The position numbers and the translations under genes were made by a program. From contig NZ_CP036295.1 of NCBI RefSeq assembly GCF_004801255.1, forward strand, positions 991,001 to 1,055,000: 64,000 bases of DNA, in the 5' to 3' direction. Every line of letters begins with the position of its first letter. Position 1 is the stretch's first letter. This DNA is from Desulfovibrio desulfuricans. GTDB taxonomy: Bacteria > Desulfobacterota > Desulfovibrionia > Desulfovibrionales > Desulfovibrionaceae. The notes under the pieces are model-generated. The model was not told the origin of the DNA. It did not search any database and saw only the letters and a list, made by a program, of their open reading frames with translations. Positions 1-64,000 of this stretch are shown piece by piece.

Positions 1-171
1 CGCGGCGTTGCCATGAACCCCATCGACCACCCCCTGGGCGGCGGCGAAGGCAGAAGCTCTGGTGGCCGTCATCCTGTGTCGCCTTGGGGTATGCCTGCCA
101 AGGGTTACAAGACCCGCGACAAGAAGAAGGCCTCTTCCCGGCTGATCATCAAACGCCGCGGCCAGAAGTAG
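1..171 (+). CDS. rplB: 50S ribosomal protein L2, C-terminal part (5' end outside window)
   Basis: The open frame from base 1 reads [17 protein letters not shown] and ends KRRGQK before TAG. This is the conserved C-terminal peptidyl-transferase-proximal segment of L2, which binds 23S rRNA and is needed for subunit joining. Only about 56 codons are present and the start lies upstream of the window. It is the first visible gene of the S10-type operon; rpsS follows after 9 bases, so the two are co-transcribed. Identification is secure from the HPLGGGEG signature, which contains the functionally important histidine region of L2. Confidence 0.97.
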
Positions 172-180
172 GAGTAGCTC

Positions 181-465
181 ATGCCGAGATCGTTGAAAAA
201 AGGGCCGTTTGTTGACGCCCATGTAATGAAGAAGGTCGACAGCGCGGTGGCCAACAGTGACCGCCGCGTGCTCAAGACCTGGTCGCGCCGCTCGACCATC
301 CTGCCCGAAATGGTGGGACTGACCTTTGCGGTGCATAATGGCAAGAAGTTCGTGCCGGTGTTCGTCACCGAAAACATGGTCGGCCACAAGCTGGGCGAAT
401 TTTCGCCCACTCGTACCTTCCATGGGCATGCCGCCGATAAAAAGGCCAAGGCCGGCAAGAAGTAG
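181..465 (+). CDS. rpsS: 30S ribosomal protein S19
   Basis: The 94-residue product begins [12 protein letters not shown], the S19 signature, and contains the conserved stretch [20 protein letters not shown] and the segment [10 protein letters not shown]19 sits in the head of the small subunit with S13 and contacts the A-site side of 16S rRNA. Length is normal for the family (about 92). The gene is tightly packed between rplB and rplV, with nine-base gaps on both sides, in canonical S10-operon order. Confidence 0.98.
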
Positions 466-474
466 GGTAGGGAT

Positions 475-813
475 ATGGAATCTAAAGCTATTGCAAAATT
501 CCAGCGCGTTTCGCCGCGCAAGACCCGTCTTGTGGCCAAGAACGTGCAGGGCATGGGAGTGGAGGAGGCTATGAACCTTCTGCGCTTCACGCCCAACAAG
601 CCCGCTGGCGTGCTTTTCGGCGTGCTCAAAAGCGCGTTGGCCAATGCCTCGCAGCTGGGCGGCGTTGATGTGGATGCCATGGTGGTGAAAGAAATCGTGG
701 TCAACGAAGGCCCCACCTGGAAGCGCTTCATGCCCCGGGCTCAGGGCCGGGCGACCAAGATTCACAAGCGCACCAGCCACATCACCGTTATACTCGCAGA
801 AGGGCAGGAATAG
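475..813 (+). CDS. rplV: 50S ribosomal protein L22
   Basis: The 112-residue product carries the L22 pattern: an N-terminal RVSPRKTRLVAKNVQG segment and a C-terminal beta-hairpin segment PRAQGRATKIHKRTSHITV. That hairpin lines the nascent-peptide exit tunnel of the 50S subunit. Length and order (rpsS-rplV-rpsC) are standard. A GGGTAGGG stretch just before ATG serves as ribosome binding site. No unusual feature was seen. Confidence 0.98.
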   Translation: MESKAIAKFQRVSPRKTRLVAKNVQGMGVEEAMNLLRFTPNKPAGVLFGVLKSALANASQLGGVDVDAMVVKEIVVNEGPTWKRFMPRAQGRATKIHKRTSHITVILAEGQE

Positions 814-816
814 GCT

Positions 817-1458
817 ATGGGTCAGAAAGTACATCCGTTCGGGTTCCGGCTTGGGTACAACAAGAATTGGCAGTCCCGCTGGTTCAGCAAGAAGGAATAC
901 CCTGCCTTTGTCTATGAAGACAGCAAGATCCGCACGTTCGTGAAGAAGCTCCTGTTTCACGCCGGGGTTTCCAAAATCGAAATCGAACGTGCAGGCGGCA
1001 AGGTACGGCTTATCCTTTCCACCGCTCGCCCCGGTATTGTTATCGGCCGCAAGGGTGTGGAAATTGAAAAGCTCCGCAACGACCTTCGTCAGAAGTTCGG
1101 TCGCGAGTTCTCTCTTGAAGTGAACGAAATCCGTCGCCCCGAAGTGGACGCCCAGCTGGTGGCCGAAAACATCGCCCAGCAGCTTGAGCGCCGCGTGGCC
1201 TTCCGGCGCGCCATGAAGCGCACCGTGTCCATGGCCCGCAAGTTTGGCGGCGAAGGCATCAAGGTAACCTGCGCTGGTCGTCTGGCTGGTGCAGAAATCG
1301 CCCGTACCGAATGGTACCGCGATGGCCGCGTGCCCTTGCAGACCCTGCGCGCCGACATCGACTACGGCTTTGCCGAAGCGCACACCACCTATGGCATCAT
1401 CGGTGTCAAGGTGTGGATCTATAAGGGTGAAATCCTTGACAAAGAGGTAGATCAGTAA
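817..1458 (+). CDS. rpsC: 30S ribosomal protein S3
   Basis: The 213-residue product starts [13 protein letters not shown] and has a KH domain with GIVIGRKG (the GxxG loop) at about residues 70-78. The C-terminal S3 domain contains [14 protein letters not shown]3 forms part of the mRNA entry channel and helicase activity of the 30S subunit. It starts 3 bases after rplV. Its TAA stop overlaps the rplP start in a TAATG arrangement, indicating translational coupling. Confidence 0.98.
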
Positions 1459-1871
1459 TGCTTGCGCCCAAAAGAGTTAAATTCCGCAAGTGGCAGAAAG
1501 GCCGCCTGCGTGGCCTGGCCACCCGCGGCGCCACCATTGCATTTGGCGATATCGGTCTCAAGACCGTGCAGCATGGCCAGCTTTCGAGCCAGCAGATTGA
1601 AGCTGCTCGTATCGCCATGATGCGTCACATCAAGCGTGGCGGTAAAGTGTGGATCCGCGTGTTCCCTGACCGCCCCGTTACGGCCAAGCCTCTGGAAACC
1701 CGTCAGGGTTCCGGTAAGGGCGCGCCGGTGGGTTGGTGCGCTCCGGTCAAACCCGGTCGCGTGCTGTATGAAATCAAGGGCGTGAGCCTTGAGCTCGCGC
1801 GTGAGGCGCTGACCCGCGCCGCTCACAAGCTGCCCGTCAAGACCATCATTGTGATGAGGGAGGGCATCTAA
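1458..1871 (+). CDS. rplP: 50S ribosomal protein L16
   Basis: The 137-residue product begins [19 protein letters not shown] and contains [11 protein letters not shown] and [15 protein letters not shown], both diagnostic for L16, which helps position A-site tRNA in the large subunit. Its ATG shares one base with the rpsC stop, so translation is coupled. The length is typical. rpmC follows with no gap. Confidence 0.98.
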
Positions 1872-2102
1872 ATGGCCGCCAAGAAAAAGACCGAAACCGC
1901 CGCCCGGCCCGCCGCCCAGGATCTGCGCTCCATGAGCGTTGAAGAACTGCGCACGGTACTTACCGAGCAGCGCCAGGAACTGATGAGCGCCCGCTTCAAG
2001 CACGCTGCTGCGCAGCTTGAAAAGACTTCCGAACTGAAAGTCATGCGTAAGCAGGTGGCGCGAATCGAGACCGTATTGAACGAAAAGGAACAGAGGGCCT
2101 GA
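1872..2102 (+). CDS. rpmC: 50S ribosomal protein L29
   Basis: The 76-residue product has an Ala/Lys-rich N-terminal extension ([16 protein letters not shown]) ahead of the usual L29 core: [13 protein letters not shown] followed by a second helix with [16 protein letters not shown] and ARIETVL. L29 lies near the tunnel exit beside L23 and helps recruit nascent-chain factors. The family is usually 60-70 residues, so the extension makes this slightly long. The start immediately abuts the rplP stop. Confidence 0.95.
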
Positions 2103-2104
2103 AC

Positions 2105-2368
2105 ATGCAAGCTCTGGAAGATCGCAAGGGCAGAACGCTGACCGGCATTGTGGTGAGCGACAAGAACGACAAGACCATTGTCGTGCGCGTCGAGACCCTG
2201 GTCAAGCATCCTCTGCTTAAGAAGTATGTGAGGCGCCGCAAGAAGTTCACGGCTCATGATCCTATGAACGAATGCGGTATGGGCGACAAGGTTAAAATTG
2301 TGGAGTTCCGTCCGCTTTCGCGCAACAAGCGCTGGCACCTGGTCTCCATCATTGAAAAAGCCGTGTAG
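2105..2368 (+). CDS. rpsQ: 30S ribosomal protein S17
   Basis: The 87-residue OB-fold protein has [20 protein letters not shown] at its N-terminus and the signature [18 protein letters not shown] near the C-terminus, which is the S17 PROSITE-type region. S17 is a primary 16S rRNA binder of the 30S body. It starts two bases after the rpmC stop, in the invariant order rplP-rpmC-rpsQ. Confidence 0.98.
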
Positions 2369-2377
2369 GGTAGTACC

Positions 2378-2746
2378 ATGATCCAGGTAGAATCGACGCT
2401 TCAGGTGGCCGATAATTCCGGCGCCAAAAAGGTTGCCTGCATCAAGGTGCTGGGCGGGTCACACCGCCGCTACGCCTCGGTGGGCGACATTATCGTGGTT
2501 TCCGTTAAAGAAGCCATGCCCCACAGCAAGGTTAAGAAGGGCGACGTTATGAAGGCTGTTATCGTGCGCACCGCTAAAGAAGTGCGTCGCATGGACGGCA
2601 GCTACATCAAGTTCGACGGCAACGCCGCCGTGTTGCTCTCTAACCAGGGTGAGCCCGTGGGTACGCGTATCTTCGGCCCCGTGGCCCGTGAGCTGCGCGC
2701 CCAGAACTTTATGAAAATTATTTCGCTGGCCCCGGAAGTGCTGTAG
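2378..2746 (+). CDS. rplN: 50S ribosomal protein L14
   Basis: The 122-residue product begins [20 protein letters not shown] and ends [16 protein letters not shown], both classical L14 ends. The length is exactly the family norm. L14 contributes to intersubunit bridges and is the docking site of RsfS. It is the first gene of the classical spc segment, but here no promoter or gap separates it from rpsQ (9 bases), so the S10 and spc blocks appear to be one transcript. Confidence 0.98.
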
Positions 2747-2755
2747 GAGACCGTC

Positions 2756-3088
2756 ATGAAAATGTATCGCATCCGCAAGGACGACAAGGTGATGGTAATC
2801 GCCGGCAAGGACGCGGGCAAAATCGGCAAGGTGCTCAAGATCCTGCGCAAGAAGGATCGCGTGCTTGTGGAAAAAACCAACATGGTTAAGCGCCACATGC
2901 GTCCCAACCCCTATGCCCAGCAGCCGGGCGGTATCGTGGAAAAGGAAATGCCGATCCACGTTTCCAATCTCATGGTTGTCTGCTCTGCCTGCGGCAAGGC
3001 CACTCGAGTCGGTTACAAGACCATCGAGTCCGAGGGCAAGGAAAAGAAAGTGCGCTTCTGCAAAAAGTGCAACGAAGTCATGGAATAA
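2756..3088 (+). CDS. rplX: 50S ribosomal protein L24, zinc-ribbon form
   Basis: The 110-residue product has an N-terminal KOW motif ([20 protein letters not shown]), which initiates 50S assembly by binding 23S rRNA. The C-terminal part holds CSACGK and, about 30 residues later, CKKC: four cysteines in two CxxC pairs that look able to bind zinc. AGGAGACC precedes the ATG. Cysteine-bearing L24 is common outside gammaproteobacteria. Confidence 0.97.
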
Positions 3089-3097
3089 GGTGATACA

Positions 3098-3637
3098 ATG
3101 ACACGCCTTGAAAAGATATATGGAGAGAAAGTGGTTCCGGTACTGCAGAAGGAGTTTAACTACTCCTCTTCCATGCAACTGCCCGGCATCGAAAAGATCT
3201 CTCTGAACATCGGCCTTGGCGCCGCCAGCTCGAACAACAAGCTGATGGAAGAAGCCATGGCGGAGCTTACCGCCATTGCTGGCCAGAAAGCTGTTGTTAC
3301 CCGGGCTAAGAAGTCCATTGCCGCATTTAAGTTGCGCGAAGGCATGCCCATTGGTGTGCGCGTCACCCTGCGCAAGGATCGCATGTGGGACTTTTTGGAT
3401 AAGCTCATGAACTTTGCCTTGCCCCGAGTGCGTGACTTCCGCGGCATTCCTGATCGCGGTTTTGATGGGCGCGGCAATTTCACCTTGGGCATCAAAGAGC
3501 ACACCATCTTTCCCGAGCTGGAAGCTGACCGTGTGGAAAATCCCAAGGGCATGAATATCACCATCGTCACCACGGCGGCCACGGACAAAGAAGGCAAGTT
3601 CCTTCTCGACCAGCTTGGCATGCCGTTCCGCAAGTAG
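3098..3637 (+). CDS. rplE: 50S ribosomal protein L5
   Basis: The 179-residue product has the L5 signature region around the motif [11 protein letters not shown] and the conserved [20 protein letters not shown]. The C-terminal part [20 protein letters not shown] is also typical. L5 binds 5S rRNA and contacts P-site tRNA. It is the expected length and sits between rplX and rpsN, 9 and 10 bases away. Confidence 0.98.
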
Positions 3638-3647
3638 GAGTTAAGCC

Positions 3648-3833
3648 ATGTCCCGTACTTCTCTGGAAGTAAAGGCCAAGCGCAAGCCCAAGTTCAGCGC
3701 CCGCGCCTACAATCGCTGCCCGCTTTGTGGTCGCCCCAGGGCTTTCCTGCGCCAGTTCGGCATCTGCCGTATCTGCTTCCGCAACATGGCCCTTCGTGGT
3801 GAACTGCCCGGCGTGCGCAAGTCGAGCTGGTAA
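3648..3833 (+). CDS. rpsN: 30S ribosomal protein S14, short zinc-binding (type Z)
   Basis: The 61-residue product contains CPLCGR and, after a 12-residue stretch, CRICF, the Cys4 zinc knuckle of the short S14Z form. The long gammaproteobacterial S14 lacks this. S14 assembles late into the 30S head beside S3. The C-terminus [11 protein letters not shown] is standard. It is followed by an unusually long 102-base spacer before rpsH. Confidence 0.98.
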
Positions 3834-3935
3834 GATTTCCAGGCGTGCAAACGTCTGGGTGGTGCGCCCTGCGCACCTGCGGGAAGTGACGGCATAGGGC
3901 CGTTAACCCCGCTCCCAAACTCTCAGGAGCATTCG
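3834..3935 (+). promoter_or_regulatory. Structured spacer between rpsN and rpsH
   Basis: Neighbouring genes of the cluster are 1-20 bases apart, but 102 bases separate rpsN from rpsH. The spacer contains a perfect 7-bp hairpin (3861-3867 with 3871-3877, loop CCT) and other GC-rich partial complementarities. S8 is known in E. coli to repress spc translation by binding its own mRNA. An equivalent role here is inference; a simple processing site is equally possible. Confidence 0.4.
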
Positions 3936-4316
3936 ATGTTGACAGATCCCATTGCGGATATGCTCACCCGTATCCGCAACGCGCATTTGGCCCTGCACAA
4001 GGAAGTGAATGTGCCGCGCTCGAAGATGAAGGAATCTTTAGCCGCCATCCTCAAGCAGGAAGGTTACGTCGAAGACGTGGCCGTGGCCGAAACAAACATT
4101 GTCATTACTCTTAAGTACCAGAAGGGAAAGCCCGTCATCTGCGGGTTGAAGCGTGTAAGCACGCCCGGTCGCCGGGTTTATGTTGGCGCGCATCACATTC
4201 CCAGGGTGCAGAACGGCCTCGGCATCTGCATTTTGTCCACGTCCAGCGGCGTGCTGGACGGCATGACCGCCCATGAGAAGAAGGTGGGCGGCGAACTTCT
4301 GTGCGAAATCTGGTAG
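3936..4316 (+). CDS. rpsH: 30S ribosomal protein S8
   Basis: The 126-residue product begins MLTDPIADMLTRIRNAH and ends with the signature GVLDGMTAHEKKVGGELLCE. S8 binds helix 21 of 16S rRNA in the platform and, in well-studied bacteria, feedback-represses its operon. CAGGAGC precedes ATG. Size is normal. The gene is preceded by the structured 102-base spacer. Confidence 0.98.
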   Translation: MLTDPIADMLTRIRNAHLALHKEVNVPRSKMKESLAAILKQEGYVEDVAVAETNIVITLKYQKGKPVICGLKRVSTPGRRVYVGAHHIPRVQNGLGICILSTSSGVLDGMTAHEKKVGGELLCEIW

Positions 4317-4326
4317 GCGGTGCACC

Positions 4327-4866
4327 ATGTCGAGAATAGGTAGACTGCCCGTTGCCGTTCCCAATGGCGTTGAAGTCAAGATCGGAACGGATGTTGTGGA
4401 AGTTAAAGGGCCCAAGGGCTCGCTGAGCACCCCTGTCTGCTCCCTGCTCAAATACGAACAGGCTGACGGTCATGTAACCCTCAGCCGTATTGAAGATAAC
4501 CGCCAGACCCGTTCGCAGCACGGATTGCGCCGCACCCTTCTTGCCAATTGCATTGAAGGCGTCACCAAGGGCTTTTCTAAGGGCCTTGAAGTTATCGGCG
4601 TTGGTTACCGTGTGGCGGTCAAGGGCAACATTATCGAGCTTTCCGTGGGCTATTCCCACCCCGTGCTCGTTGAACTGCCCGACGGCATCAAGGCTGCTGT
4701 TGAAGGTCAGGTTCTGACCATCACCGGCATCGACAAGGAACTTGTGGGCGAAATGGCCGCCAAGATTCGCCGCATCCGTAAGCCTGAACCCTACAAGGGC
4801 AAGGGCATCAAGTACGTTACCGAGACTATCCGCCGCAAGGTTGGTAAGTCCGGCGGCAAGAAGTAG
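4327..4866 (+). CDS. rplF: 50S ribosomal protein L6
   Basis: The product is 179 residues from the ATG at 4327 ([17 protein letters not shown]). An in-frame upstream ATG at 4273 lies inside rpsH and is not used by the family. The two L6 domains are visible, with [11 protein letters not shown] and the C-terminal signature [12 protein letters not shown]6 sits near the GTPase centre and the sarcin-ricin loop. It is eleven bases downstream of rpsH and eleven upstream of rplR. Confidence 0.97.
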
Positions 4867-4876
4867 GGGGCGCGTC

Positions 4877-5236
4877 ATGAAATACAGCAAGAACGAATCC
4901 CGGCAGCGCCGCAAGATCCGTATCCGCAAGAAAGTCAACGGCACCTTCGAGCGCCCGCGTCTGGTTGTGTTCAGGTCCAACCTGCACATCTACGCCCAGA
5001 TCGTCAACGATCTGGATGGCGTAACCCTGGCTGCCGCCTCTACCCTGTCGCTTTCCAAGACCGAAGCCGGCCTGCACTGCAATAAGAGCGGCGCCGAGAT
5101 GGTGGGCAAGGAAATTGCCCGGATGGCCAAGGAGAAGAATATCAATCAAGTGGTATTCGATCGCAACGGGTATCTTTATCACGGTCGCGTCAAGGCCGTA
5201 GCCGACGGCGCCCGCGAAGGCGGCTTGGAGTTCTAA
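4877..5236 (+). CDS. rplR: 50S ribosomal protein L18
   Basis: The 119-residue product starts [19 protein letters not shown] at 4877. A longer in-frame reading from 4742 overlaps rplF and adds non-family sequence, so it was discarded. [20 protein letters not shown] is the characteristic L18 core and the C-terminus [20 protein letters not shown] is conserved. L18 binds 5S rRNA with L5. rpsE begins two bases after its stop. Confidence 0.97.
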
Positions 5237-5237
5237 T

Positions 5238-5750
5238 ATGCGTCAGGAAAATACTGAAACTCAGCAGAACGAGTTGGGCGAAATCGAAAAGATCGTTTCC
5301 CTCAACCGCGTGGCCAAGGTCGTCAAGGGCGGTCGCCGTTTCAGCTTCAGCGCCCTCGTGGTTGTGGGCGACGGCAAGGGCGGCGTGGGCTTCGGTCTGG
5401 GCAAGGCCCAGGAAGTGCCCGAAGCTCTTCGCAAGGCTACCGAGCGAGCTCGCAAGAACCGCGTTCAGGTGTCCCTGCTCGAAGGCACGCTTCCTTATGA
5501 AGTGCTCGGTCGTTTCGGCGCCGGTCGCGTCATGCTCAAGCCCGCCTCCGAAGGTACCGGCATCATCGCCGGTGGTGCTGTGCGCGCCGTCATGGAAGCC
5601 GTAGGCATCCGCGACGTCCTTGCCAAGGCCATCGGAACCAACAACCCGCACAACGTGCTTCGCGCCACCATGCAGGGCCTCGTTTCCCTGCGCAGCGCCG
5701 AAGATGTTTCGGCCCTGCGCGGTAAGAAGCTGGAAGCTCCGAGGAAGTAA
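5238..5750 (+). CDS. rpsE: 30S ribosomal protein S5
   Basis: The 170-residue product contains an N-terminal double-stranded-RNA-binding-type fold with [18 protein letters not shown] and [19 protein letters not shown]. The C-terminal half holds [20 protein letters not shown]5 contributes to translational fidelity with S4 and to the mRNA helicase site. Two-base spacing to rplR and to rpmD indicates a coupled operon. Confidence 0.98.
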
Positions 5751-5752
5751 CC

Positions 5753-5929
5753 ATGGCAGAAATTAAGGTAAAACTCGTGCGTTCGCGCATCGGCACCACG
5801 CCAGCGCAACGCAGGCTGCTGGACTCCCTTGGCCTCAAGCGCCGCGAGATGGTCAAGACGTTCAAGGATACCCCGGCCATTCGGGGCATTATCGCCAAAG
5901 TTCCGCATATGGTCGCCGTTGTTGAGTAA
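5753..5929 (+). CDS. rpmD: 50S ribosomal protein L30
   Basis: A 58-residue frame begins at the ATG at 5753, two bases after the rpsE stop: MAEIKVKLVRSRIGTTPAQR, then SLGLKRREMVK and a C-terminal RGIIAKVPHMVAVVE. These match the compact L30 ferredoxin-like fold, with the usual 57-60 residue length. Its position between rpsE and rplO is the canonical one. It is short enough to be missed by length-filtered gene calling. Confidence 0.96.
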   Translation: MAEIKVKLVRSRIGTTPAQRRLLDSLGLKRREMVKTFKDTPAIRGIIAKVPHMVAVVE

Positions 5930-5946
5930 CGGCCAAAGGATATACC

Positions 5947-6411
5947 ATGCAACTGCACAATCTGTTTCCTTTTCCGGAAGAGCGTAAGACCCGCCGTCGC
6001 GTGGGCCGTGGCTCTGGCTCCGGTCTGGGCTGCACTGCGGGCAAGGGCCACAAAGGGCAGAACGCTCGTGCCGGCGGCGGCGTCCGCCCTGGCTTCGAAG
6101 GCGGCCAGATGCCCCTGCAGCGCCGTTTGCCCAAGCACGGTTTTAAAAACGCCCCCTTCAAGGTTACCTACGACGTGATCAATCTTGACGCGCTCGTGTC
6201 GGCCTTTCCGGGCAAGACCACCATCACCCTTGACGACATCTACGCCCGCGGCCTGGTCCGCATGGGCGCGCCCGTGAAAGTGCTTTCGCGCGGCGACGTC
6301 TCAAGCTCCCTGTCGGTGGAGGCTCACAAGTTCAGCCAGGCAGCTGCGGAAAAAATCCGCAATGCTGGCGGCAATGTGACCGAGCTGGAAGCGGTAGCTA
6401 CCGCTGAATAA
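5947..6411 (+). CDS. rplO: 50S ribosomal protein L15
   Basis: The 154-residue product has the Gly/Arg-rich N-terminal extension typical of L15 (RRVGRGSGSGLGCTAGKGHKG, then GGVRPGFEGGQMPLQRRLPK). The C-terminal globular part contains VKVLSRGDV and VEAHKFSQAAAEKI. L15 is a late 50S assembly protein deep in the 23S core. It is followed by a 120-base gap carrying two strong hairpins before secY. Confidence 0.97.
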   Translation: MQLHNLFPFPEERKTRRRVGRGSGSGLGCTAGKGHKGQNARAGGGVRPGFEGGQMPLQRRLPKHGFKNAPFKVTYDVINLDALVSAFPGKTTITLDDIYARGLVRMGAPVKVLSRGDVSSSLSVEAHKFSQAAAEKIRNAGGNVTELEAVATAE

Positions 6412-6418
6412 ATCTGGT

Positions 6419-6485
6419 GGCCGCGCGCAAGCGCGGCCTCACGGCTTTTCTGGCGTCATTGCCCGCCTTGCGGCGGGCAATGACG
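6419..6485 (+). promoter_or_regulatory. Tandem strong hairpins between rplO and secY
   Basis: Two perfect stem-loops lie in the rplO-secY gap. The first has an 8-bp stem (6419-6426 with 6431-6438) closed by a GCAA tetraloop. The second has a 14-bp stem (6454-6467 with 6472-6485) and a TTGC loop. Neither is followed by a T-run, so they are unlikely to be full terminators. They could be RNA-processing or attenuation elements that set secY and downstream expression below ribosomal protein levels; this is inference. Confidence 0.6.
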
Positions 6486-6531
6486 TTGCGCACATACTGC
6501 GCCGCAGGCGCACAAACGCAACGAGTGTTTC

Positions 6532-7845
6532 ATGGCAGTAGGATCGGCAAACAATATGGCGGGCCAGGCTTCGTTGTCCAAACGCATCGGCTGGACCCTC
6601 CTGATTTTGTGCTGCTACCGCATAGGTGTTCATGTGCCCATTCCGGGTGTTGACGCTTCTGCGCTGGCGTCGTTTTTTCAAAGCATGTCCGGCACGCTTT
6701 TCAGCCTGTTTGATATGTTTTCCGGCGGCGGCCTGTCCAACGTCTCGGTGTTCGCTCTGGGCGTCATGCCTTACATTTCGGCAAGCATTATCATCCAGCT
6801 TTTGCAGGTGGTCAGCCCCGATATCAAGCGCATGGCTAAGGAAGAAGGGCAGGCGGGGCGACGCAAGATCACGCAGTACACCCGTTACCTCACCGTGCTT
6901 ATCACCCTGGTGCAGGGTCTTGGCATAGCGGTAGGGCTTGAAAACATGACCAGCCCTGGTGGCGCGCCGGTTGTTCTTGCACCCGGCTGGCATTTCCGCC
7001 TTGTTACCATGGCTACCTTTACGGCTGGCTCCGTGCTTGTTATGTGGCTTGGCGAACAGATTACAGAGCGCGGTATCGGCAACGGCATCTCGCTGATCAT
7101 CTTTTGCGGCATCGTTGTGGGCATTCCCCGCGGCATCATCCAGTCTGTGGCTCTTATCCAGGCTGGCGACATGAGCATCTTCATGGCGATAGTCATCGTG
7201 GCCCTGATGGCAGCGGTTACTGTGGTCATCGTGTTTGTGGAACGCGCGCAGAGAAGGATCCCCATCAGCTATGCCAAACGTCAGGTTGGACGCAAGATGT
7301 ACGGCGGGCAGAATTCGCACCTGCCCCTGCGTCTGAACACTGCGGGCGTTATCCCGCCTATCTTTGCATCTTCGCTGCTGTTGTTTCCCGCCACCATTGG
7401 TCAGTTCTCGACCAACCACTACGTGAAGCAGGCAGCTGAGTTCTTTTCACCGCACGGCGTTGCGTACAACGTGCTGTATGTGGCCTTGATGTTCTTCTTC
7501 TGCTATTTTTACACGGCCATCATTTTTGATCCCAAGGATATGGCTGAAAACCTCAAGAAGAACGGTGGGTTTATCCCCGGCATTCGTCCCGGTGAAAAAA
7601 CCCAGGAATATGTTGATGTGGTGCTTTCGCGGCTGACCCTTTCGGGGGCCACCTATATTTCACTGGTCTGCCTGCTGCCCATGCTGCTCATCAGCAACTT
7701 CAACGTGCCTTTCTATTTTGGCGGCACGAGTTTGCTGATCCTTGTGGGCGTTGCCATGGACTTCATGAATCAGGTGGAATCTCACATGATCTCCAGCCAG
7801 TATCAGGGCCTTATGGCCAAGGCGCGTAAGAGCGGCAGGCTCTAG
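6532..7845 (+). CDS. secY: Preprotein translocase subunit SecY
   Basis: The 437-residue polytopic membrane protein is the central channel of the SecYEG translocon. About ten hydrophobic segments are visible. Signatures include GVHVPIPGVDASAL in the plug-proximal region, FSGGGLSNVSVFALGVMPYI, and the C-terminal cytoplasmic loop region with GGFIPGIRPGEKTQEY. Length matches the family (about 435-445). The start at 6532 (MAVGSANNMAGQ) follows a CG-rich gap without a strong Shine-Dalgarno sequence. map follows 64 bases on. Confidence 0.98.
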   Translation: MAVGSANNMAGQASLSKRIGWTLLILCCYRIGVHVPIPGVDASALASFFQSMSGTLFSLFDMFSGGGLSNVSVFALGVMPYISASIIIQLLQVVSPDIKRMAKEEGQAGRRKITQYTRYLTVLITLVQGLGIAVGLENMTSPGGAPVVLAPGWHFRLVTMATFTAGSVLVMWLGEQITERGIGNGISLIIFCGIVVGIPRGIIQSVALIQAGDMSIFMAIVIVALMAAVTVVIVFVERAQRRIPISYAKRQVGRKMYGGQNSHLPLRLNTAGVIPPIFASSLLLFPATIGQFSTNHYVKQAAEFFSPHGVAYNVLYVALMFFFCYFYTAIIFDPKDMAENLKKNGGFIPGIRPGEKTQEYVDVVLSRLTLSGATYISLVCLLPMLLISNFNVPFYFGGTSLLILVGVAMDFMNQVESHMISSQYQGLMAKARKSGRL

Positions 7846-7909
7846 AAGGCTGCGGGCATGCTGCAAAGCTTGCACTGCGGTTTTCACAAGCGCGGATGGT
7901 GATGGAATA

Positions 7910-8704
7910 ATGAAAAAATATCACGGCGCATTCATCAAGAATGAAAGGGAAGTGGCCTGCCTGCGGGAAGCAAACCGCATGGTTGCCAACATACTGGATG
8001 CCGTGGGCGACATGGTGGCACCTGGTTTGCCTACCATGCGGCTTGAAGAGCTGGCGCGCGACATGTGCGCCGACTACAAGGTAACTCCGGCTTTTCTGGG
8101 TTACTGCGGTTACCCCTTCGCCCTGTGCTGCTCGGTCAACGAGCAGGTGGTGCACGGTTTTCCTTCCGCGCGGCTGCTTAAGGAAGGCGATATCGTCAGT
8201 GCCGACATGGGCGTTGTGTTTGAAGGCTTTGTGGGCGACGCCGCACGCACCTTCCCTGTTGGCAAGGTGAGCGACGAGATCCACAAGCTCATGCAGGTAA
8301 CGGAAGAGAGCCTGTACGTTGGCATAGAACAGGCCAGGGCTGGCAATGATGTTTATGACATCGGCGCAGCAGTGCAGGATTATGTTGAGGCAGCTGGTTT
8401 TAACGTAGTGCGCCGGTTTGTGGGCCATGGCGTGGGTGCAAAGATGCATGAAAAGCCTGAGGTGCCCAACTTCAGGCCCGGCATGCGCGGTCTGACCCTG
8501 CAAAACGGCATGGTCATCGCTATTGAACCCATGGTCACAGTGGGAACGTACGAAGTGGACATCCTGGACGACCAGTGGACCGCCGTTACTCGCGACGGTT
8601 TGTGGGCCGCCCATTTTGAGCACAGCGTCGCCATAACCCCCCACGGGCCGCAGATTCTCAGCATTTCGGATCGTGGTTTGAACCGGCACACAATTGAAGG
8701 TTGA
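7910..8704 (+). CDS. map: Methionine aminopeptidase, type I
   Basis: The 264-residue enzyme removes N-terminal methionine from nascent proteins. The five metal ligands of the pita-bread fold can be placed: D in VSADMGVVFEG, D in FVGDAARTF, H in FVGHGVGAKMHEKP, E in IAIEPMVT and E in AAHFEHSVAITPHGP. There is no N-terminal zinc-finger extension, so it is type Ia. Its place between secY and rpmJ is common, although the adk and infA genes often found here are absent. Confidence 0.97.
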   Translation: MKKYHGAFIKNEREVACLREANRMVANILDAVGDMVAPGLPTMRLEELARDMCADYKVTPAFLGYCGYPFALCCSVNEQVVHGFPSARLLKEGDIVSADMGVVFEGFVGDAARTFPVGKVSDEIHKLMQVTEESLYVGIEQARAGNDVYDIGAAVQDYVEAAGFNVVRRFVGHGVGAKMHEKPEVPNFRPGMRGLTLQNGMVIAIEPMVTVGTYEVDILDDQWTAVTRDGLWAAHFEHSVAITPHGPQILSISDRGLNRHTIEG

Positions 8705-8841
8705 CATCAGAGGTAAAGCTGGATAAAGATTTCCGTTCCCGTCCTCAATTTCGAGGACTGCGGCCTGTTGTTCTATCGTGGCGAAGCCGCAAGCCGGATC
8801 TTTATTTGGTCAATGCAATGGTTTCTTATTGGAGATGAGGT

Positions 8842-8955
8842 ATGAAAGTAAGACCTTCCGTCAAGAAAATATGCCCCAAGTGTAAGGTTATCCGGCGCAA
8901 GGGAGTGCTTCGAGTTATCTGCGAAAACCCCCGGCACAAGCAGCGCCAGGGCTAG
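8842..8955 (+). CDS. rpmJ: 50S ribosomal protein L36
   Basis: A 37-residue frame reads [20 protein letters not shown] and then continues [17 protein letters not shown]. The Cys-x2-Cys...Cys...His set is the zinc ribbon of the C+ form of L36, the smallest ribosomal protein, which stabilises domains of 23S rRNA. GGAGATGAGG supplies the ribosome binding site. A 137-base spacer separates it from map; rpsM starts 15 bases after it. Confidence 0.97.
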
Positions 8956-8970
8956 GGCAGGAGACTAATT

Positions 8971-9339
8971 GTGGCGAGAATAGCAGGTGTTGATTTGCCT
9001 CGCGGCAAACGGGTGGACATTGCGCTCACCTACATTTATGGCATTGGCCGCACCACGGCCATGAAAATTCTGGATACCACCGGCGTCAACTGGGAGCGTA
9101 ACATCGACGACCTCTCCGCTGACGAAGTTAACGAGATCCGTAAGGAACTCGAACAGAACTACAAGGTGGAAGGCGACCTGCGTCGCGAAATTTCCAGCAA
9201 CATTAAGCGCCTTATGGATATTGGTTGTTTCCGTGGTCTGCGTCACCGTCGCGGCTTGCCCGTGCATGGTCAGCGCACGCACACCAATGCCCGCACCCGT
9301 AAGGGACCCCGCCGCGGCGCCGTAGGCAAGAAGAAGTAG
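8971..9339 (+). CDS. rpsM: 30S ribosomal protein S13 (GTG start)
   Basis: The 122-residue product begins with a GTG codon: (M)[20 protein letters not shown], then IYGIGRT and the C-terminal [21 protein letters not shown]13 sits at the top of the 30S head, contacts S19 and forms bridges to the large subunit. GCAGGAGAC upstream supports the GTG. Length is normal. The 120-base gap that follows holds only a small hairpin before rpsK. Confidence 0.98.
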
Positions 9340-9460
9340 CGGCGCGGCTGCGCTTGTCGCAGTTTGTAAAGCGAATGCAGCAATAGTGCTGCCGTGAGGA
9401 CGAACGGATTTTTCCGCAATGCGGAACACAAATCTGACAAGCTCCATTTAGAGGTTAGTT

Positions 9461-9850
9461 ATGGCCAGACCCAAGAAAGTGGTCAAGAAAAAGGAAAAGA
9501 AGAACGTGCCCGTGGGCATTGCCCACATTCAGGCTTCGTTCAACAATACCATCATCACCTTTACGGATACGCGCGGCAATGCTGTTTCGTGGGCCTCTTC
9601 GGGCCAGAGCGGCTTTAAGGGTTCGCGTAAGTCCACCCCCTTTGCTGCGCAGGTTGCCGCTGAAACGGCCGCTCGCAAGGCTCAGGATAACGGCATGCGG
9701 ACCGTGGGCATCTATGTTAAGGGCCCCGGTTCCGGTCGTGAAGCCGCCATGCGCGCCATTTCGGCAATCGGCTTCAAGGTGGCGTTCATCCGCGACGTTA
9801 CGCCCATTCCGCACAATGGCTGCCGGCCGCCCAAGCGCCGCCGCGTCTAG
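9461..9850 (+). CDS. rpsK: 30S ribosomal protein S11
   Basis: The 129-residue product has a Lys-rich N-terminus and the S11 core [20 protein letters not shown] and [19 protein letters not shown]. It ends in [19 protein letters not shown], the S11 signature. S11 lies on the platform near the Shine-Dalgarno helix. Gene order rpsM-rpsK-rpsD-rpoA-rplQ is the classical alpha operon. Confidence 0.98.
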
Positions 9851-9897
9851 TTTGCGCCTTGCGTAAACCGCGCCAAAACCGTAAGAGGTAAAGATAG

Positions 9898-10524
9898 ATG
9901 GCCAAATATACTGAAGCCAAGTGCCGCATGTGCCGTCGCGAAGGCTGCAAGCTTTTTCTGAAGGGCGACCGCTGCTTCACCGACAAGTGCGCATATGACC
10001 GCCGTCCCTACGCTCCCGGCCAGCATGGCCGTGCGCGCAAGAAGGTCAGCGAATATGCTGTTCAGTTGCGCGAGAAGCAGAAGACCCGCCGCGCTTACGG
10101 CATTCTCGAACGCCAGTTCCATGGCTACTTCGAGAAGGCCGAAATGCAGAAGGGCGTTACTGGTACCAACCTGCTCGTTATTCTTGAACGCCGCCTCGAC
10201 AACGTGGTGTACCGCCTTGGTTTTGCCAATTCGCGCAACCAGGCTCGTCAGCTCGTGCGTCATGGCATTTTTACCCTCAACGGCCGCAAGGTGAACATTC
10301 CTTCCTTGCAGGTGCGTCTGGGTGATAGCATTGAAGTGCCTGAAAAGAATCGCAAGATTCCTGTGCTTGCAGAAGCTCAGGAAGTTATTGCCCGCCGTGG
10401 CTGCCCTGCGTGGCTTGAAGCCGACGGCGCAGCCTTCAAGGGCTCAGTCAAGGCGCTGCCGCAGCGTGACGATATCCAGTTCCCCGTCAACGAGCAGCTG
10501 ATTGTCGAACTTTACTCGAAATAA
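9898..10524 (+). CDS. rpsD: 30S ribosomal protein S4, zinc (C+) form
   Basis: The 208-residue product has an N-terminal [10 protein letters not shown] segment and a further DRCFTDKCA, a Cys4 zinc knuckle typical of the C+ form. The S4 RNA-binding domain follows with [21 protein letters not shown]4 nucleates 30S assembly and in E. coli represses the alpha operon at the rpsM leader. AAGAGGTAAAG precedes the ATG. Confidence 0.98.
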
Positions 10525-10536
10525 GCGGGGGTTCGC

Positions 10537-11580
10537 ATGCTTATAAAACAGGGCGAACGCCTTATAAATGCACGCAACTGGTCCGAGCTTGTAAAGCCCG
10601 ACCAGATCATGCGCGAAGAAGAAACCGCCAGCGTTACTCACGGCAAGTTTATCTGTGAACCGCTGGAAAGGGGCTACGGCACCACCATTGGTAATGCCAT
10701 GCGCCGGGTTCTTTTGTCGTCACTTCAGGGTGCGGCCTTCGTATCGGTGAAAATCATCGGTGTGCAACATGAATTCACCACGGTTCATGGCGTTCTTGAA
10801 GACATCACCGATGTCATCCTGAACATCAAGCAGGTTCGCCTGCGCATGGATACCGACGAACCGCAGCGCATTACTCTGCGTGTTGACCAGAAGGGCCCGG
10901 TGACCGCCGGGAACATTCAGGGCAACCAGCATGTGGAAGTTCTCAACCCCGAGCAGCACCTCGCCACTCTTACCGAGGACGTTGTGTTTGAGATGGAGTT
11001 TGAGGCTCGTATGGGCAAGGGCTATGTGCCTGCGGATATGCACGAGGGATTGACCGACGAGATCGGCATCATCAGGCTGGACTCCAGCTTCTCCCCTGTG
11101 CGCAAGGTTGCCTACACCGTGGAGCAGGCTCGCGTCGGTCAAATGACCAACTACGACCGTCTGCTGCTGGAAGTGTGGACCGACGGCTCCCTCACCCCAG
11201 AGGACGCCATTGCCTACAGTGCCAAGATCATTAAAGACCAGATTTCTGTCTTCATCAATTTTGATGAGCGCGTTTCTGGCGATATGCGGCACGGTAGCGG
11301 CGAGAGCGGCGAAATTAACGAGCATCTGTACAAGAGCATTGACGATCTCGAATTGTCGGTGCGTGCGACCAACTGCCTGAGGGGCGCTAACATCGCCCTG
11401 GTTGGCGAGCTGGTGCAGCGTTCTGAAGCGGAAATGCTCAAGACCAAGAATTTTGGTCGCAAGTCATTGGATGAAATCAAGGGTGTTCTCGTGGACATGG
11501 GCCTTGACTTCGGCATGAAGGTCGATTCCTTCGACAAGAAATATCAGGAATGGAAAAGGAAGCAGCAAAATGAGGCATAG
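10537..11580 (+). CDS. rpoA: DNA-directed RNA polymerase subunit alpha
   Basis: The 347-residue product contains the N-terminal dimerisation domain ([34 protein letters not shown]) and a C-terminal alpha-CTD with [16 protein letters not shown] and [14 protein letters not shown], which binds UP elements and activators. Length is slightly above the E. coli protein (329). The last 11 bases overlap the rplQ start, so the two are translationally coupled. Confidence 0.98.
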
Positions 11581-12028
11581 CAATTCCGGCAGGAAACTCT
11601 CGCGTACGCCTGCGCACCGTAAGGCCCTGTTGCACAATCTCGCTAAGGCCCTGCTGATCCACGGCAAAATCCGCACCACGGAAATCAAGGCCAAGGAGCT
11701 GCGCCGGGTGGTGGAACCCCTGATCACCCTTGCCAAGCGCAACGACCTGCACGCCCGCCGTCAGGCTTACCGTGTGTTGAACGATCACGCTTTGGTTAAG
11801 CGCCTTTTTGACGAGATCGGTCCCGTTTTCGCCGGCGTGCCCGGCGGCTACACCCGTATCCTTAAGCTGGCCATGCCCCGTAAGGGCGACAACGCCCCCA
11901 TGGCCATTATTGAGCTTTCTCGCGCTCTTGAAGCGGCTCCCGCTGCGGAAGCCAAGGCCGCTGAAGAAGCCCCTGCAAAGCCCAAGCGTACCCGCAAGCC
12001 CAAGGCTGAAGAAACCGCTGAAGCGTAA
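11570..12028 (+). CDS. rplQ: 50S ribosomal protein L17
   Basis: The 152-residue product starts [20 protein letters not shown], with the L17 signature, and contains [17 protein letters not shown]. It overlaps rpoA by 11 bases. The last 30 residues form an Ala/Glu/Lys/Pro-rich tail ([18 protein letters not shown]) beyond the ordinary L17 core; such basic-acidic tails are seen in several proteobacterial lineages. It is the last gene of the cluster and is followed directly by a terminator. Confidence 0.97.
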
Positions 12029-12052
12029 TTGCTTTTGAGGTTGCATTATATG

Positions 12053-12090
12053 GACAAAGGGGCGCATGAGCGCCCCTTTGTCGTTTCGTC
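12053..12090 (+). terminator. Rho-independent terminator of the ribosomal cluster
   Basis: A perfect 13-bp stem (12053-12065 with 12070-12082) has an ATGA loop and a GTTTCGTCT tail. It lies 24 bases after the rplQ stop and is the first strong terminator after the long + strand cluster. The T-run is imperfect, but the stem is very stable. Confidence 0.85.
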
Positions 12091-12772
12091 TGCCTTGTGG
12101 AAGCAACTGTCCAATTTGAATCCCAAACAGCATCCGTTTTTTTGACGGTGCTTTTGCAAAATTGCAAGGCCCTGCACTTGCAGCTGCGTTTTAACGCAGG
12201 CAAGTGCCCCAGCGGCATCTCTTCATACATTATGCCTCATCTTTGCCACGACAGTGCAGCACTGGATATTTGCCTTACCGTTGCTGTACTGTTTCAAATA
12301 TGGCGGCATACCGCGCGTGGATGTATAAAAAAACATCAAACATGCATGCCAGTCTGGCCCATATAGCGCTGCAGGGCTCGGCGGCAATTTGGTTTGTCTG
12401 TGTTGGAATATACCGCTGCTGCAGCAATGCCCCGCACAGCTGCCGCTGAATTGCGAACAGGACGTGGATCGGGGCATTTTGCCTCTACCTTGGTGCCTGA
12501 GGCGCAGCATGTCATGTGCTCGATTTGCTGGTCAGCTTTCACCATAGTTCATCACGCCCAAAGTCACGCTCTTAAGCCAAGGGGCATATAATGTCGCGGC
12601 CGGTCGTGTTTGATTCTTCGATGCCGTGCGACCTGGCGCAGGCTTCCGGCAGGCCGCGTCTCGTGCATTTTGCAGCTCCATAGCTGTCTGCATTAAAAAA
12701 AAGCAGTAAACCTGGCGGCATACTGCTGTTTGAAGATATGCCTCGCAAGTCAGGCAAGTACAAATATTTCAG
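12091..12772 (+). other. Non-coding gap with a palindrome and a long hairpin
   Basis: No convincing gene was found in 680 bases; the short frames lack family features and ribosome binding sites. Two structures stand out. One is a 14-base palindrome TTGCAAAATTGCAA at 12154-12167. The other is a hairpin at 12175-12206 (7-bp plus 5-bp stem, a 2-base bulge and a TTTTAA loop). The remainder shows nothing recognisable. A small RNA is possible but unsupported. Confidence 0.5.
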
Positions 12773-13297
12773 TTAGGGCTCGGCATTTTCAAGCATGCCG
12801 TCAACCCAGCGCGCCATGCGCGCGGTCTGCTCAAGATACCACAGTGACGCCATAAGCGGAGAAAGCGTACCTCCGTCCGGGTCATACATGGCGAGCGAGC
12901 CGCTTTTGCGCAGCGTATCCCATGCGCCAAGGGCTTCAGTAAACGCTTTGGCGCGTTCAGGGTTCAGCGTGGGGGCCACGCGGTTGCGCTGGGCCGCCAT
13001 GCGCGTTTCAAGGCGTTCCTGTTCCGCGGCCATGCAGTCCTGCATGGCGGTGGTTGTGCCTGCGGCTTCATCCATGCAGGCTTGATAGGTCTGGCTGAAC
13101 AGGCTTTCTGCTGGCGGGGCCGGGTCCTGCGGCTCGGCGTTGTTGGCGGCCGGTTCCGCGCCGGGTTGCGCAATAACCGCCTGCGGTGCTGCCTCGGCGG
13201 CCAGAGCCTGGGTTGCAAAAAGCAGCACAGCGCAAAAAGCCCCAGTTGCGGCCAGATTGGTCAAAAAAGTTGCGAAGGATTGACGAGCAAGCGACAT
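12773..13297 (-). CDS. Secreted LprI/DUF1311-family protein
   Basis: The 174-residue product starts with a signal peptide of about 33 residues (hydrophobic core GAFCAVLLFATQALA, cleavage after ALA). An Ala/Pro-rich linker follows. The C-terminal part, about residues 68-172, has YQACMDEA, MQDCMAAEQERLETR, AWDTLRKSGSLA and GGTLSPLMASLWYLEQTAR. This Cys-Cys-Trp-Arg-Gly-Thr-Leu pattern is that of the lysozyme-inhibitor LprI (DUF1311) family. It is therefore probably periplasmic. A role against host or competitor lysozyme is family-level inference. It stands alone, downstream of the S24 repressor on the same strand. Confidence 0.7.
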   Translation of the reverse strand: MSLARQSFATFLTNLAATGAFCAVLLFATQALAAEAAPQAVIAQPGAEPAANNAEPQDPAPPAESLFSQTYQACMDEAAGTTTAMQDCMAAEQERLETRMAAQRNRVAPTLNPERAKAFTEALGAWDTLRKSGSLAMYDPDGGTLSPLMASLWYLEQTARMARWVDGMLENAEP

Positions 13298-13368
13298 CCC
13301 TGACTCCTTGGCAATTAAGTCGTATATTTAGAGAGTGTACGCGTGGGCTGTGCCTTGCGCAAGCCTTC

Positions 13369-14058
13369 TTACCTGTATTCCCTTCCAGACCAGAGCACGC
13401 GCCCAATGACCCGGAACTGATCCGCGCAGTCTCCGCGCAGGTCAAGGCTCACTGGGGGGTACGCCGGGTTGACGCTGTGCAGTATAATTTTGCCGGGGAG
13501 TTTGTCTATGCGCTTTATGTAGATGGCATCTTCAAACCCAACGGCATAGAGACGCCCTGGGCTGATTTCTGTTTGCCCTCGGTCAAGCAACACCAGGTCG
13601 TTGTCAAAAATTTCAGGAACCATGCTGTCGCCGGAAACCCGCATAAGCACCATGCGCCTGGGGTTGCCCTTGCGCCGCAAAAAATCGCCCCGGAAGGCAT
13701 AGCTGCCCTGGCTGTGACTATTTACTTCAAGGCTGCCGGTGCCAGCGGAAAGTCTGGCCTCGGCAAGGGGTATGCTGATGAGGTCTGCCTCGCAATCGGC
13801 CTGAATGCTGGGCAGCTCGCCGTCCGCCGCCTCGGGAAGGCGCATGGGCCCGCAGCCGAAAAAAAGCCAGTGAGCGTTGACGCCTGTTTGCGCGGCGCAG
13901 CCCTGTATCCACGCTGGCGGAACGTCGCCGCGTTTACGCGCGCCGCTGACCGACTGGGGGGTTATGCCCAATGCTCTGGCCAGTTCCGCATCGCTTACAA
14001 CGCTCAGGGCCTGCATAAGCCTATGCAATGTTTCTTTAAAATCAGCTTTTTCCGGCAT
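13369..14058 (-). CDS. LexA/CI-like repressor with S24 self-cleavage domain
   Basis: The start chosen at 14058 has a GCGAGGAGCG ribosome site and gives 229 residues; a longer frame to 14160 has none. Residues 1-75 form a phage-CI-type helix-turn-helix (ELARALGITPQSVSGARKRG, then HWLFFGCGP). The C-terminal half is an S24 peptidase: catalytic Ser145 in GDSM and Lys182 in IYIKRID. They are 37 apart, as in LexA and UmuD. An Ala-Gly pair at 105-106 (LSAGTGS) could be the autocleavage site. It diverges from umuDC across a 205-base region with a palindrome, suggesting RecA-stimulated derepression of umuDC (inference). Confidence 0.88.
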   Translation of the reverse strand: MPEKADFKETLHRLMQALSVVSDAELARALGITPQSVSGARKRGDVPPAWIQGCAAQTGVNAHWLFFGCGPMRLPEAADGELPSIQADCEADLISIPLAEARLSAGTGSLEVNSHSQGSYAFRGDFLRRKGNPRRMVLMRVSGDSMVPEIFDNDLVLLDRGQTEISPGRLYAVGFEDAIYIKRIDKLPGKIILHSVNPAYPPVSLDLRGDCADQFRVIGRVLWSGREYR

Positions 14059-14150
14059 AACGCTCCTCGCATCGCACGCAAAATGGTGTCTCCGCGCACG
14101 TTTTCGGCGGGGTAGTTTCAGCTTTTCCTTCAATGTATCAATCACAGGCG

Positions 14151-14185
14151 TTGCTTGCAAGGATAAAATAAGCTAAAAGCTTATT
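14151..14185 (+). promoter_or_regulatory. Putative umuDC promoter with overlapping operator dyad
   Basis: A perfect 8-bp inverted repeat with a 3-base spacer, AATAAGCT-AAA-AGCTTATT, spans 14167-14185 between the divergent repressor and umuD. A weak sigma-70-like pair TTGCTT (14151) and TAAAAG (14174), 17 bases apart, would place the dyad on the -10 element, a classical repressor arrangement. Binding by the adjacent S24 repressor is inference. Confidence 0.5.
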
Positions 14186-14263
14186 GTCGGCGCGCCGCTG
14201 CGGTTGCGCCCATCAGCCTGCCCGTCGCGCCATGCGCGGCGCAACCCGTTCCAAGGAGGCGGT

Positions 14264-14710
14264 ATGGCTTTCATTTCGTCTTCACTCGAGTTGGTGGCTC
14301 CTGCGGCGGCAGTCTGCGATTGCCGTGCGGGATCGCCCCTGTACCTTGCCCCCGTCGAGGCCGGTTTTCCTTCGCCTGCCGAGGATTACTTGGATTGCAG
14401 GCTTGACCTGCACCGCCATCTGGTGCGCAACGAGGCGGCCACGTTTTTTTTGCGGGCGCACGGCGAGTCCATGCTGGGCGCCGGCATACACGACGGCGAC
14501 CTGCTGGTGGTGGACCGGTCCATTGATCCTGTCCACCGCAAGGTGGTCATTGCCGCGCTGGAGGGCGAGCTGACGGTCAAGCGGCTGCTGCATCGCGGGG
14601 GCCGCATTTTGTTGGCTCCGGAAAATGCCCGGTTTGAGCCCATAGATATTACAGAAAGCGAATTTGTGCATATCTGGGGGGTGGTTACCTATGTCGTCCA
14701 CAAGCTGTGA
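14264..14710 (+). CDS. umuD: UmuD-type SOS mutagenesis protein
   Basis: The 148-residue product starts at 14264 behind AAGGAGG; upstream in-frame starts lack this. It closely follows UmuD: the cleavage pair Ala33-Gly34 in VEAGFPSPAEDY, catalytic Ser69 in GESM and Lys106 in ELTVKRL, with a 37-residue Ser-Lys spacing. After RecA-assisted self-cleavage, UmuD' binds UmuC to form DNA polymerase V. GFPSPAEDYLD is nearly identical to the E. coli region. It overlaps umuC by 20 bases, so the two are coupled. Confidence 0.95.
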   Translation: MAFISSSLELVAPAAAVCDCRAGSPLYLAPVEAGFPSPAEDYLDCRLDLHRHLVRNEAATFFLRAHGESMLGAGIHDGDLLVVDRSIDPVHRKVVIAALEGELTVKRLLHRGGRILLAPENARFEPIDITESEFVHIWGVVTYVVHKL

Positions 14711-16019
14711 ATCGCCCGCATCACTGTGGGCCCTTGTGGATTGCAACAATTTTTACGCCTCGTGCGAAAAACTGTTTCGACCAGATCTTGCTGCGCGGCC
14801 CGTGGTGGTGCTTTCAAACAATGACGGGTGCATTGTGTCCCGTTCGGCGGAGGCCAAGGCGCTGGGCGTTCCCATGGGGGCGCCCGAGTTCAAGCTTCGG
14901 TCGTGGCTGCAAGAGCTGAATGCCGTTGTCTTTTCTTCCAATTATACGCTGTATGGCGATATTTCCGCCCGGGTCGTGGGCATCCTTGAGCAGTGCTGCC
15001 AGCAGGTGGAGCCGTATTCCATAGACGAAGCCTTCATGAGGCTTGATGCGCCCCAGCTGGCCAACCTGCCGGAATTTTGCAGGGATGTGCGCCAACGCAT
15101 CCAGCGCTGGACGGGCATTGCCGTGTCCGTCGGGGTGGGTTCAACGCGCACGTTGGCCAAAATTGCCACGCATGTGGCCAAAAAACACGCTGCCTACGAG
15201 GGCGTTTTTTCGCTTGTGCGGCACGAGGAAGCCATAGACCGGGTGCTGGCCCGCACGCCGGTGGAGGACATCTGGGGCGTAGGGCGGCGACAGGCCCGGC
15301 GGCTGTGGGCCGAAGGCATACGTACGGCCCTGCACATGAAAAACGCCGACGACGTCATGCTGCGCCGTCTGCTTACGGTTACCGGCTGGCGCACAGCGCT
15401 GGAGCTGCGCGGCATCCCCTGCCTTGGCAACGAAACCGCGCCCGTTGTCCGTAAAACCCTCATGTCCACCCGGTCGTTTGCCCACCGCATACACGACAAG
15501 GCCATGCTGGCCCAGGCCTTGTCCACCTTTGCGGTGCGGGCGGCAGCGCGGCTGCGGGGCGCGGGGCTGGTGGCAAGCGGGCTTGCCGTGCATATCCGCA
15601 CGGCGCGCCCCGGTCAGGCGGCGGCCCACGAGCGGCTGTACGACCAGACAGCCCAGTGCCCATTGCCAGTGCCCACAGCCGACAGCCAGCAGTTTATCCA
15701 CGCGGCCCTTGGGGGGCTTGATCGCATCTTTTTGCACGGCTATGCCTACGCCAAGGCCGGGGTCATGCTCTACGGGCTTGAACGGGCCGACTCCATGCAG
15801 GGCAGCCTGCTGGCGCTGGCGGCTGGCGAGGATGCCGACGGCGATGGCCGCCGCAAGCGCCTCATGCGCTCGCTGGATGCCATAAACGGCAGGTTTGGGC
15901 GGGATACGATTATTTTTGGCGCACAGGGCATGGGCGACGCCCCCTGGCATATGCGGCAGGAGCACCGCTCCCCCCGCATGACCACCTGCTGGGACGAACT
16001 GCCGCTGGCTCGCTGCTGA
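14691..16019 (+). CDS. umuC: DNA polymerase V catalytic subunit UmuC
   Basis: The 442-residue Y-family polymerase performs error-prone translesion synthesis with UmuD'. The start MSSTSCESPASLWALVDCNN at 14691 fits the family. Motifs: DCNNFYASCEKLF (first catalytic Asp, aromatic steric-gate region), VVLSNNDGCIVSRS, EPYSIDEAFM (the catalytic Asp-Glu pair) and SVGVGSTRTLAKIATHVAKK. A helix-hairpin-helix segment and the little-finger domain follow. Length matches E. coli UmuC (422) with a modest tail. The frame is intact. Confidence 0.96.
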   Translation: MSSTSCESPASLWALVDCNNFYASCEKLFRPDLAARPVVVLSNNDGCIVSRSAEAKALGVPMGAPEFKLRSWLQELNAVVFSSNYTLYGDISARVVGILEQCCQQVEPYSIDEAFMRLDAPQLANLPEFCRDVRQRIQRWTGIAVSVGVGSTRTLAKIATHVAKKHAAYEGVFSLVRHEEAIDRVLARTPVEDIWGVGRRQARRLWAEGIRTALHMKNADDVMLRRLLTVTGWRTALELRGIPCLGNETAPVVRKTLMSTRSFAHRIHDKAMLAQALSTFAVRAAARLRGAGLVASGLAVHIRTARPGQAAAHERLYDQTAQCPLPVPTADSQQFIHAALGGLDRIFLHGYAYAKAGVMLYGLERADSMQGSLLALAAGEDADGDGRRKRLMRSLDAINGRFGRDTIIFGAQGMGDAPWHMRQEHRSPRMTTCWDELPLARC

Positions 16020-16206
16020 TTTTTCATTCATATCGAGGCATTGATGCAGCCATTAGCAGGGCGGTTGCGGGTAAGCCCCGCCAGTCAGTCGACGCGTGCA
16101 TGAAATAGCTTTGAAGCTGTCCATGAACTTGCTATCATGCCAAGCAAATGGAGTTGTCTCTTTTCAATGCGGCCTTTGGGCAGGCAACGGAAATATGGAG
16201 AAAGCA

Positions 16207-17073
16207 ATGGCGCGCAGCTTTGTTATCGTCCTTTTGGTGCTTTTAACATTTGGAAGTTGCCCGACGCTGGCGTCTGCGACGGGCAACGGCCGCAAAACGC
16301 TCAAAATTGTCTATGTGGACTGGGACTGCGCCATTGCCTCAAGCAATCTGGCCAAGGCCGTGCTTGAAGACAGGCTCGGCTACCGCGTGGAACTGGTGCC
16401 GGTAAACCATCCGACCTTGTGGAACAGTATCGCGGGCGGAGAGGCCGACGCCATGGTCACGGCATGGCTGCCCGATACCCACGCCGACATGTACGCCAAG
16501 GTCAAAAATCAGGTGGAAATCCTGGGCAAACTTGTGGGCGGTGCGCGTCTGGGGCTGGCTGTGCCAGACTATGTACCGCTACGCTCCATTGACGAGCTGG
16601 ATGTCAACGCCGACAAGTTCGCGGGGCGTATCGTGGGCATCGACCGCGATGCCGGGTTGATGCGCCTCACGACCAAGGCACTGAAAAAATATGAGATCAG
16701 CCATCTGCAACTTGCGGCGGGCAGCAGCGCCAGCATGACCTCCAGTCTGGCCGAGGCGATCCGAAAACAGGAGTGGATAGTGGTAACTGCCTGGTCGCCC
16801 CACTGGATGTTCAATCGCTGGCCGATGCACTATCTGGATGACCCGCTTGGCAGCCTTGGCAAAGAAGAAAGCATTTTTAAGGTGGGCCGTATCGGGCTGA
16901 AAAAAGACTACCCGGATGCCTGGGCTTGTTTGAGCAATTTTCACTACGACGACGCCTCGCAGCTGCAGCACCTGATGGACTGGAACCAGCAAAGGGGAAC
17001 GGATCCGGTGCAGAATGCCCGCCGTTTCATGCGTGAAAATCCCCAGCTGGTGGAATCCTGGCTCAAAAAATAG
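16207..17073 (+). CDS. Glycine betaine/choline-type ABC transporter substrate-binding protein
   Basis: The 288-residue periplasmic protein starts at 16207 behind GGAGAAAG and has a signal peptide ending ASATG. The OpuAC-type fold is indicated by KIVYVDWDCAIASSNLAKA, LVPVNHPTLWNSIAGGEADA and VTAWLPDTHADMY, then VVTAWSPHWMFNRW. The tryptophans at these positions form the aromatic cage for quaternary amines in the family. No ATPase or permease gene lies nearby, so it must serve a transporter encoded elsewhere. An osmoprotectant role is family-level inference. Confidence 0.85.
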   Translation: MARSFVIVLLVLLTFGSCPTLASATGNGRKTLKIVYVDWDCAIASSNLAKAVLEDRLGYRVELVPVNHPTLWNSIAGGEADAMVTAWLPDTHADMYAKVKNQVEILGKLVGGARLGLAVPDYVPLRSIDELDVNADKFAGRIVGIDRDAGLMRLTTKALKKYEISHLQLAAGSSASMTSSLAEAIRKQEWIVVTAWSPHWMFNRWPMHYLDDPLGSLGKEESIFKVGRIGLKKDYPDAWACLSNFHYDDASQLQHLMDWNQQRGTDPVQNARRFMRENPQLVESWLKK

Positions 17074-17131
17074 CCGGGCGAGGTGTTGTGCCCGACATTT
17101 TGCCCGTGCCAGAGTTTAAACCTGCTGCAGG

Positions 17132-19738
17132 TTATGGCCGCCCGGTAGTTACCCTGTACGGGTCAAACCCCTCGCTGCTTGCGGGCCAGACAATATGCAC
17201 GGCCCCGTCCCGTCCGGTGTGCAGCAATGGTACGCCAGCAGTTCCGCACCATGCACGCAGGCTTTGCGCCGGGTAGCCGTAGCGGTTTTCAAAGCCGCAT
17301 GAGGCCACCACAAGGCCTGGTCCCACGGCTGCATAAAATTCTTTTAAAAAACCGGTTGCCGAACCGTGGTGCGGGGCCACAATCACCTCGGCCCGCAGGT
17401 CGTCGCCGTTTTCAAGCAGGCGGCGCAGCACGGGCCGTTCCGCATCGCCCATAAAAATTGCCAGTCCTCTGCCACTGCTGGTCAGCCGGGCTACCACTGA
17501 CGCATCGTTGCCCTGCCATGCCGCCTGCTCGTCGCGCGGCGGGTGCAGGATCTCCAGCCGCAGATTACGGGCCGGATCGCCAAGCACAAGCACGTCGCCC
17601 CGCATGAGGGGGCGGCTATGGTGCTCTTGCCGCGCCGCACGCCACAGCTCTCCCCAGCTTCCTTTGCCTTCGCGTCCATTTTCCAGCAAATGGTCAACAT
17701 GAAAGACCCGCAGCACATGCAGCAGCCCCCCCATATGGTCAAGGTCCGGGTGGGTGTTGAGCACCGCTGCCAGTTGCGGCGCGTCGTTGTAGGCGAGCGC
17801 TGGCGCGACGAGCGCCTGACCGGGATCAAAACGCGGCGAGGCGCTGCCGCTGCCGTCCAGCAGCAAGCGTACATGGCCGGGCAGCCGCAGCAACAGGGCC
17901 TGACTTTGACCCACGTCAAGCACATCAAGGCGGATATGGTCAGAAAGACGCTCCGCCGTGCGCAGGGCGGGGCCTACGCACAACAGCAGCGCCCCTGCCA
18001 GCAACATACGCCGCGCAGCCTGGGGCAACTGGGTGCGTCCGGCTTTGAAGGCCAGCGCCCCAAGCAGTGCGGCAAAGGCAGGCAGGTTTGTCCAGTGGGG
18101 GCGCAGCAGGGCTGGCGGCTGCAGCAGGTTTGCGTGCGCCAGCCAGGCCAGCGCGTCCGTGAGCCACTGACAGGGCAGTGCCGCCGTATCGAGCACCAGC
18201 CGCGCAGGCGTCTCCAGACCAATGGCCGACAGCAGCAGGCCAAGCACGGTGGCGGGCAGTACGAGCATGTCGGCAATGGGCAACCAGAGCACATTAAGCC
18301 AGAACCAGTGCCCCATGTTGTTAAACAGCAGCATGTTCAGCGGCAGCAGCGCCACCTGGATGCCCAGCGAAACCATAAAAATACGCGCCAGCGCCCACAG
18401 GGCATGCCGCACGCGTTCACGCGGCCCATGCTCCGGCGTGTCCTGTTGCGGAGCCAGTTGGCGCATCCACGGCAAACTCATGCCGATAACCGCAACGCAC
18501 AGCACCGAAAGCTGCAGACCCGTATCCAGCATGCTCAGGGGAGAAGCCACGCTGATGCAGAGCAGGGCCGCGCACAGCACGTCCAGAGTGGTGCGCGGCT
18601 TGCCCTGCAAAAAATAAAAGGCAAGAAACAGCAGCATAACCGCCGCCCGCAACAGCGACGCCGGGGCGTCGCCCAGCCACAGATAGGCCATGGCGGGCGG
18701 CACTGTGGCTAGCAGTATCCACACGGCGCGGGGGCGGCGCAGATATATGCCAGGGCGTGCGCGGGCCGCTGCAAGCACGCACAGCAGGCCCACCAGCCCC
18801 GCCACGGTAAGATGCTGGCCGGAGAGTGCGAGACTGTGCACCAGTGTGGCAGCAGCAAAGTTGTTGAGGGTCTGCTGGTCGAGGTACAGCCGGTCGCCAA
18901 ACAGCAGGGCCAGCAGAATGGCCTTGCCTTGTGAAAGCTGGGTAGACTGGGCCTGCCCATGACCTTGCGTCTGCGTCGCGGGCTGCTGCGTAATCTGCCG
19001 CGCATACTCCGGCGGCAGCAATACGGCAACAAAACATTGGCGCAGCGATTCGCGCCAGCGTGCCGAGAGCGTGGGTTGACCGTAAATTTGCGGGCTGCCC
19101 TGAGCGCCCAGGCTCCACAAACGCCAGCGCACCCCCTGCGCCGCAAGCCATAAGCCCCAATCGGTCTGCCCTTCGTTGGCAAAGCCCTGTGCGGGCATGG
19201 GCCGTCGCGCGATGCAGACGGTCTGTCCCGGCAGGGGGGGAGCAAGGGCGCTCGGCAGCATGGGGGATTCCCACGTCCAGGCCAGCTTGCCCGGCAGGAT
19301 GCGCCCGGAACTGTCGCCAGCAACGGCCCTTTGACCCTCGTCATCCGGTAGTGCGGGCCGCACCTCATCCAGCAACAGACGCAGGCGGTTGTCGGGCAGG
19401 CCTTGCATGTCCCGCACCGTGCCGCATATGCGCGGCTGCTGCGCGTCCTCGTGCAGCCATGACGGAGCCGGGCTCGCCTGCCTTGCCCTGTCTGCGGGCA
19501 ACATGGCAGTCGGTAGAAGACTGCCGTAGAGCTGCCAGCTGCCGGTCATACAGCCTGCCAGCAGGCACAGCGTGGCCACGCACACGCGTACCGCGCGCCA
19601 CAGGCGGGCATCGACAAACAGCAGCAAAACAGCAAAGCAGAGCGACGGCAGAGGCCAGGGGGCGGCAGTGATGCCAGCTATCCAAAAGCCCAGATAGGTC
19701 TGCCAGAGCAGGGGGGCTTGCAGGGGAGGATGCCGCAT
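17132..19738 (-). CDS. comEC: ComEC/Rec2-type DNA-uptake channel protein
   Basis: The product is about 868 residues from an ATG at 19738; another in-frame ATG at 19816 is possible. An N-terminal membrane and OB-like region precedes the Competence domain with several membrane helices (YLDQQTLNNFAAATLVHSLA, SGQHLTVAGLVGLL). From about residue 600 a metallo-beta-lactamase-like domain carries DVLDVGQSQALLL, the metal-binding HPDLDHMGG and APHHGSATG. In competent bacteria ComEC moves single-stranded DNA through the inner membrane, and the C-terminal domain may degrade the partner strand. No other competence gene is in the window. It lies downstream of smpB on the same strand. Confidence 0.9.
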   Translation of the reverse strand: MRHPPLQAPLLWQTYLGFWIAGITAAPWPLPSLCFAVLLLFVDARLWRAVRVCVATLCLLAGCMTGSWQLYGSLLPTAMLPADRARQASPAPSWLHEDAQQPRICGTVRDMQGLPDNRLRLLLDEVRPALPDDEGQRAVAGDSSGRILPGKLAWTWESPMLPSALAPPLPGQTVCIARRPMPAQGFANEGQTDWGLWLAAQGVRWRLWSLGAQGSPQIYGQPTLSARWRESLRQCFVAVLLPPEYARQITQQPATQTQGHGQAQSTQLSQGKAILLALLFGDRLYLDQQTLNNFAAATLVHSLALSGQHLTVAGLVGLLCVLAAARARPGIYLRRPRAVWILLATVPPAMAYLWLGDAPASLLRAAVMLLFLAFYFLQGKPRTTLDVLCAALLCISVASPLSMLDTGLQLSVLCVAVIGMSLPWMRQLAPQQDTPEHGPRERVRHALWALARIFMVSLGIQVALLPLNMLLFNNMGHWFWLNVLWLPIADMLVLPATVLGLLLSAIGLETPARLVLDTAALPCQWLTDALAWLAHANLLQPPALLRPHWTNLPAFAALLGALAFKAGRTQLPQAARRMLLAGALLLCVGPALRTAERLSDHIRLDVLDVGQSQALLLRLPGHVRLLLDGSGSASPRFDPGQALVAPALAYNDAPQLAAVLNTHPDLDHMGGLLHVLRVFHVDHLLENGREGKGSWGELWRAARQEHHSRPLMRGDVLVLGDPARNLRLEILHPPRDEQAAWQGNDASVVARLTSSGRGLAIFMGDAERPVLRRLLENGDDLRAEVIVAPHHGSATGFLKEFYAAVGPGLVVASCGFENRYGYPAQSLRAWCGTAGVPLLHTGRDGAVHIVWPASSEGFDPYRVTTGRP

Positions 19739-19815
19739 AACGTGCCTTGGGATGGGATGGCGGGCCGGAAGCGGGGTGCTGAGCCATGCGCGGAACCGCG
19801 CGCAACGCTGCAACA

Positions 19816-19848
19816 ACAGGAGCGCCCCTGCAACAAGGGCGCTCCTGT
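19816..19848 (-). terminator. Hairpin between smpB and comEC
   Basis: A perfect 12-bp stem (19816-19827 with 19837-19848) has a 9-base loop and lies just beyond the smpB stop. No T-run follows on the minus strand; on the plus strand CAATTTTA follows. It may be a weak bidirectional terminator or an RNA-end stabiliser. Confidence 0.5.
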
Positions 19849-19861
19849 CAATTTTATGCGG

Positions 19862-20317
19862 TTACGCCAGCTCGCGGGCCATGTCCCGCTCTTCCGCCCG
19901 GCGTTTGAGGGTTTCGCGGTGGTCGTGCAGTTTTTTGCCCTTGCCCAGGGCAATTTCGACCTTGATTTTGCCCCGCTTGAAGTAAATGCGTACCGGCACG
20001 ACGGTCAGACCCTGCTGGGCCACCAGATCGGCAAACTTGGATATTTCGCGTTCGTGCAGCAGCAGCTTGCGCGCGCGGTCAGGCTCTTGCGGTGCATAGC
20101 CCGCGTTGGCGTACGGCGCGATGTTCAACGAAACAAGCCATGCTTCGCCCTGGCGAAAGTCTACATAGCTGTCTATAAAGTTGACTTTGCCCGCGCGGAT
20201 GCTTTTGACTTCCGGGCCGGTAAGCACGATGCCCGCCTCGGTAAACTCAGAAAGTTCATAGAGGTGGCGGGCTTTTTTGTTGACGGCGACAGAGGAGGGA
20301 GGTGTTTTTTGGTTCAT
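19862..20317 (-). CDS. smpB: SsrA-binding protein SmpB
   Basis: The 151-residue product starts at 20317 in an ATGA overlap with the ptsI stop. Upstream in-frame codons belong to the ptsI 3' end. Core motifs: [40 protein letters not shown], and the basic C-terminal tail [20 protein letters not shown], which probes the mRNA channel. SmpB delivers tmRNA to stalled ribosomes in trans-translation. The ssrA RNA gene was not seen in this window. Confidence 0.97.
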
Positions 20318-22086
20318 GGATGACTGTGTGTGAAAAGGCTCGTGGTATGGAACGTCAGTTCCTGCCCCAGTGATTGCTGCAGCGCTTCGCGCACCATGCG
20401 CTTGGATGCGGCCACATCTGTGCTGAGCAGCACGCTGTTGGCCAGATCCATGCATGTCTGGGCGTTAAACTGGCGGATAAGGTGCTTCATCCCCGGTACA
20501 AAACGCGGTGCGGCCGATACGGTGTCCACGCCCATTCCCAGCAGCAGGGCAAGGCCAAACGGGTCGGAGGCAAGCTCGCCGCAGACCGAAACGCCGATGC
20601 CCTCGCGGTGGGCGGCGTCGATAATATGTTTGAGCGAGCGCACCACCGCCGGATGCAGCGGCTCGTTGAGATAGGCCACATGGCGGTTGTTGCGGTCAAT
20701 ACCCATGATGTAATGGATAAGATCGTTGGTGCCGATGCTGAAAAAGTCGCATTCGCGCGCAAGCGCGTCGCAGATAAGGGCTGCGGCGGGTGTTTCAACC
20801 ATTACGCCCAGGGGCAACAGGGGCGCGTGGGGCAGGTTTTGGGCCGCAAGTTCCTGATGCAGCTCCTGCATGATGCGCCGTACCTGCTGCACTTCGTCAA
20901 GGCACGAAATCATGGGCAGCATGATGGCCACGTTGCCCATGGCGCCTGCGCGCATGAGCGCACGCAGCTGCGTGCGAAAGATGCCCTGATGCCGCAGGCA
21001 AAAGCGTATGCCGCGCAAACCCAGCGCCGGGTTTGGCTCCTTGAGCACCGCTTGGGCGTGCAGCATCTTGTCCGCGCCCACGTCGAGGGTGCGAAACACC
21101 ACGCGCTCCGGCGCGGTCTTCTGGGTTACTGCGGCGTATTCGGCCAGCAGGTCTTCCTCTGAAGGCAGGCGGTCGGTAAAATAGGCAAATTCGGTACGGT
21201 ACAGACCCACGCCGTCCGCGCCGCACTGTGCAAGAGCGGCCAGCTCGTTGGTGCCCTCAAGGTTGGCCTGCACCTCAACGCGCACGCCGTCGCACATTTC
21301 GGCGGGCCAGCGGGCTGATTTGAGCGTAAGGTTTTCCCACGCCGTATATTCTTCGCGCCGTGCGGCAAAGCGGGCTTCGTCCGCCTCGTCGGGGCTCAGC
21401 AGTACGCTGCCCCCAAGACCGTCCACCACCAGGGTTTCGTTTTCGCGGGCTATGTCCATAAGCCCGGTAACGCCCGCAAGACAGGGTATGTGCATGCCTC
21501 GCGACAAAATGGCCGTATGCGATGTGGGGCCGCCCTCGGCGGTCAGGATGCCCAGCACGCGGTCAATGTTGAGCTCCATGACGTCTGCGGGGGAGAGGTC
21601 TTCGGCCACCAGAATGCCGGGGGTTTCGTCCACGGCGTTGCGCGAGGGGTCGGCGGCAAGGTGCTCTCGCAGGCGCAGACCCACGGCGCGGATGTCCTGT
21701 GCGCGGTCGCGCAGGTAGGCGTCGTCCATGCTTCTGAACAGCGCGCACAGTTCGTCGACGGTAAGCTTGAGCGCCCATGCCGCACACACCAGGTTGTGTT
21801 CTATGCGGGCCAGCGTGGCCTTGAGCAGCTTGGGGTCGCGGGCCATTTCCATCTGGGCGGCGATAACATCTCGGTATTCCGAAAGGTCTTCCGGCACATT
21901 TTCCATAGTGGCGGCCAGCGAGGCGCGCACGCTTTCAGCTGCCGCGCGCATGATCTCCTGCTCGGCGGCCACCTCGGCGGCAGTGATGCGACGCTCGTCG
22001 TCTTGCCGTGCCTTGTGCATGAAGCGCACCCTGCCAATGGCTATGCCAGGCGAAACAGGTGTGCCGAAAAGTACCGCGCGGGCCAT
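20314..22086 (-). CDS. ptsI: Phosphoenolpyruvate-protein phosphotransferase (PTS enzyme I)
   Basis: The 590-residue enzyme transfers phosphate from PEP to HPr. The N-terminal HPr-binding and phosphohistidine domain has [20 protein letters not shown], with the active histidine. The C-terminal PEP-binding barrel has [22 protein letters not shown], then [15 protein letters not shown] and [19 protein letters not shown], followed by [10 protein letters not shown]. Length is normal. It lies two bases downstream of ptsH and overlaps smpB by four bases, so the PTS and trans-translation genes share a transcript. Confidence 0.96.
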
Positions 22087-22087
22087 G

Positions 22088-22378
22088 TCAATCCTGCAAA
22101 TTGGTTAAAAATTGAGCCAGGCCGCAAAGGGCCTCGCGGGCGTCGTCGCCCTGAGCCAGCAATGTAAGCTCCGCATTGGCGGGCGGCGCGAGCGAAAGTA
22201 TGTCCAGCATGCTTTTGGCGTCCACCTCGCCGGTGTCGCTGACAAGCTGTATATCAGAGGAATAGCGTTGCGCTTCCTGCGCCAGGCGTGCGGCCGGTCT
22301 GGCGTGCAGCCCGTTGCGCAGGCCCAGGCATATCCGCACCGCCAGACCTCGCGGCGTTTGTTCTATGGCGTCTTCCAT
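22088..22378 (-). CDS. ptsH: Phosphocarrier protein HPr
   Basis: The 96-residue product starts at the second of two adjacent ATGs (22378), which has AAAGG at good spacing. Active-site His lies in NGLHARPAARLA. Ser in KSMLDILSLAPP corresponds to the regulatory Ser46 position of HPr. HPr relays phosphate from enzyme I to sugar-specific EII proteins. It is adjacent to ptsI and to a IID subunit. The N-terminal extension of about 10 residues is longer than in E. coli. Confidence 0.92.
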   Translation of the reverse strand: MEDAIEQTPRGLAVRICLGLRNGLHARPAARLAQEAQRYSSDIQLVSDTGEVDAKSMLDILSLAPPANAELTLLAQGDDAREALCGLAQFLTNLQD

Positions 22379-22447
22379 CATCCTACCTTTGAACGTCATT
22401 TCGGTTGGTGGGACAAAGCGCGTCCGTTACCGAAAAACATGTATATT

Positions 22448-23197
22448 CTACATGCCTATGAAGCCCAAGTCCACGAGAATAAGCGCTCCTGTGGTCACCG
22501 CCCAAAGCAGCAGGCGAGGCAGGCGCATGTATCCCACGAGCCATGCGGCGGTCAGTACCGCTGCGGCCCCCAGGGCATAGGCAGTCCAGGGAAAGGGCTT
22601 GATCCTGCTGAGGGGCAGGTGCCAGATGACCAGAGCTGCCAGCGCCGCATTGATCATCTTGAGCCTGTCCACCCAGTTGATGAGGTTGAGCCTGCGCAGC
22701 TGCACAAGGGTTGCCAGCCCGTAGCGCAGGCCCGAGATAAAACAGATGGCCCGGAACAGCAGCAGGGCGCAAAAAAGGCCAATCGCCAGCATTACCGCCA
22801 GGCTGGTGAACCCGGCCAGCAACAGACTGACGCTGAGCAGCGACCACAGCGGCAGCAGCGTGCCGCTGAAAAAGGAATCGCCAAGGGCCGAAAGGGTCGT
22901 GGCCAGGGTTTCGCGCACGGAATTGAGCGCGGCCTCCGGCAGCGACCCCTTGGCAATGGCCTGCTCAAGCGAAAGAAGAATGCCCACAAAAAGGGGAATC
23001 ATAAACGGGTGGGTGTTGCTGTGCCCCGCGTAACGGCCCATGGCGCGGGCAAAGTCGGCGGGCTCCGGGTAGAGCTCGCGCAGGGCAGGCTCAAGCACAA
23101 AGGCCAGGCCTATCTGCTGCATACCCCTGGCTGTCGTGGCTGCATTGATGCAGCCAGTGCGTGCCAGACAGGCAAGTACGACGCGTTTGGGATACAT
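22448..23197 (-). CDS. PTS mannose/fructose/sorbose family IID component
   Basis: The product is about 249 residues from an ATG at 23197 (MYPKRVVLACLARTGCINAA); a longer frame exists to 23257. The N-terminal cytoplasmic helices contain ARGMQQIGLAFVLEPALREL and GHSNTHPFMIPLFVGILLSL, which match the IID family. Several membrane segments follow toward the C-terminus. IID works with IIC in the membrane. No IIA, IIB or IIC gene is next to it, so this looks like part of a split or reduced system. Confidence 0.85.
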   Translation of the reverse strand: MYPKRVVLACLARTGCINAATTARGMQQIGLAFVLEPALRELYPEPADFARAMGRYAGHSNTHPFMIPLFVGILLSLEQAIAKGSLPEAALNSVRETLATTLSALGDSFFSGTLLPLWSLLSVSLLLAGFTSLAVMLAIGLFCALLLFRAICFISGLRYGLATLVQLRRLNLINWVDRLKMINAALAALVIWHLPLSRIKPFPWTAYALGAAAVLTAAWLVGYMRLPRLLLWAVTTGALILVDLGFIGM

Positions 23198-23371
23198 GGC
23201 AACCCCGTGACATGCCGGTTGGGCTGTTAGGGCGCGGGCAAACGCCGGGTTGGGCACTGGCGCATACGCTGACGCTTGCGGGCCAGAATACCCTGCGCAG
23301 TGGGCCGGTCTGCCTGCCCGTTGTAAACCACCTGTTATGTGCCGCCAGTTGCGGGCCGCGTGCCCCGAGGT

Positions 23372-24220
23372 CTATTCCGGCTCCGCCTGTTCGGCCTCGG
23401 CCAGCAGGGCGTATATTTCTTTGCCGGACCAGCCCCGCACGGCGTCCTGCACCCGGCGGGCCACCTGACGCGGTTTGCCGCCCTGTGAAAGCTCGTCCCG
23501 GGCCAGCAGCAGCACTTCTTCCTTCGGGGTGCGCTCCGCATGCTCGGGCGGGCCGACGACAACCGTAATCTCGCCCAGCAGCTCTTCGGGCAACTTGTCG
23601 CTCTCTTCCAGCCGACCTACTATAAATTCCTCATGTTCCTTGGTCAATTCCCGGCACACGGCAAGTTCGCGCGGGCCAAGAATGCGCGCGGCCTGGGCAA
23701 GGCTTTCTTTGAGTCGGTCTTTGCGTTCAAAAAAAATGAGCGCTCCGGGCACATGGGCAAAGGCGCTGAAGAGGGCGTCGCGCCCTGCGGCGTCGCGGGG
23801 CAAAAACCCCAAAAAACTGTGCGGCAGCGGCGGTATGCCAGCAGCGGAAAGCGCCGTCACAGGCGCAGACGGCCCCGGCATAGGGGATACGGCCAGACCC
23901 TCCTTGCGGCAGGCCCGCACCAGGCGGTAGCCGGGGTCGGCCAGCAGGGGAGTGCCCGCATCCGAAACCAGGGCAACGCTCTGTCCTTCGCGCAAGAGGC
24001 GCAACACGCCTTCCTGCCGTTCGTTTTCGTTGTGGTCGTGGAAGCTCAGCAGGCGGCGGGCTTCAATGCCGCACTCGCGCAGCAAGCGGGCCGTGCGGCG
24101 AGTATCCTCGGCCAGCACGAGGTCTGCGCCGGACAGAATTTCGCGTGCTCTGGGCGAAAGATCACCAGGGTTGCCAAGCGGCGTGGCCACTATCCACAGT
24201 CGGTTCGCATTCAAAGGCAT
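23372..24220 (-). CDS. rsmI: 16S rRNA (cytidine(1402)-2'-O)-methyltransferase RsmI
   Basis: The 282-residue SAM-dependent enzyme belongs to the tetrapyrrole-methylase fold. [20 protein letters not shown] at the start, ILSGADLVLAEDTRRTARLL, SFHDHNENERQEGV and VSDAGTPLLADPGYRLVRAC are hallmark RsmI motifs. It methylates the 2'-O of C1402 in the ribosomal P site with RsmH. The first 59 bases overlap the 3' end of the YraN gene. The start chosen at 24220 fits family N-termini although the ribosome site is weak. Confidence 0.95.
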   Translation of the reverse strand: MPLNANRLWIVATPLGNPGDLSPRAREILSGADLVLAEDTRRTARLLRECGIEARRLLSFHDHNENERQEGVLRLLREGQSVALVSDAGTPLLADPGYRLVRACRKEGLAVSPMPGPSAPVTALSAAGIPPLPHSFLGFLPRDAAGRDALFSAFAHVPGALIFFERKDRLKESLAQAARILGPRELAVCRELTKEHEEFIVGRLEESDKLPEELLGEITVVVGPPEHAERTPKEEVLLLARDELSQGGKPRQVARRVQDAVRGWSGKEIYALLAEAEQAEPE

Positions 24221-24617
24221 GGCGGTAGTGCTCCAGATGCAGGGAATCGCCCTCGCGCAAAACGCAGACCACGTCAAACCGGCAAGGGCTGCTCCAGGCG
24301 TCGTGGGCTGCAAGCCACGCCCGGGCCGCGCGGCACAGGGTACGCTGTTTGGCCAGGGTCAGTGCGGCGGCGGGGCCGCCGTGCGTTGCGGTGCTGCGGG
24401 TTTTTACTTCAACAAAAACAATGGTGTCGCCATCGCGGCAGACAATGTCCAGCTCAAGCCTGCCGCTGCGCCAGTTGCAGTCCAGGGGCTGCATGCCGCT
24501 GCGCTCAAGCAGCCTGCGGGCGGCCTCCTCGCCGGATCGTCCAAGGCACAGATGGGCCGGGGCGGCATCTGGCTCGCGTCTGTCGCCAAGAAGGGCCTGC
24601 AGCCAGCGCGGCTTCAC
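24162..24617 (-). CDS. UPF0102/YraN-family endonuclease-like protein
   Basis: The 151-residue product has a GTG start forming a GTGA overlap with the rnhB stop. The restriction-endonuclease-like core is visible: [34 protein letters not shown] and VFVEVKTRS, giving the E...D...ExK nuclease pattern. YraN proteins are widespread next to rnhB, and their cellular substrate is not firmly established. The 3' end overlaps rsmI. It belongs to the tight rplS-rnhB-yraN-rsmI group. Confidence 0.92.
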
Positions 24618-25369
24618 AGCAGGCTGCCCTGCCTCGCCGCGGGTTTTTCGGGCACAACCCCGCGAAAGGTCAGGCGGTGCTGGGGGCAGGGACCCAGACG
24701 GCGCAGGGCTTCATAATGATCTTCTGTGCCGTAGCCCTTGTGCGTGGCAAAGCCGTAACCGGGCCAGCGTTTTTCCAGCCGGATCATGAGGGTGTCCCGG
24801 TAGGTTTTGGCCAGAATGGACGCTGCGGAGATGGCGGGCTCGCTGGCGTCGCCGCCGATGATGGAGCGCTGCGCGGGCAGGTCTGCCGCATGGGTCTTGC
24901 GCCAGTGCAGGGCAAGCACCTCGCGCGGCAACGTCTTGTTGCCGTCTATGAGCAGTTGCGCCGGGGCGCTTCGCAGGCAGCGCACAGCCCGGCTCATGGC
25001 CTCAAACGTGGCCTGAAGAATATTGATGGCGTCGATGCGGGCGGGCCAGACCACGCCCAGGCCCCAGGCAAGAGCGCACTGGCGTATGCGCGGGGCGAGC
25101 ATTTCGCGCGTTTTGGCGCTGCAGGCCTTGGAATCGTTGAGGCCCGGCAGGTCAAATATGGGCGGCAGAATGACGGCGGCGGCCACCACAGGCCCGGCCA
25201 GACACCCGCGCCCGGCCTCGTCGATGCCTGCGGTCAATGCTGGCGGCGCGTCCTGCGCGGTAATGTGCATCTGCGCGGAGGCGTCGCCGGGCAGGATGTC
25301 CAGCTGAACCAGACTGACCTGCGCCTGTCGCCGTGGTTTTACCGGGCGGTTCAGTGCCTTTCTGCCCAT
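24614..25369 (-). CDS. rnhB: Ribonuclease HII
   Basis: The 251-residue product starts at 25369 behind CGGAGACACC. Catalytic residues lie in [20 protein letters not shown] (Asp, Glu), in [10 protein letters not shown] and near [18 protein letters not shown]. The C-terminus [20 protein letters not shown] is conserved. RNase HII removes ribonucleotides embedded in DNA and degrades RNA-DNA hybrids. An N-terminal extension of about 45 residues precedes the catalytic core. Confidence 0.95.
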
Positions 25370-25525
25370 GGTGTCTCCGCTATATGACGGGGCTGGTGCG
25401 GCAGTTTGCCCACCTGCCCGCAGGCGGCAAAAACGCCGCAAACAAAAAATGACTGCTCAACGGCTGCAGCCGACAATGCTTTTGGTTGCCCTGGTGAAGG
25501 TTGGCAGTTTAAAGACGCGCGAACA

Positions 25526-25568
25526 GCGCACCAGGGCTTGCTGCGGGTTTCCGCCTGCCCTGGTGCGC
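25526..25568 (-). terminator. Hairpin downstream of rplS
   Basis: A perfect 12-bp stem (25526-25537 with 25557-25568) with a 19-base loop lies 40 bases after the rplS stop. On the minus strand the following bases are TGTTCGCGCGTCTTT, so the T-run is weak. Likely a terminator or processing hairpin between the trmD-rplS and rnhB groups. Confidence 0.55.
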
Positions 25569-25607
25569 CGTTGAAACGCTTGCTGCGATTCTGATGCCCT
25601 AAATGGA

Positions 25608-25955
25608 TCAGAAACGGCCACGCGGCTTGATGCGCGCGGCTTTGCCCTTGAGGGCACGCAGGTAGTACAGGCGGCTGCGGCGCACGCGGCCCTGGGTGAT
25701 CAGCTCAACGCGGTCGATAAAGGGCGAGTTGAGCGGGAAAATACGTTCCACGCCCACGCCTTCGGAGACCTTGCGCACGGTAAAGGTGGCGCTGGTGGTG
25801 CCGCGCTTGATGCGGATGACGTTACCCTGGAAGACCTGGATACGTTCTTTTTCGCCTTCGACAATGCGCAAGTGCACTTTCACCGTGTCGCCGGAGCGAA
25901 ACGCGGGAAGATCCATGCGCTGGTTTTCCAGTTCAATTTTCCTGATGATGTCCAT
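25608..25955 (-). CDS. rplS: 50S ribosomal protein L19
   Basis: The 115-residue product begins [20 protein letters not shown] and contains [20 protein letters not shown] and [20 protein letters not shown], diagnostic of L19. L19 forms an intersubunit bridge with the 30S body. It lies 78 bases downstream of trmD on the same strand, the normal bacterial arrangement. rpsP and rimM, usually part of this operon, are absent from the window. Confidence 0.98.
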
Positions 25956-26033
25956 CGTGAACTCCTTGCAAATCCGGGCGGATTGTTGCGTCGTTGCAAA
26001 GCGGCGCCGATGCGCTCAGGCCGCCGTGTTGCG

Positions 26034-27341
26034 TCAGTAGTAGTCGCCTAATATCCTGTCGGCCAGAATGGCGGCCGCGCTGCGCACCGAAAGATGGTTG
26101 TAGCCCAAAAAACGCACCGGCCTCAGAGTGCCTTCGCACTGTTCGAGCACCTCCGGCGCAAGCCCTTGCGCCGTGCCCAGGCAGAGCATAACCGGCCCCT
26201 GGTCGCACCAGCGCCGCACGTCACGCGGAGTCATGGGCATGCTTTCCAGTTGGGATGCCTTGCCCCTGTCAGGCCAGACGGCAGAGCTTGCCACCAGTCT
26301 GGGTCGCGTTCCATACTGCGCGGTCATATGCGCCACCGCTTCTTCAAGCGAAGTCGCGGGTTGCACCAGACCGAGAGCCTGCGCCCGGTCGGCGTTGCCT
26401 ATACCGCCCGGCCCCCGCGTCCAGTGACGCAAAATTTCTTCCAGCACCCGCAACTGGTCGCGTAACGGGGTTACTGCATAGAAGAAACCCATTGCATAGC
26501 TGCGGGAAATTCGGGCTATATCGTGTATGTCCAGATTTGTCAAAGAGGAAGCGCCAGTTTTTTTTGCGCCAAGCGAAACCGGGTAGTGAACAAGGCAGAA
26601 CGAAAGGTTGCGTCCTGGCCGTTCGCGCGGGGTTTCTGCGAGGGTTTGCACGTCTTCGCGGTACAGCGGCGCATCGTTGAGCATCTCAGGCCGCATGCGC
26701 AAGGTGGCGCGCACCGACTCTTGCCTGCGCCAGCGGGCAATGCGCCCGTGGTCGCCGCTTTGCAGCACATCGGGCACCTGCAGCCCCTCAAAATTTTCTG
26801 GCCGCGTGTAGTGCGGATACTCCAGCAGGCCGTGCGAAAAACTTTCGTCCTCGCCTGATTCCTCCTTGCCCATAAAGCCGGGCATGAGACGGGCCACGGC
26901 CTCGAGCACCGAAAGAGCCGCGCTCTCGCCCCCGTTGAGCACAATATCACCCACGCTCACCGGTTCAAGCGGAAAAAGCTGCAACAGTCTGGCGTCGATG
27001 CCCTCGTACCTGCCGCAAACGATTGTCAGGTCTTCCTCTCGCGCGAGCTCGCGCACCATGTCCTGGGCCAGCGGGCGGCCGCCGGGCGCCATAAACAGCA
27101 TGCGGCCGGGGCGCTCGATGGAGCGCAGCGCGCGGGCCAGAGGCTCGCCCTGCATGACCATGCCGGGCCCTCCGCCGTATGGGCGGTCGTCCACATGGCG
27201 GTGTTTGTCGGTGCTGAACTGCCGCGGATCATGAAGGCTGCAATCCACAATGCCAGCCTCCCGCGCACGGCCCATGAGGGCTGTGGACAGGGGCGACTCG
27301 AAAAATTCGGGAAAAAGCGTGACAAGGTGAAAGCGCGGCAT
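26034..27341 (-). CDS. trmD: tRNA (guanine-N1)-methyltransferase TrmD fused to a second SPOUT methyltransferase domain
   Basis: The 435-residue product starts MPRFHLVTLFPEFFESPL. Residues 1 to about 240 are TrmD: DDRPYGGGPGMVM, IVCGRYEGIDARLL, SVGDIVLNGGESAAL and MPGFMGKEESGEDESF. TrmD methylates N1 of G37 next to the anticodon, preventing frameshifts. From about residue 245 (RNLSFCLVHYPVSLGAKKTG) a second knotted SPOUT-type domain follows with SLTNLDIHDIARISRSYAMG and MLCLGTAQGLAPEVLEQCEG. This resembles the separate RNA methyltransferase (PF09936, TM1570 type) often encoded beside trmD. The fusion is continuous, with no stop between. The substrate of the second domain is not known to me. 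Confidence 0.93.
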   Translation of the reverse strand: MPRFHLVTLFPEFFESPLSTALMGRAREAGIVDCSLHDPRQFSTDKHRHVDDRPYGGGPGMVMQGEPLARALRSIERPGRMLFMAPGGRPLAQDMVRELAREEDLTIVCGRYEGIDARLLQLFPLEPVSVGDIVLNGGESAALSVLEAVARLMPGFMGKEESGEDESFSHGLLEYPHYTRPENFEGLQVPDVLQSGDHGRIARWRRQESVRATLRMRPEMLNDAPLYREDVQTLAETPRERPGRNLSFCLVHYPVSLGAKKTGASSLTNLDIHDIARISRSYAMGFFYAVTPLRDQLRVLEEILRHWTRGPGGIGNADRAQALGLVQPATSLEEAVAHMTAQYGTRPRLVASSAVWPDRGKASQLESMPMTPRDVRRWCDQGPVMLCLGTAQGLAPEVLEQCEGTLRPVRFLGYNHLSVRSAAAILADRILGDYY

Positions 27342-27509
27342 GGGCGGAGAGTGCCGCAAAAAAGCCCGCCTGGCAAGAAATGTCTGCTGCAGGCACGAGG
27401 GCGCCACGGCAAGGCCAGCCCGCCCTCATGCTTGGGCGGCTCATTGGGGTGCGCGGTTTTGTCGGGCAACCCCGCACAAGTTACGCCGTGCGGATGCAGC
27501 CGAGCGGAT

Positions 27510-28388
27510 TCAGACGTGTTGACGCAGGCGGGCGAGGTTGCGCAGCAGTTCGCATGGCGTCTGCCACAGGATGCGCGGGGGCGGCGGAATTTTGCCCGTC
27601 TGCGCCACGCACAGCCAGTGGCCGGGACAGGGCGCAACCCGCCAGCCGAAGAGCCCAAGCGGTCCCCGCCACAGCCCCGCCCGCTGGCCGGAGCCGCCCG
27701 TGGGCACAAGAGCGGGCTGCATGCCAAGGCCGAGGCCCGCTGCCTTGAGCAGAGCTTCCTTGATTGTCCAGCGGCGCAGGGCGTCGCGGTCAATACCTGT
27801 TTGGGACAAGGATCGAAGCGCGGTCAGTTCGTTTGCCGCAAAGGCGCTGGCATCAGGCGGGGGAGAGGTGGTTGCTTCGGCATCCACGGCAAGGGCCGTG
27901 CGGGTCTCGTCCGTTGCCGGGGCAAGCACGCAAAAGGCCGCCGCACCGCTGTGGCTGAAGCCCGATTGCCAGCCCGCAAGCAGCGGACGGGTGCGGTTGT
28001 CCATGGTGATTATGGGCAGCGCCCCGGCCTCGGCGGCCTGCGGCCAGCCGTGGGCGGTGGGGAGAGCAACGGCGGTGATGAGCTGGGCGCGGGCCATGAG
28101 GCGCGAAAGGGCCGCTTCAAGGGTTCGTCGCCCGGCAGCATCAGGCCCAGACATGTTCTGGCCTGACATTTTCGACCCGGATACATCCGGCCTGAAAGCT
28201 TTCGCATCCGGCTGCAGGTGGGCGGGTTGCGCCTGTGTTGCCGCACGGCCAAACCGGCGCACGTGCTCCATTTGCCGCGCATCAAGCCATGGTTCAAGCC
28301 CCGCCTCAAAAGCGCGCCGCCAGATGTCCAGCTGGCCGGGCGCGGCCTGCGGCAGCGGTGCGCAAAGTATGGTCGGGGGGTAGGGCAT
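27510..28388 (-). CDS. Sfp-type 4'-phosphopantetheinyl transferase
   Basis: The 292-residue product starts at 28388 behind AGGAAACC. The family motif WxxKEAxxK is clear in RRWTIKEALLKAAGLGLG near residue 205. An upstream AVDAEA stands for the metal-binding G-[IV]-D-x-E motif; TMDNRTRP and SHSGAAAFCVL fit the substrate region. Such enzymes attach the phosphopantetheine arm to acyl or peptidyl carrier proteins. A low-complexity Ser/Gly/Asp insertion lies around residues 65-85. No carrier-protein or synthase gene is nearby, so the target is unknown. Confidence 0.85.
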   Translation of the reverse strand: MPYPPTILCAPLPQAAPGQLDIWRRAFEAGLEPWLDARQMEHVRRFGRAATQAQPAHLQPDAKAFRPDVSGSKMSGQNMSGPDAAGRRTLEAALSRLMARAQLITAVALPTAHGWPQAAEAGALPIITMDNRTRPLLAGWQSGFSHSGAAAFCVLAPATDETRTALAVDAEATTSPPPDASAFAANELTALRSLSQTGIDRDALRRWTIKEALLKAAGLGLGMQPALVPTGGSGQRAGLWRGPLGLFGWRVAPCPGHWLCVAQTGKIPPPPRILWQTPCELLRNLARLRQHV

Positions 28389-28422
28389 GGTTTCCTGCCT
28401 TGCAAGGCAAATGTGCAAAACT

Positions 28423-28458
28423 ACAAACCGGCTGTTTTGCAAAAAACAGCCGGTTTGT
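28423..28458 (-). terminator. Terminator of the EF-G-like gene
   Basis: A perfect 16-bp stem (28423-28438 with 28443-28458) with a GCAA loop carries its own A/T tracts within the stem. It lies 38 bases beyond the EF-G-like stop and separates that gene from the downstream phosphopantetheinyl transferase on the same strand. Confidence 0.85.
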
Positions 28459-28495
28459 CATCCATATTATTGATGGCGGTCAGCCGCCTCAGCCG

Positions 28496-30559
28496 TTATT
28501 CGGCTGCCTTGTGCTTCTGGTGTTCGGCAATGACCTTTTCGGCCACAGGCTGCGGAGCTTCTTCATAGTGGGCAAATTCCATGGTGAAGAAACCCTGCCC
28601 GCCCGTCATGGAGCGCAGATCTGGCGCATAGCGCAGCACCTCGCTCATGGGCACATGGGCCTTGATCTCTGTGCTGCCGCTCTGCGAATCGGAGCCCAGC
28701 ACCTTTCCCCGGCGGGAGGAAATGTCGCCGATGACGTCGCCCATGCTTTCGTCCGGCACGGAGACCGTAAGCAGCACTATGGGTTCGAGCAGCACGGGCT
28801 TGAGGTTTTCCATGGCTTTTTTGAAGGCCAGCGAGCCAGCGACCTTAAAGGCCATTTCGGACGAGTCCACCGTATGGTAGCTGCCGTCGTAAACCTTGAC
28901 GCGGAAGTCCACCACCTGGCAGCCGGCCAGAAAACCACGGGCGGCGGCTTCCTGCACGCCCTTGTCGATGGCGGGCACGTACTGGCGGGGGATAACGCCG
29001 CCCACGATGGCGTCTTCAAACACATAGCCCGAGCCGCGCGGCAGGCCTTCCATCTCGATCCAGCAGTCGCCAAACTGGCCGCGTCCGCCCGACTGTTTCT
29101 TGTGGCGGCCCTGCACCTGGCATTTGCCGCGTACGGTCTCGCGGTAAGGGACCTTGGGCGTCTTGAGGATGATGTCGACCTTGAAACGACGCTTGGCCTT
29201 TTCTACCGACAGCTCGATATGCAGCTGACCCATGCCGGAAAGCAGAATGTCGCCGGATTCTCCGTCGCGGCCAAGGCGCAGGGTGATGTCCTCGTCCAGC
29301 AGACGCTGTATGGCTGCATAGACCTTGTCTTCCTCGCCTTTTTCCTTGGGGGCGAGGGCGTAGGTAATGAGCTGGGGCGGCAGGGCGGGCATGGCGAGGG
29401 CAAAGGGGGCTTTTTCGTCGCTGAGGGTGTCGCCCGTGCGGGTGCTTTTAAGTTTGGCAACGGCCACTATGGCCCCTGGGCCGATGGGCTCCTTGCAGGG
29501 GGTCTGGGCTTTGCCGAGGATAAGCAGCAGGTTGCCAAGGCGTTCGTTTTCTTCGGTGCGGGAATTTTTTAGCGTGGCGTCACCCGAAATAGTGCCGGAA
29601 AGAACCCGCAAAAGCGAAAGCTGCCCCGCAAAGGGGTCGGCCAGCGTCTTGAAAACAAAGCAGGACAACGGCCCGTTGGGGTCGGGCGCGCGCTCTGCGC
29701 CGTCGCGGCCCGCAAAGGGCGGGCGGTCAAGGGGCGATGGCAGCAGGGCCGCAATGGCGGTCAGTACGGCTTCGCCGCCCTTGTTTTCAAGCGACGAGCA
29801 GGCCAGCACCGGCGCAAGCTCTCCCTTGAGCACGCCCGAGCGCAGGCCGGTCTTGAGGTCGTCTTCGGAGAGGAGGCCTTCTTCGAGGTATTTTTCCATG
29901 AGCAGTTCATCGCTCTCGGCGATGTTTTCCACCGTCACGTCGCGCAGCAGGCTTACATCGTCGGCCAGTGCGGCGGGAATTTCGGCCTCGGCTGTGGCGC
30001 CGTTTTCGCCAAACATGCGGGCCTTGCCCGTCAGCACGTCGGCCACGCCCACAAAGGATTCGCCCTGGCGAATGGGCAGCTGCAGCACTACCGGCTTGAC
30101 GTTAAGCCCGGCCAGGCCGTCCAGCGCCATCTGAAAATCGGCCCGGTCGCGGTCCATCTTGTTGACCACGATAACTGCGGGCAGGCCTGCTGCACGAACA
30201 ATATTCCAGAATTTTTTGGCAAGGGGGCGCACGCCGTCCACGGCGTCGAGCACAAAGACAACACTGTCCACACCCTTGAGCAGGCATTCCATGTCGCCGG
30301 TGAAGTTGCCGTCACCGGGGATGTCGAGAAGAAAATGGCGGTTTTTATTCCAGAGATAGGTGGCGCAGGATGGTTGGATGGAGCCGCGTCGGCGGGTTTC
30401 TTCGGGTTCGTAGTCAAGGCTTGTGGTTCCGTCTTCTACAGCCCCCAGGCGATTCACCGCCCCTGCCTTGTACAGCAGCATCTCAGCCAGAGATGTTTTG
30501 CCGCAACCGCCGGTTCCGACGATGGCGAACGTGCGTTGCATTTCCAGTGGAGTAGGCAT
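28496..30559 (-). CDS. Elongation factor G-like GTPase (EF-G paralogue)
   Basis: The 687-residue product starts at 30559 behind AAGGGAGAC; the longer frame lacks support. It has the five-domain EF-G layout: G1 GTGGCGKTS, G4 NKMDRDRADF, domain IV near QVQGRHKKQSGGRGQFGDC, domain V with ISSRRGKVLGSDSQ. The G3 motif reads DIPGDGNF where canonical EF-G has DTPGHVDF, so the catalytic histidine is replaced by aspartate. The switch I segment RRRGSIQPS also differs. It is therefore one of the EF-G-like paralogues rather than the housekeeping fusA, which is not seen with rpsL-rpsG here. Its role is not established. Confidence 0.88.
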   Translation of the reverse strand: MPTPLEMQRTFAIVGTGGCGKTSLAEMLLYKAGAVNRLGAVEDGTTSLDYEPEETRRRGSIQPSCATYLWNKNRHFLLDIPGDGNFTGDMECLLKGVDSVVFVLDAVDGVRPLAKKFWNIVRAAGLPAVIVVNKMDRDRADFQMALDGLAGLNVKPVVLQLPIRQGESFVGVADVLTGKARMFGENGATAEAEIPAALADDVSLLRDVTVENIAESDELLMEKYLEEGLLSEDDLKTGLRSGVLKGELAPVLACSSLENKGGEAVLTAIAALLPSPLDRPPFAGRDGAERAPDPNGPLSCFVFKTLADPFAGQLSLLRVLSGTISGDATLKNSRTEENERLGNLLLILGKAQTPCKEPIGPGAIVAVAKLKSTRTGDTLSDEKAPFALAMPALPPQLITYALAPKEKGEEDKVYAAIQRLLDEDITLRLGRDGESGDILLSGMGQLHIELSVEKAKRRFKVDIILKTPKVPYRETVRGKCQVQGRHKKQSGGRGQFGDCWIEMEGLPRGSGYVFEDAIVGGVIPRQYVPAIDKGVQEAAARGFLAGCQVVDFRVKVYDGSYHTVDSSEMAFKVAGSLAFKKAMENLKPVLLEPIVLLTVSVPDESMGDVIGDISSRRGKVLGSDSQSGSTEIKAHVPMSEVLRYAPDLRSMTGGQGFFTMEFAHYEEAPQPVAEKVIAEHQKHKAAE

Positions 30560-30782
30560 GGTTGTCTCCCTTCGTAAGCGATATGGCGCGCCCTTGGCGG
30601 CCGGGTGAACTAAACTAGGGAAAGGAACAAAGCTTCCATCTGCTATTGGCTCCCACGTTACAGGCATGTCGCAAAAAAGGAAAGAGGCCGGAACTTTTGT
30701 CTTGAGGCTTTACGCTTGACAGCGAAGCCAGCCGCTGTGACAGTTGTTCGGATATATACTGGAGCAGGCGGAGGGAGCGGCA

Positions 30783-31493
30783 ATGGCGCTATGGGAATGG
30801 GCCGCCGCTGGCGCGGTTTTTGTGGCGGTTGTGGTTTTGTGCGTACGTTTTATGAAGCGGGGGCTGACCACGCTGGAGGACGAGCGCGCCGAGTGCCTTG
30901 AGCGCATCCGCGAAATGGAAGACAAAATTAAGGAAGACCAAAAAAATATGGCTTCCAGTGAGCACCTGCGCGTAGCCCGCGCAGGGCTGGAGGATTTGTT
31001 GCGTCTGGCGGGCAACCCTGCGGACATGCGGATTGAGGCCGTGGCTCCCGGGCAGGGCGAGGCGCAGGGCGAGGCCCTGGTGCTGCATCTGCCAGGGGGC
31101 GAACTGCGCGTCAGCCTGAGCATGCGCGAGCGCGAGCTGCGCGGGGTGCGCAAGGTGGCCCACGGGCGCGGGCGCTGGCATTTGAGCGGCACGGGCGGGC
31201 ACGAGGAATATGCCGATCTTGTGCCGCTTATGCGCGCCGTGAGCGCCAGGCTTGCCGCGCTCATGGGCGGGGTCGAAGGCGTCGCCGCGTCATTTCGCCC
31301 GCTGGGCGACCCTGCGGCCGATGTGCCGCCAGAGCTGCCGCATCTGGCGCGGCGTTTTGTCAGCGCCAAGGCGCCCCGGCCCAAGCGGCAGCCCGTGCGG
31401 CCCAAAGCAGACGAGGAGCGTATTGGCGATGTGCGGTTTGCCCGCAGAACCCCACGGGTACTCTCCGGCTCTGCCGGCAAAAAGCCCCGCTGA
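30783..31493 (+). CDS. Membrane-anchored hypothetical protein with coiled coil
   Basis: The 236-residue product starts at 30783 behind GGAGGGAG. An N-terminal membrane helix (AAAGAVFVAVVVLCVRFM, residues 6-23) is followed by a charged coiled-coil-like stretch (LEDERAECLERIREMEDKIK). A globular middle region has ELRVSLSMRERELRGVRKVA and RGRWHLSGTGGHEEYADLVP, and the tail is Arg/Lys/Pro-rich. I do not recognise the family. It is divergent from the EF-G-like gene and convergent with the thioesterase. Confidence 0.75.
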   Translation: MALWEWAAAGAVFVAVVVLCVRFMKRGLTTLEDERAECLERIREMEDKIKEDQKNMASSEHLRVARAGLEDLLRLAGNPADMRIEAVAPGQGEAQGEALVLHLPGGELRVSLSMRERELRGVRKVAHGRGRWHLSGTGGHEEYADLVPLMRAVSARLAALMGGVEGVAASFRPLGDPAADVPPELPHLARRFVSAKAPRPKRQPVRPKADEERIGDVRFARRTPRVLSGSAGKKPR

Positions 31494-31544
31494 GCATGCA
31501 TGCAAATAAAAAGCCGCCGCAAGGGCTGCGGCGGCAAGGGACTG

Positions 31545-31964
31545 TCAGGCTGTAAATGTGAGATTGCGGAACCAGTCCGGCACGGGAACCGGCCTGCCCT
31601 CGCGGTTGACCAGGGCATGCTGGGTCATACCCGTGGCAAGAAGTGTTGTCTTGTCCTCGTTCCATATCTCATATACAAAGCGCATGGATGCGCGCCCCCA
31701 TTCGGCAATGCCGGCGCGTACAAGCACAAGATCATCATAACGGGCGGACGAACGATACCGGCACTGGGCTTCGCGCACGGGCAGGATCAGGCCTTTTTTT
31801 TCAACTTCGGCGTAGCTCATGCCGCAACGGCGGACGTATTCGCTACGCGCCCGTTCGAACAGGTGTAGATATTCTGCATAATACAGCACGCCCATTGTGT
31901 CTGTTTCACCATAGGACACGCGGTGCGGCATCCAAATATCAGGGGTGGGAAATTGGTCATGCAC
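31545..31964 (-). CDS. YbgC-family acyl-CoA thioesterase (hotdog fold)
   Basis: The 139-residue product uses a GTG at 31964 (MHDQFPTPDIWMPHRVSYGE), chosen because AAGGAG sits 7 bases upstream. The active-site region is YGETDTMGVLYYAEYLHLFE, matching the 4HBT motif with the catalytic Asp-Thr pair, followed by RARSEYVRRCGMSYAEVEKK. YbgC proteins hydrolyse acyl-CoA or acyl-ACP and in many proteobacteria sit beside tol-pal genes, which is not so here. Its start region faces that of mltA on the other strand. Confidence 0.9.
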   Translation of the reverse strand: MHDQFPTPDIWMPHRVSYGETDTMGVLYYAEYLHLFERARSEYVRRCGMSYAEVEKKGLILPVREAQCRYRSSARYDDLVLVRAGIAEWGRASMRFVYEIWNEDKTTLLATGMTQHALVNREGRPVPVPDWFRNLTFTA

Positions 31965-32030
31965 GAAACGGCTCCTTGTTATGCGTTTTCCGGGCATTAT
32001 CGCAACGAACTTGTACAACGTACCGGCGGC

Positions 32031-33137
32031 ATGTTGCGCCTGCTGTTGCTGCTGGCGCTCAGTATGGCGCTGTTTGCCTGCGCCAAGCAGGCTCCGCCGC
32101 CGTCGGTGGTGGAAAGAAACCTGCCGCCGGTGGGGTTTGAAACTCCGGAATTTTTTGTGAGCAACCTTGTCCCCGCCGGTCAGGATCTGACAAGCTGGAA
32201 GGATATGGGCCCCAGTGTGCGCAAGTCGCTACGCTACGTCAACAGCAAGCCCAAGGATGCCATAGCCGTGCAGCGCCCCGGCCTCACGGTCACCTGGGGC
32301 GATCTTGCGCGTACGCTTGAGCGCCTGCAGGAGCTCTTGCCCCGCCTCGACAAAGAGCCCGAGCTGCTGCTGGCCAACTTTCGCTGGGCGGAGGTGACGG
32401 GCGGCATCAACTACTCGGGGTATTACGAGCCTGCGGTGCGGGCCAGCCGTACGCGCAAGCCGGGCTATACCCAGGCTATCTACGGGCTGCCCCCGGACCT
32501 GAACAAGGTTATTGCCAAGCGCGGGCAGTATTATGACCGGCGCACCATTGAAGAAAAGCAGGTGCTTGCGGGCAAGGGGCTTGAACTGGCCTGGGCCGCC
32601 GACCCCGTTGACGTGTTTTTTCTCGAGATTCAGGGCTCTGGCCGGCTGATTTTTGACGACGGCACCCAGGCCTATGTCAACTACGCCGGGCAGAACGGCC
32701 ACAAGTACAAAAGTTCTGGCCGCATCATGCGTGAAAAGGGCCTGCTGAGGCAGGGCGATATTTTTGAACAGCGCGAGTGGTTCAAAAACAACCCAGGGCG
32801 CGTGCGCGAAATTCTCAACGATAATCCTAGCTACGTCTTCTTTAAATACGGCATGCGCGGCCCCACGGGGGCCATGGGCTATCAGGTGGACGACTGGCTG
32901 ACCCTGGCCACGGACAGGGGCTTTATCCCCCTTGGTTCCATAGTGGCCTACGGCGTTAACGTGCCCGACGAGACCAGGGGCAAGCTGCCGTTGCGCGGCA
33001 TCGGTTTTGCCCAGGACGTGGGCGGTGCCATCAAGCGCAACCGCATTGATATCTTTTGCGGCGGAGACGACCGCGCCAACTATGTGGCCAGCCATCTTGA
33101 CGCCAAAGGGCCTGCCTGGGTGCTGCTGGTGCGCTGA
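32031..33137 (+). CDS. mltA: Membrane-bound lytic murein transglycosylase A (lipoprotein)
   Basis: About 368 residues from the ATG at 32031, which begins a compact lipoprotein signal LRLLLLLALSMALFAC with the lipobox Leu-Phe-Ala-Cys. An in-frame ATG at 31959 would add 24 residues and overlap the divergent gene. The MltA domain is clear: SGYYEPAVRASRTRKPGYTQ, VFFLEIQGSGRLIFDDGTQ and GYAGQNGHKY-like NYAGQNGHKYKSSGRIM. The C-terminal 3D domain has RGIGFAQDVGGAIKRNRIDI followed by FCGGDD, giving the three catalytic aspartates. It cleaves peptidoglycan to 1,6-anhydro-muropeptides at the outer membrane. Confidence 0.93.
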   Translation: MLRLLLLLALSMALFACAKQAPPPSVVERNLPPVGFETPEFFVSNLVPAGQDLTSWKDMGPSVRKSLRYVNSKPKDAIAVQRPGLTVTWGDLARTLERLQELLPRLDKEPELLLANFRWAEVTGGINYSGYYEPAVRASRTRKPGYTQAIYGLPPDLNKVIAKRGQYYDRRTIEEKQVLAGKGLELAWAADPVDVFFLEIQGSGRLIFDDGTQAYVNYAGQNGHKYKSSGRIMREKGLLRQGDIFEQREWFKNNPGRVREILNDNPSYVFFKYGMRGPTGAMGYQVDDWLTLATDRGFIPLGSIVAYGVNVPDETRGKLPLRGIGFAQDVGGAIKRNRIDIFCGGDDRANYVASHLDAKGPAWVLLVR

Positions 33138-33164
33138 CGCACGTAACTTCCGGTAAATGATGGA

Positions 33165-33200
33165 AAGGCCGAAGCGGCAGTACGCCGCTTCGGCCTTCTG
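33165..33200 (+). terminator. Terminator after mltA
   Basis: A perfect 14-bp stem (33165-33178 with 33184-33197) has an AGTAC loop and a CTGTTTG tail. It lies 27 bases after the mltA stop. Strong stem, moderate T-run. Confidence 0.85.
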
Positions 33201-33832
33201 TTTGCCGCGGTCCTTTTGGGCGCCGGTCTGCATGGCTTCTGCCGTAGACGTTGTGCTTTAGTTACAAATAGTTATCCTGTTCATTAGAAGCCTATCAATT
33301 TGCCGAGGTGCGGCAGAATGGTAAAAACACGCACATCTGATAATTAAACTCCTTGACTTATCTCACCTTATGGGTTTTTCTTAAATTGTACACTGACATC
33401 TTGTCCATTTTGGGACAACCCGTATTCGGGTAAGGCTTAATTGTGTACGGGAACTGCTTATGGGTTCCCCCTACTTTCTTCCTTTGGGGCTAAAATAATA
33501 TTTTTGCCCCACATGCCGGTTGCGACCTGCAGTGTTCTGAAGCGTGACACATGTCACGGCCTCTCAGCATCTGTTTTGGCTGCACGGAATCTATGCTAGT
33601 TCTCTCTGTTTGGCGCATCGTTTCATGCAGCGCATTTTCGGGCTGTTTGCACTAACCAGACCACTCCTTTAGACAAAGCATCCTCGCGTCAGTTTTAATG
33701 GGTTTGCCAGATATCTGGCCTGCGCATAAACACGCTCCGAGCACCCGCTCGCCGCTCCCGGTTTCTTCGTTTGAACACGTTGAAAATCGCCGGGCGTTTG
33801 CACGCCTACAGCGTACAGGGGAGGCTGTTCAC
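33201..33832 (+). other. Long regulatory leader upstream of the CI-type HTH gene
   Basis: No gene is supported in 630 bases. The stretch is more AT-rich than its neighbours. It contains a TTGTCC-N6-GGACAA dyad (33401-33418) and a GTGA-N6-TCAC site (33544-33557). CTTGACTTATCTCACC near 33352 offers a possible -35 hexamer. The arrangement suggests multi-input control of the small HTH gene that follows. Confidence 0.5.
33544..33557 (+). promoter_or_regulatory. CRP/FNR-family-like binding site
   Basis: GTGACACATGTCAC is a perfect GTGA-N6-TCAC dyad (arms extend to CGTGAC...GTCACG), the half-site geometry of CRP/FNR-family regulators. It lies about 275 bases upstream of the HTH gene at 33833. Which regulator binds, if any, cannot be told from the sequence. 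Confidence 0.45.
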
Positions 33833-34192
33833 ATGAGTGGAAAGGTTTTTGAGTATATGGCAATTATGGACCGCATCAAAACGGTCACGCAGTGCAGAAC
33901 GCAGCAGGAACTCGCGCAGTTCTTTGATGTGTCGCAATCCTGCATCTCGGATTCCAAAAAACGGCTGGCTATCCCTTCAAAATGGCTGCTCAGCCTGCTG
34001 AAAAAAAAGGGCATCAATCCCGAATGGGTGCAGAAGGGCATAGGGCCCAAATTCCTTTTGCCCTATGATGAAGATCGGGGCGCTGTGTGCAGCATTTATG
34101 CAAGAACGCCGGACAAATGCCCGTTGCAGCATATTGTTGCTGATATCGGCAAGCTGGTTTCGCGGGCTGAGGGCATGGGGCGTAGCGCCTAG
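33833..34192 (+). CDS. Small CI-repressor-type HTH protein without peptidase domain
   Basis: The product is 119 residues from the ATG at 33833, which has GGGGAGG eight bases upstream. The phage CI helix-turn-helix family is shown by QQELAQFFDVSQSCISDSKK and SKWLLSLLKKKGINPEWVQK, close in layout to the first 75 residues of the S24 repressor at 13369-14058. The C-terminal 40 residues (YARTPDKCPLQHIVADIGKL) are unlike an S24 domain, so it cannot self-cleave. Probably a DNA-binding regulator. No phage structural genes are nearby. The frame extends upstream to 33698 without a ribosome site. Confidence 0.8.
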   Translation: MSGKVFEYMAIMDRIKTVTQCRTQQELAQFFDVSQSCISDSKKRLAIPSKWLLSLLKKKGINPEWVQKGIGPKFLLPYDEDRGAVCSIYARTPDKCPLQHIVADIGKLVSRAEGMGRSA

Positions 34193-34291
34193 CAGTTTCT
34201 GTGCGCACCTTGCCCAGGCTGGATGCACAAATCCGCCCCCCAAGGGCGGAGCTGTGCAGGCGCACTGCAGGTGCACGGGGTAAGGAGCGGC

Positions 34292-35050
34292 ATGTCCGTA
34301 TCTTCTGCGCGTCTTGCCTTGCTGAACGGCGGGGTGGTCGCATCTGGCAATCTGGCCGAGGGGCTGGCGGTGGACTTTGCCGCCTTGATGGCTGTGGCGC
34401 TGCCGCAGGCCGACGTAGCCGCGCTAGATAAAATGCGCGCTGCTGCGGCGCTTGGCGTGTCAAAACGTATGCTGCTGGCTGGCGAGATTGTGCTTGATGC
34501 CGTGGGGCGGCAGGGGCTGACGGCCCTTGCCGGGCATGCCTCTGATACTGTCAGGGGGTGGGTGTGTTATGCGCTGGCGCACGATTACGAGCGCCACGCT
34601 GCCGCCAAGCCGCTAGAGCTGTTGCTGGAGGCTGTGCGCCCCCTGGCGGACGATGCGCATTTTGGCGTGCGCGAGTGGGCGTGGCTGGCCGTGCGGCCCC
34701 ACATTGCCCGGCAGCCGAAGCTGGCCATCAGCCTGCTTGCGGGCTGGACGGCCGATCCCTCCGAGCGGGTGCGCCGCTTTGCCTGTGAAAGCACGCGGCC
34801 GCGCGGGGTGTGGTGCGCGCACATGAGCATTCTTAAAGAAAACCCGGAGCTGGGGTTGCCCGTGCTTGAGCCGCTCAAGGCTGACCCCTCGGTCTACGTG
34901 CAGGACAGCGTAGGCAACTGGCTGAACGACGCCGCCAAATCCCAGCCGCAGTGGGTACGCGCCCTCTGCGCCGCCTGGCTTGGTCAGGATGCGGGCAAGC
35001 CCACTGCCCATATCTGCAAAAAGGCACTGCGCAGTCTGGCAAAAAAATAA
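34292..35050 (+). CDS. AlkD/AlkC-like DNA alkylation repair protein (HEAT-like repeats)
   Basis: The 252-residue product starts at 34292 behind AAGGAGCGG. It is almost wholly alpha-helical, with HEAT-like repeats. The segment DPSERVRRFACESTRPRGVW followed by GLPVLEPLKADPSVYVQDSV and GNWLNDAAKSQP matches the conserved core of the YhaZ/AlkC branch of DNA alkylation repair glycosylases, which excise N3- and N7-alkylpurines without base flipping. Catalytic function is family inference; the exact substrate was not deduced. It follows the small HTH gene after 99 bases. Confidence 0.78.
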   Translation: MSVSSARLALLNGGVVASGNLAEGLAVDFAALMAVALPQADVAALDKMRAAAALGVSKRMLLAGEIVLDAVGRQGLTALAGHASDTVRGWVCYALAHDYERHAAAKPLELLLEAVRPLADDAHFGVREWAWLAVRPHIARQPKLAISLLAGWTADPSERVRRFACESTRPRGVWCAHMSILKENPELGLPVLEPLKADPSVYVQDSVGNWLNDAAKSQPQWVRALCAAWLGQDAGKPTAHICKKALRSLAKK

Positions 35051-35137
35051 AATTTTGCGCAAGGTATGTGAAGGCCCGTACCGGCTGGCTGCAATAGATG
35101 GCAGGCAGAGCGGCACGGGCCTTTATCGCTGCGACAG

Positions 35138-35185
35138 CGGCATTCCGGCGGGCGGCAGATCAGTACGCCGCCCGCCGGGATGCCG
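35138..35185. terminator. Bidirectional terminator hairpin
   Basis: A 19-bp stem with one G-T pair (35138-35156 with 35167-35185) and a 10-base loop lies between the convergent alkylation-repair and M18 peptidase genes, ending 5 bases before the peptidase stop. A second inverted pair GGCCCGT/ACGGGCC surrounds 35072-35121. Confidence 0.75.
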
Positions 35186-35189
35186 TATG

Positions 35190-36575
35190 CTATATCTGTG
35201 CTTCGAGAAACGCGCGAAAGGCCTGCTTGGTGGCGAACAGGTCGGCGCTGCTGGACAGTTCAAAGGGGCTGTGCATGGACAGTATGGCAGGCCCAAGGTC
35301 GATGACCTGCATGCCGTATGCGGCCAGAAACAGGGCCACTGTGCCGCCGCCGCCATGGTCGACCTTGCCGAGTTCCGCCGCCTGCCAGGCAATGCCCTTG
35401 CCGTTGAAAAGCCCGCGCAGAACACCAAAAAACTCCGCATCGGCCTCGCTGGCGCCGTACTTGCCCCGCGAGCCGGTAAACTTGGAAAACACTGGCCCGT
35501 AGCCCAGCAGGGCGGCATTCTGTTTTTCGTGCAAATCCTGATAGTCGGGGTCCAGGGCTGCGGAAACGTCGGCGGAAAGGGCGCGGGTTTCAAGCAGCAC
35601 GTGTGAGGACGGAACGTTTTTTTCCCACGCGCGGGCAAGGTCTTCGATGCAGTATTGCATAAAGCGCGAGGCCGCGCCCGTCGCGCCGTCCGAGCCGATC
35701 TCCTCCTTGTCCCAGAACATGACTGCCATGCTGCGCCCGGTGGCTTCGGCCTCCAGCAGGGCCTCCAGCGCGGTAAACACGCAGATGCGGTCGTCCTGCC
35801 CGTAGCCGCCGATCATGGCCTTGTCAAAGCCTACAAAGCGGGCCGGGCCAGCGGGCACGGCCTGAAGCTCGGCGGTGATAAAGTCTTCTTCGCAGATACC
35901 GTATTTTTTGTGCAGCAGCTCGAGCAGCTGTGTCTTGACCGGATCCTTGGGGGCGTCGTCCTTACTTGTTTTGCTCGCCTTTGGGGTGCTGTGGGCCAGG
36001 ATGATATTGAGTTTTTCGGCCTCAAATGCTTCGCTTACGGGCTGCGTGACCTGCTTCTGCGCCAGGTGGGGCAAAAGATCTGCAATGCAGAACACGGGTT
36101 CGCCCGGCTTTTCGCCAATGGTTACGGCCAGGGTTTCGCCGTTTTCGCGCACAATGACTCCGTGCAGGGCCAAGGGGCGCGCCAGCCACTGATATTTGCG
36201 GATGCCGCCGTAATAGTGGGTTTTGGCCTGCGCCACGCCCGGCTGCTCCACAATGGGGCGCTGCTTGAAGTCAAGGCGCGGCGTATCGGCATGGGCCGCC
36301 AGCAGCGACAGCCCCTGGCTCAGCGGCAGCGCGCCCTTGCGGGCGGCAAATATGGCCTTGCCGCGCAGGGGCCGCATGACCCTGTCGCCGCCAAAGTCTT
36401 CTGCATAGCCGTTTTCGGCAAGACGCTGGCGCACGTATTCCACGGTTTCGCGTTCTGTTTTGCAGCGGGTAAGAAATTCAATGTAGCGCTGGGCGAGAGC
36501 TTCCATTTCCTTGCGGGTCTTGGCGTCGGCGTCGTCCCAGATGTTTTTGGGTTTGTAGGCAAGCGACTTTTCCAT
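35190..36575 (-). CDS. M18-family zinc aminopeptidase
   Basis: The 461-residue product starts MEKSLAYKPKNIWDDADAKT behind AAAAGGAATAG. M18 metal ligands are recognisable: LLAAHADTPRLDFKQRPI (His, with Asp), FWDKEEIGSDGATGAASRF (Glu-Glu and Asp), and near the C-terminus ILSMHSPFELSSSADLFATK (His). Cytosolic M18 enzymes remove N-terminal, often acidic or hydrophobic, residues from peptides. It is the last gene of a folC-selA-M18 run on the minus strand, 39 bases after selA. Confidence 0.93.
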   Translation of the reverse strand: MEKSLAYKPKNIWDDADAKTRKEMEALAQRYIEFLTRCKTERETVEYVRQRLAENGYAEDFGGDRVMRPLRGKAIFAARKGALPLSQGLSLLAAHADTPRLDFKQRPIVEQPGVAQAKTHYYGGIRKYQWLARPLALHGVIVRENGETLAVTIGEKPGEPVFCIADLLPHLAQKQVTQPVSEAFEAEKLNIILAHSTPKASKTSKDDAPKDPVKTQLLELLHKKYGICEEDFITAELQAVPAGPARFVGFDKAMIGGYGQDDRICVFTALEALLEAEATGRSMAVMFWDKEEIGSDGATGAASRFMQYCIEDLARAWEKNVPSSHVLLETRALSADVSAALDPDYQDLHEKQNAALLGYGPVFSKFTGSRGKYGASEADAEFFGVLRGLFNGKGIAWQAAELGKVDHGGGGTVALFLAAYGMQVIDLGPAILSMHSPFELSSSADLFATKQAFRAFLEAQI

Positions 36576-36614
36576 AATGCTATTCCTTTTATGCCGCCAG
36601 ATGGCTGGCTTTAT

Positions 36615-38051
36615 TTATGATGCCTGGCTGGTTGCAGCGGTCAGGGCCTGACGCAGCACGCGCAGCACTTCGGGGTATTCTCTGACATCAAGCGTGCGGG
36701 GGTCAAGGCAGAAAGCGTCGTCCTCCAGCCTGCCTATGAGCGGGGGCACTGTTTCCAGCAGGGCGGTCTTGAGGGCTGTGGGAGTGCACCGCAGGGGTTT
36801 GAGCCGCACCAGGGTGGTGGGCAAATCATACTGCGGAAAGGCCCCGCCGCCCACGCGCGATACGTCTTGGCGCAGGCTCACCTCGCACAGCTGCTCCTGC
36901 GCGTTGATGTTCTTGCGCAGCCGGTTGGCCAGGTTGCGGGCGGCTTTGGCGAGCTCTGCCGGGGGGCAGGTGATCATGCGCAGGGTGGGCACTCTTTTGC
37001 GGGCCTGCTCCGGGTCAAGGTACAGGCGCAGGGTTGCCTCCAGCGCGGAGAGGCAAAGCTTGTCGCAGCGCAGGGCGCGCGTGAGCGGGTTGTGTTTGAG
37101 CTGGTCGACCATGTCCTTGCGCCCTGTGATGATGCCCGCCTGCGGCCCGCCGAGCACCTTGTCGCCAGAAAATGTGGCAATGTCCGCACCTTGCGAAAGG
37201 ACTTCGGGAACCGTCGGCTCGTTGGGCAGCCCGCAGGATGAAAAATCCATGAGGCTGCCGCTGCCAAGGTCTTCGATCAGGGGCAGGCCGTGCGCGTGCG
37301 CCAGCGCCGAAAGTTCGGACAACCCCACGGCGGCATGGAAGCCCACAATGCGGTAGTTTGAAGTATGCACCCGCATGAGGGCGCGGGTATTTTCATTAAT
37401 GGCGGCGCTGTAATCGCGCAGATGGGTGCGGTTGGTCGCCCCTACCTCGCGCAGGGTCGCGCCGCTCTTTTCCATTACTTCGGGTATGCGGAAGCTGCCG
37501 CCGATTTCTACCAGCTCGCCGCGCGAGACAATGACCTCGCCGCCCTTGCAGAAGGTATCAAGCACAAGCAGCACGGCTGCGGCGTTGTTGTTGACCACAA
37601 GGGCAGCCTCGGCTCCGGTGATGCGGCAGATGAGCTCCTCGACCAGGGCATGGCGGCTGCCTCGACCGCCGGTGGTCAGATCAAGCTCCAGATTGCAGTA
37701 GCCGGTAGCGGCCCGCATGACGGCCTGCCGGGCTTCTTCCGCCAGCACAGAGCGCCCCATGTTGGTGTGCACCACAACCCCCGTGCCGTTGAGGGCCGAT
37801 CTGAAGCGGGGCTGCAGCCTGCGTTGCACAAATGCCAGCAGCGCGGGCAGTTGGATTTCCAGGCCCAGTTCTTCGGCATTTTGGCAGGCTCCGGCGCGGA
37901 TGGCCGCGCGCTTGCTGTCCCAAAAGGCGGCCACAAGGTCGCGCAAAAGCGCGTGCGGCGTCTGCTGGTTGTCGCCCAGGGCGGCATCGACGCGGTGCAG
38001 GGCGGCAAGGCTTGCATCAACAGAGGGGATGGCGCGAAAGAGATTTTGCAT
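36615..38051 (-). CDS. selA: L-seryl-tRNA(Sec) selenium transferase
   Basis: The 478-residue PLP enzyme converts Ser-tRNA(Sec) to Sec-tRNA(Sec) using selenophosphate. Features: N-terminal NLFRAIPSVD, LNGTGVVVHTNMGRSVLAEE, TGAEAALVVNNNAAAVLLVL, and the PLP lysine in ATFSGDKVLGGPQAGII at about residue 297. AAGGACGCCC precedes the ATG. Its presence implies selenoprotein synthesis, expected in sulfate reducers with selenocysteine formate dehydrogenases and hydrogenases. selB and selC are not visible here. Confidence 0.96.
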   Translation of the reverse strand: MQNLFRAIPSVDASLAALHRVDAALGDNQQTPHALLRDLVAAFWDSKRAAIRAGACQNAEELGLEIQLPALLAFVQRRLQPRFRSALNGTGVVVHTNMGRSVLAEEARQAVMRAATGYCNLELDLTTGGRGSRHALVEELICRITGAEAALVVNNNAAAVLLVLDTFCKGGEVIVSRGELVEIGGSFRIPEVMEKSGATLREVGATNRTHLRDYSAAINENTRALMRVHTSNYRIVGFHAAVGLSELSALAHAHGLPLIEDLGSGSLMDFSSCGLPNEPTVPEVLSQGADIATFSGDKVLGGPQAGIITGRKDMVDQLKHNPLTRALRCDKLCLSALEATLRLYLDPEQARKRVPTLRMITCPPAELAKAARNLANRLRKNINAQEQLCEVSLRQDVSRVGGGAFPQYDLPTTLVRLKPLRCTPTALKTALLETVPPLIGRLEDDAFCLDPRTLDVREYPEVLRVLRQALTAATSQAS

Positions 38052-38144
38052 GGGCGTCCTTTTTTAATGCCAAAAGTGCAGCGCAGCAGCTTGCGCGGAT
38101 CCAGCAGCCACGGCGGCCTGCACAACGGGCAGACCGCGCAGGCC

Positions 38145-39446
38145 TCAGGCTTGCCGGGCCTGTGGCTGCAGCAATCCCTGCGGATGCAGCGTAAAAAATT
38201 CCGACAGCAGATACAGCGAGCCTGTCATAAGTATGGGGCGTGCTTCGCTGGCCTCTGGCACAGCCTGCGCCAGCGTCAGCGCCTGTGCCAGCGCCTGCGG
38301 CCCCTGCGGCAGGGCCTGGGCCGTGGCGGGCGGCAGGCTGTTGCAGGCCTCGACAATGTCTTCTGCGGCGGCGGCCCGGTGGTTGTCGAGCGTGATCACA
38401 AACATGGGGGCTTCGCCAAGGTAGTGCTTGAGCATTTGGGCGGCGGGCAGCCAGTCTTTGTCCGCCAGACAGGAAAAGACGGCCCCGGCAGGTTTGAGGC
38501 CGTCGGCGCGCAAAGCCTTGATAAGGGCTGCCATGCCGTGCGGATTGTGCGCCCCGTCAAGCAGCAGCGGGGGCAGCAGGCCGTCGACGCCGGGCAGGCG
38601 TTGCAGGCGGCCCGGCATGAATGCCTGCGCCAGACCATGCGTCTGCGCCTGGGCATCGTGGGCATTTTTGTGCAGCAGCGGGGCGAGTTGTTGCCAGGCA
38701 GCAAGCGCCAGACCGGCGTTGGTGCGCTGGTGCGGGCCGTTAAGCCCAAGGCGCGAACCGGCGGCTATGGGGCTGGCCTTGATGAGTGGCGCTTTGTGGG
38801 CGCGGGCGGCTACATCCAGCGCATTGGCGGCGTCAGGAAACTGCGCGACGCTGCATACAGGCGCTGGGCCGCGTATGGCAGCGGCCTTGTCGGCGGCAAT
38901 GTCGGCAAGCGTGGGGCCGATGATATCCCTATGATCGAGGGCAATGGGGGCATAGCACAAAAGGTCGGCGGCCACGGCGGTTGTTGCATCATGCCTGCCG
39001 CCAAGGCCAGCTTCAAGCACGGCAAGCTCCACGCCTTCACGCGCAAAAACCAGCAGGGCGAGTACGGTAAGAAATTCAAAGTAGGTCAGGTCGGGGGCGA
39101 CGGCCATAACCTGATTGGCCGATTCGACCCATGATTCCGCAGGCCACGGGGCGCATACGCCATGCTCTGGCCCGCCGATGCGGATGCGCTCGGTGGGGCT
39201 GACAAAGTGCGGCGAGGTGTACAGGCCGACACGACAGCCGTGCGCCATGGCAAGCGAAGCCAAAAATGCCGATGTGGATCCCTTGCCGTTTGTGCCCAGT
39301 ACCTGCGCCACAACAAAGGGCGGGCGGGTAAGGCTCAGAGCTGCCAGCGCCCGGCGCATGCGGCCAAGCCCCATATCCATATGAAAAAGTCCCAGGCTGT
39401 CCAGATGGCGCTGAATATCCGCAGGAGTGGTGAACATGTTATTCAT
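38145..39446 (-). CDS. folC: Folylpolyglutamate/dihydrofolate synthase
   Basis: The 433-residue Mur-ligase-type enzyme adds glutamates to folates. The P-loop is VLGTNGKGSTSAFLASL, followed by GLYTSPHFVSPTERIRI. AVLEAGLGGRHDATTAV and CYAPIALDHRDIIGPTLADI are further hallmarks, and LLDGAHNPHGMAALI begins the C-terminal domain. It lies 93 bases upstream of selA on the same strand. Start codon choice among the first ATGs (residues 1 or 4) is uncertain. Confidence 0.95.
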   Translation of the reverse strand: MNNMFTTPADIQRHLDSLGLFHMDMGLGRMRRALAALSLTRPPFVVAQVLGTNGKGSTSAFLASLAMAHGCRVGLYTSPHFVSPTERIRIGGPEHGVCAPWPAESWVESANQVMAVAPDLTYFEFLTVLALLVFAREGVELAVLEAGLGGRHDATTAVAADLLCYAPIALDHRDIIGPTLADIAADKAAAIRGPAPVCSVAQFPDAANALDVAARAHKAPLIKASPIAAGSRLGLNGPHQRTNAGLALAAWQQLAPLLHKNAHDAQAQTHGLAQAFMPGRLQRLPGVDGLLPPLLLDGAHNPHGMAALIKALRADGLKPAGAVFSCLADKDWLPAAQMLKHYLGEAPMFVITLDNHRAAAAEDIVEACNSLPPATAQALPQGPQALAQALTLAQAVPEASEARPILMTGSLYLLSEFFTLHPQGLLQPQARQA

Positions 39447-39617
39447 GCGGCCAGCTTAGCGCAAAGCGCCGCGTATGTCAGCGGCAGAGCTGCTGCCCGC
39501 TGCGGTATGCCGCACCGAGCGGACCGCGTGCGCACTCAGATAAACGTGAGCGCTTGACGCCGTGGGGTGCTATCTCTATATTGTGCGCCACGCAAGGGCG
39601 CGTTGCGCCCGCCGTAT

Positions 39618-39694
39618 GCGCCCGTAGCTCAGTTGGATAGAGCAGGAACCTTCTAAGTTCTTGGTCAGGGGTTCGATTCCTCTCGGGCGCGCCA
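39618..39694 (+). tRNA. tRNA-Arg (anticodon TCT)
   Basis: A full cloverleaf can be folded: acceptor GCGCCCG/CGGGCGC, D-arm GCTC...GAGC, anticodon stem GGAAC/GTTCT with loop CTTCTAA giving anticodon TCT, and T-arm with TTCGATT. CCA is encoded. It reads AGA codons. Its 3' half is duplicated at 53462-53506, marking it as an integration target. Confidence 0.95.
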
Positions 39695-39699
39695 ATAAA
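39655..39699 (+). repeat. Left attachment-like repeat (3' half of tRNA-Arg)
   Basis: 45 bases from the anticodon loop through the CCA end and 5 bases beyond recur at 53462-53506 with one mismatch (A39667/T53474). The intact tRNA copy is here. This is the typical attL/attR geometry of tRNA-targeting integrases. Confidence 0.85.
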
Positions 39700-39702
39700 A
39701 TC

Positions 39703-39741
39703 AAGCTCTTATGGATAATAAGCCATAAGAGCTTTTTCTTT
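39703..39741 (+). terminator. Terminator of tRNA-Arg
   Basis: A perfect 12-bp stem (39703-39714 with 39723-39734) with an 8-base loop is followed by TTTCTTTT. It lies 8 bases after the tRNA end. Confidence 0.9.
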
Positions 39742-40144
39742 TGCCCCACACCTGCCCCACGCACTGTATTTTTGCTGAAAAAAAAACAACTCAGCCAATG
39801 TCAGGCAAAAGCCGTTCAAATGGCGTGGCGCAATGCGCGGCGTTTTCGTGGTGGGGTAACCCCGCGCGCAACGCAAGGGCGCAATCGTAGCCGCATAATC
39901 AAAAAAAAGGCCCCAGGGGGCCGTTCAGACAGATGACAAAGCCCGTCCGCGGGTTTTGCGCCGCCATCTTCGGCAGAGCCGCCGGGCGGAAAGGCAGGGC
40001 AATCCGTCGCTGAGGCGCGGCAAAGCACAACCTGCTGCTGATTCCCGGTCGTGTTGACTTTGCCAACACTCTCAACGGCCCCGTAGGCTGTTCTTCTTCT
40101 TCTTCTTCGTCTTTTTCTTCATTCCCCTTTCATTGGCGCATGCG
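39742..40144. other. Gap with LuxR terminator and TTC microsatellite
   Basis: No gene was recognised. On the minus strand GGCCCCCTGGGGCC followed by eight T's (39901-39922) is a good rho-independent terminator for the luxR-type gene. At 40091-40108 there are six TTC units in a row, followed by a T-rich tract. The rest holds no recognisable integrase remnant. Confidence 0.6.
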
Positions 40145-40897
40145 TCAAACGTCAAGCAAACCAAAGGCGATGGCGCGCGCAACCGCATGGCTGCGGGTTG
40201 CGACCTCAAGTTCCCCCATTGCCTTCGCAATATGGTAGTCTACTGTTTTCGTCCCCACCCCAAGCTTCACGGCAATTTCCCTGCTCGACAGCCCCTGTGC
40301 AACCCACAGCAGGCATTCCCGTTCCCGCCCGGTCAGCGTGAGATCGCCAGCGCTGCGCTCCACCCCTTGAAGCTGTATCTGCATTCGGGTGTGTGCATGC
40401 AGCGCGGCAATCTGGGCAACATACCCCCATTCCGCCATGAGATGTTCAAACTCAACGGGCCGCATATCGTTTGACAACGACATGCCCGCAATGGGGTACC
40501 GGCCGGGGGCGCGCAGGGGAATGACAATGCCAACGGACATGCCGCACTCCGCGGCCTCGTTGACGATGCGGCGCTGAACCCGCGTCAGGTGGTGGCCTCG
40601 GTCCGGCCAAAGGGGCAAAGAATCGCGGCCAACCCGCAATGGCGCAAGGCTGCCCATGCAATGCTGCACAACCGGGTCGTTGCGATAATACTGCTCCGTT
40701 TGGTAGCGCTGCTGATAGGCGGCCGGAAAGTTGGACAAGGTTTCGACCTCAACGGCTATGCCGGTGGTTCCGGCATAGCCGTACATCATGAGGTCAAATC
40801 CCAATGATTTCAGAAAAGAGGTGGTCGCGCGCCACGTTTCGTGGACGGATTCGGTAGCGCCAAGGCCCGTGAGAAAATCGTCAAGGCAGCCGTTCAT
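40145..40897 (-). CDS. LuxR-type regulator with autoinducer-binding-like domain
   Basis: The 250-residue product has an N-terminal domain (about 20-165) of the LuxR autoinducer-binding type: YQQRYQTEQYYRNDPVVQHC carries the conserved Asp-Pro pair, and MSVGIVIPLRAPGRYPIAGM fits the later conserved region. Tryptophans that contact acyl-homoserine lactones in TraR/LuxR appear replaced (Tyr, and Arg/Val around 85), so the ligand may differ. Residues 180-245 are a LuxR HTH (LTGRERECLLWVAQGLSSRE, VGTKTVDYHIAKAMGEL). No LuxI-type gene is in the window. It diverges from the first autotransporter and is the only regulator in the island. Confidence 0.88.
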   Translation of the reverse strand: MNGCLDDFLTGLGATESVHETWRATTSFLKSLGFDLMMYGYAGTTGIAVEVETLSNFPAAYQQRYQTEQYYRNDPVVQHCMGSLAPLRVGRDSLPLWPDRGHHLTRVQRRIVNEAAECGMSVGIVIPLRAPGRYPIAGMSLSNDMRPVEFEHLMAEWGYVAQIAALHAHTRMQIQLQGVERSAGDLTLTGRERECLLWVAQGLSSREIAVKLGVGTKTVDYHIAKAMGELEVATRSHAVARAIAFGLLDV

Positions 40898-41080
40898 GGC
40901 GGGGCCTATTTTTTTTGTAGGTGAATAATAAGTAAAACCGGTCTGGTACGCTTGCTGTTTAGTAATTCTACTAGTTGCCCCGCCAGCTGTCTATTTGTAT
41001 TAGCTCTTATAGAACTAGAAAATTGTTTGAGACTCTGAGCTGTTGGCGGATTATTTGAAAGGCGGAACACGCTTGCGGTG
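40898..41080. other. Divergent control region of luxR-type gene and autotransporter 1
   Basis: With the following leader this makes a 345-base AT-rich intergenic region. A small TAGTA-N4-TACTA dyad occurs at 40960-40973. No convincing promoter hexamers could be fixed. It is present once only; autotransporters 2 and 3 have just the leader repeat upstream. Confidence 0.4.
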
Positions 41081-41242
41081 CACACAGCCAGCCTTGAGGT
41101 AATTTTCTGTGTCGAATTTCGGCAAAAATATCGCAGGCAGACGCAATGCGCAGCGTACTGGTGGGGACAGATAGGGCGGTTGCCGCAGCCCCCTTGAAGC
41201 CGCGTGGAAGAATAAAACAGTATAACCGCAAGGACCAGTGCC
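41081..41242 (+). repeat. Leader repeat, copy 1
   Basis: 162 bases immediately before the GTG start recur without length change at 44729-44890 (nearly identical) and 49352-49513 (more diverged in the middle). It ends in GCAAGGACCAGTGCC, which holds the ribosome site AAGGA. Confidence 0.9.
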
Positions 41243-44200
41243 GTGTTTTCATTCCCTCACCTGTGCGGGCGTCGTCGTACGTTTTTTCTCCCGGCGGGGT
41301 TCAACCGCCTGCGCCGTTTTTTGGGCGCTCTCAACATGGTTATTCTGTTCCTGCTGCTGGAACTGGCAGCCGCGCCTTGCGCATTGGCGACCACGTATAA
41401 TGTATCTGGAATCAAGTTCGGCAGCAGCATCAGTGCTGGTGACGAGTGGGTTGTGTCAATCGGCAATACGCTAGAAACCTACGGCGTGGCGAACTCCGGC
41501 ACGCTGGCGAACTCCGGCACGCTGAACAATCATGACTATCTGCCGAACGCAAACGGCGGCACGCTGACGAACTCTGGCACGCTGAACAATTACTTTCGAC
41601 TGGCGAATTCCAGCACGCTGACGAACACCGGCACGCTGAACAACTACAGCTCTCTGGGGAACTCCGGCACGCTGACGAACACCGGCACGTTAACGAACAA
41701 CAGCCAGATGGTGAACGGCGGCATACTGACGAACTCCGGCATACTGACGAACACCGGCACACTGGATAACACCGGCACGCTGAACAATTATAACTATCTG
41801 ACGAACGAAAGCGGCGGCACGCTGACGAACTCCGGCACGCTGAACAATGACTACCGGTTGACGAACTCCGGCACGCTGAACAATCAAAGCAGCGGTAGGC
41901 TGACGAACTCCGGCAGGCTGACGAACTCCGGCAGGCTGACGAACACCGGCACGTTGACGAACACTGACACACTGACGAACGAAAGCGGCGGCACATTGAC
42001 GAACGAAAGCGGCGGCACGCTGACGAACACCGGCACGCTGACGAACAACCTCGGCGGCATGCTGACGAACACCGGCACTCTGAACAATGTCTATTTGTTG
42101 ATAAACACCGGCACGCTGACGAACGAAAGCGGCGGCACGCTGACGAACGAAGACGGTGCCACGCTGACGAACGAAAGCGGCGGCACATTGACGAACGAAA
42201 ACGGTGCCACGCTGACGAATACCGGCACGCTGACGAACAACCGTGGCGGCACGCTGACGAACGAAAGCGGCGGCACGCTGACGAACGAAAGCGGCGGCAC
42301 ATTGACGAACGAAGACGGTGCCACGCTGACGAACTCCGGCACGCTGACGAACAACAGCGGCAGCACGTTGATGAACAACGGCACGCTGACGAACGAAAGC
42401 GGCGGCACGCTGACGAACACCGGTACGCTGATGAACGTCATCACACTGACGAACAACGGCACGTTGACGAACTCCGGCAGGCTGGACAGTTACTACTGGT
42501 TGGCGAACTCCGGCAGGCTGACGAACACCGGCACGTTGAACAACCTCCACAACCTGACGAACTCCGGCAGGCTGACGAACACCGGCACGCTGACGAACTC
42601 CGGCATGCTCACGAACAACAGCAGCGGCACGCTGACGAACACCGGCACGCTGAACAACTACAGCTTTCTGGGGAACACCGGCACGCTGACGAACTCCGGC
42701 ACGCTGAACAATTATAACTATCTGACGAACGAAAGCGGCGGCACGCTGACGAACAACAGTGGCGGCAGGCTGACGAACTCCGACAGGCTGACGAACTCCG
42801 GCACGCTGACGAATGACGACACGCTGACGAACGACGGCACGTTGACAAGCTCCGGCATGCTCACGAACAACAGCGGCGGCACGCTGACGAACACTAACAC
42901 GCTGACAAGCTCCGGCATGCTTACGAACAACAGCGGCGGCACGCTGACGAACGAAAGCGGTGGCACGCTGACGAACTCCGGCACACTAACGAACACCGGC
43001 ACGCTGACGAACTCCGGCACGCTGACAAGCTCCGGCATGCTGACGAACGAAAGCGGCGGCACGCTGACAAACTCCGGCACGCTGACAAGCTCCGGCACGC
43101 TCAACAATTACGGCTCCATCGACAATTCTGGCGGCACGCTGACCGTGGCCAGCGGCGGCGCATACAAGGGCTATTCCGGCTCCAGTTTGCGCAGCGGCAC
43201 GTTCAAGGTGCTTTCCGGTGGATCGCTCGGCATGGCTGTTGGCTCCAGCCTGAACGTGAACAGCCTCTCTTTTTCCTCCGGGGGGGCATACTCCATTCTG
43301 GGTTCAAGAACAGGCACGGTAACGCTGTACGGAGCGGTCAACCTGCTCGACAGTTCGGACACGGCGTACACGGGCACGCTAACCAAGACCAGCAGCGGGT
43401 TTTTATTTTCAACTGTTTTTTCCGCCACGTCCGGGGCCAGTTTTGCCACGCTCACCTATACGGCCAAAAATCTGGGCGAAGTGGTGAGCGGCAACGCCAG
43501 CGCGCTGGACGGCGTGCGCGCAAGCGCCGCGTCTGGCTCATCCGTGGCAAGCTACTTCAACAGGCTGTACACCAGCAACGATTCCAGGCAGGTGCAGAGC
43601 GCCGTGCAGCAAACCGCGGGCGAGGGCGTGGTGAACGGCGGGCGGCTTGTTCTGGCTCAGGCGCAGGCCTTTCACGGGGCCATAGGCCAGCAGCAAAGCA
43701 GCTTTGGCTCCGGGCAGCATTCCCTGGCCCTGGGCGCGGCGCCGGGCTTTTGGTCCACGGCCGGGCAGCAGGGGGGCGACGTGTTTGCAACCATGAGCGG
43801 CGATTCCGGCCTGTTGCAGACCCTGGCGCAAATTGGGGCCATGAACAGCGCAAACCAGGGGCCGCAGCGCTCGGACGCCGTGGAATTTCGTGGGCAGGCG
43901 CACTGGCTGCATCAGGGCGCGCACGACGGCCTGAGCGGCTACGATGCCGAGATGGGCCTGGCGGCGCTGGGCTACGACACGCCGGTTTCCGAAAACGTGC
44001 GTATCGGCTTTGCCGGGGGCTTCAGCGGCGGGCAGTCGCGCGGGGCGGGCGTTACCAGCAACGTAAAGTCGTGGTTTTTTGGCCCTTATTACACCTTGAA
44101 GCTCGGCCAGATCACGCTTGATGGCGATGTGACCTATACCTACAGCCAGGGCAGCATGAACGGCAGTTACAGCTTCCCCGTGGCGGATTCCACCTCCGGC

Positions 44201-44692
44201 AATTTCAACGCCGACACGTTATCCGGCAACCTCAAGGCCTCGCACGCTTTTGAATTCGACGAGGGCGTGCTTCGGCTTATTCCTTCCGTGGGCATCGAGG
44301 CCATGACCACCCGGCGTTATGCCTTTACGGAATCGGGCAGTTTTATCACCCGGCGCTATGCCGCAGCCACCATGAACAGCGTGGGCATTCCCGTGGGCGC
44401 GGCCCTGCAACGGGACTTCGAATTCGGCAAAACCACGGTGACGCCGGAATTTTCGGCGTTCTACGTGCGCAAACTGGCCGACACTGCCCCCACCGCAAGC
44501 GTTACCCTGCTGGACAGCACAACATCTTCCACCACCAAGGGGGCGGACGCCGGGCGCGACCTGCTGCGCGCGGGATTTGGCATCCGTGCTGACCTTGGCG
44601 GCGGCTTTTCAGCCAGCGTCCGCTACACCGGCGAATTCGGCGACCGCTATACCGACAACGGCGCGGAGCTGATGCTCAAGTACGAATTCTAG
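41243..44692 (+). CDS. Giant repeat autotransporter 1
   Basis: The 1149-residue product uses a GTG start with AAGGA 8 bases upstream. An unusually long signal peptide (about 49 residues, Arg-rich n-region, core NMVILFLLLELAAAPCALA) is followed by a passenger of about 550 residues made of near-perfect units such as GTLTNSGTLTN and ESGGTLTN. Then comes a junction (IDNSGGTLTVASGGAY), a linker with SVASYFNRLYTSNDSRQVQS, and a C-terminal type Va autotransporter barrel of about 280 residues ending LMLKYEF. The passenger is predicted to form an Asn/Thr/Gly-rich beta-solenoid on the cell surface. No catalytic motif was seen; adhesin or shielding function is inference. Confidence 0.88.
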   Translation: MFSFPHLCGRRRTFFLPAGFNRLRRFLGALNMVILFLLLELAAAPCALATTYNVSGIKFGSSISAGDEWVVSIGNTLETYGVANSGTLANSGTLNNHDYLPNANGGTLTNSGTLNNYFRLANSSTLTNTGTLNNYSSLGNSGTLTNTGTLTNNSQMVNGGILTNSGILTNTGTLDNTGTLNNYNYLTNESGGTLTNSGTLNNDYRLTNSGTLNNQSSGRLTNSGRLTNSGRLTNTGTLTNTDTLTNESGGTLTNESGGTLTNTGTLTNNLGGMLTNTGTLNNVYLLINTGTLTNESGGTLTNEDGATLTNESGGTLTNENGATLTNTGTLTNNRGGTLTNESGGTLTNESGGTLTNEDGATLTNSGTLTNNSGSTLMNNGTLTNESGGTLTNTGTLMNVITLTNNGTLTNSGRLDSYYWLANSGRLTNTGTLNNLHNLTNSGRLTNTGTLTNSGMLTNNSSGTLTNTGTLNNYSFLGNTGTLTNSGTLNNYNYLTNESGGTLTNNSGGRLTNSDRLTNSGTLTNDDTLTNDGTLTSSGMLTNNSGGTLTNTNTLTSSGMLTNNSGGTLTNESGGTLTNSGTLTNTGTLTNSGTLTSSGMLTNESGGTLTNSGTLTSSGTLNNYGSIDNSGGTLTVASGGAYKGYSGSSLRSGTFKVLSGGSLGMAVGSSLNVNSLSFSSGGAYSILGSRTGTVTLYGAVNLLDSSDTAYTGTLTKTSSGFLFSTVFSATSGASFATLTYTAKNLGEVVSGNASALDGVRASAASGSSVASYFNRLYTSNDSRQVQSAVQQTAGEGVVNGGRLVLAQAQAFHGAIGQQQSSFGSGQHSLALGAAPGFWSTAGQQGGDVFATMSGDSGLLQTLAQIGAMNSANQGPQRSDAVEFRGQAHWLHQGAHDGLSGYDAEMGLAALGYDTPVSENVRIGFAGGFSGGQSRGAGVTSNVKSWFFGPYYTLKLGQITLDGDVTYTYSQGSMNGSYSFPVADSTSGNFNADTLSGNLKASHAFEFDEGVLRLIPSVGIEAMTTRRYAFTESGSFITRRYAAATMNSVGIPVGAALQRDFEFGKTTVTPEFSAFYVRKLADTAPTASVTLLDSTTSSTTKGADAGRDLLRAGFGIRADLGGGFSASVRYTGEFGDRYTDNGAELMLKYEF
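41490..43102 (+). repeat. Passenger minisatellite of autotransporter 1
   Basis: Tandem units of 18 bases (typically ACGCTGACGAACTCCGGC) and 24 bases (ACGCTGACGAACGAAAGC plus GGCGGC) alternate irregularly, always in frame. Interruptions of 18-30 bases carry Tyr/Leu-rich segments such as NNYNYLTNE. The high identity at DNA level suggests recent expansion. Confidence 0.9.
43103..44692 (+). repeat. Conserved 1.59-kb 3' module, copy 1
   Basis: This stretch, from the passenger junction through the barrel stop codon, recurs without net length change at 47726-49315 and 51572-53161. Differences are scattered single bases. It encodes 529 constant residues. Confidence 0.9.
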
Positions 44693-44728
44693 GGGGCGGT
44701 GCGATGCATTTGAAAAAAAGAATTCTCT

Positions 44729-44890
44729 CACACAGCCAGCCTTGAGGTAATTTTCTGTGTCGAATTTCGGCAAAAATATCGCAGGCAGACGCAATGCGCA
44801 GCGTACTGGCGGGGACAGATAGGGCAGTTGCCGCAGCCCCCTTGAAGCCGCGTGGAAGAATAAAACAGTATAACCGCAAGGACCAGTGCC
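44729..44890 (+). repeat. Leader repeat, copy 2
   Basis: Second copy of the 162-base pre-GTG leader, nearly identical to copy 1. With the 36-base tail of gene 1 it makes up the whole 198-base spacer between autotransporters 1 and 2; no terminator or separate promoter is evident. Confidence 0.9.
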
Positions 44891-47800
44891 GTGTTTTCAT
44901 TCCCACACCTGTGCGGGCGTCGCCGTACGTTTTTTCTCCCGGCGGGGTTCAACCGCCTGCGCCGTTTTTTGGGCGTTCTCAACATGGTGATTCTGTCCCT
45001 CATACTGGAACTGGCAGCCGCGCCTTGCGCATTGGCGACCACGTATAATGTATCTGGAACCAAATACGGCAGCATAAGTGCCGGTGACGAGTGGGTTGTG
45101 TCAATCGGTAATACGCTAGAAACCTACGGTGTACAGATCAATGGCACGCTGGCGAACTCCGGCACGATGAACAACTCCTTCAACTTGGAAAACCGCGGCA
45201 CGCTGACGAACAACAGCGGCGGCACGCTGAACAATAACTTTATAATGTCGAGTTTCGGCACGCTGACAAACTCCGGCACGTTAACGAACAACCTCAGTCT
45301 GGGGAACTCCGGCACGCTGACGAACACCGGCACGTTAACGAACAGCTGCAGGATGTGGAATGGCGGCACGCTGACGAACACCGGCATACTGACGAACTCC
45401 GACACGCTGACGAACGCTGGCACGTTGGATAATTACTCCTTGTTGACGAACACCGGCACGCTGAACAATGAAAGCGGCGGCACGCTGACGAACACCGGCA
45501 TACTGACGAACTCCGGCAGGCTGGCGAACTCCGGCACGCTGACGAACACCAACATGCTGACGAACGAAAGTCGCGGCACATTGACGAACGAAAACGGTGC
45601 CACGCTGACGAACACCGGCACGCTGAACAATCAAAGCGGCGGCACGCTGACGAACAACAGCGGCGGCACGCTGAACAATGCCCGTTTGTTGATAAACAGC
45701 GGCACGCTGACGAACAACAGCGGCGGCACGCTGAACAATCAAAGCGGCGGCACGCTGACGAACGAAAGCAGCGGCACGCTGACGAACAGCGGCACGCTGA
45801 ACAATGAAAGCGGCGGCACGCTGGCGAACACCAGCGGCGGCACGCTGACGAACTCCGGCACGCTGACGAACTCCGGCACGCTGACGAACGAAAGACGCAC
45901 GCTGACGAACTCCGGCACGCTGACAAACAAAAGCGGTGGCACGCTGACGAACGACAACTGCGGCACGCTGACGAACTCCGGCACGCTGACGAACGAAAGC
46001 GGCGGCACGCTGACGAACAGAGACAGCGGCACGCTGACGAACGAAAGCAGCGGCACGCTGACGAACTCCGGCACGCTGGACAGTAACTACATGTTTTTGA
46101 ACTACCAAGGCGGCACGCTGACGAACACCAGCGGCGGCACGCTGAACGCCCACCACATAATGGTGAACAGGGGCACGCTGACGAACGATAACGGCGCCAC
46201 GCTGAACATCAGCGGCGGCGGCTTGTACTCCTCCGGCACGCTGACGAACTCCGGCACGCTGGCGAACTCCGGCGGGCTGATAAACAGCGGCACGCTGAAC
46301 AATCAAAGCAGCGGTAGGCTGACGAGCACTGACACGCTGACGAACGAAAGCGGCGGCATATTGACGAACGCAAACGGTGCCACGCTGAAGAATACCGGCA
46401 CGCTGACGAACGAAAGCGGCGGCATACTGACGAACTCCGGCACGCTGAACAATGCCTATTTGTTGATAAACACCGGCACGCTGACGAACGAAAGCGGCGG
46501 CACGCTGACGAACGAAAGCGGCGGCACGCTGACGAACAACAGCGGCGGCACGCTGAACAATTACTACTATCTGTGGAACTACGGTGGGCTGACGAACGAA
46601 AGCGGCGGCACGCTGACGAACAATAGCAACGGCGTACTGTCAAACTCCGGCAGGCTATCAAACTTAGGCAGGCTGACGAACTCCGGCATACTGAACAATT
46701 ACGACTCACTGGCGAACTACGGCACGCTGACGAACACCGGTACGCTGACGAACAACAGCGGCGGCACGCTGACGAACGGAAACGGCGGCACGCTGTACAA
46801 TTACTACTCGTTGACGAACACCGGCACGCTGACGAACGCCGGCACGCTGACGAACGAAAACGGCAGCATATTGACGAACGGAAACGGCGGCACGCTGTAC
46901 AATTACTACTCGTTGACGAACTCCGGCACGCTGACGAACACCGGCACGCTGACGAACGAAAACGGCAGCATATTGACGAACGGAAACGGCGGCACGCTGA
47001 ACAATGACTATTTGTTGATAAACACCGGCGCGCTGACGAACGAAAACGGCGGCGCACTGACGAACTCCGGCGGCGGCACGCTGACGAACAACAGCGGCGG
47101 CACGCTGACAAACTCCGGCACACTGACGAACACCGGCACGCTGACGAACAACAGCGGCGGCACGCTGGCGAACTACATAACCGGTACGCTGACGAACACT
47201 GGCACGCTGAACAATTACAACGCACTGGATAACACCGGCACACTGGATAACACCGGCACGCTGGCGAACAACAACGGCGGCACACTGGATAACACCGGCA
47301 CGCTGAATAACACCGGCAGGCTGACGAACAACAGCGGTGCCATGCTGACAAACGAGAGCTCCGGCACGCTGACGAACTCCTGTACGCTGACGAACTACGC
47401 CGATCTGGAGAGCTACGGCGTGTTAACGAACAACAGCGGCGGCACGCTGTCAAACACCGGCACGCTGACAAGCTCCGGCACGCTCACGAACAACAGCGGC
47501 GGCACGCTGTCAAACACCGGCACGCTGACAAGCTCCGGCACGCTCACGAACAACAGCGGCGGCACGCTGTCAAACACCGGCACGCTGACAAGCTCCGGCA
47601 TGCTTACGAACAACAGCGGCGGCACGCTGTCAAACTCCGGCACGTTGACAAGCTCCGGCATGCTCACGAACAACAGCGGCGGCACGCTGTCAAACTCCGG
47701 CACGCTGACAAGTTCCGGCATGCTGAACAATTACGGCTCCATCGACAATTCTGGCGGCACGCTGACCGTGGCCAGCGGCGGCGCATACAAGGGCTATTCC

Positions 47801-49315
47801 GGCTCCAGTTTACGCAGCGGCACGTTCAAGGTTCTCTCTGGCGGGTCGCTCGGCATGGCTGTTGGCTCCAGCCTGAACGTGAACAGCCTCTATTTTTCCT
47901 CCGGGGGCACATACTCCATTCTGGGTTCAAGAACAGGCACGGTAACGCTGTACGGAGCGGTCAACCTGCTCAACAGTTCGGACACGGCGTACACGGGCAC
48001 GCTGAACAAGACCAGCAACGGGCTTTTATCCTCCACTGTTTTTTCCGCCACGTCCGGGGCTAGTTTTGCCACGCTCACCTATACGGCCAAAGATCTGGGT
48101 AACGTGGTGAGCGGCAACGCCAGCGCGCTGGACGGCGTGCGCGCAAGCGCCGCGTCTGGCTCATCCGTGGCAAGCTACTTCAACAGGCTGTACACCAGCA
48201 ACGATTCCAGGCAGGTGCAGAGCGCCGTGCAGCAAACCGCGGGCGAGGGCGTGGTGAACGGCGGGCGGCTTGTTCTGGCTCAGGCGCAGGCCTTTCACGG
48301 GGCCATAGGCCAGCAGCAAAGCAGCTTTGGCTCCGGGCAGCATTCCCTGGCCCTGGGCGCGGCGCCGGGCTTTTGGTCCACGGCCGGGCAGCAGGGGGGC
48401 GACGTGTTTGCAACCATGAGCGGCGATTCCGGCCTGTTGCAGACCCTGGCGCAAATTGGGGCCATGAACAGCGCAAACCAGGGGCCGCAGCGCTCGGACG
48501 CCGTGGAATTTCGTGGGCAGGCGCACTGGCTGCATCAGGGCGCGCACGACGGCCTGAGCGGTTACGATGCCGAAATGGGCCTGGCGGCGCTGGGCTACGA
48601 CACGCCGGTTTCCGAAAACGTGCGCATCGGTTTTGCCGGGGGCTTCAGCGGCGGGCAGTCGCGCGGGGCGGGCGTTACCAGCAACGTAAAGTCCTGGTTT
48701 TTTGGCCCTTATTACACCTTGAAGCTCGGCCAGATCACGCTTGATGGCGATGTGACCTATACCTACAGCCAGGGCAGCATGAACGGCAGTTACAGCTTCC
48801 CCGTGGCGGATTCCACCTCCGGCAATTTCAACGCCGACACGTTATCCGGCAACCTAAAGGCCTCGCACGCTTTTGAATTCGACGAGGGCGTGCTTCGGCT
48901 TATTCCTTCCGTGGGCATCGAGGCCATGACCACCCGGCGTTATGCCTTTACGGAATCGGGCAGTTTTATCACCCGGCGCTATGCCGCAGCCACCATGAAC
49001 AGCGTGGGCATTCCCGTGGGCGCGGCCCTGCAACGGGACTTTGAAATCGGCAAAACCACGGTGACGCCGGAATTTTCGGCGTTCTACGTGCGCAAACTGG
49101 CCGACACTGCCCCCACCGCAAGCGTTACCCTGCTGGACAGCACAACATCTTCCACCACCAAGGGGGCGGACGCCGGGCGCGACCTGCTGCGCGTTGGCTT
49201 TGGCATTCGCGCTGACCTTGGCGGCGGCCTTTCGGCCAGCGCCCGCTACACCGGCGAATTCGGCGACCGCTACACCGACAACGGCGCGGAGCTGATGCTC
49301 AAGTACGAGTTCTAG
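44891..49315 (+). CDS. Giant repeat autotransporter 2
   Basis: The 1474-residue product is the longest of the three, with the same GTG start, long signal peptide and C-terminal 529-residue module as copy 1 (barrel ending LMLKYEF). The difference is the passenger, about 870 residues. It contains the same GTLTN units in a new order, plus internal duplications: a 102-base repeat (46777-46878 and 46879-46980) and a 60-base array near the end. A surface role is inferred from the type Va barrel; the passenger has no recognisable enzymatic or cysteine-based motif. Confidence 0.88.
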   Translation: MFSFPHLCGRRRTFFLPAGFNRLRRFLGVLNMVILSLILELAAAPCALATTYNVSGTKYGSISAGDEWVVSIGNTLETYGVQINGTLANSGTMNNSFNLENRGTLTNNSGGTLNNNFIMSSFGTLTNSGTLTNNLSLGNSGTLTNTGTLTNSCRMWNGGTLTNTGILTNSDTLTNAGTLDNYSLLTNTGTLNNESGGTLTNTGILTNSGRLANSGTLTNTNMLTNESRGTLTNENGATLTNTGTLNNQSGGTLTNNSGGTLNNARLLINSGTLTNNSGGTLNNQSGGTLTNESSGTLTNSGTLNNESGGTLANTSGGTLTNSGTLTNSGTLTNERRTLTNSGTLTNKSGGTLTNDNCGTLTNSGTLTNESGGTLTNRDSGTLTNESSGTLTNSGTLDSNYMFLNYQGGTLTNTSGGTLNAHHIMVNRGTLTNDNGATLNISGGGLYSSGTLTNSGTLANSGGLINSGTLNNQSSGRLTSTDTLTNESGGILTNANGATLKNTGTLTNESGGILTNSGTLNNAYLLINTGTLTNESGGTLTNESGGTLTNNSGGTLNNYYYLWNYGGLTNESGGTLTNNSNGVLSNSGRLSNLGRLTNSGILNNYDSLANYGTLTNTGTLTNNSGGTLTNGNGGTLYNYYSLTNTGTLTNAGTLTNENGSILTNGNGGTLYNYYSLTNSGTLTNTGTLTNENGSILTNGNGGTLNNDYLLINTGALTNENGGALTNSGGGTLTNNSGGTLTNSGTLTNTGTLTNNSGGTLANYITGTLTNTGTLNNYNALDNTGTLDNTGTLANNNGGTLDNTGTLNNTGRLTNNSGAMLTNESSGTLTNSCTLTNYADLESYGVLTNNSGGTLSNTGTLTSSGTLTNNSGGTLSNTGTLTSSGTLTNNSGGTLSNTGTLTSSGMLTNNSGGTLSNSGTLTSSGMLTNNSGGTLSNSGTLTSSGMLNNYGSIDNSGGTLTVASGGAYKGYSGSSLRSGTFKVLSGGSLGMAVGSSLNVNSLYFSSGGTYSILGSRTGTVTLYGAVNLLNSSDTAYTGTLNKTSNGLLSSTVFSATSGASFATLTYTAKDLGNVVSGNASALDGVRASAASGSSVASYFNRLYTSNDSRQVQSAVQQTAGEGVVNGGRLVLAQAQAFHGAIGQQQSSFGSGQHSLALGAAPGFWSTAGQQGGDVFATMSGDSGLLQTLAQIGAMNSANQGPQRSDAVEFRGQAHWLHQGAHDGLSGYDAEMGLAALGYDTPVSENVRIGFAGGFSGGQSRGAGVTSNVKSWFFGPYYTLKLGQITLDGDVTYTYSQGSMNGSYSFPVADSTSGNFNADTLSGNLKASHAFEFDEGVLRLIPSVGIEAMTTRRYAFTESGSFITRRYAAATMNSVGIPVGAALQRDFEIGKTTVTPEFSAFYVRKLADTAPTASVTLLDSTTSSTTKGADAGRDLLRVGFGIRADLGGGLSASARYTGEFGDRYTDNGAELMLKYEF
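45130..47725 (+). repeat. Passenger minisatellite of autotransporter 2
   Basis: About 2.6 kb of in-frame 18- and 24-base units as in copy 1. Longer-period repeats have arisen on top: the unit starting AACGGAAACGGCGGCACGCT at 46777 recurs 102 bases later almost unchanged. Confidence 0.9.
47429..47728 (+). repeat. Exact-period 60-base tandem array
   Basis: Five consecutive 60-base units, beginning with ACGAACAACAGCGGCGGCAC, encode LTNNSGGTLSNTGTLTSSGT-like 20-residue repeats. Units differ by only one to three bases, mostly changing Thr/Ser or CTC/CTT. This is the youngest-looking expansion in the locus. Confidence 0.92.
47726..49315 (+). repeat. Conserved 1.59-kb 3' module, copy 2
   Basis: Aligned to copy 1 with a constant offset of 4623 bases and no net indel. 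Nearly all changes are silent or conservative, for example FEFGK to FEIGK. Confidence 0.9.
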
Positions 49316-49351
49316 GGGGCGGTGCGATGCATTTGAAAAAAAGAATTCTCT

Positions 49352-49513
49352 CACACAGCCAGCCTTGGGGTAATTTTCTGTATCTGGTTGCGACAAAAAT
49401 ATCACAGGCTAACACAATGCGCAGCGCACTGGCGGGGGCTGGCTGGGCTTCACCAGCCAGCCCTTTGGAGCCGCGTGGAAGAATAAAACAGTATAACCGC
49501 AAGGACCAGTGCC
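49352..49513 (+). repeat. Leader repeat, copy 3 (diverged)
   Basis: Same 162-base length as copies 1 and 2, but the middle differs. Here a perfect hairpin GGGCTGGCTGG...CCAGCCAGCCC (about 49437-49464) replaces the weaker pairing of the others. The terminal ribosome-site segment is unchanged. Confidence 0.85.
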
Positions 49514-52500
49514 GTGTTTTCATTCCCTCGTCTGTGCGGGTGTTGCCGTAAGCTTTTCCCCTTTGCAGGATCCAACCGCCTGCGCCGTTTTCTGGGCGTT
49601 CTCAACATGATTATTCTGTTCCTGCTGCTGGAACTGGCAGCCGCGCCTTGCGCATTGGCAACAACGTACAATGTGTCTGGAACCAAGTCCGGCAGCATCA
49701 GTGCCGGTGACGAGTGGGTTGTGTCAAGCGGCAATACGCTAGTAACCGATACCGTGCAGATCAACGGCGGGCTGACGAACTCCGGCACGGTGAACAACAA
49801 ATGGTTGAAGAACTTCGGCAAGCTGACGAACTCCGGCATACTGACGAACAACGTCGACGGCACGCTGACGAACGAAAGCGGCGGCAGACTGACAAACGAA
49901 AGCGGCGGCACACTGACGAACTCCGGCACGCTGAACAACAATTACTACTTGAAAAACGAAGGTACGCTGACGAACACCGGCACGCTGAACAGTTACTTCT
50001 CCTTGGAAAACGAAGGTACGCTGGCGAACACCGGCACGCTGAACAACAACAACGAGTTGAGGACCTTCGGCAATCTGATGAACTCCGGCATACTGACGAA
50101 CAACGTCGGCGGCGAGTTGAAGAACGAAAACGGCGGCACGCTGACGAACTCCGGCACGCTGACGAACTCCGGCTTTATGCAGAACTACTCCGGCACGCTG
50201 ACGAACTCCGGCACCTTGACGAACAAAGGCGATATGGGGAACAACAGCGGCGGTACACTGACGAACTCCGGTACGCTGACGAACTCCGGTACGCTGACGA
50301 ACTCCGGCACGCTGATGAACTCCGGTACGCTGACAAACTCCGGCACGCTGATGAACTACTTCGGCACGCTGACGAACACCGGCAGGCTGACAAACTCTGG
50401 TACGCTGATAAACGTAAGCGGTGCCATGCTGAACAACAACTACTACTTGGAGAACACCGGCACGCTGACGAACGACGGCACGCTGACGAACTACGACACT
50501 TTGACGAACAACAGCGGCGGTACACTGACGAACTCCGGCACGTTGAACAACTACAGCTCCCTGGGAAACACCGGCACGCTGACGAACTCCGGCACGTTGA
50601 ACAACTACAGCTCCCTGGGAAACACCGGCACGCTGACGAACTCCGGCATGCTGAACAACAACTACTACTTGGGGAACACCGGCACGCTGACGAACTCTGG
50701 CACGTTAACGAACAGCAGCGGCAGTACGCTGACGAACGAAAACGGCGGTACATTGACGAACTCCGGCACGGTGCTGAACAACAGCGGTTGCTGGCTGACG
50801 AACTCCGGCACGCTGCTGAACAACAGCGGTGGCTTGTTGACGAACTACGGCACGCTGACGAACACCGGCACGCTGAACAACTACGGCTACTTGGCAAACG
50901 TCGGCACGCTGACGAACACCGGCACGCTGAACAACTACGGCTACTTGGCAAACGTCGGCACGCTGACGAACTCCGGCACGCTGAACAACAACTTCTACTT
51001 GGGAAACGAAGGTACGCTGACGAACACCGGCACTCTGAACAATTACTCTGGGTTGGTGAACGAAGGTACGCTGACGAACATCGGTACGCTGAACAACAAC
51101 CGCGAGTTGGGGAACGTCGGCACGCTGACGAACAAAGGCACGCTGAACAACAACAATTATTTGGAGATCACTGGCACGCTGACGAACACCGGCAGTCTGC
51201 TGAACAACAGCGGCGGCACGCTGGCGAACTACGCCGGTGGCACGCTGGCGAACTACGGCACACTGACGAACTCCGGTACGCTGACGAACTACAGCGGCGG
51301 TGTTCTGACGAACATAGGCACGCTGACGAACACCGGCACGCTGACGAACGAGATCGGCGGCACGCTGACGAACACCGGCAGTCTGCTGAACAACCGCGGC
51401 AGTACTCTGTTGATCTACGCCGGTGCCACGCTGACGAACTCCGGCACACTAACGAACTCCGGCACGCTGACGAACAACAGTGGTGGTGTTTTGACGAACA
51501 TCGGCACGCTGACGAACAACAGCGGCGGCACGCTGTCAAACACCGGCACGCTGACAAGTTCCGGCATGCTGAACAATTCCGGCTCCATCGACAATTCTGG
51601 CGGCACATTGACCGTGGCAAGCGGCGGCGCATACAAGGGCTATTCCGGCTCCAGTTTACGCAGCGGCACGTTCAAGGTGCTTTCCGGCGGATCGCTCGGC
51701 ATGGGCGTGGGCTCCAGCCTGAACGTGAACAGCCTCTATCTTTCATCTGGGGGTACCTACGCCGGTATGGGGTCAAAATCGGGCACGGTAACGCTGTACG
51801 GAGCGGTCAACCTGCTCGACAGTTCGGACACGGCGTTCACGGGCACGCTGAACAAGACCAGCAACGGGCTTTTATCCTCCACTGTTTTTTCCGCCACGTC
51901 CGGGGCCAGTTTTGCCACGCTCACCTATACGGCCAAAAATCTGGGCGAAGTGGTGAGCGGCAACGCCAGCGCGCTGGACGGCGTGCGCGCAAGCGCCGCG
52001 TCTGGCTCATCCGTGGCAAGCTACTTCAACAGGCTGTACACCAGCAACGATTCCAGGCAGGTGCAGAGCGCCGTGCAGCAAACCGCGGGCGAGGGCGTGG
52101 TGAACGGCGGGCGGCTTGTTCTGGCTCAGGCGCAGGCCTTTCACGGGGCCATAGGCCAGCAGCAAAGCAGCTTTGGCTCCGGGCAGCATTCCCTGGCCCT
52201 GGGCGCGGCGCCGGGCTTCTGGTCCACGGCCGGGCAGCAGGGGGGAGATATGTTTGCAACCGTAAGCGGTGATTCCGGCTTCTTTCAGACGTTGGCGCAA
52301 ATTGCGGCCATGAACAGCCCAAATCAGGGCCCACAGCGCTCAAGCGCCGTGGAATTTCGTGGGCAGGCCCACTGGCTGCACCAGGGCGCGCACGACGGCC
52401 TGAGCGGCTACGATGCCGAGATGGGCCTGGCGGCGCTGGGCTACGACACGCCGGTTTCCGAAAACGTGCGCATCGGTTTTGCCGGGGGCTTCAGCGGCGG

Positions 52501-53161
52501 GCAGTCGCGCGGGGCGGGCGTTACCAGCAACGTAAAGTCGTGGTTTTTTGGCCCTTATTACACCTTGAAGCTCGGCCAGATCACGCTTGATGGCGATGTG
52601 ACCTATACCTACAGCCAGGGCAGCATGAACGGCAGCTACAGCTTCCCCGTGGCGGATTCCACCTCTGGCGACTTCAACGCCGACACGTTATCCGGCAACC
52701 TCAAGGCTTCGCACGCCTTCGAATTCGACGAAGGCGTTCTTCGGCTTATTCCTTCCGTGGGCATCGAGGCCATGACCACCCGGCGTTATGCCTTTACGGA
52801 ATCGGGCAGTTTTATCACCCGGCGCTATGCAGCAGCCATCATGAACAGCGTGGGCATTCCCGTGGGCGCGGCCCTGCAACGGGACTTTGAAATCGGCAAA
52901 ACCACGGTGACGCCGGAATTTTCGGCGTTCTACGTGCGCAAACTGGCCGACACTGCCCCCACCGCAAGCGTTACCCTGCTGGACAGCACAACATCTTCCA
53001 CCACCAAGGGGGCGGACGCCGGGCGCGACCTGCTGCGCGCGGGATTTGGCATTCGTGCTGACCTTGGCGGCGGCCTTTCGGCCAGCGCCCGCTACACCGG
53101 CGAATTCGGCGGCCGCTACACCGACAACGGCGCGGAGCTGATGCTCAAGTACGAGTTCTAG
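49514..53161 (+). CDS. Giant repeat autotransporter 3
   Basis: The 1215-residue product has the same GTG start and layout. The signal region is slightly changed (KLFPFAGSNRLRRFLG in place of TFFLPAGFNRLRRFLG). Its passenger (about 610 residues) uses the GTLTN unit with different spacer words (NNNYYLKNEGTL, NNYGYLANVGTL, NNYSSLGNTGTL). The C-terminal barrel is again nearly identical, but a short stretch around 52240-52345 is more diverged (SGDSGFFQTLAQIAAMNSPN). It is the last gene of the tandem set. Confidence 0.88.
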   Translation: MFSFPRLCGCCRKLFPFAGSNRLRRFLGVLNMIILFLLLELAAAPCALATTYNVSGTKSGSISAGDEWVVSSGNTLVTDTVQINGGLTNSGTVNNKWLKNFGKLTNSGILTNNVDGTLTNESGGRLTNESGGTLTNSGTLNNNYYLKNEGTLTNTGTLNSYFSLENEGTLANTGTLNNNNELRTFGNLMNSGILTNNVGGELKNENGGTLTNSGTLTNSGFMQNYSGTLTNSGTLTNKGDMGNNSGGTLTNSGTLTNSGTLTNSGTLMNSGTLTNSGTLMNYFGTLTNTGRLTNSGTLINVSGAMLNNNYYLENTGTLTNDGTLTNYDTLTNNSGGTLTNSGTLNNYSSLGNTGTLTNSGTLNNYSSLGNTGTLTNSGMLNNNYYLGNTGTLTNSGTLTNSSGSTLTNENGGTLTNSGTVLNNSGCWLTNSGTLLNNSGGLLTNYGTLTNTGTLNNYGYLANVGTLTNTGTLNNYGYLANVGTLTNSGTLNNNFYLGNEGTLTNTGTLNNYSGLVNEGTLTNIGTLNNNRELGNVGTLTNKGTLNNNNYLEITGTLTNTGSLLNNSGGTLANYAGGTLANYGTLTNSGTLTNYSGGVLTNIGTLTNTGTLTNEIGGTLTNTGSLLNNRGSTLLIYAGATLTNSGTLTNSGTLTNNSGGVLTNIGTLTNNSGGTLSNTGTLTSSGMLNNSGSIDNSGGTLTVASGGAYKGYSGSSLRSGTFKVLSGGSLGMGVGSSLNVNSLYLSSGGTYAGMGSKSGTVTLYGAVNLLDSSDTAFTGTLNKTSNGLLSSTVFSATSGASFATLTYTAKNLGEVVSGNASALDGVRASAASGSSVASYFNRLYTSNDSRQVQSAVQQTAGEGVVNGGRLVLAQAQAFHGAIGQQQSSFGSGQHSLALGAAPGFWSTAGQQGGDMFATVSGDSGFFQTLAQIAAMNSPNQGPQRSSAVEFRGQAHWLHQGAHDGLSGYDAEMGLAALGYDTPVSENVRIGFAGGFSGGQSRGAGVTSNVKSWFFGPYYTLKLGQITLDGDVTYTYSQGSMNGSYSFPVADSTSGDFNADTLSGNLKASHAFEFDEGVLRLIPSVGIEAMTTRRYAFTESGSFITRRYAAAIMNSVGIPVGAALQRDFEIGKTTVTPEFSAFYVRKLADTAPTASVTLLDSTTSSTTKGADAGRDLLRAGFGIRADLGGGLSASARYTGEFGGRYTDNGAELMLKYEF
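49770..51571 (+). repeat. Passenger minisatellite of autotransporter 3
   Basis: About 1.8 kb of in-frame units. Two 54-base words are each perfectly doubled: one near 50539-50646 (NNYSSLGNTGTLTNSGTL) and one near 50853-50960 (NNYGYLANVGTLTNTGTL), further signs of slippage or unequal crossing-over. Confidence 0.9.
51572..53161 (+). repeat. Conserved 1.59-kb 3' module, copy 3
   Basis: Aligned to copy 2 with a constant offset of 3846 bases and no net indel. A patch at about 52240-52345 carries clustered differences, while both flanks are almost identical, suggesting past gene conversion with a diverged tract retained. Confidence 0.88.
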
Positions 53162-53269
53162 GGGGCGGTGCGATAACCTTGAATGATCTTTGCCAGTGTT
53201 GCACACTGGGGGCTTGCCTTCGGGCGTCGTTGCCCCAGCACCTTTGCACGCAAAAAAGGGCGAACTGCC

Positions 53270-53290
53270 GCGAAGCACTTCGCTCTTTTT
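53270..53290 (+). terminator. Possible terminator of the autotransporter tandem
   Basis: GCGAA-GCAC-TTCGC followed by TCTTTTT forms a small stem with a good T-run, about 110 bases after the last autotransporter stop. The surrounding 53162-53461 has no supported gene. Confidence 0.5.
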
Positions 53291-53461
53291 GTTGACGCCG
53301 TATCGACCTTGGCTTTTCGTCAATCATGAAGGGTGAAGCAGGCCGTACCTGTCGGGGAGATGAATAATAAAAGCAGATAGTTGTTGTGGCAGGCCAGGAT
53401 TGCATGCGCAATTTTAAAAAATGCCCTGCAAATGAAGATTTAATTTTGTCGGCTGTCTCCC

Positions 53462-53506
53462 AAGTTCTTGGTCTGGGGTTCGATTCCTCTCGGGCGCGCC
53501 AATAAA
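53462..53506 (+). repeat. Right attachment-like repeat (tRNA-Arg 3' fragment)
   Basis: This is a 45-base copy of 39655-39699 with one mismatch, covering the anticodon-stem 3' strand, T-arm, acceptor 3' strand and CCA. The 5' half of a tRNA is missing upstream, so it is not a functional tRNA gene. It marks the right end of the putative island. Confidence 0.85.
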
Positions 53507-53552
53507 TAAATCAGGATGTTACATGGTGTTCCATGCGGCATCCTTTTTTTGT

Positions 53553-53990
53553 TCAGCATGCAAACTGCAGGGTAATAACGGCAATAACAATGTACCTTGC
53601 GGTCTTTGCCAGGGCGACAATAAGGATAAACGACGAAAACGGTTCGCGCAGTATGCCCGCAACCAGCGTGATGGGGTCGCCAACAATCGGCATCCAGCTC
53701 AGGAGCAAAGACCAGCGGCCATATTTGCGGTACCACGCCTCGGCCTTGGAAAGTTTGCTGATGTTGATGGGAAACCATGGGCGATCATTGTAGCGGATAA
53801 AAAAGCGCCCCAGCAGCCAGTTTGTTGCAGAGCCAAGCGTGTTGCCCAGGCTGGCCGCGCCAATGATGGCCCACACCGGCGCATATTGCTTGACCAGCGC
53901 GCCCGCCAAAAAAAGCTCTGACTGCGCCGGAAAGACAGACGCGGCGACAAAAGCAGAGATAAAAAGCCCCCACAGCACGCCCAGGCTCAT
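53553..53990 (-). CDS. YqaA/DedA-type (SNARE-associated) membrane protein
   Basis: The 145-residue product starts at 53990 (MSLGVLWGLFISAFVAASVF). It has membrane segments and the family features FPAQSELFLAGALVKQY, GAASLGNTLGSATNWLLGRF, KYGRWSLLLSWMPIVGDPIT and LVAGILREPFSSFILIVALA. YqaA/DedA proteins are inner-membrane proteins linked to membrane lipid and proton-gradient homeostasis; the precise role of this branch is unsettled. It is the first gene beyond the right repeat and is transcribed toward it. Confidence 0.85.
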   Translation of the reverse strand: MSLGVLWGLFISAFVAASVFPAQSELFLAGALVKQYAPVWAIIGAASLGNTLGSATNWLLGRFFIRYNDRPWFPINISKLSKAEAWYRKYGRWSLLLSWMPIVGDPITLVAGILREPFSSFILIVALAKTARYIVIAVITLQFAC

Positions 53991-54246
53991 TTCCACGTGC
54001 TGCCATGCATTGCATTCATTCTGTATTCTGCGGTTTTCATAGCATCGTTCTATACAAAAATGTCGCCTGCAGTACAACACGGCAGGCGCAGCGCGGGTAA
54101 AATATCACCGCTGCTTCGCCCCGCCAGGGGGGCTCAGGCTGGTGCTCCTGATGTTTGATATGACTGTCTGCCCAAATTGTGTTGCTATTTATATGGCGAA
54201 ATACGGGAAAAATGCGACTTATTTCTGCATTTTTTAACTGATGTTT

Positions 54247-54283
54247 GTTGCAATTTTGCAACATTGTGTTGCAAAATTGCAAC
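54247..54283. promoter_or_regulatory. Perfect 17-bp inverted repeat (TTGCAA dyad)
   Basis: GTTGCAATTTTGCAACA and its exact complement are separated by TTG. Each arm contains two TTGCAA half-sites. The core TTGCAAAATTGCAA also occurs at 12154-12167. No T-run follows, so an operator is more likely than a terminator. The cognate protein is unknown. Confidence 0.6.
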
Positions 54284-54360
54284 TACTAGTATTATTTTAC
54301 ATAAAAAATGAAGCATAAAATCATATTTAAAAAAAACATACAGTGCATTATTGTTTGCTA

Positions 54361-54387
54361 TAAAGAGTTTTAGCTGATAACCGATAA
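54361..54387 (+). promoter_or_regulatory. Sigma-28 (FliA)-type promoter of chemoreceptor 1
   Basis: TAAAGAGT, 11 bases, ACCGATAA closely matches the enteric consensus TAAAGTTT-N11-GCCGATAA, with exact spacing. It lies 47 bases upstream of the chemoreceptor start, as expected for flagellar/chemotaxis class genes. Confidence 0.7.
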
Positions 54388-54433
54388 TAAAATCTTGTTG
54401 CGTAAAATTTTATGCCATCAATAAGGAGTTGAC

Positions 54434-56455
54434 GTGCCAATGAGTGCAAAAAATAAAATTCTCCTGAGCGTATTTGCCTTTTTTACGCTTGTGATCGTCG
54501 CCATCACCTACAGCTCATACCGAAGCTTTTGCGCCTCGTCGTACGATTCGGAGATGGAGCAGATGGACATCATGTCGCAGGCTGTGGGCAAGGCTGTATC
54601 GGAAAAAATGGACGTCTATTTCAATCAGCTGGAGCTCACCTCGCGCATGCTCACCAACCCTGTGGGCGTTGGGCCGGACGACCTCTATGAGTACAAGCGC
54701 AACCTGCTGAAACAGCTGCTCAAGCAGACTGGCCTTGTGGAGGCGTACTACGCTTTTGATTCGGGCGAGACGCACAACGATAAGGGCATGATACCGAATT
54801 TTAATGCAAAAACACTTAACCGCGAGTGGTTTACCCGCATGTTTGGCGGCGAAAAGCGCGTTGTCACCACGCCGTATACCTCCTCCATCGGCGCAACGGT
54901 TATGGCCGTGGGCGTTCCCCTGTTTGACGACAGCAAGGTTGCCGGTACGCTGTGCATAAATCTCGGGCTCACGGATATTACTAATTTTACCAATCATGTA
55001 CTTGAATTTGATAATATTTTTCTGACGCGGGCCGACGGGTACATCATGGCCAACCGCGACGACAAGCGCATCGGCAAAAGCCTGTGGGAGGCTATACCGG
55101 ATCTGAAAAAATACAGCGGCCAGCAGCAGAACGGGCGCATCCAGTTTACGCACGGCGGCAAGGCTTACGAGGGCAGCCTGTATGTTATCTCGGGGCTTGG
55201 CTGGAAGGTGTGGACCTACAAGCCGCTGGAGGAAATTCAGCTCGACTCGACGGCAAATTTGCGCGCCAGTTCCATAACCGCTGTTGTCGCGCTGGTTTTA
55301 TCCGCGCTTATGGTGCATTTTTTGATTTCGGTGCTGATTTTCAAGCCTCTGGGCCGTGGAGTGGTATTTGCCACTGCGGTGGCGGGGGGCAACCTGGATG
55401 AAACCCTGGATATCCGCAGCCGGGACGAGGTTGGCGTGCTGGCTGATGCCCTGCGCCATATGGTGGCGCGTCTCAAGGAAATGCTGCGCACGACTGAAGA
55501 AAAGGAACGTCATGCGCTGGCCGAAGCCGAGCGCGCGCGAACCGCTGTTGCCGAGGCGGACGAAGCCCGCAAGGAGGCCGAGCTCGCCACTCAGCGTGGT
55601 ATCTTGCAGGCCGCCAGCCAGATTGAGGGCGTTGTGGTGCGCATCGCATCCAGTACCGAAGAGCTGGCGACGCAGTCAGAGCAGATTGCCCATGCGGCAG
55701 ACATCCAGCGCCAGCGCATGACCGATACGTCTGCGGGCATGGAGCAGATGTCCGCCTCCATCGTTGAGGTGGCGCGCAATTCCGGGCAGGCGGCCTCCAA
55801 TGCCGTCAAAACGCAGCAGGAGGCAGGCCAGGGGGTTAGCCTGGTCCGGCAGGTGGTGGCCTCTGTCAACCAGGTGCACGAGCAGACTCAGGCCATGAAG
55901 ACCGACCTCACCGCTCTGGGCAAGCAGGCCGACAGCATCGGCGCGATCATGGATGTCATCAACGATATAGCCGATCAGACCAACCTGCTGGCGCTCAACG
56001 CCGCCATCGAAGCCGCCCGCGCCGGCGAGGCCGGGCGCGGTTTTGCCGTTGTGGCCGACGAGGTGCGCAAGCTGGCCGAAAAGACCATCGGCGCCACCAA
56101 GGAGGTGGGCGCTACCATCACTGGCATGCAGATGGCCGCCAGACAGAGCATTACCTCCATGGATCGGGCCAGCTCGGTTGTGGAAGAAACCACCACACTT
56201 TCACACAAATCGGGCGCTGTGCTCGACGCCATCTTGTGCCTTGCCAAGGAAAACGCCGAACAGGCGCAGTCCATAGCCACAGCGGCGGAAGAGCAGTCGT
56301 CCGCGTCTGAAGAAATCAGTCGCAGCCTGGACGAAGTGGCGCGTCTGACCAGCGACACCACGCGCGGACAGGCCGAATCGGCTGCGGCCATTCAGCAGCT
56401 GGCCGAGATGTCGGGCGATTTGCGCAACGTTGTGGAAAACTTGAAAAGATCCTAG
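54434..56455 (+). CDS. Methyl-accepting chemotaxis protein with periplasmic Cache-type sensor
   Basis: The 673-residue product starts at a GTG (54434) with AAGGAG 5 bases upstream; an ATG lies two codons later. TM1 is at about 9-28. A large periplasmic region of about 245 residues is of the dCache type ([40 protein letters not shown]). TM2 is at about 278-303, then HAMP, then a long cytoplasmic coiled coil. The hairpin tip [20 protein letters not shown] (about 515) binds CheA/CheW. It is followed by a terminator and is probably monocistronic. The ligand cannot be deduced. Confidence 0.93.
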
Positions 56456-56476
56456 CGGGCTGAACCTGCGTACCTG

Positions 56477-56510
56477 GGGCCGGGGCGAGATGCCTCGGCC
56501 CTATTTTTTT
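56477..56510 (+). terminator. Terminator of chemoreceptor 1
   Basis: A 10-bp GC-rich stem (56477-56486 with 56492-56501, one G-T pair) has a GAGAT loop and is followed by TATTTTTTT. It lies 21 bases after the stop. Confidence 0.9.
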
Positions 56511-56940
56511 GCCGTATTTCAGGCTGCACCCGTCAAGGGGTAGGGGCTGTTGCCGGATTGCCTGACGACCAGCCCAGCTGCAATTCTGGCATGGGGCGTT
56601 GCTCGGGCCTAGGCGTTGTGCAACTGCTGATCTGTATGTTTTTGCAGCAACTCTCTGGCGCGTAATATTTTTTTGCTGTTTATGGTTGTTAACGGCGACT
56701 AGTTTACGGCAATACGTATTGTATAATTTTTTAATAAAAACTATTATATTTTAAACAATTCCATAGTATAATATTCAGGTATTTTTTTGTTTGTTAATGT
56801 TTTTTAAAAAAGTAATCGATTAGTAAAGTTGATGGGCAATTTAGGCCTTATCGGAGATGTATTTCTTGCATAAAATTATATTATGCTGAAATTAAAGCGA
56901 TTTGAAAAGCATTTACATTAAAAATAAATTAAAAATAGCA

Positions 56941-56968
56941 TAATGTAGATATTATCCATAGCCGATAT
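56941..56968 (+). promoter_or_regulatory. Sigma-28-like promoter of chemoreceptor 2
   Basis: TAATGTAG, 12 bases, GCCGATAT resembles TAAAGTTT-N11-GCCGATAA with spacing one base longer. It lies 71 bases upstream of the gene. Weaker than the site before chemoreceptor 1. Confidence 0.5.
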
Positions 56969-57039
56969 GCTATATTGATGGTTGTGTTAACGGCCTTTCC
57001 CCATCGAATGAACTTCAACGCCAGCACAGAGTAAAACTT

Positions 57040-58779
57040 ATGAAGCTCGTAACAAAGATCTCTTTTGGAATGGGGACGCTAGGTTTGTTGATGGCCGTAC
57101 TGGCCGGGTATCTGCTTTGGCAAATGGCAGAACTCAACAGTATAACATCCGTATTGGCGCACAGAAACGTGCCAGTCTCTGAGCTGGCCGGTGAAGTCAG
57201 CGCCGATGTCGCGGAGTTCAGAATTTTGGAGTTTCGCTATCTTTCGGAAAAAGACCCGCAAAAGATGGCGTCGCTGGCTTCTGCGGCAGAGGATGTCAGA
57301 CGAAAATTTGACCGGGAAGTCAAGGAGCTCGGCGAGCTTTGCATTTCGGGCAACGCCAGACAATGCGTTGTAGGTATCGAGCATGAACTGAAAAGTTATC
57401 TCGATACCTCCCGCGAAGTTTACCGCCTGCGGCAGGAGGGAAAACCTGCGGAATCTTTTGAGCTGCTCACAGGCAAGGGGCAAGCCGACTACGGGACGCT
57501 TGCCGCCGCCATTGGCAGGCTGGTGAAGACCTCTCACGACAACGCCAATGCCCGAGGCCTGCTGGGCGACAACCTGTATGCCACAAGCAACGCCATTGGT
57601 ATCAGCCTGACAGTTTTTGCCCTGCTGCTGGCTGCGGGGGTAGCCGTGCTGATTGCGCGCGAAACAAAGCGGCAGCTGGGCAAAGACCCCGGCGACCTGC
57701 TGCTGACGGCGCAGCGGGTGGTTGACGGCGATTTTAATATTGACGATGGACATGCCAAGATCGGCGTGTACGGCGCTATTGCAAGCATGGTGGAAGCGCT
57801 GAAAGAGCACATCGACGATGCACGCCGCGAATCGGAAAAAGCCCGCGAGCAGACGCGTCAGGCCCACTCGGCAATGGACAGCGCCAACATTGCCAAGGAC
57901 GAGGCCCACAAAAAAGCCGACGCCATGCTCAACGCCGCCGGGCGGCTGGAAAGAGTGGTGCAGGTCGTAAGCTCGGCATCTACCCAGTTGTCCGCCCAGA
58001 TAGAGCAGTCCGACAAGGGAGCCTCGCAGGCGGCGCAGCGGCTTGCCGAGGCGGCCACCGCCATGAACCAGATGAACGCGACCGTGCAGGAAGTGGCCCG
58101 CAATGCCGGGCAGGCCTCTGTGGCCTCGTCCGAAACAAAGGAGAAAGCCGAGAGCGGCTCCGCCATTGTGCAAAAATCGCTGCTCAGCATTGGCCGGGTG
58201 CAGACGGTTTCGCAAGAGCTCAAGCAGGACATGCTGCAGCTCAACACCCATGCCCAGGCTATCAGTCAGATAATGGGCGTAATTTCAGATATCGCCGACC
58301 AGACCAATCTGCTTGCCCTTAATGCCGCCATTGAAGCCGCCCGAGCCGGGGATGCCGGGCGGGGTTTTGCCGTTGTGGCTGACGAGGTGCGCAAACTGGC
58401 GGAAAAAACCATGGCCTCCACCCACGACGTGGGCAACGCCATTGGCGCCATACAGGCAAGCACCTCAAAGAGCATGGACTCCATGGACAACGCGCTTGAG
58501 CAGGTCAATCAGGCCACAGGCTACGCCAGCCAGTCGGGCCAGGCGTTGAACGAGATTCTTGAAACTGTGCTGGGCATGGCGGATCAGGTCAACGCCATCG
58601 CCACTGCCAGCGAAGAGCAGTCTGCCGCCAGCGACGAAATTAACCAGACGATCGTGCACGTAAACGATATGGTCAAGCAGACCGCCGACGCCATGGGCGA
58701 GGCCACGCAAGCAGTAGTGGAACTGGCCCGTCAGGCGCAGGACCTGGGTATGCTGATCAAGGAGATGAAACAGGAATAA
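57040..58779 (+). CDS. Methyl-accepting chemotaxis protein with four-helix-bundle-like sensor
   Basis: The 579-residue product has TM1 at about 8-27 ([18 protein letters not shown]). An all-helical periplasmic region of about 155 residues is compatible with a 4HB/TarH-like sensor ([20 protein letters not shown]). TM2 is at about 184-206, then a HAMP-like segment ([20 protein letters not shown]) and the signalling domain with tip [20 protein letters not shown] near 420. Its cytoplasmic region resembles that of the upstream receptor, but the sensor domain is unrelated. The ligand is unknown. Confidence 0.92.
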
Positions 58780-58811
58780 CCACCTGAAGACCGTACTTCC
58801 CGGGAGCGGAC

Positions 58812-58850
58812 CAAAACGGGCTGCGCGTGTAACAGCGCCAGCCCGTTTTG
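58812..58850 (+). terminator. Terminator of chemoreceptor 2
   Basis: A 12-bp perfect stem (58812-58823 with 58839-58850) has an internal GCGC pairing in the loop. It lies 33 bases after the stop; the 3' strand ends in GTTTTG, providing the T-run. Confidence 0.85.
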
Positions 58851-59023
58851 CTGTTGAAGGGGCACCCAAGGCGGTAAACGCCGCAGGGGTTCAAAGCGGC
58901 CATGCATGAGCGCCCATCAATCCATTTTCAATATGTTGCATAGGCAATTGTAAAGTTTGCTGATGTTTGATACTGCAAAATTTCAATTGCTCTATGATCG
59001 ACTGTAATTCCTGGGGTGTCCTC

Positions 59024-60451
59024 ATGGTCAGGTTTTCTTTATGGGGGGGCGCACTGTACGCCGCCGTCTTTATGCCGGAGGCTGCACTGGCGTCCGCCGG
59101 GCAGCCGCATATCCCCGGTGCGGAGCTTTCTGTCCTCTGGGCCGTTCCGTTTGCGTGCATGCTGCTTTCCATTGCTGTCATGCCGCTTGTACTGCCCCAC
59201 ATTTGGGAAAAACACTTTGGCAAGATTGCCGCGTTCTGGGGGCTGGCCTTTTTGGCGCCCTGTCTGGCTGTTTACGGTTATTCCGTGGCGCTGTACGAAT
59301 TCTTGCACATTATCCTGCTGGATTATATGCCGTTTTTAGTGCTGCTGGTCGCGCTGTTTACCGTGGCCGGCGGCGTCAGACTGACAGGCTCGCTGGTGGG
59401 CACGCCTCTGGTCAATACCGGGCTACTGGCCGTGGGTACGCTGCTGGCAAGCTGCATGGGCACAACCGGCGCGGCCATGCTGCTTATCCGCCCCTTGCTG
59501 CGGGCCAATGCCCACCGCAGGTACAGGGCGCATTCTGTCATATTTTTTATTTTTCTGGTGGCCAATATTGGCGGCTCGCTAACGCCGCTGGGCGACCCGC
59601 CCCTGTTTTTGGGCTTTTTGAAAGGGGTGGATTTTTTTTGGACCACAACCAACCTGCTGGCTAAAACCAGCCTGCTGGCCGCCACGCTGCTTGCAATCTT
59701 TTTTGTGCTTGACTCAGCCCTGTTCAAAAAGGAGGGCAGCCCAAGACCCACGGCGCAGCCTGCGGAAACGGCTGAAAAGCTGGGGCTTGAAGGCGGGGTT
59801 AACCTGCTGTTCCTTTTGGGAATTGTGATTGCCGTACTGCTTTCGGGCCTTTACCCGTTGGGTGAGCTGGTCACCATATCCGGCGTGACGGTAGAGGGGC
59901 AAAACCTGCTGCGTGATGTGGCCCTGCTGTGCATCGCCGGGCTTTCGCTCCGTTTTACCAGCAGGCGTTGCCGCGAGCTCAACGGTTTTTCCTGGGCGCC
60001 CATGGAAGAAGTGGCCAAGCTGTTTTTTGGCATATTTTTAAGCATGATACCCGCCATAGCCATTTTGCGGGCGGGTACGGAAGGGGCGCTGGCTCCGCTT
60101 ATATGCCTGGTGTCGCACGATGGGCAGCCGGTAAATTCCATGTATTTCTGGCTTGCGGGCATTCTCTCGAGCTTTTTGGATAATGCGCCCACGTATCTTG
60201 TATTTTTCAATACGGCAGGGGGCGACGCGCAACGCCTCATGCACGAGATGCCCGCCACACTGGCGGCCATCTCTGCGGGTGCCGTGTTCATGGGGGCCAA
60301 TAGCTACATCGGCAATGCGCCCAATTTTATGGTGCGCTCAATTGCAGAAAGCGACGGCGTGCGCATGCCAAGCTTTTTTGGCTATATGGTATGGTCGGTG
60401 GGCATACTGGTGCCTCTGTTTGCGCTGCTGACCTGGCTGTTTTTTGTGTAG
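59024..60451 (+). CDS. CitMHS/NhaD-type ion transporter (putative Na+/H+ antiporter or carboxylate permease)
   Basis: The product is 475 residues from the ATG at 59024 (MVRFSLWGGALYAAVFMPEA); an earlier in-frame ATG at 58967 lacks a ribosome site. It has about twelve membrane segments. Features of the ion-transporter superfamily: VNTGLLAVGTLLASCMGTTG, IFLVANIGGSLTPLGDPPLF, and in the second half LAGILSSFLDNAPTYLVFFN followed by GAVFMGANSYIGNAPNFMVR. The repeated Asn-Gly/Asp-Pro turns are the substrate and cation sites of the fold. Substrate is undetermined. It ends before a long palindrome shared with the convergent DUF169 gene. Confidence 0.83.
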   Translation: MVRFSLWGGALYAAVFMPEAALASAGQPHIPGAELSVLWAVPFACMLLSIAVMPLVLPHIWEKHFGKIAAFWGLAFLAPCLAVYGYSVALYEFLHIILLDYMPFLVLLVALFTVAGGVRLTGSLVGTPLVNTGLLAVGTLLASCMGTTGAAMLLIRPLLRANAHRRYRAHSVIFFIFLVANIGGSLTPLGDPPLFLGFLKGVDFFWTTTNLLAKTSLLAATLLAIFFVLDSALFKKEGSPRPTAQPAETAEKLGLEGGVNLLFLLGIVIAVLLSGLYPLGELVTISGVTVEGQNLLRDVALLCIAGLSLRFTSRRCRELNGFSWAPMEEVAKLFFGIFLSMIPAIAILRAGTEGALAPLICLVSHDGQPVNSMYFWLAGILSSFLDNAPTYLVFFNTAGGDAQRLMHEMPATLAAISAGAVFMGANSYIGNAPNFMVRSIAESDGVRMPSFFGYMVWSVGILVPLFALLTWLFFV

Positions 60452-60489
60452 GGCTGGCGCTGCGCGTCAGTGGTTGTCAGCATGTCCGC

Positions 60490-60537
60490 AAACGGCAACA
60501 GCCGGGCCGCCCATGGGCGGCCCGGCTGTTGCCGTTT
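60490..60537. terminator. 48-base perfect palindrome, bidirectional terminator
   Basis: A 24-base arm and its exact complement meet with no spacer at 60513/60514 (CCCATGGG centre), between the convergent transporter and DUF169 genes. TTTATT follows on + and A-rich sequence precedes, allowing termination in both directions. Confidence 0.85.
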
Positions 60538-60554
60538 ATTAGTGGGCGCAGCGT

Positions 60555-61334
60555 CTAGGCTTCGTGTTCTTTTTTAAAGATGATCAGCGGGCAGTTTTTG
60601 CACACCGCCGCGCCGGGGAAGGGCTCGCCCAGGCGCGTAATGGAAGCGCCGCCCTTTTGGGTAACGCGGTCTTCAAGACGTTGCACCAGGGCTTCGATGT
60701 GCTCTCCGGGGATGGAAACGTTGATCTCTCCGCGCTCGGTCTTACCCGAATTGTAGCTGCCGCTGCAGGCAAGGTACAGGTTCGCCTGCTTTGTATTGAG
60801 GGTATAGACGTTGCCGGAACAGACGGCGGAGTTGACGCTCATGGACGGCTGGAAGTTGTCGATGCGCTGGCTCGCCATCCAGTCTCCGATAATGTGGTAG
60901 GCCTGCATGTTGTCGCACACAAAGTGCACGACATCGGGCTGGGTGCTGGCGGCGGCAAGCGGGCTGACGGCCACGGCAAGCAGTGCAGCGGGAACATGCG
61001 GTTTCGCTTCAAGAACCTTGCGGGCGTGGTCGGCGTCGGCGCAGTATTTGAGGTGGCTTTTAACTTCCGCTTCGTCCATTTCCTTCCAGCCAAAAACAAA
61101 GCTGGCGTTGGTGCAGCCAAGGTTCTGGCGCTCTACAAGGACTGTAATGCCTTCCATACGCGCGCCGACCTCACTCTGGCAAAATGTGAGCGGCTTAATG
61201 GGAGAATAGTGAGGCTGGTTTTTTTTGAAGGAATCAAGTTCCTGCTGGTCGAAAAAGTATTTGATTGCAACGGGGGCATGGATGAGGCGCATCTCACGCA
61301 TCAGCGTTTCGTGGAGTTTTTCAAATTTGTTCAT
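60555..61334 (-). CDS. DUF169-family protein
   Basis: The 259-residue product contains the DUF169 layout: N-terminal LIHAPVAIKYFFDQQELDSF, PLTFCQSEVGARMEGITVLV, a central segment FVCDNMQAYHIIGDWM, and SVNSAVCSGNVYTLNTKQAN. It ends CKNCPLIIFKK, a CxxC pair that could bind metal. The family is common in anaerobes and has no established biochemical role. The gene stands alone with its own promoter-like sequence upstream and a palindromic terminator downstream. Confidence 0.8.
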   Translation of the reverse strand: MNKFEKLHETLMREMRLIHAPVAIKYFFDQQELDSFKKNQPHYSPIKPLTFCQSEVGARMEGITVLVERQNLGCTNASFVFGWKEMDEAEVKSHLKYCADADHARKVLEAKPHVPAALLAVAVSPLAAASTQPDVVHFVCDNMQAYHIIGDWMASQRIDNFQPSMSVNSAVCSGNVYTLNTKQANLYLACSGSYNSGKTERGEINVSIPGEHIEALVQRLEDRVTQKGGASITRLGEPFPGAAVCKNCPLIIFKKEHEA

Positions 61335-61386
61335 ATGATCCTCTGGTCTAAATGCTGTTTCACAAGAGAATTCTAGTCGGCACTTT

Positions 61387-61415
61387 TTCGTATTTCTTTA
61401 GATCGATAATGTCAA
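61387..61415 (-). promoter_or_regulatory. Sigma-70-like promoter of the DUF169 gene
   Basis: On the minus strand TTGACA (61415-61410), 17 bases, TACGAA (61392-61387). The -35 is perfect, the -10 weak. It lies about 50 bases upstream of the start codon. Confidence 0.4.
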
Positions 61416-61724
61416 TATAATCACCCGAATTTCACAAGGGGTATAAATGCCACCAGGATTGTCCAGTTCATTTTCATAATCATGCAAAGTCAGCGTGTTG
61501 CAGTGTTGATTTGCCGAATCAGCACAAGATTTTTGTCTCTGCGCATGTGAAAATTATTCTTTCCGCACATGGCGTGAGGCCGTTTTTTTCGCAACTGGCG
61601 CGGCTTTTTGTGTGCCGCAGCGTCAGGGCATCACGTGGCAGGGCAACGCTGTGCAAAAAATGGTGATCTGCAATGGGTTGGGCGGCAGCGGGCTGGCGGA
61701 GGCGGCGGCGTATAAAAGCAACGC

Positions 61725-61790
61725 GGCCCGGTGCCTTACGCAGCCGGGCCATCGTTGGGGGGTATTGGCACGCCCCTCCCGCAAGAGGGG
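61725..61790 (-). terminator. Hairpins downstream of the EF-hand gene
   Basis: On the minus strand a 6-bp stem (61773-61778 with 61785-61790) is followed by GGCCCGG/CCGGGCC (61725-61731 with 61744-61750) and then GCGTTGCTTTTATA. The second, with its T-run, is the likelier terminator. Confidence 0.6.
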
Positions 61791-61801
61791 TATCGTCATG
61801 A

Positions 61802-62863
61802 TCAGGCTACGGCTTCCACGCTCTGGGTGGAGGCAGTGGTCTGGCTTATGGTCTGATAGGTGCTGTTGGCCAGCGCGGAAAGAAAGCTGCGGGCCATGTC
61901 GGTACGGCTTGTGGACCCCTGGCCGGAACCCATGGCTTCGCGCTGTTTTTCGAGGGCGGCGGCCAACTCGTCGCTTGAAACGGAGCCGTCCTGGTTGGTG
62001 TCCATGGAGTCGAACGCCGACTGGTTAAGGCCGGTCTCACTGATGCTCAGGCCTTCGGTGCCGTCGCTGTCCAGGTCGGAGAACAGCTTGGAAGCCACGC
62101 CGGTCGAACCGTTCTGGCTGGACGAAGTCGCCTGCCCCTGCGGCGGAGGCGGGGGCATCTGCCCGTTCATGATGGACGAAAGCAGTGTTTTGGCGTCAGG
62201 TTCGTCGGACGAGCTTTGCGAGCTGGAATCGCCCTGCGACGCCTGAGCCGTGCTCTGCATGTTCTCACGCTGCTTCTTGAGCGCAGCGGCGAGCTCGTCG
62301 CTTGAAACGGAGCCGTCCTGATCGGTGTCCATGGCGTCGAACACCGACTGGCCGAGGCCCGTTTCGTCCATGCTCAGACCTCCGCTGCCGTCACTGTCCA
62401 GCGCGGAAAAGAGCTTGGACGCCAGACCCGCATGTTTGCGACCAGACTGGGATCCCTGCGCGCCGCCGGGCATTTGCCCGCTCATGATGGACGAAAGCAA
62501 CCCCTGAGCGGCGGACAGCGTGGAGGATGAGTCTGTGGACGATGCATCCGTGGTCGCCGTACCTGTCGCCTGGCTCTGACCCAGCTGCATGTTGGTCAGC
62601 ATGGCGTTGCGCTGGGTCTCGATGGCCTTTTGCAGCTCGGTCTGCGAAACGGATCCGTCGCCGTCTGTATCAATATTGTTGTAAAGATTGCTGCTCAGGC
62701 CAGTTTCTGCGAGGCTCAGCGCGCCGTCCCCGTCAGAATCAAGATCCCCAAAAAGTTTGCCTGCCAGATCGTCCTGAGCTTGCGTGCCGCTGGAACTCTT
62801 CATCTGCTCAAGCATCTTCTCCCAATATGATGAAGAAGATGATGATAACGCACTGACGCTCAT
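61802..62863 (-). CDS. Multi-EF-hand calcium-binding protein
   Basis: The 353-residue product starts at 62863 behind GGGAGACATTT; the longer frame to 63097 lacks support. It contains three pairs of EF-hand loops: DSDGDGALSLAE and DTDGDGSVSQTE, DSDGSGGLSMDE and DTDQDGSVSSDE, DSDGTEGLSISE and DTNQDGSVSSDE. Each pair is separated by Ser/Gln/Gly-rich linkers containing LLSSIMSGQMP or similar, so the gene is an internal triplication. There is no signal peptide. It ends with a Ser/Thr-rich tail. A calcium buffer or sensor role is inferred from the loops; partners are unknown. Confidence 0.88.
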   Translation of the reverse strand: MSVSALSSSSSSYWEKMLEQMKSSSGTQAQDDLAGKLFGDLDSDGDGALSLAETGLSSNLYNNIDTDGDGSVSQTELQKAIETQRNAMLTNMQLGQSQATGTATTDASSTDSSSTLSAAQGLLSSIMSGQMPGGAQGSQSGRKHAGLASKLFSALDSDGSGGLSMDETGLGQSVFDAMDTDQDGSVSSDELAAALKKQRENMQSTAQASQGDSSSQSSSDEPDAKTLLSSIMNGQMPPPPPQGQATSSSQNGSTGVASKLFSDLDSDGTEGLSISETGLNQSAFDSMDTNQDGSVSSDELAAALEKQREAMGSGQGSTSRTDMARSFLSALANSTYQTISQTTASTQSVEAVA

Positions 62864-63085
62864 AAATGTCTCCCAGTCCGTGAGGACATTGTCGGCAACG
62901 CCTGCAATCCCCTGTGGGCGCAGCCGAATACGGTAAGCGCACCTCCATGTGTCGCGTATCAGCCTGGGAAAAGAATTCCCATGCCAGATCATGCAAGAAA
63001 TGTTCCTCAAGACATGAGGAAATTTGTGCCCTGTGCGGTGCAGGGCGCGGCGATGAGGGACAGCCTGGACGAGGTAGGGCAACAA

Positions 63086-63115
63086 AAAACGCCGCATCTC
63101 ATGACGCGGCGTTTT
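63086..63115 (-). terminator. Terminator of the acid phosphatase gene
   Basis: A 10-bp stem AAAACGCCGC/GCGGCGTTTT (63086-63095 with 63106-63115) is followed on the minus strand by a T-run (GTTTTTTGTT). It lies 24 bases after the phosphatase stop. Confidence 0.85.
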
Positions 63116-63138
63116 GCAAAAAAACAGCGGGCTTGCGG

Positions 63139-64000
63139 CTAACGGGCCGCTGTTGGCGTGGCGGGGCCTTCCGGCTTTGCAACGGCGGCTGTGGCGTTGT
63201 CCGACTCTGCCTCGGCGCGCAGACGCAGGGGGGGGACTTCCTGCTGCGCCAGCGGGGCATTGCGCAGGGCATCGCCAACGCGTTTGGAAAAACTGTTAAG
63301 GCTGAAGCGGGCTTCGCCCACAACTGGCGGCGCGGTAACCTGGGCCGGGGCAGCCCTGTGCGTTCTGGCCGGGTCGGTGAGCTGGGGGGCGACAAGCCCG
63401 CCAGCTGGCTGTTTTTGCTCTTCAAACGGCGCGTGCAGGGCCTCTGGCGTCTGGGCAAAAAAACGTACGCGCACTTCCTTGTGGTCGCCCTGTTCCCACA
63501 GTTCAAACAGCAGGGCGGAGCCTGGCGGGGTCGCGTCGTCGGGGTAGCCGGGCACTTGCCAGTGCACGCCCAGCAGGGCTCCCACATTGGCAAGGTTTGT
63601 GTCGTGCCCCACAAAAACCACCAACGATGCGGCATTGCAGCGCTGGTCTCTGTGCGAGCCCTCAAGGGCCGCCATCATTTCCGAAAGCAGCGATGCTCCC
63701 TTGAGGCGGGCCACCACCGAAGCGCGGTTTACCGTATTGAACACGTTTGTGTGTATGGGCAGCACCTCGCGTACCACGCGTGCGTCCACCTGTCCCCAGC
63801 CTGCGGAGGCGTCGGGCCACTGGGCGTATTCCAGCAAAAACACCTCGGCCAGACCCGATGCCGTGGCAAGCGCGCCGGAGAGCCCCGCGCCGCTGCCGTC
63901 GGCCTCGACGCTCACGGAGTTGGGCAGGTCGGAAAGCCCACATGAGGGAGGCAGATTGTACCGGGAGCACATTTCGGGGGCCAGCGGGGCGCTCAGATGC
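63139..64000 (-). CDS. Histidine-type acid phosphatase, C-terminal part (5' end outside window)
   Basis: The frame is open to the window edge, so at least 287 residues are seen and the N-terminus with the RHG catalytic motif is missing. The proton-donor HD motif of histidine acid phosphatases is present in FVGHDTNLANVGALLGVHWQ. SVEADGSGAGLSGALATASG and NRASVVARLKGASLLSEMMA are typical of the lid domain (agp/phytase branch). Such enzymes are usually periplasmic and hydrolyse sugar or inositol phosphates. A Pro/Ala-rich tail follows the core. Confidence 0.85.
   Translation of the reverse strand, partial: HLSAPLAPEMCSRYNLPPSCGLSDLPNSVSVEADGSGAGLSGALATASGLAEVFLLEYAQWPDASAGWGQVDARVVREVLPIHTNVFNTVNRASVVARLKGASLLSEMMAALEGSHRDQRCNAASLVVFVGHDTNLANVGALLGVHWQVPGYPDDATPPGSALLFELWEQGDHKEVRVRFFAQTPEALHAPFEEQKQPAGGLVAPQLTDPARTHRAAPAQVTAPPVVGEARFSLNSFSKRVGDALRNAPLAQQEVPPLRLRAEAESDNATAAVAKPEGPATPTAAR

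Follow-up and report, generated by a model that had tools for sequence, protein, structure and literature searches.

Copies of agn43 are scattered over a genome and are not known to lie in tandem. Up to five of them can be present per genome, and they vary by domain shuffling, as stated in the available part of one report (PMC10058404). The Hsr system of Helicobacter mustelae has a single expressed autotransporter gene into which cassettes are recombined. Its passenger varies at one 15-kb locus, according to an excerpt of the source (PMC2846917). The Vomps of Bartonella quintana are trimeric autotransporters; as surface adhesins they make up a tandem family in which the 5' region is conserved, and gene loss among isolates is recorded in the sections at hand (PMC10936683). 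In the islands of B. grahamii, clusters of autotransporter genes grow and shrink by tandem duplication or deletion, according to an extract of the study (PMC2697382). Given these reports, the statement in the preliminary description that no named system has the layout described below has to be withdrawn, since Hsr, Vomp and the agn43 paralogues are precedents as far as the extracts go. The present locus differs from Hsr in that it holds three whole genes and no cassettes were found; from the Vomps, in that its genes carry a PF03797 barrel; and from the Bartonella clusters, in that it belongs to another lineage and that neither a divergent LuxR gene nor a tRNA-Arg island is named for them in the extract. 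A trimeric autotransporter of the Vomp/BadA kind was considered and rejected, since PF03797 was matched and the YadA-type family was absent among the Pfam matches. What is new is the occurrence of a tandem autotransporter array and a LuxR-type regulator together on a tRNA-Arg island, a new combination in a layout that has known precedents; the island, the regulator and the likeness to self-associating autotransporters did not figure in the preliminary description.

The window analysed is a 64,000-bp stretch of the Desulfovibrio desulfuricans genome (NZ_CP036295.1, positions 991,001 to 1,055,000), and all coordinates are positions within it. By the open reading frame list, three tandem genes occupy 41243-53161 of the plus strand, each with an intact frame and a GTG start: gene A (41243..44692, 1149 aa), gene B (44891..49315, 1474 aa) and gene C (49514..53161, 1215 aa). 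They are classed from sequence as type Va autotransporters by PF03797, which was matched in their 3' modules with E-values of 7.1e-38, 5.4e-38 (B) and 4.4e-37; the Pfam scan of whole protein B missed the barrel, which was found with module B alone. No NCBIfam family matched the autotransporters. Read by eye, a putative signal peptide of gene A spans about residues 1-49, with a hydrophobic stretch ending in ALA, and the C-terminal residue of the autotransporter proteins is F. Searches of the genome itself (3.25 Mb, one contig) placed all three barrel matches and all 17 passenger matches in genes A, B and C, which excludes chance for the array. The same 17 of 17 give no sign of a store of passengers elsewhere in the genome, where no silent cassettes were found.

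The array and the regulator are carried by an island of 13.8 kb, bounded on one side by a tRNA-Arg (TCT; 39618..39694, plus strand, called by ARAGORN and Rfam) and on the other by a 45-bp repeat of that gene's 3' end; Rfam found only the tRNA over the region. The left attachment repeat (39655..39699, plus strand) comprises the last 40 bases of the tRNA and the next 5, and the right one (53462..53506, plus strand) has 1 mismatch against it. The left end of the island (39700..39773) includes a hairpin at 39703-39734; the stretch 39548-39773, tRNA included, is 85% identical to the left end of the island in the relative G001, and the sequence to the right of the 53462-53506 repeat matches the empty junction of G042. 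The folC-tRNA-yqaA site is empty in G022 and G042 and carries other inserts with a second copy of the tRNA end in G001 and G004. These four were used for the count out of ten stretches fetched; G023 (folC and yqaA on different contigs) and G003 (contig end) were left out, and G006, G014, G015 and G018, with a single tRNA-Arg end but no yqaA beside folC, were dropped. With both a duplicated tRNA 3' end and an empty site in relatives, the element is, by comparison of these sequences, a tRNA-associated island. An integrase that would support mobility is missing: none was recognised among the island's open reading frames, and a search with the G001 integrase gave no remnant in the island and no match in the window below an E-value of 2.3. 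The 42-kb insert of G004 was matched by neither this integrase nor the LuxR protein nor the barrel. Composition gives a foreign origin no support, because the GC content of the island (0.593) equals that of the rest of the window (0.596). Elsewhere in the genome, seven weak tyrosine-recombinase matches were seen, the best being 37% over 150 residues.

Sequence comparison delimited a 162-bp leader before each gene (A, 41081..41242; B, 44729..44890; C, 49352..49513; all plus strand). The A-B and B-C gaps both measure 198 bp, that is, 36 bp followed by the leader, and the two 36-bp spacers (44693..44728 and 49316..49351, plus strand) are identical. Since these spacers and the leaders recur, the array appears to have arisen when a unit of leader plus gene was duplicated in tandem. 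Aligned without gaps, the leaders differ at 2 positions between A and B, 29 between A and C and 28 between B and C, so that the constancy first ascribed to them holds for length in all three but for sequence, nearly, between A and B only. A divergent intergenic region of 43% GC (40898..41080) separates the regulator from the array. A sigma-70-like site, by consensus match only, lies there at 41027-41054, outside the duplicated unit; none was listed within the common leader, and the nearest plus-strand site is just 5' of the unit. No inverted repeats of the lux-box-like kind were found in 40898-41080 at the settings used.

The conserved 3' modules of A (43100..44689, comprising the end of the repeat region, the linker and the PF03797 barrel), B (47723..49312) and C (51569..53158), all on the plus strand, are 1590 bp (530 codons) each. 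They align without gaps and are 97.4% (A/B), 95.2% (A/C) and 95.4% (B/C) identical, with dN/dS of about 0.17, 0.21 and 0.18 across the three pairs. Their differences are clustered, with 29 pattern runs against 55.4 expected (permutations as low, 0/10000), and synonymous codons alone gave 21 runs against 32.1 expected (P 0.00025). The longest-run test gave P values of 0.0002 (A/B), 0.0124 (A/C) and 0.001 (B/C); identical stretches extend over 458, 338 and 269 bp, and dS per 159-bp segment spans 0.00 to 0.39. The modules are mosaics that were partly homogenised between copies, with gene conversion as the most likely process, although the mosaic test draws on three sequences only, and some of the pattern might also come from a burst of changes within one region of a single copy. 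The long identical flanks that had been proposed to permit recombination thus bear its signature, in difference tracts and in identical stretches of up to 458 bp.

Between these constant parts lie passenger repeat regions of unequal length, as had been described: A (41456..43114, 553 aa, 1659 bp; the one modelled), B (45101..47737, 879 aa, 2637 bp) and C (49724..51583, 620 aa, 1860 bp), all on the plus strand and every one a multiple of three in length. They consist of units of 6 and 8 residues, and the pattern repeats every 18 or 20 residues. Gene B holds five 60-bp (20-aa) units (47426..47725, plus strand), where 115 exact bases recur at a 60-bp step, and in passenger C, at 50525/50579 and 50848/50902, 70 exact bases recur after 54 bp (18 aa). 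Exact matches of at least 30 bp within or between passengers are in frame in 184 of 184 cases. Exact coil-length duplications in frame are present, in agreement with the proposal that in-frame repeats allow expansion. The differences in unit order that had also been claimed were not upheld: for each pair, the alignment scored higher than 100 versions with shuffled units, by 5.9 to 7.8 sd, and because the scores exceed these controls, the passengers are better regarded as collinear homologues with many insertions than as reshuffled cassettes. The passengers have diverged throughout: from a single alignment per pair of this repetitive sequence, their dS was 0.24, 0.33 and 0.38 and dN/dS about 0.75, 0.81 and 0.69, with dN of 0.18-0.27. 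The longest exact block common to two passengers is 61 bp, so that recent exchange between them has left no visible trace.

Collectively, these signatures support, for the past, a secretion part that was conserved while the passengers diversified. We consider it probable that, as a whole, the locus is a tRNA-Arg island with tandem type Va adhesins, presumably under LuxR control, whose modules were partly homogenised and whose passengers diverged and lengthened. The island, which encodes the regulator and the divergent array, would have inserted at the tRNA-Arg 3' end; a leader-plus-gene unit would have duplicated in tandem to give three copies; gene conversion would have partly homogenised the secretion module; and each passenger would have diverged, its length changing as coil-length stretches of DNA were duplicated in frame. 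Crossing-over in the module might still add or remove whole genes. So read, the locus would be a compact natural experiment in autotransporter diversification, with the module homogenised and the passenger free.

A surface-diversification locus, as first suggested, may also be taken to mean one that is active now, with crossing-over and slippage in real time yielding antigenic or phage-receptor variants as in Hsr or Vomp. We regard this as unlikely: the passenger dS of 0.24-0.38 points to a divergence that is old rather than recent, the 61-bp limit and the collinearity of the passengers above unit-shuffled controls also speak against it, no silent cassettes were found and the evidence comes from one genome of the species, even though the identical module stretches, the exact coil duplications and the Hsr and Vomp precedents, as excerpted, speak for it. 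The support for the suggestion thus concerns the past, in conserved modules and diverged, lengthened passengers, and does not extend to present variation. It is quite improbable that the copies are kept as a ladder of fibres that reach different distances, their repeat regions counting about 550, 620 and 880 residues, with change over time beside the point. The passengers differ in residues too (dN 0.18-0.27) and not in length alone, although three intact genes, a module dN/dS of about 0.2, the strong differences in repeat length and a review that covers repeat-length variation in surface proteins, available in extract, would fit a ladder. Neutral island cargo, that is, redundant duplicates with no selected role whose module likeness is a by-product of recombination, is very improbable, since all three frames are intact across 3.4-4.4 kb, module dN/dS is about 0.2 and exact repeat matches are always in frame, against which stand the failure of a search through 78 other genomes of the genus to find any close relative of the barrel, the absence of an integrase from the island and passenger dN/dS of about 0.7-0.8.

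On the reading that we prefer, of diverged adhesins with a shared secretion module, the passenger fold bears on function. A 421-residue passenger model, predicted from single sequence, was a beta-solenoid (pLDDT 86, pTM 0.82). At E<=0.001, all eight of its Foldseek matches were to Ag43 (7 chains) or TibA (1), the top one at 3.7e-07, with poor superpositions (TM 0.18-0.37, rmsd 12-16.5). VIA-align gave Z 21.2 for Ag43b (rmsd 4.4 over 288) and Z 20.5 for TibA (rmsd 3.0 over 250), and placed pertactin and Vag8 above both by Z; as it lists many beta-helices, tailspikes and polygalacturonases included, Z alone cannot single out Ag43. A phmmer search with protein B, the one protein used, gave no PDB match at E<=0.01. 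Because of the poor superpositions, the missing PDB sequence match and the higher Z of pertactin and Vag8, the likeness to Ag43 extends to fold class and ranking only. Modelled at full length, again from single sequence, protein A had 7 Foldseek matches at E<=0.001, again Ag43 and TibA; the mean pLDDT was 51 and the barrel and N-terminus stayed unresolved in this model, so that statements on the fold refer to the 421-residue piece. The passenger is accordingly a predicted beta-helix, presumably right-handed as in its matches, the handedness being taken over from Ag43 and TibA. An autotransporter with a predicted beta-helix passenger is what the locus shares with these type Va self-associating autotransporters (SAATs), from which it differs in its near-regular 6/8-residue units, tandem copies, LuxR neighbour and the lack of a PDB sequence match for protein B. 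Periscope Proteins, which by the part of the source at hand need tandem repeats folding as separate domains, were rejected as a model, since here each unit supplies one strand to a common modelled solenoid. The passengers may be surface fibres of different length that serve cell self-association or attachment, and aggregation or biofilm formation is the likely function of the array. This reading predicts aggregation that depends on density or ligand; biofilms of sulphate reducers matter for corrosion.

The regulator (40145..40897, minus strand), divergent from the array, matched Autoind_bind (3.9e-25) and GerE (5.4e-14) in Pfam, and its PDB relatives are RhlR, QscR and LasR. At six positions that we take to be the conserved ligand-pocket positions of LuxR proteins, five residues seem kept with respect to RhlR, and the first Trp is Tyr, likewise in both of its close relatives. 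The regulator may control the array in response to an acyl-homoserine-lactone-like or other ligand. PF00765, the luxI family, had no match in this genome, and the control likewise gave 0 of 14 genomes. Proteins with more than 60% identity to the regulator occur in 3 of 288 genomes searched, this one included, and adjoin type V secretion genes in all three (too few to establish a pairing): a TPS pair in G154, and collar proteins followed by an autotransporter in G159. For sulphate reducers, the locus suggests a pairing between a quorum-sensing-type regulator and adhesins of type V. A further-reaching idea, which we offer tentatively and would sooner doubt than accept, is that this LuxR subfamily of the Desulfovibrionaceae is a dedicated switch travelling with type V adhesins, and that here, on a tRNA island, it drives a tandem array which, gated by a signal, would generate variants in self-recognition or at the surface, gene conversion maintaining a working secretion module and the duplication of coils giving new fibre lengths.

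Relatives of the array were sought more widely. The LTN unit was absent from the longest frame of each congeneric barrel match (L004-L016), a weak negative because at several loci that frame was not the autotransporter and one locus was partly masked. No barrel relatives were found in plasmids, IMG/VR or the first GTDB scan, and no passenger relatives in plasmids and phages; a second GTDB scan with the barrel gave 2 loci. The wider searches scored only 3 or 4 first-look candidates per genome, and further copies in a genome could be missed. In the Desulfocurvus MAG G159 (L131/L136), the autotransporter is single-copy within its 20-kb surroundings, its passenger is shorter and the regulator lies on another contig. 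Its module is 60% identical in alignment A2, it has the same N-cap and a similar N-G-T-rich passenger, and its genome also carries the regulator, at 66% identity.

Genes A (41243-44692), B (44891-49315) and C (49514-53161), three intact open reading frames in the same orientation, are each preceded by a 162-bp leader and end in a 1590-bp 3' module that carries the autotransporter beta-domain (PF03797) and can be compared pairwise without gaps. The modules are 97.4% (A/B), 95.2% (A/C) and 95.4% (B/C) identical, and the passenger repeat regions measure 1659 bp in A, 2637 bp in B and 1860 bp in C; the anatomy reported in the preliminary description, gapless leaders and modules flanking passengers of unequal length, is thus real. 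A and B have leaders that are the same except at 2 of 162 sites, and the C leader departs from these at 29 and 28 sites, respectively, which makes C the outlier in leader as well as module. Both intergenic spacers (A-B and B-C) open with an identical 36 bp, as expected if a leader-plus-gene unit had been duplicated twice. When the organism's own genome (3,251,440 bp, one contig) was searched, all 3 barrel matches and all 17 passenger matches fell inside the array locus. On the plus strand, the last sigma-70-like site ahead of the array (41027-41054) is situated immediately 5' of the duplicated unit; B and C may therefore need read-through from A for their transcription. Other long open frames run across the passengers at 49714-52272 (+), 41430-42302 (-) and 46209-47471 (-), the sense-strand frame reaching 852 aa, and since the repeat unit is free of stops, they are probably not genes.

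Two kinds of unit make up the passengers, one of 6 residues (LTNSGT type), the other of 8 (LTNESGGT type); passenger self-matching is raised at 6, 8, 12, 14, 18 and 20 residues, unequally among A, B and C. They had been described as differing in length and in unit order. The length difference stands; the order difference largely does not, since passenger alignments score 5.9 to 7.8 sd over unit-shuffled controls, indicating that unit order is largely inherited. In-frame duplications changed the passenger lengths: B has 60-bp units, with 115 bases repeated exactly 60 bp further on, and 102-bp units, and C has 54-bp units. Every one of the 184 exact passenger matches at least 30 bp long keeps the frame, and the proposal that in-frame repeats lengthen passengers without frameshift is borne out as history. 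The ratio of nonsynonymous to synonymous divergence (dN/dS) is about 0.7-0.8 for passengers versus about 0.2 for modules. These sequence comparisons support a past in which the module was conserved while the passengers diverged; the further step, to a locus that is actively varying, is unsupported.

Among the 95 variable sites of the three modules, C stands apart at 54, A at 22 and B at 18, and all three differ at 1. With the last site left out, the site patterns formed 29 runs against 55.4 expected, and none of 10000 permutations gave a value as low. A test restricted to synonymous change (51 codons with two synonymous forms) gave 21 runs against 32.1 expected (P 0.00025), and the longest-run test gave P values of 0.0002 (A/B), 0.0124 (A/C) and 0.001 (B/C). 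Conversion tracts would give such order, and rate differences among sites would not; part of the mosaic could also be imitated by a burst of change confined to one region of a single copy. Across 159-bp windows, module dS takes values between 0.00 and 0.39, and passenger dS, a rough value given the repetitive sequence and a single alignment per pair, is 0.24 (A/B), 0.33 (A/C) and 0.38 (B/C), near the module maximum for each pair. The simplest reading is that the duplications are old and that the modules, though not the passengers, have since been partly homogenised.

Residues 300-720 of A, submitted to AlphaFold2 as a single sequence, were modelled as a regular beta-solenoid (mean pLDDT 86, pTM 0.82). 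At E<=0.001 Foldseek matched this model to eight chains, 7 of antigen 43 (Ag43) and 1 of TibA (top E 3.7e-07), with poor superpositions (TM 0.18-0.37). VIA-align gave Z 24.1 for Vag8 (rmsd 3.0 over 325), 23.1 for pertactin (3.7 over 359), 21.2 for Ag43b (4.4 over 288) and 20.5 for TibA (3.0 over 250). Given the predicted solenoid and these structural matches, the passenger most probably folds as the beta-helix of a classical autotransporter, and by Foldseek ranking it is nearest to self-associating adhesins. At the threshold used, Fil_haemagg (PF05594) matched parts of A and B but no part of C, and a search of PDB chains with the protein B sequence gave no match.

Several known systems resemble the array. 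In Helicobacter mustelae Hsr the autotransporter passenger is likewise the variable part, its variation arising by cassette recombination (PMC2846917). The Bartonella quintana Vomp genes are also tandem surface-protein genes, and are lost in isolates (PMC10936683); Bartonella autotransporter clusters, similarly located in islands, expand and contract (PMC2697382). agn43, present in up to five copies and varying by domain shuffling (PMC10058404), shares multiple copies and, by the predicted fold ranking, its kind of passenger. PMC9704523 reviews how surface proteins vary in repeat length. Among the open-licence papers listed, no title or abstract opening described the array locus.

The barrel module matched 13 of 79 genomes of the genus, the own genome included (best other, 31%). 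The end of the B passenger plus module matched 25 of 288 family genomes, and a five-row profile hit 20 of 395 genomes sampled from the phylum, again including the own; in these two sets, with 3 or 4 candidates scored per genome and the stronger hits followed, no further tandem array of this autotransporter family was seen. Two strong relatives, both Desulfovibrionaceae, emerged. The Desulfocurvus MAG G159 has one copy with a passenger of the same kind, and no second within the 20 kb fetched around it. The Humidesulfovibrio MAG G164 has a module 47% identical to that of the array joined to a different passenger, and NSGT-type passengers like those of the array are joined to other barrels in two further genomes, G268 and G085; barrel/passenger pairings thus vary by species (sequence stretches L132 8705-11530, L133 4109-8317 and L134 4997-8614).

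The LuxR gene (40145-40897, minus strand) encodes autoinducer-binding and GerE domains, and its product aligns with RhlR, QscR and LasR from residue ~22-28 to 248 of 250. In the genus, 13 of 79 genomes matched, own included, and 11 of the 12 others covered residues 169 onward only. Some match was found in 135 of 288 family genomes, close only in G154 (69%) and G159 (66%); the next full-length match (G115) was 32% identical. In G154 (L176 3026-13372) the divergent neighbour of the gene is a two-partner secretion (TPS) pair, made up of a ShlB/POTRA_2 protein and a frame of 2387 aa that contains a TPS domain. In G159 (L175 9988-16788) the neighbours, again divergent, are three frames with collar domains and, after them, an autotransporter carrying Ig- and cadherin-like domains. 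The regulator thus adjoins type V secretion genes in all three genomes. We infer that it controls them, and the array would most likely serve to attach cells to one another or to surfaces, with the LuxR protein in control. A luxI-family search of the genome was empty, and its positive control was equally silent. Plasmid relatives of the LuxR protein (504 records) were all <60% identical, mostly from Rhizobium and Bradyrhizobium. A review of biofilm and quorum sensing in sulphate reducers names LuxR homologues in Desulfovibrio; the words "adhesin" and "solo" are absent from its text (PMC8586430).

The last 40 bases of tRNA-Arg(TCT) (39618-39694), together with the 5 that follow, occupy 39655-39699 and recur with one mismatch at 53462-53506, and the only recognised genes between the repeats are the LuxR gene and the array, the remaining ORFs being short or overlapping the array. 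In two close relatives, G022 and G042, folC, the same tRNA-Arg and yqaA are adjacent, and the empty-site junction of G042 after the tRNA reads as the window sequence right of the second repeat. The folC-yqaA distance is 15.5 kb in G001 and 42 kb in G004, both with a second tRNA-end copy before yqaA. From these repeats, and from a site that is empty or otherwise filled in relatives, the array and the LuxR gene are placed on a tRNA island, of no demonstrable mobility since no integrase was recognisable among its ORFs. The island has the same GC content as the remainder of the window, and its left end resembles that of the G001 island. The inserts at this tRNA site are varied: a 15-kb stretch in G001 (L079 1014-16103), whose tyrosine integrase adjoins the far repeat, and 42 kb in G004 (L107-L109). 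Past the right edge, two methyl-accepting-chemotaxis-like proteins were recognised by eye (54434-56455 and 57040-58779); the first seems to be backbone, since G001 has a counterpart in the same place (L079 17241-19262).
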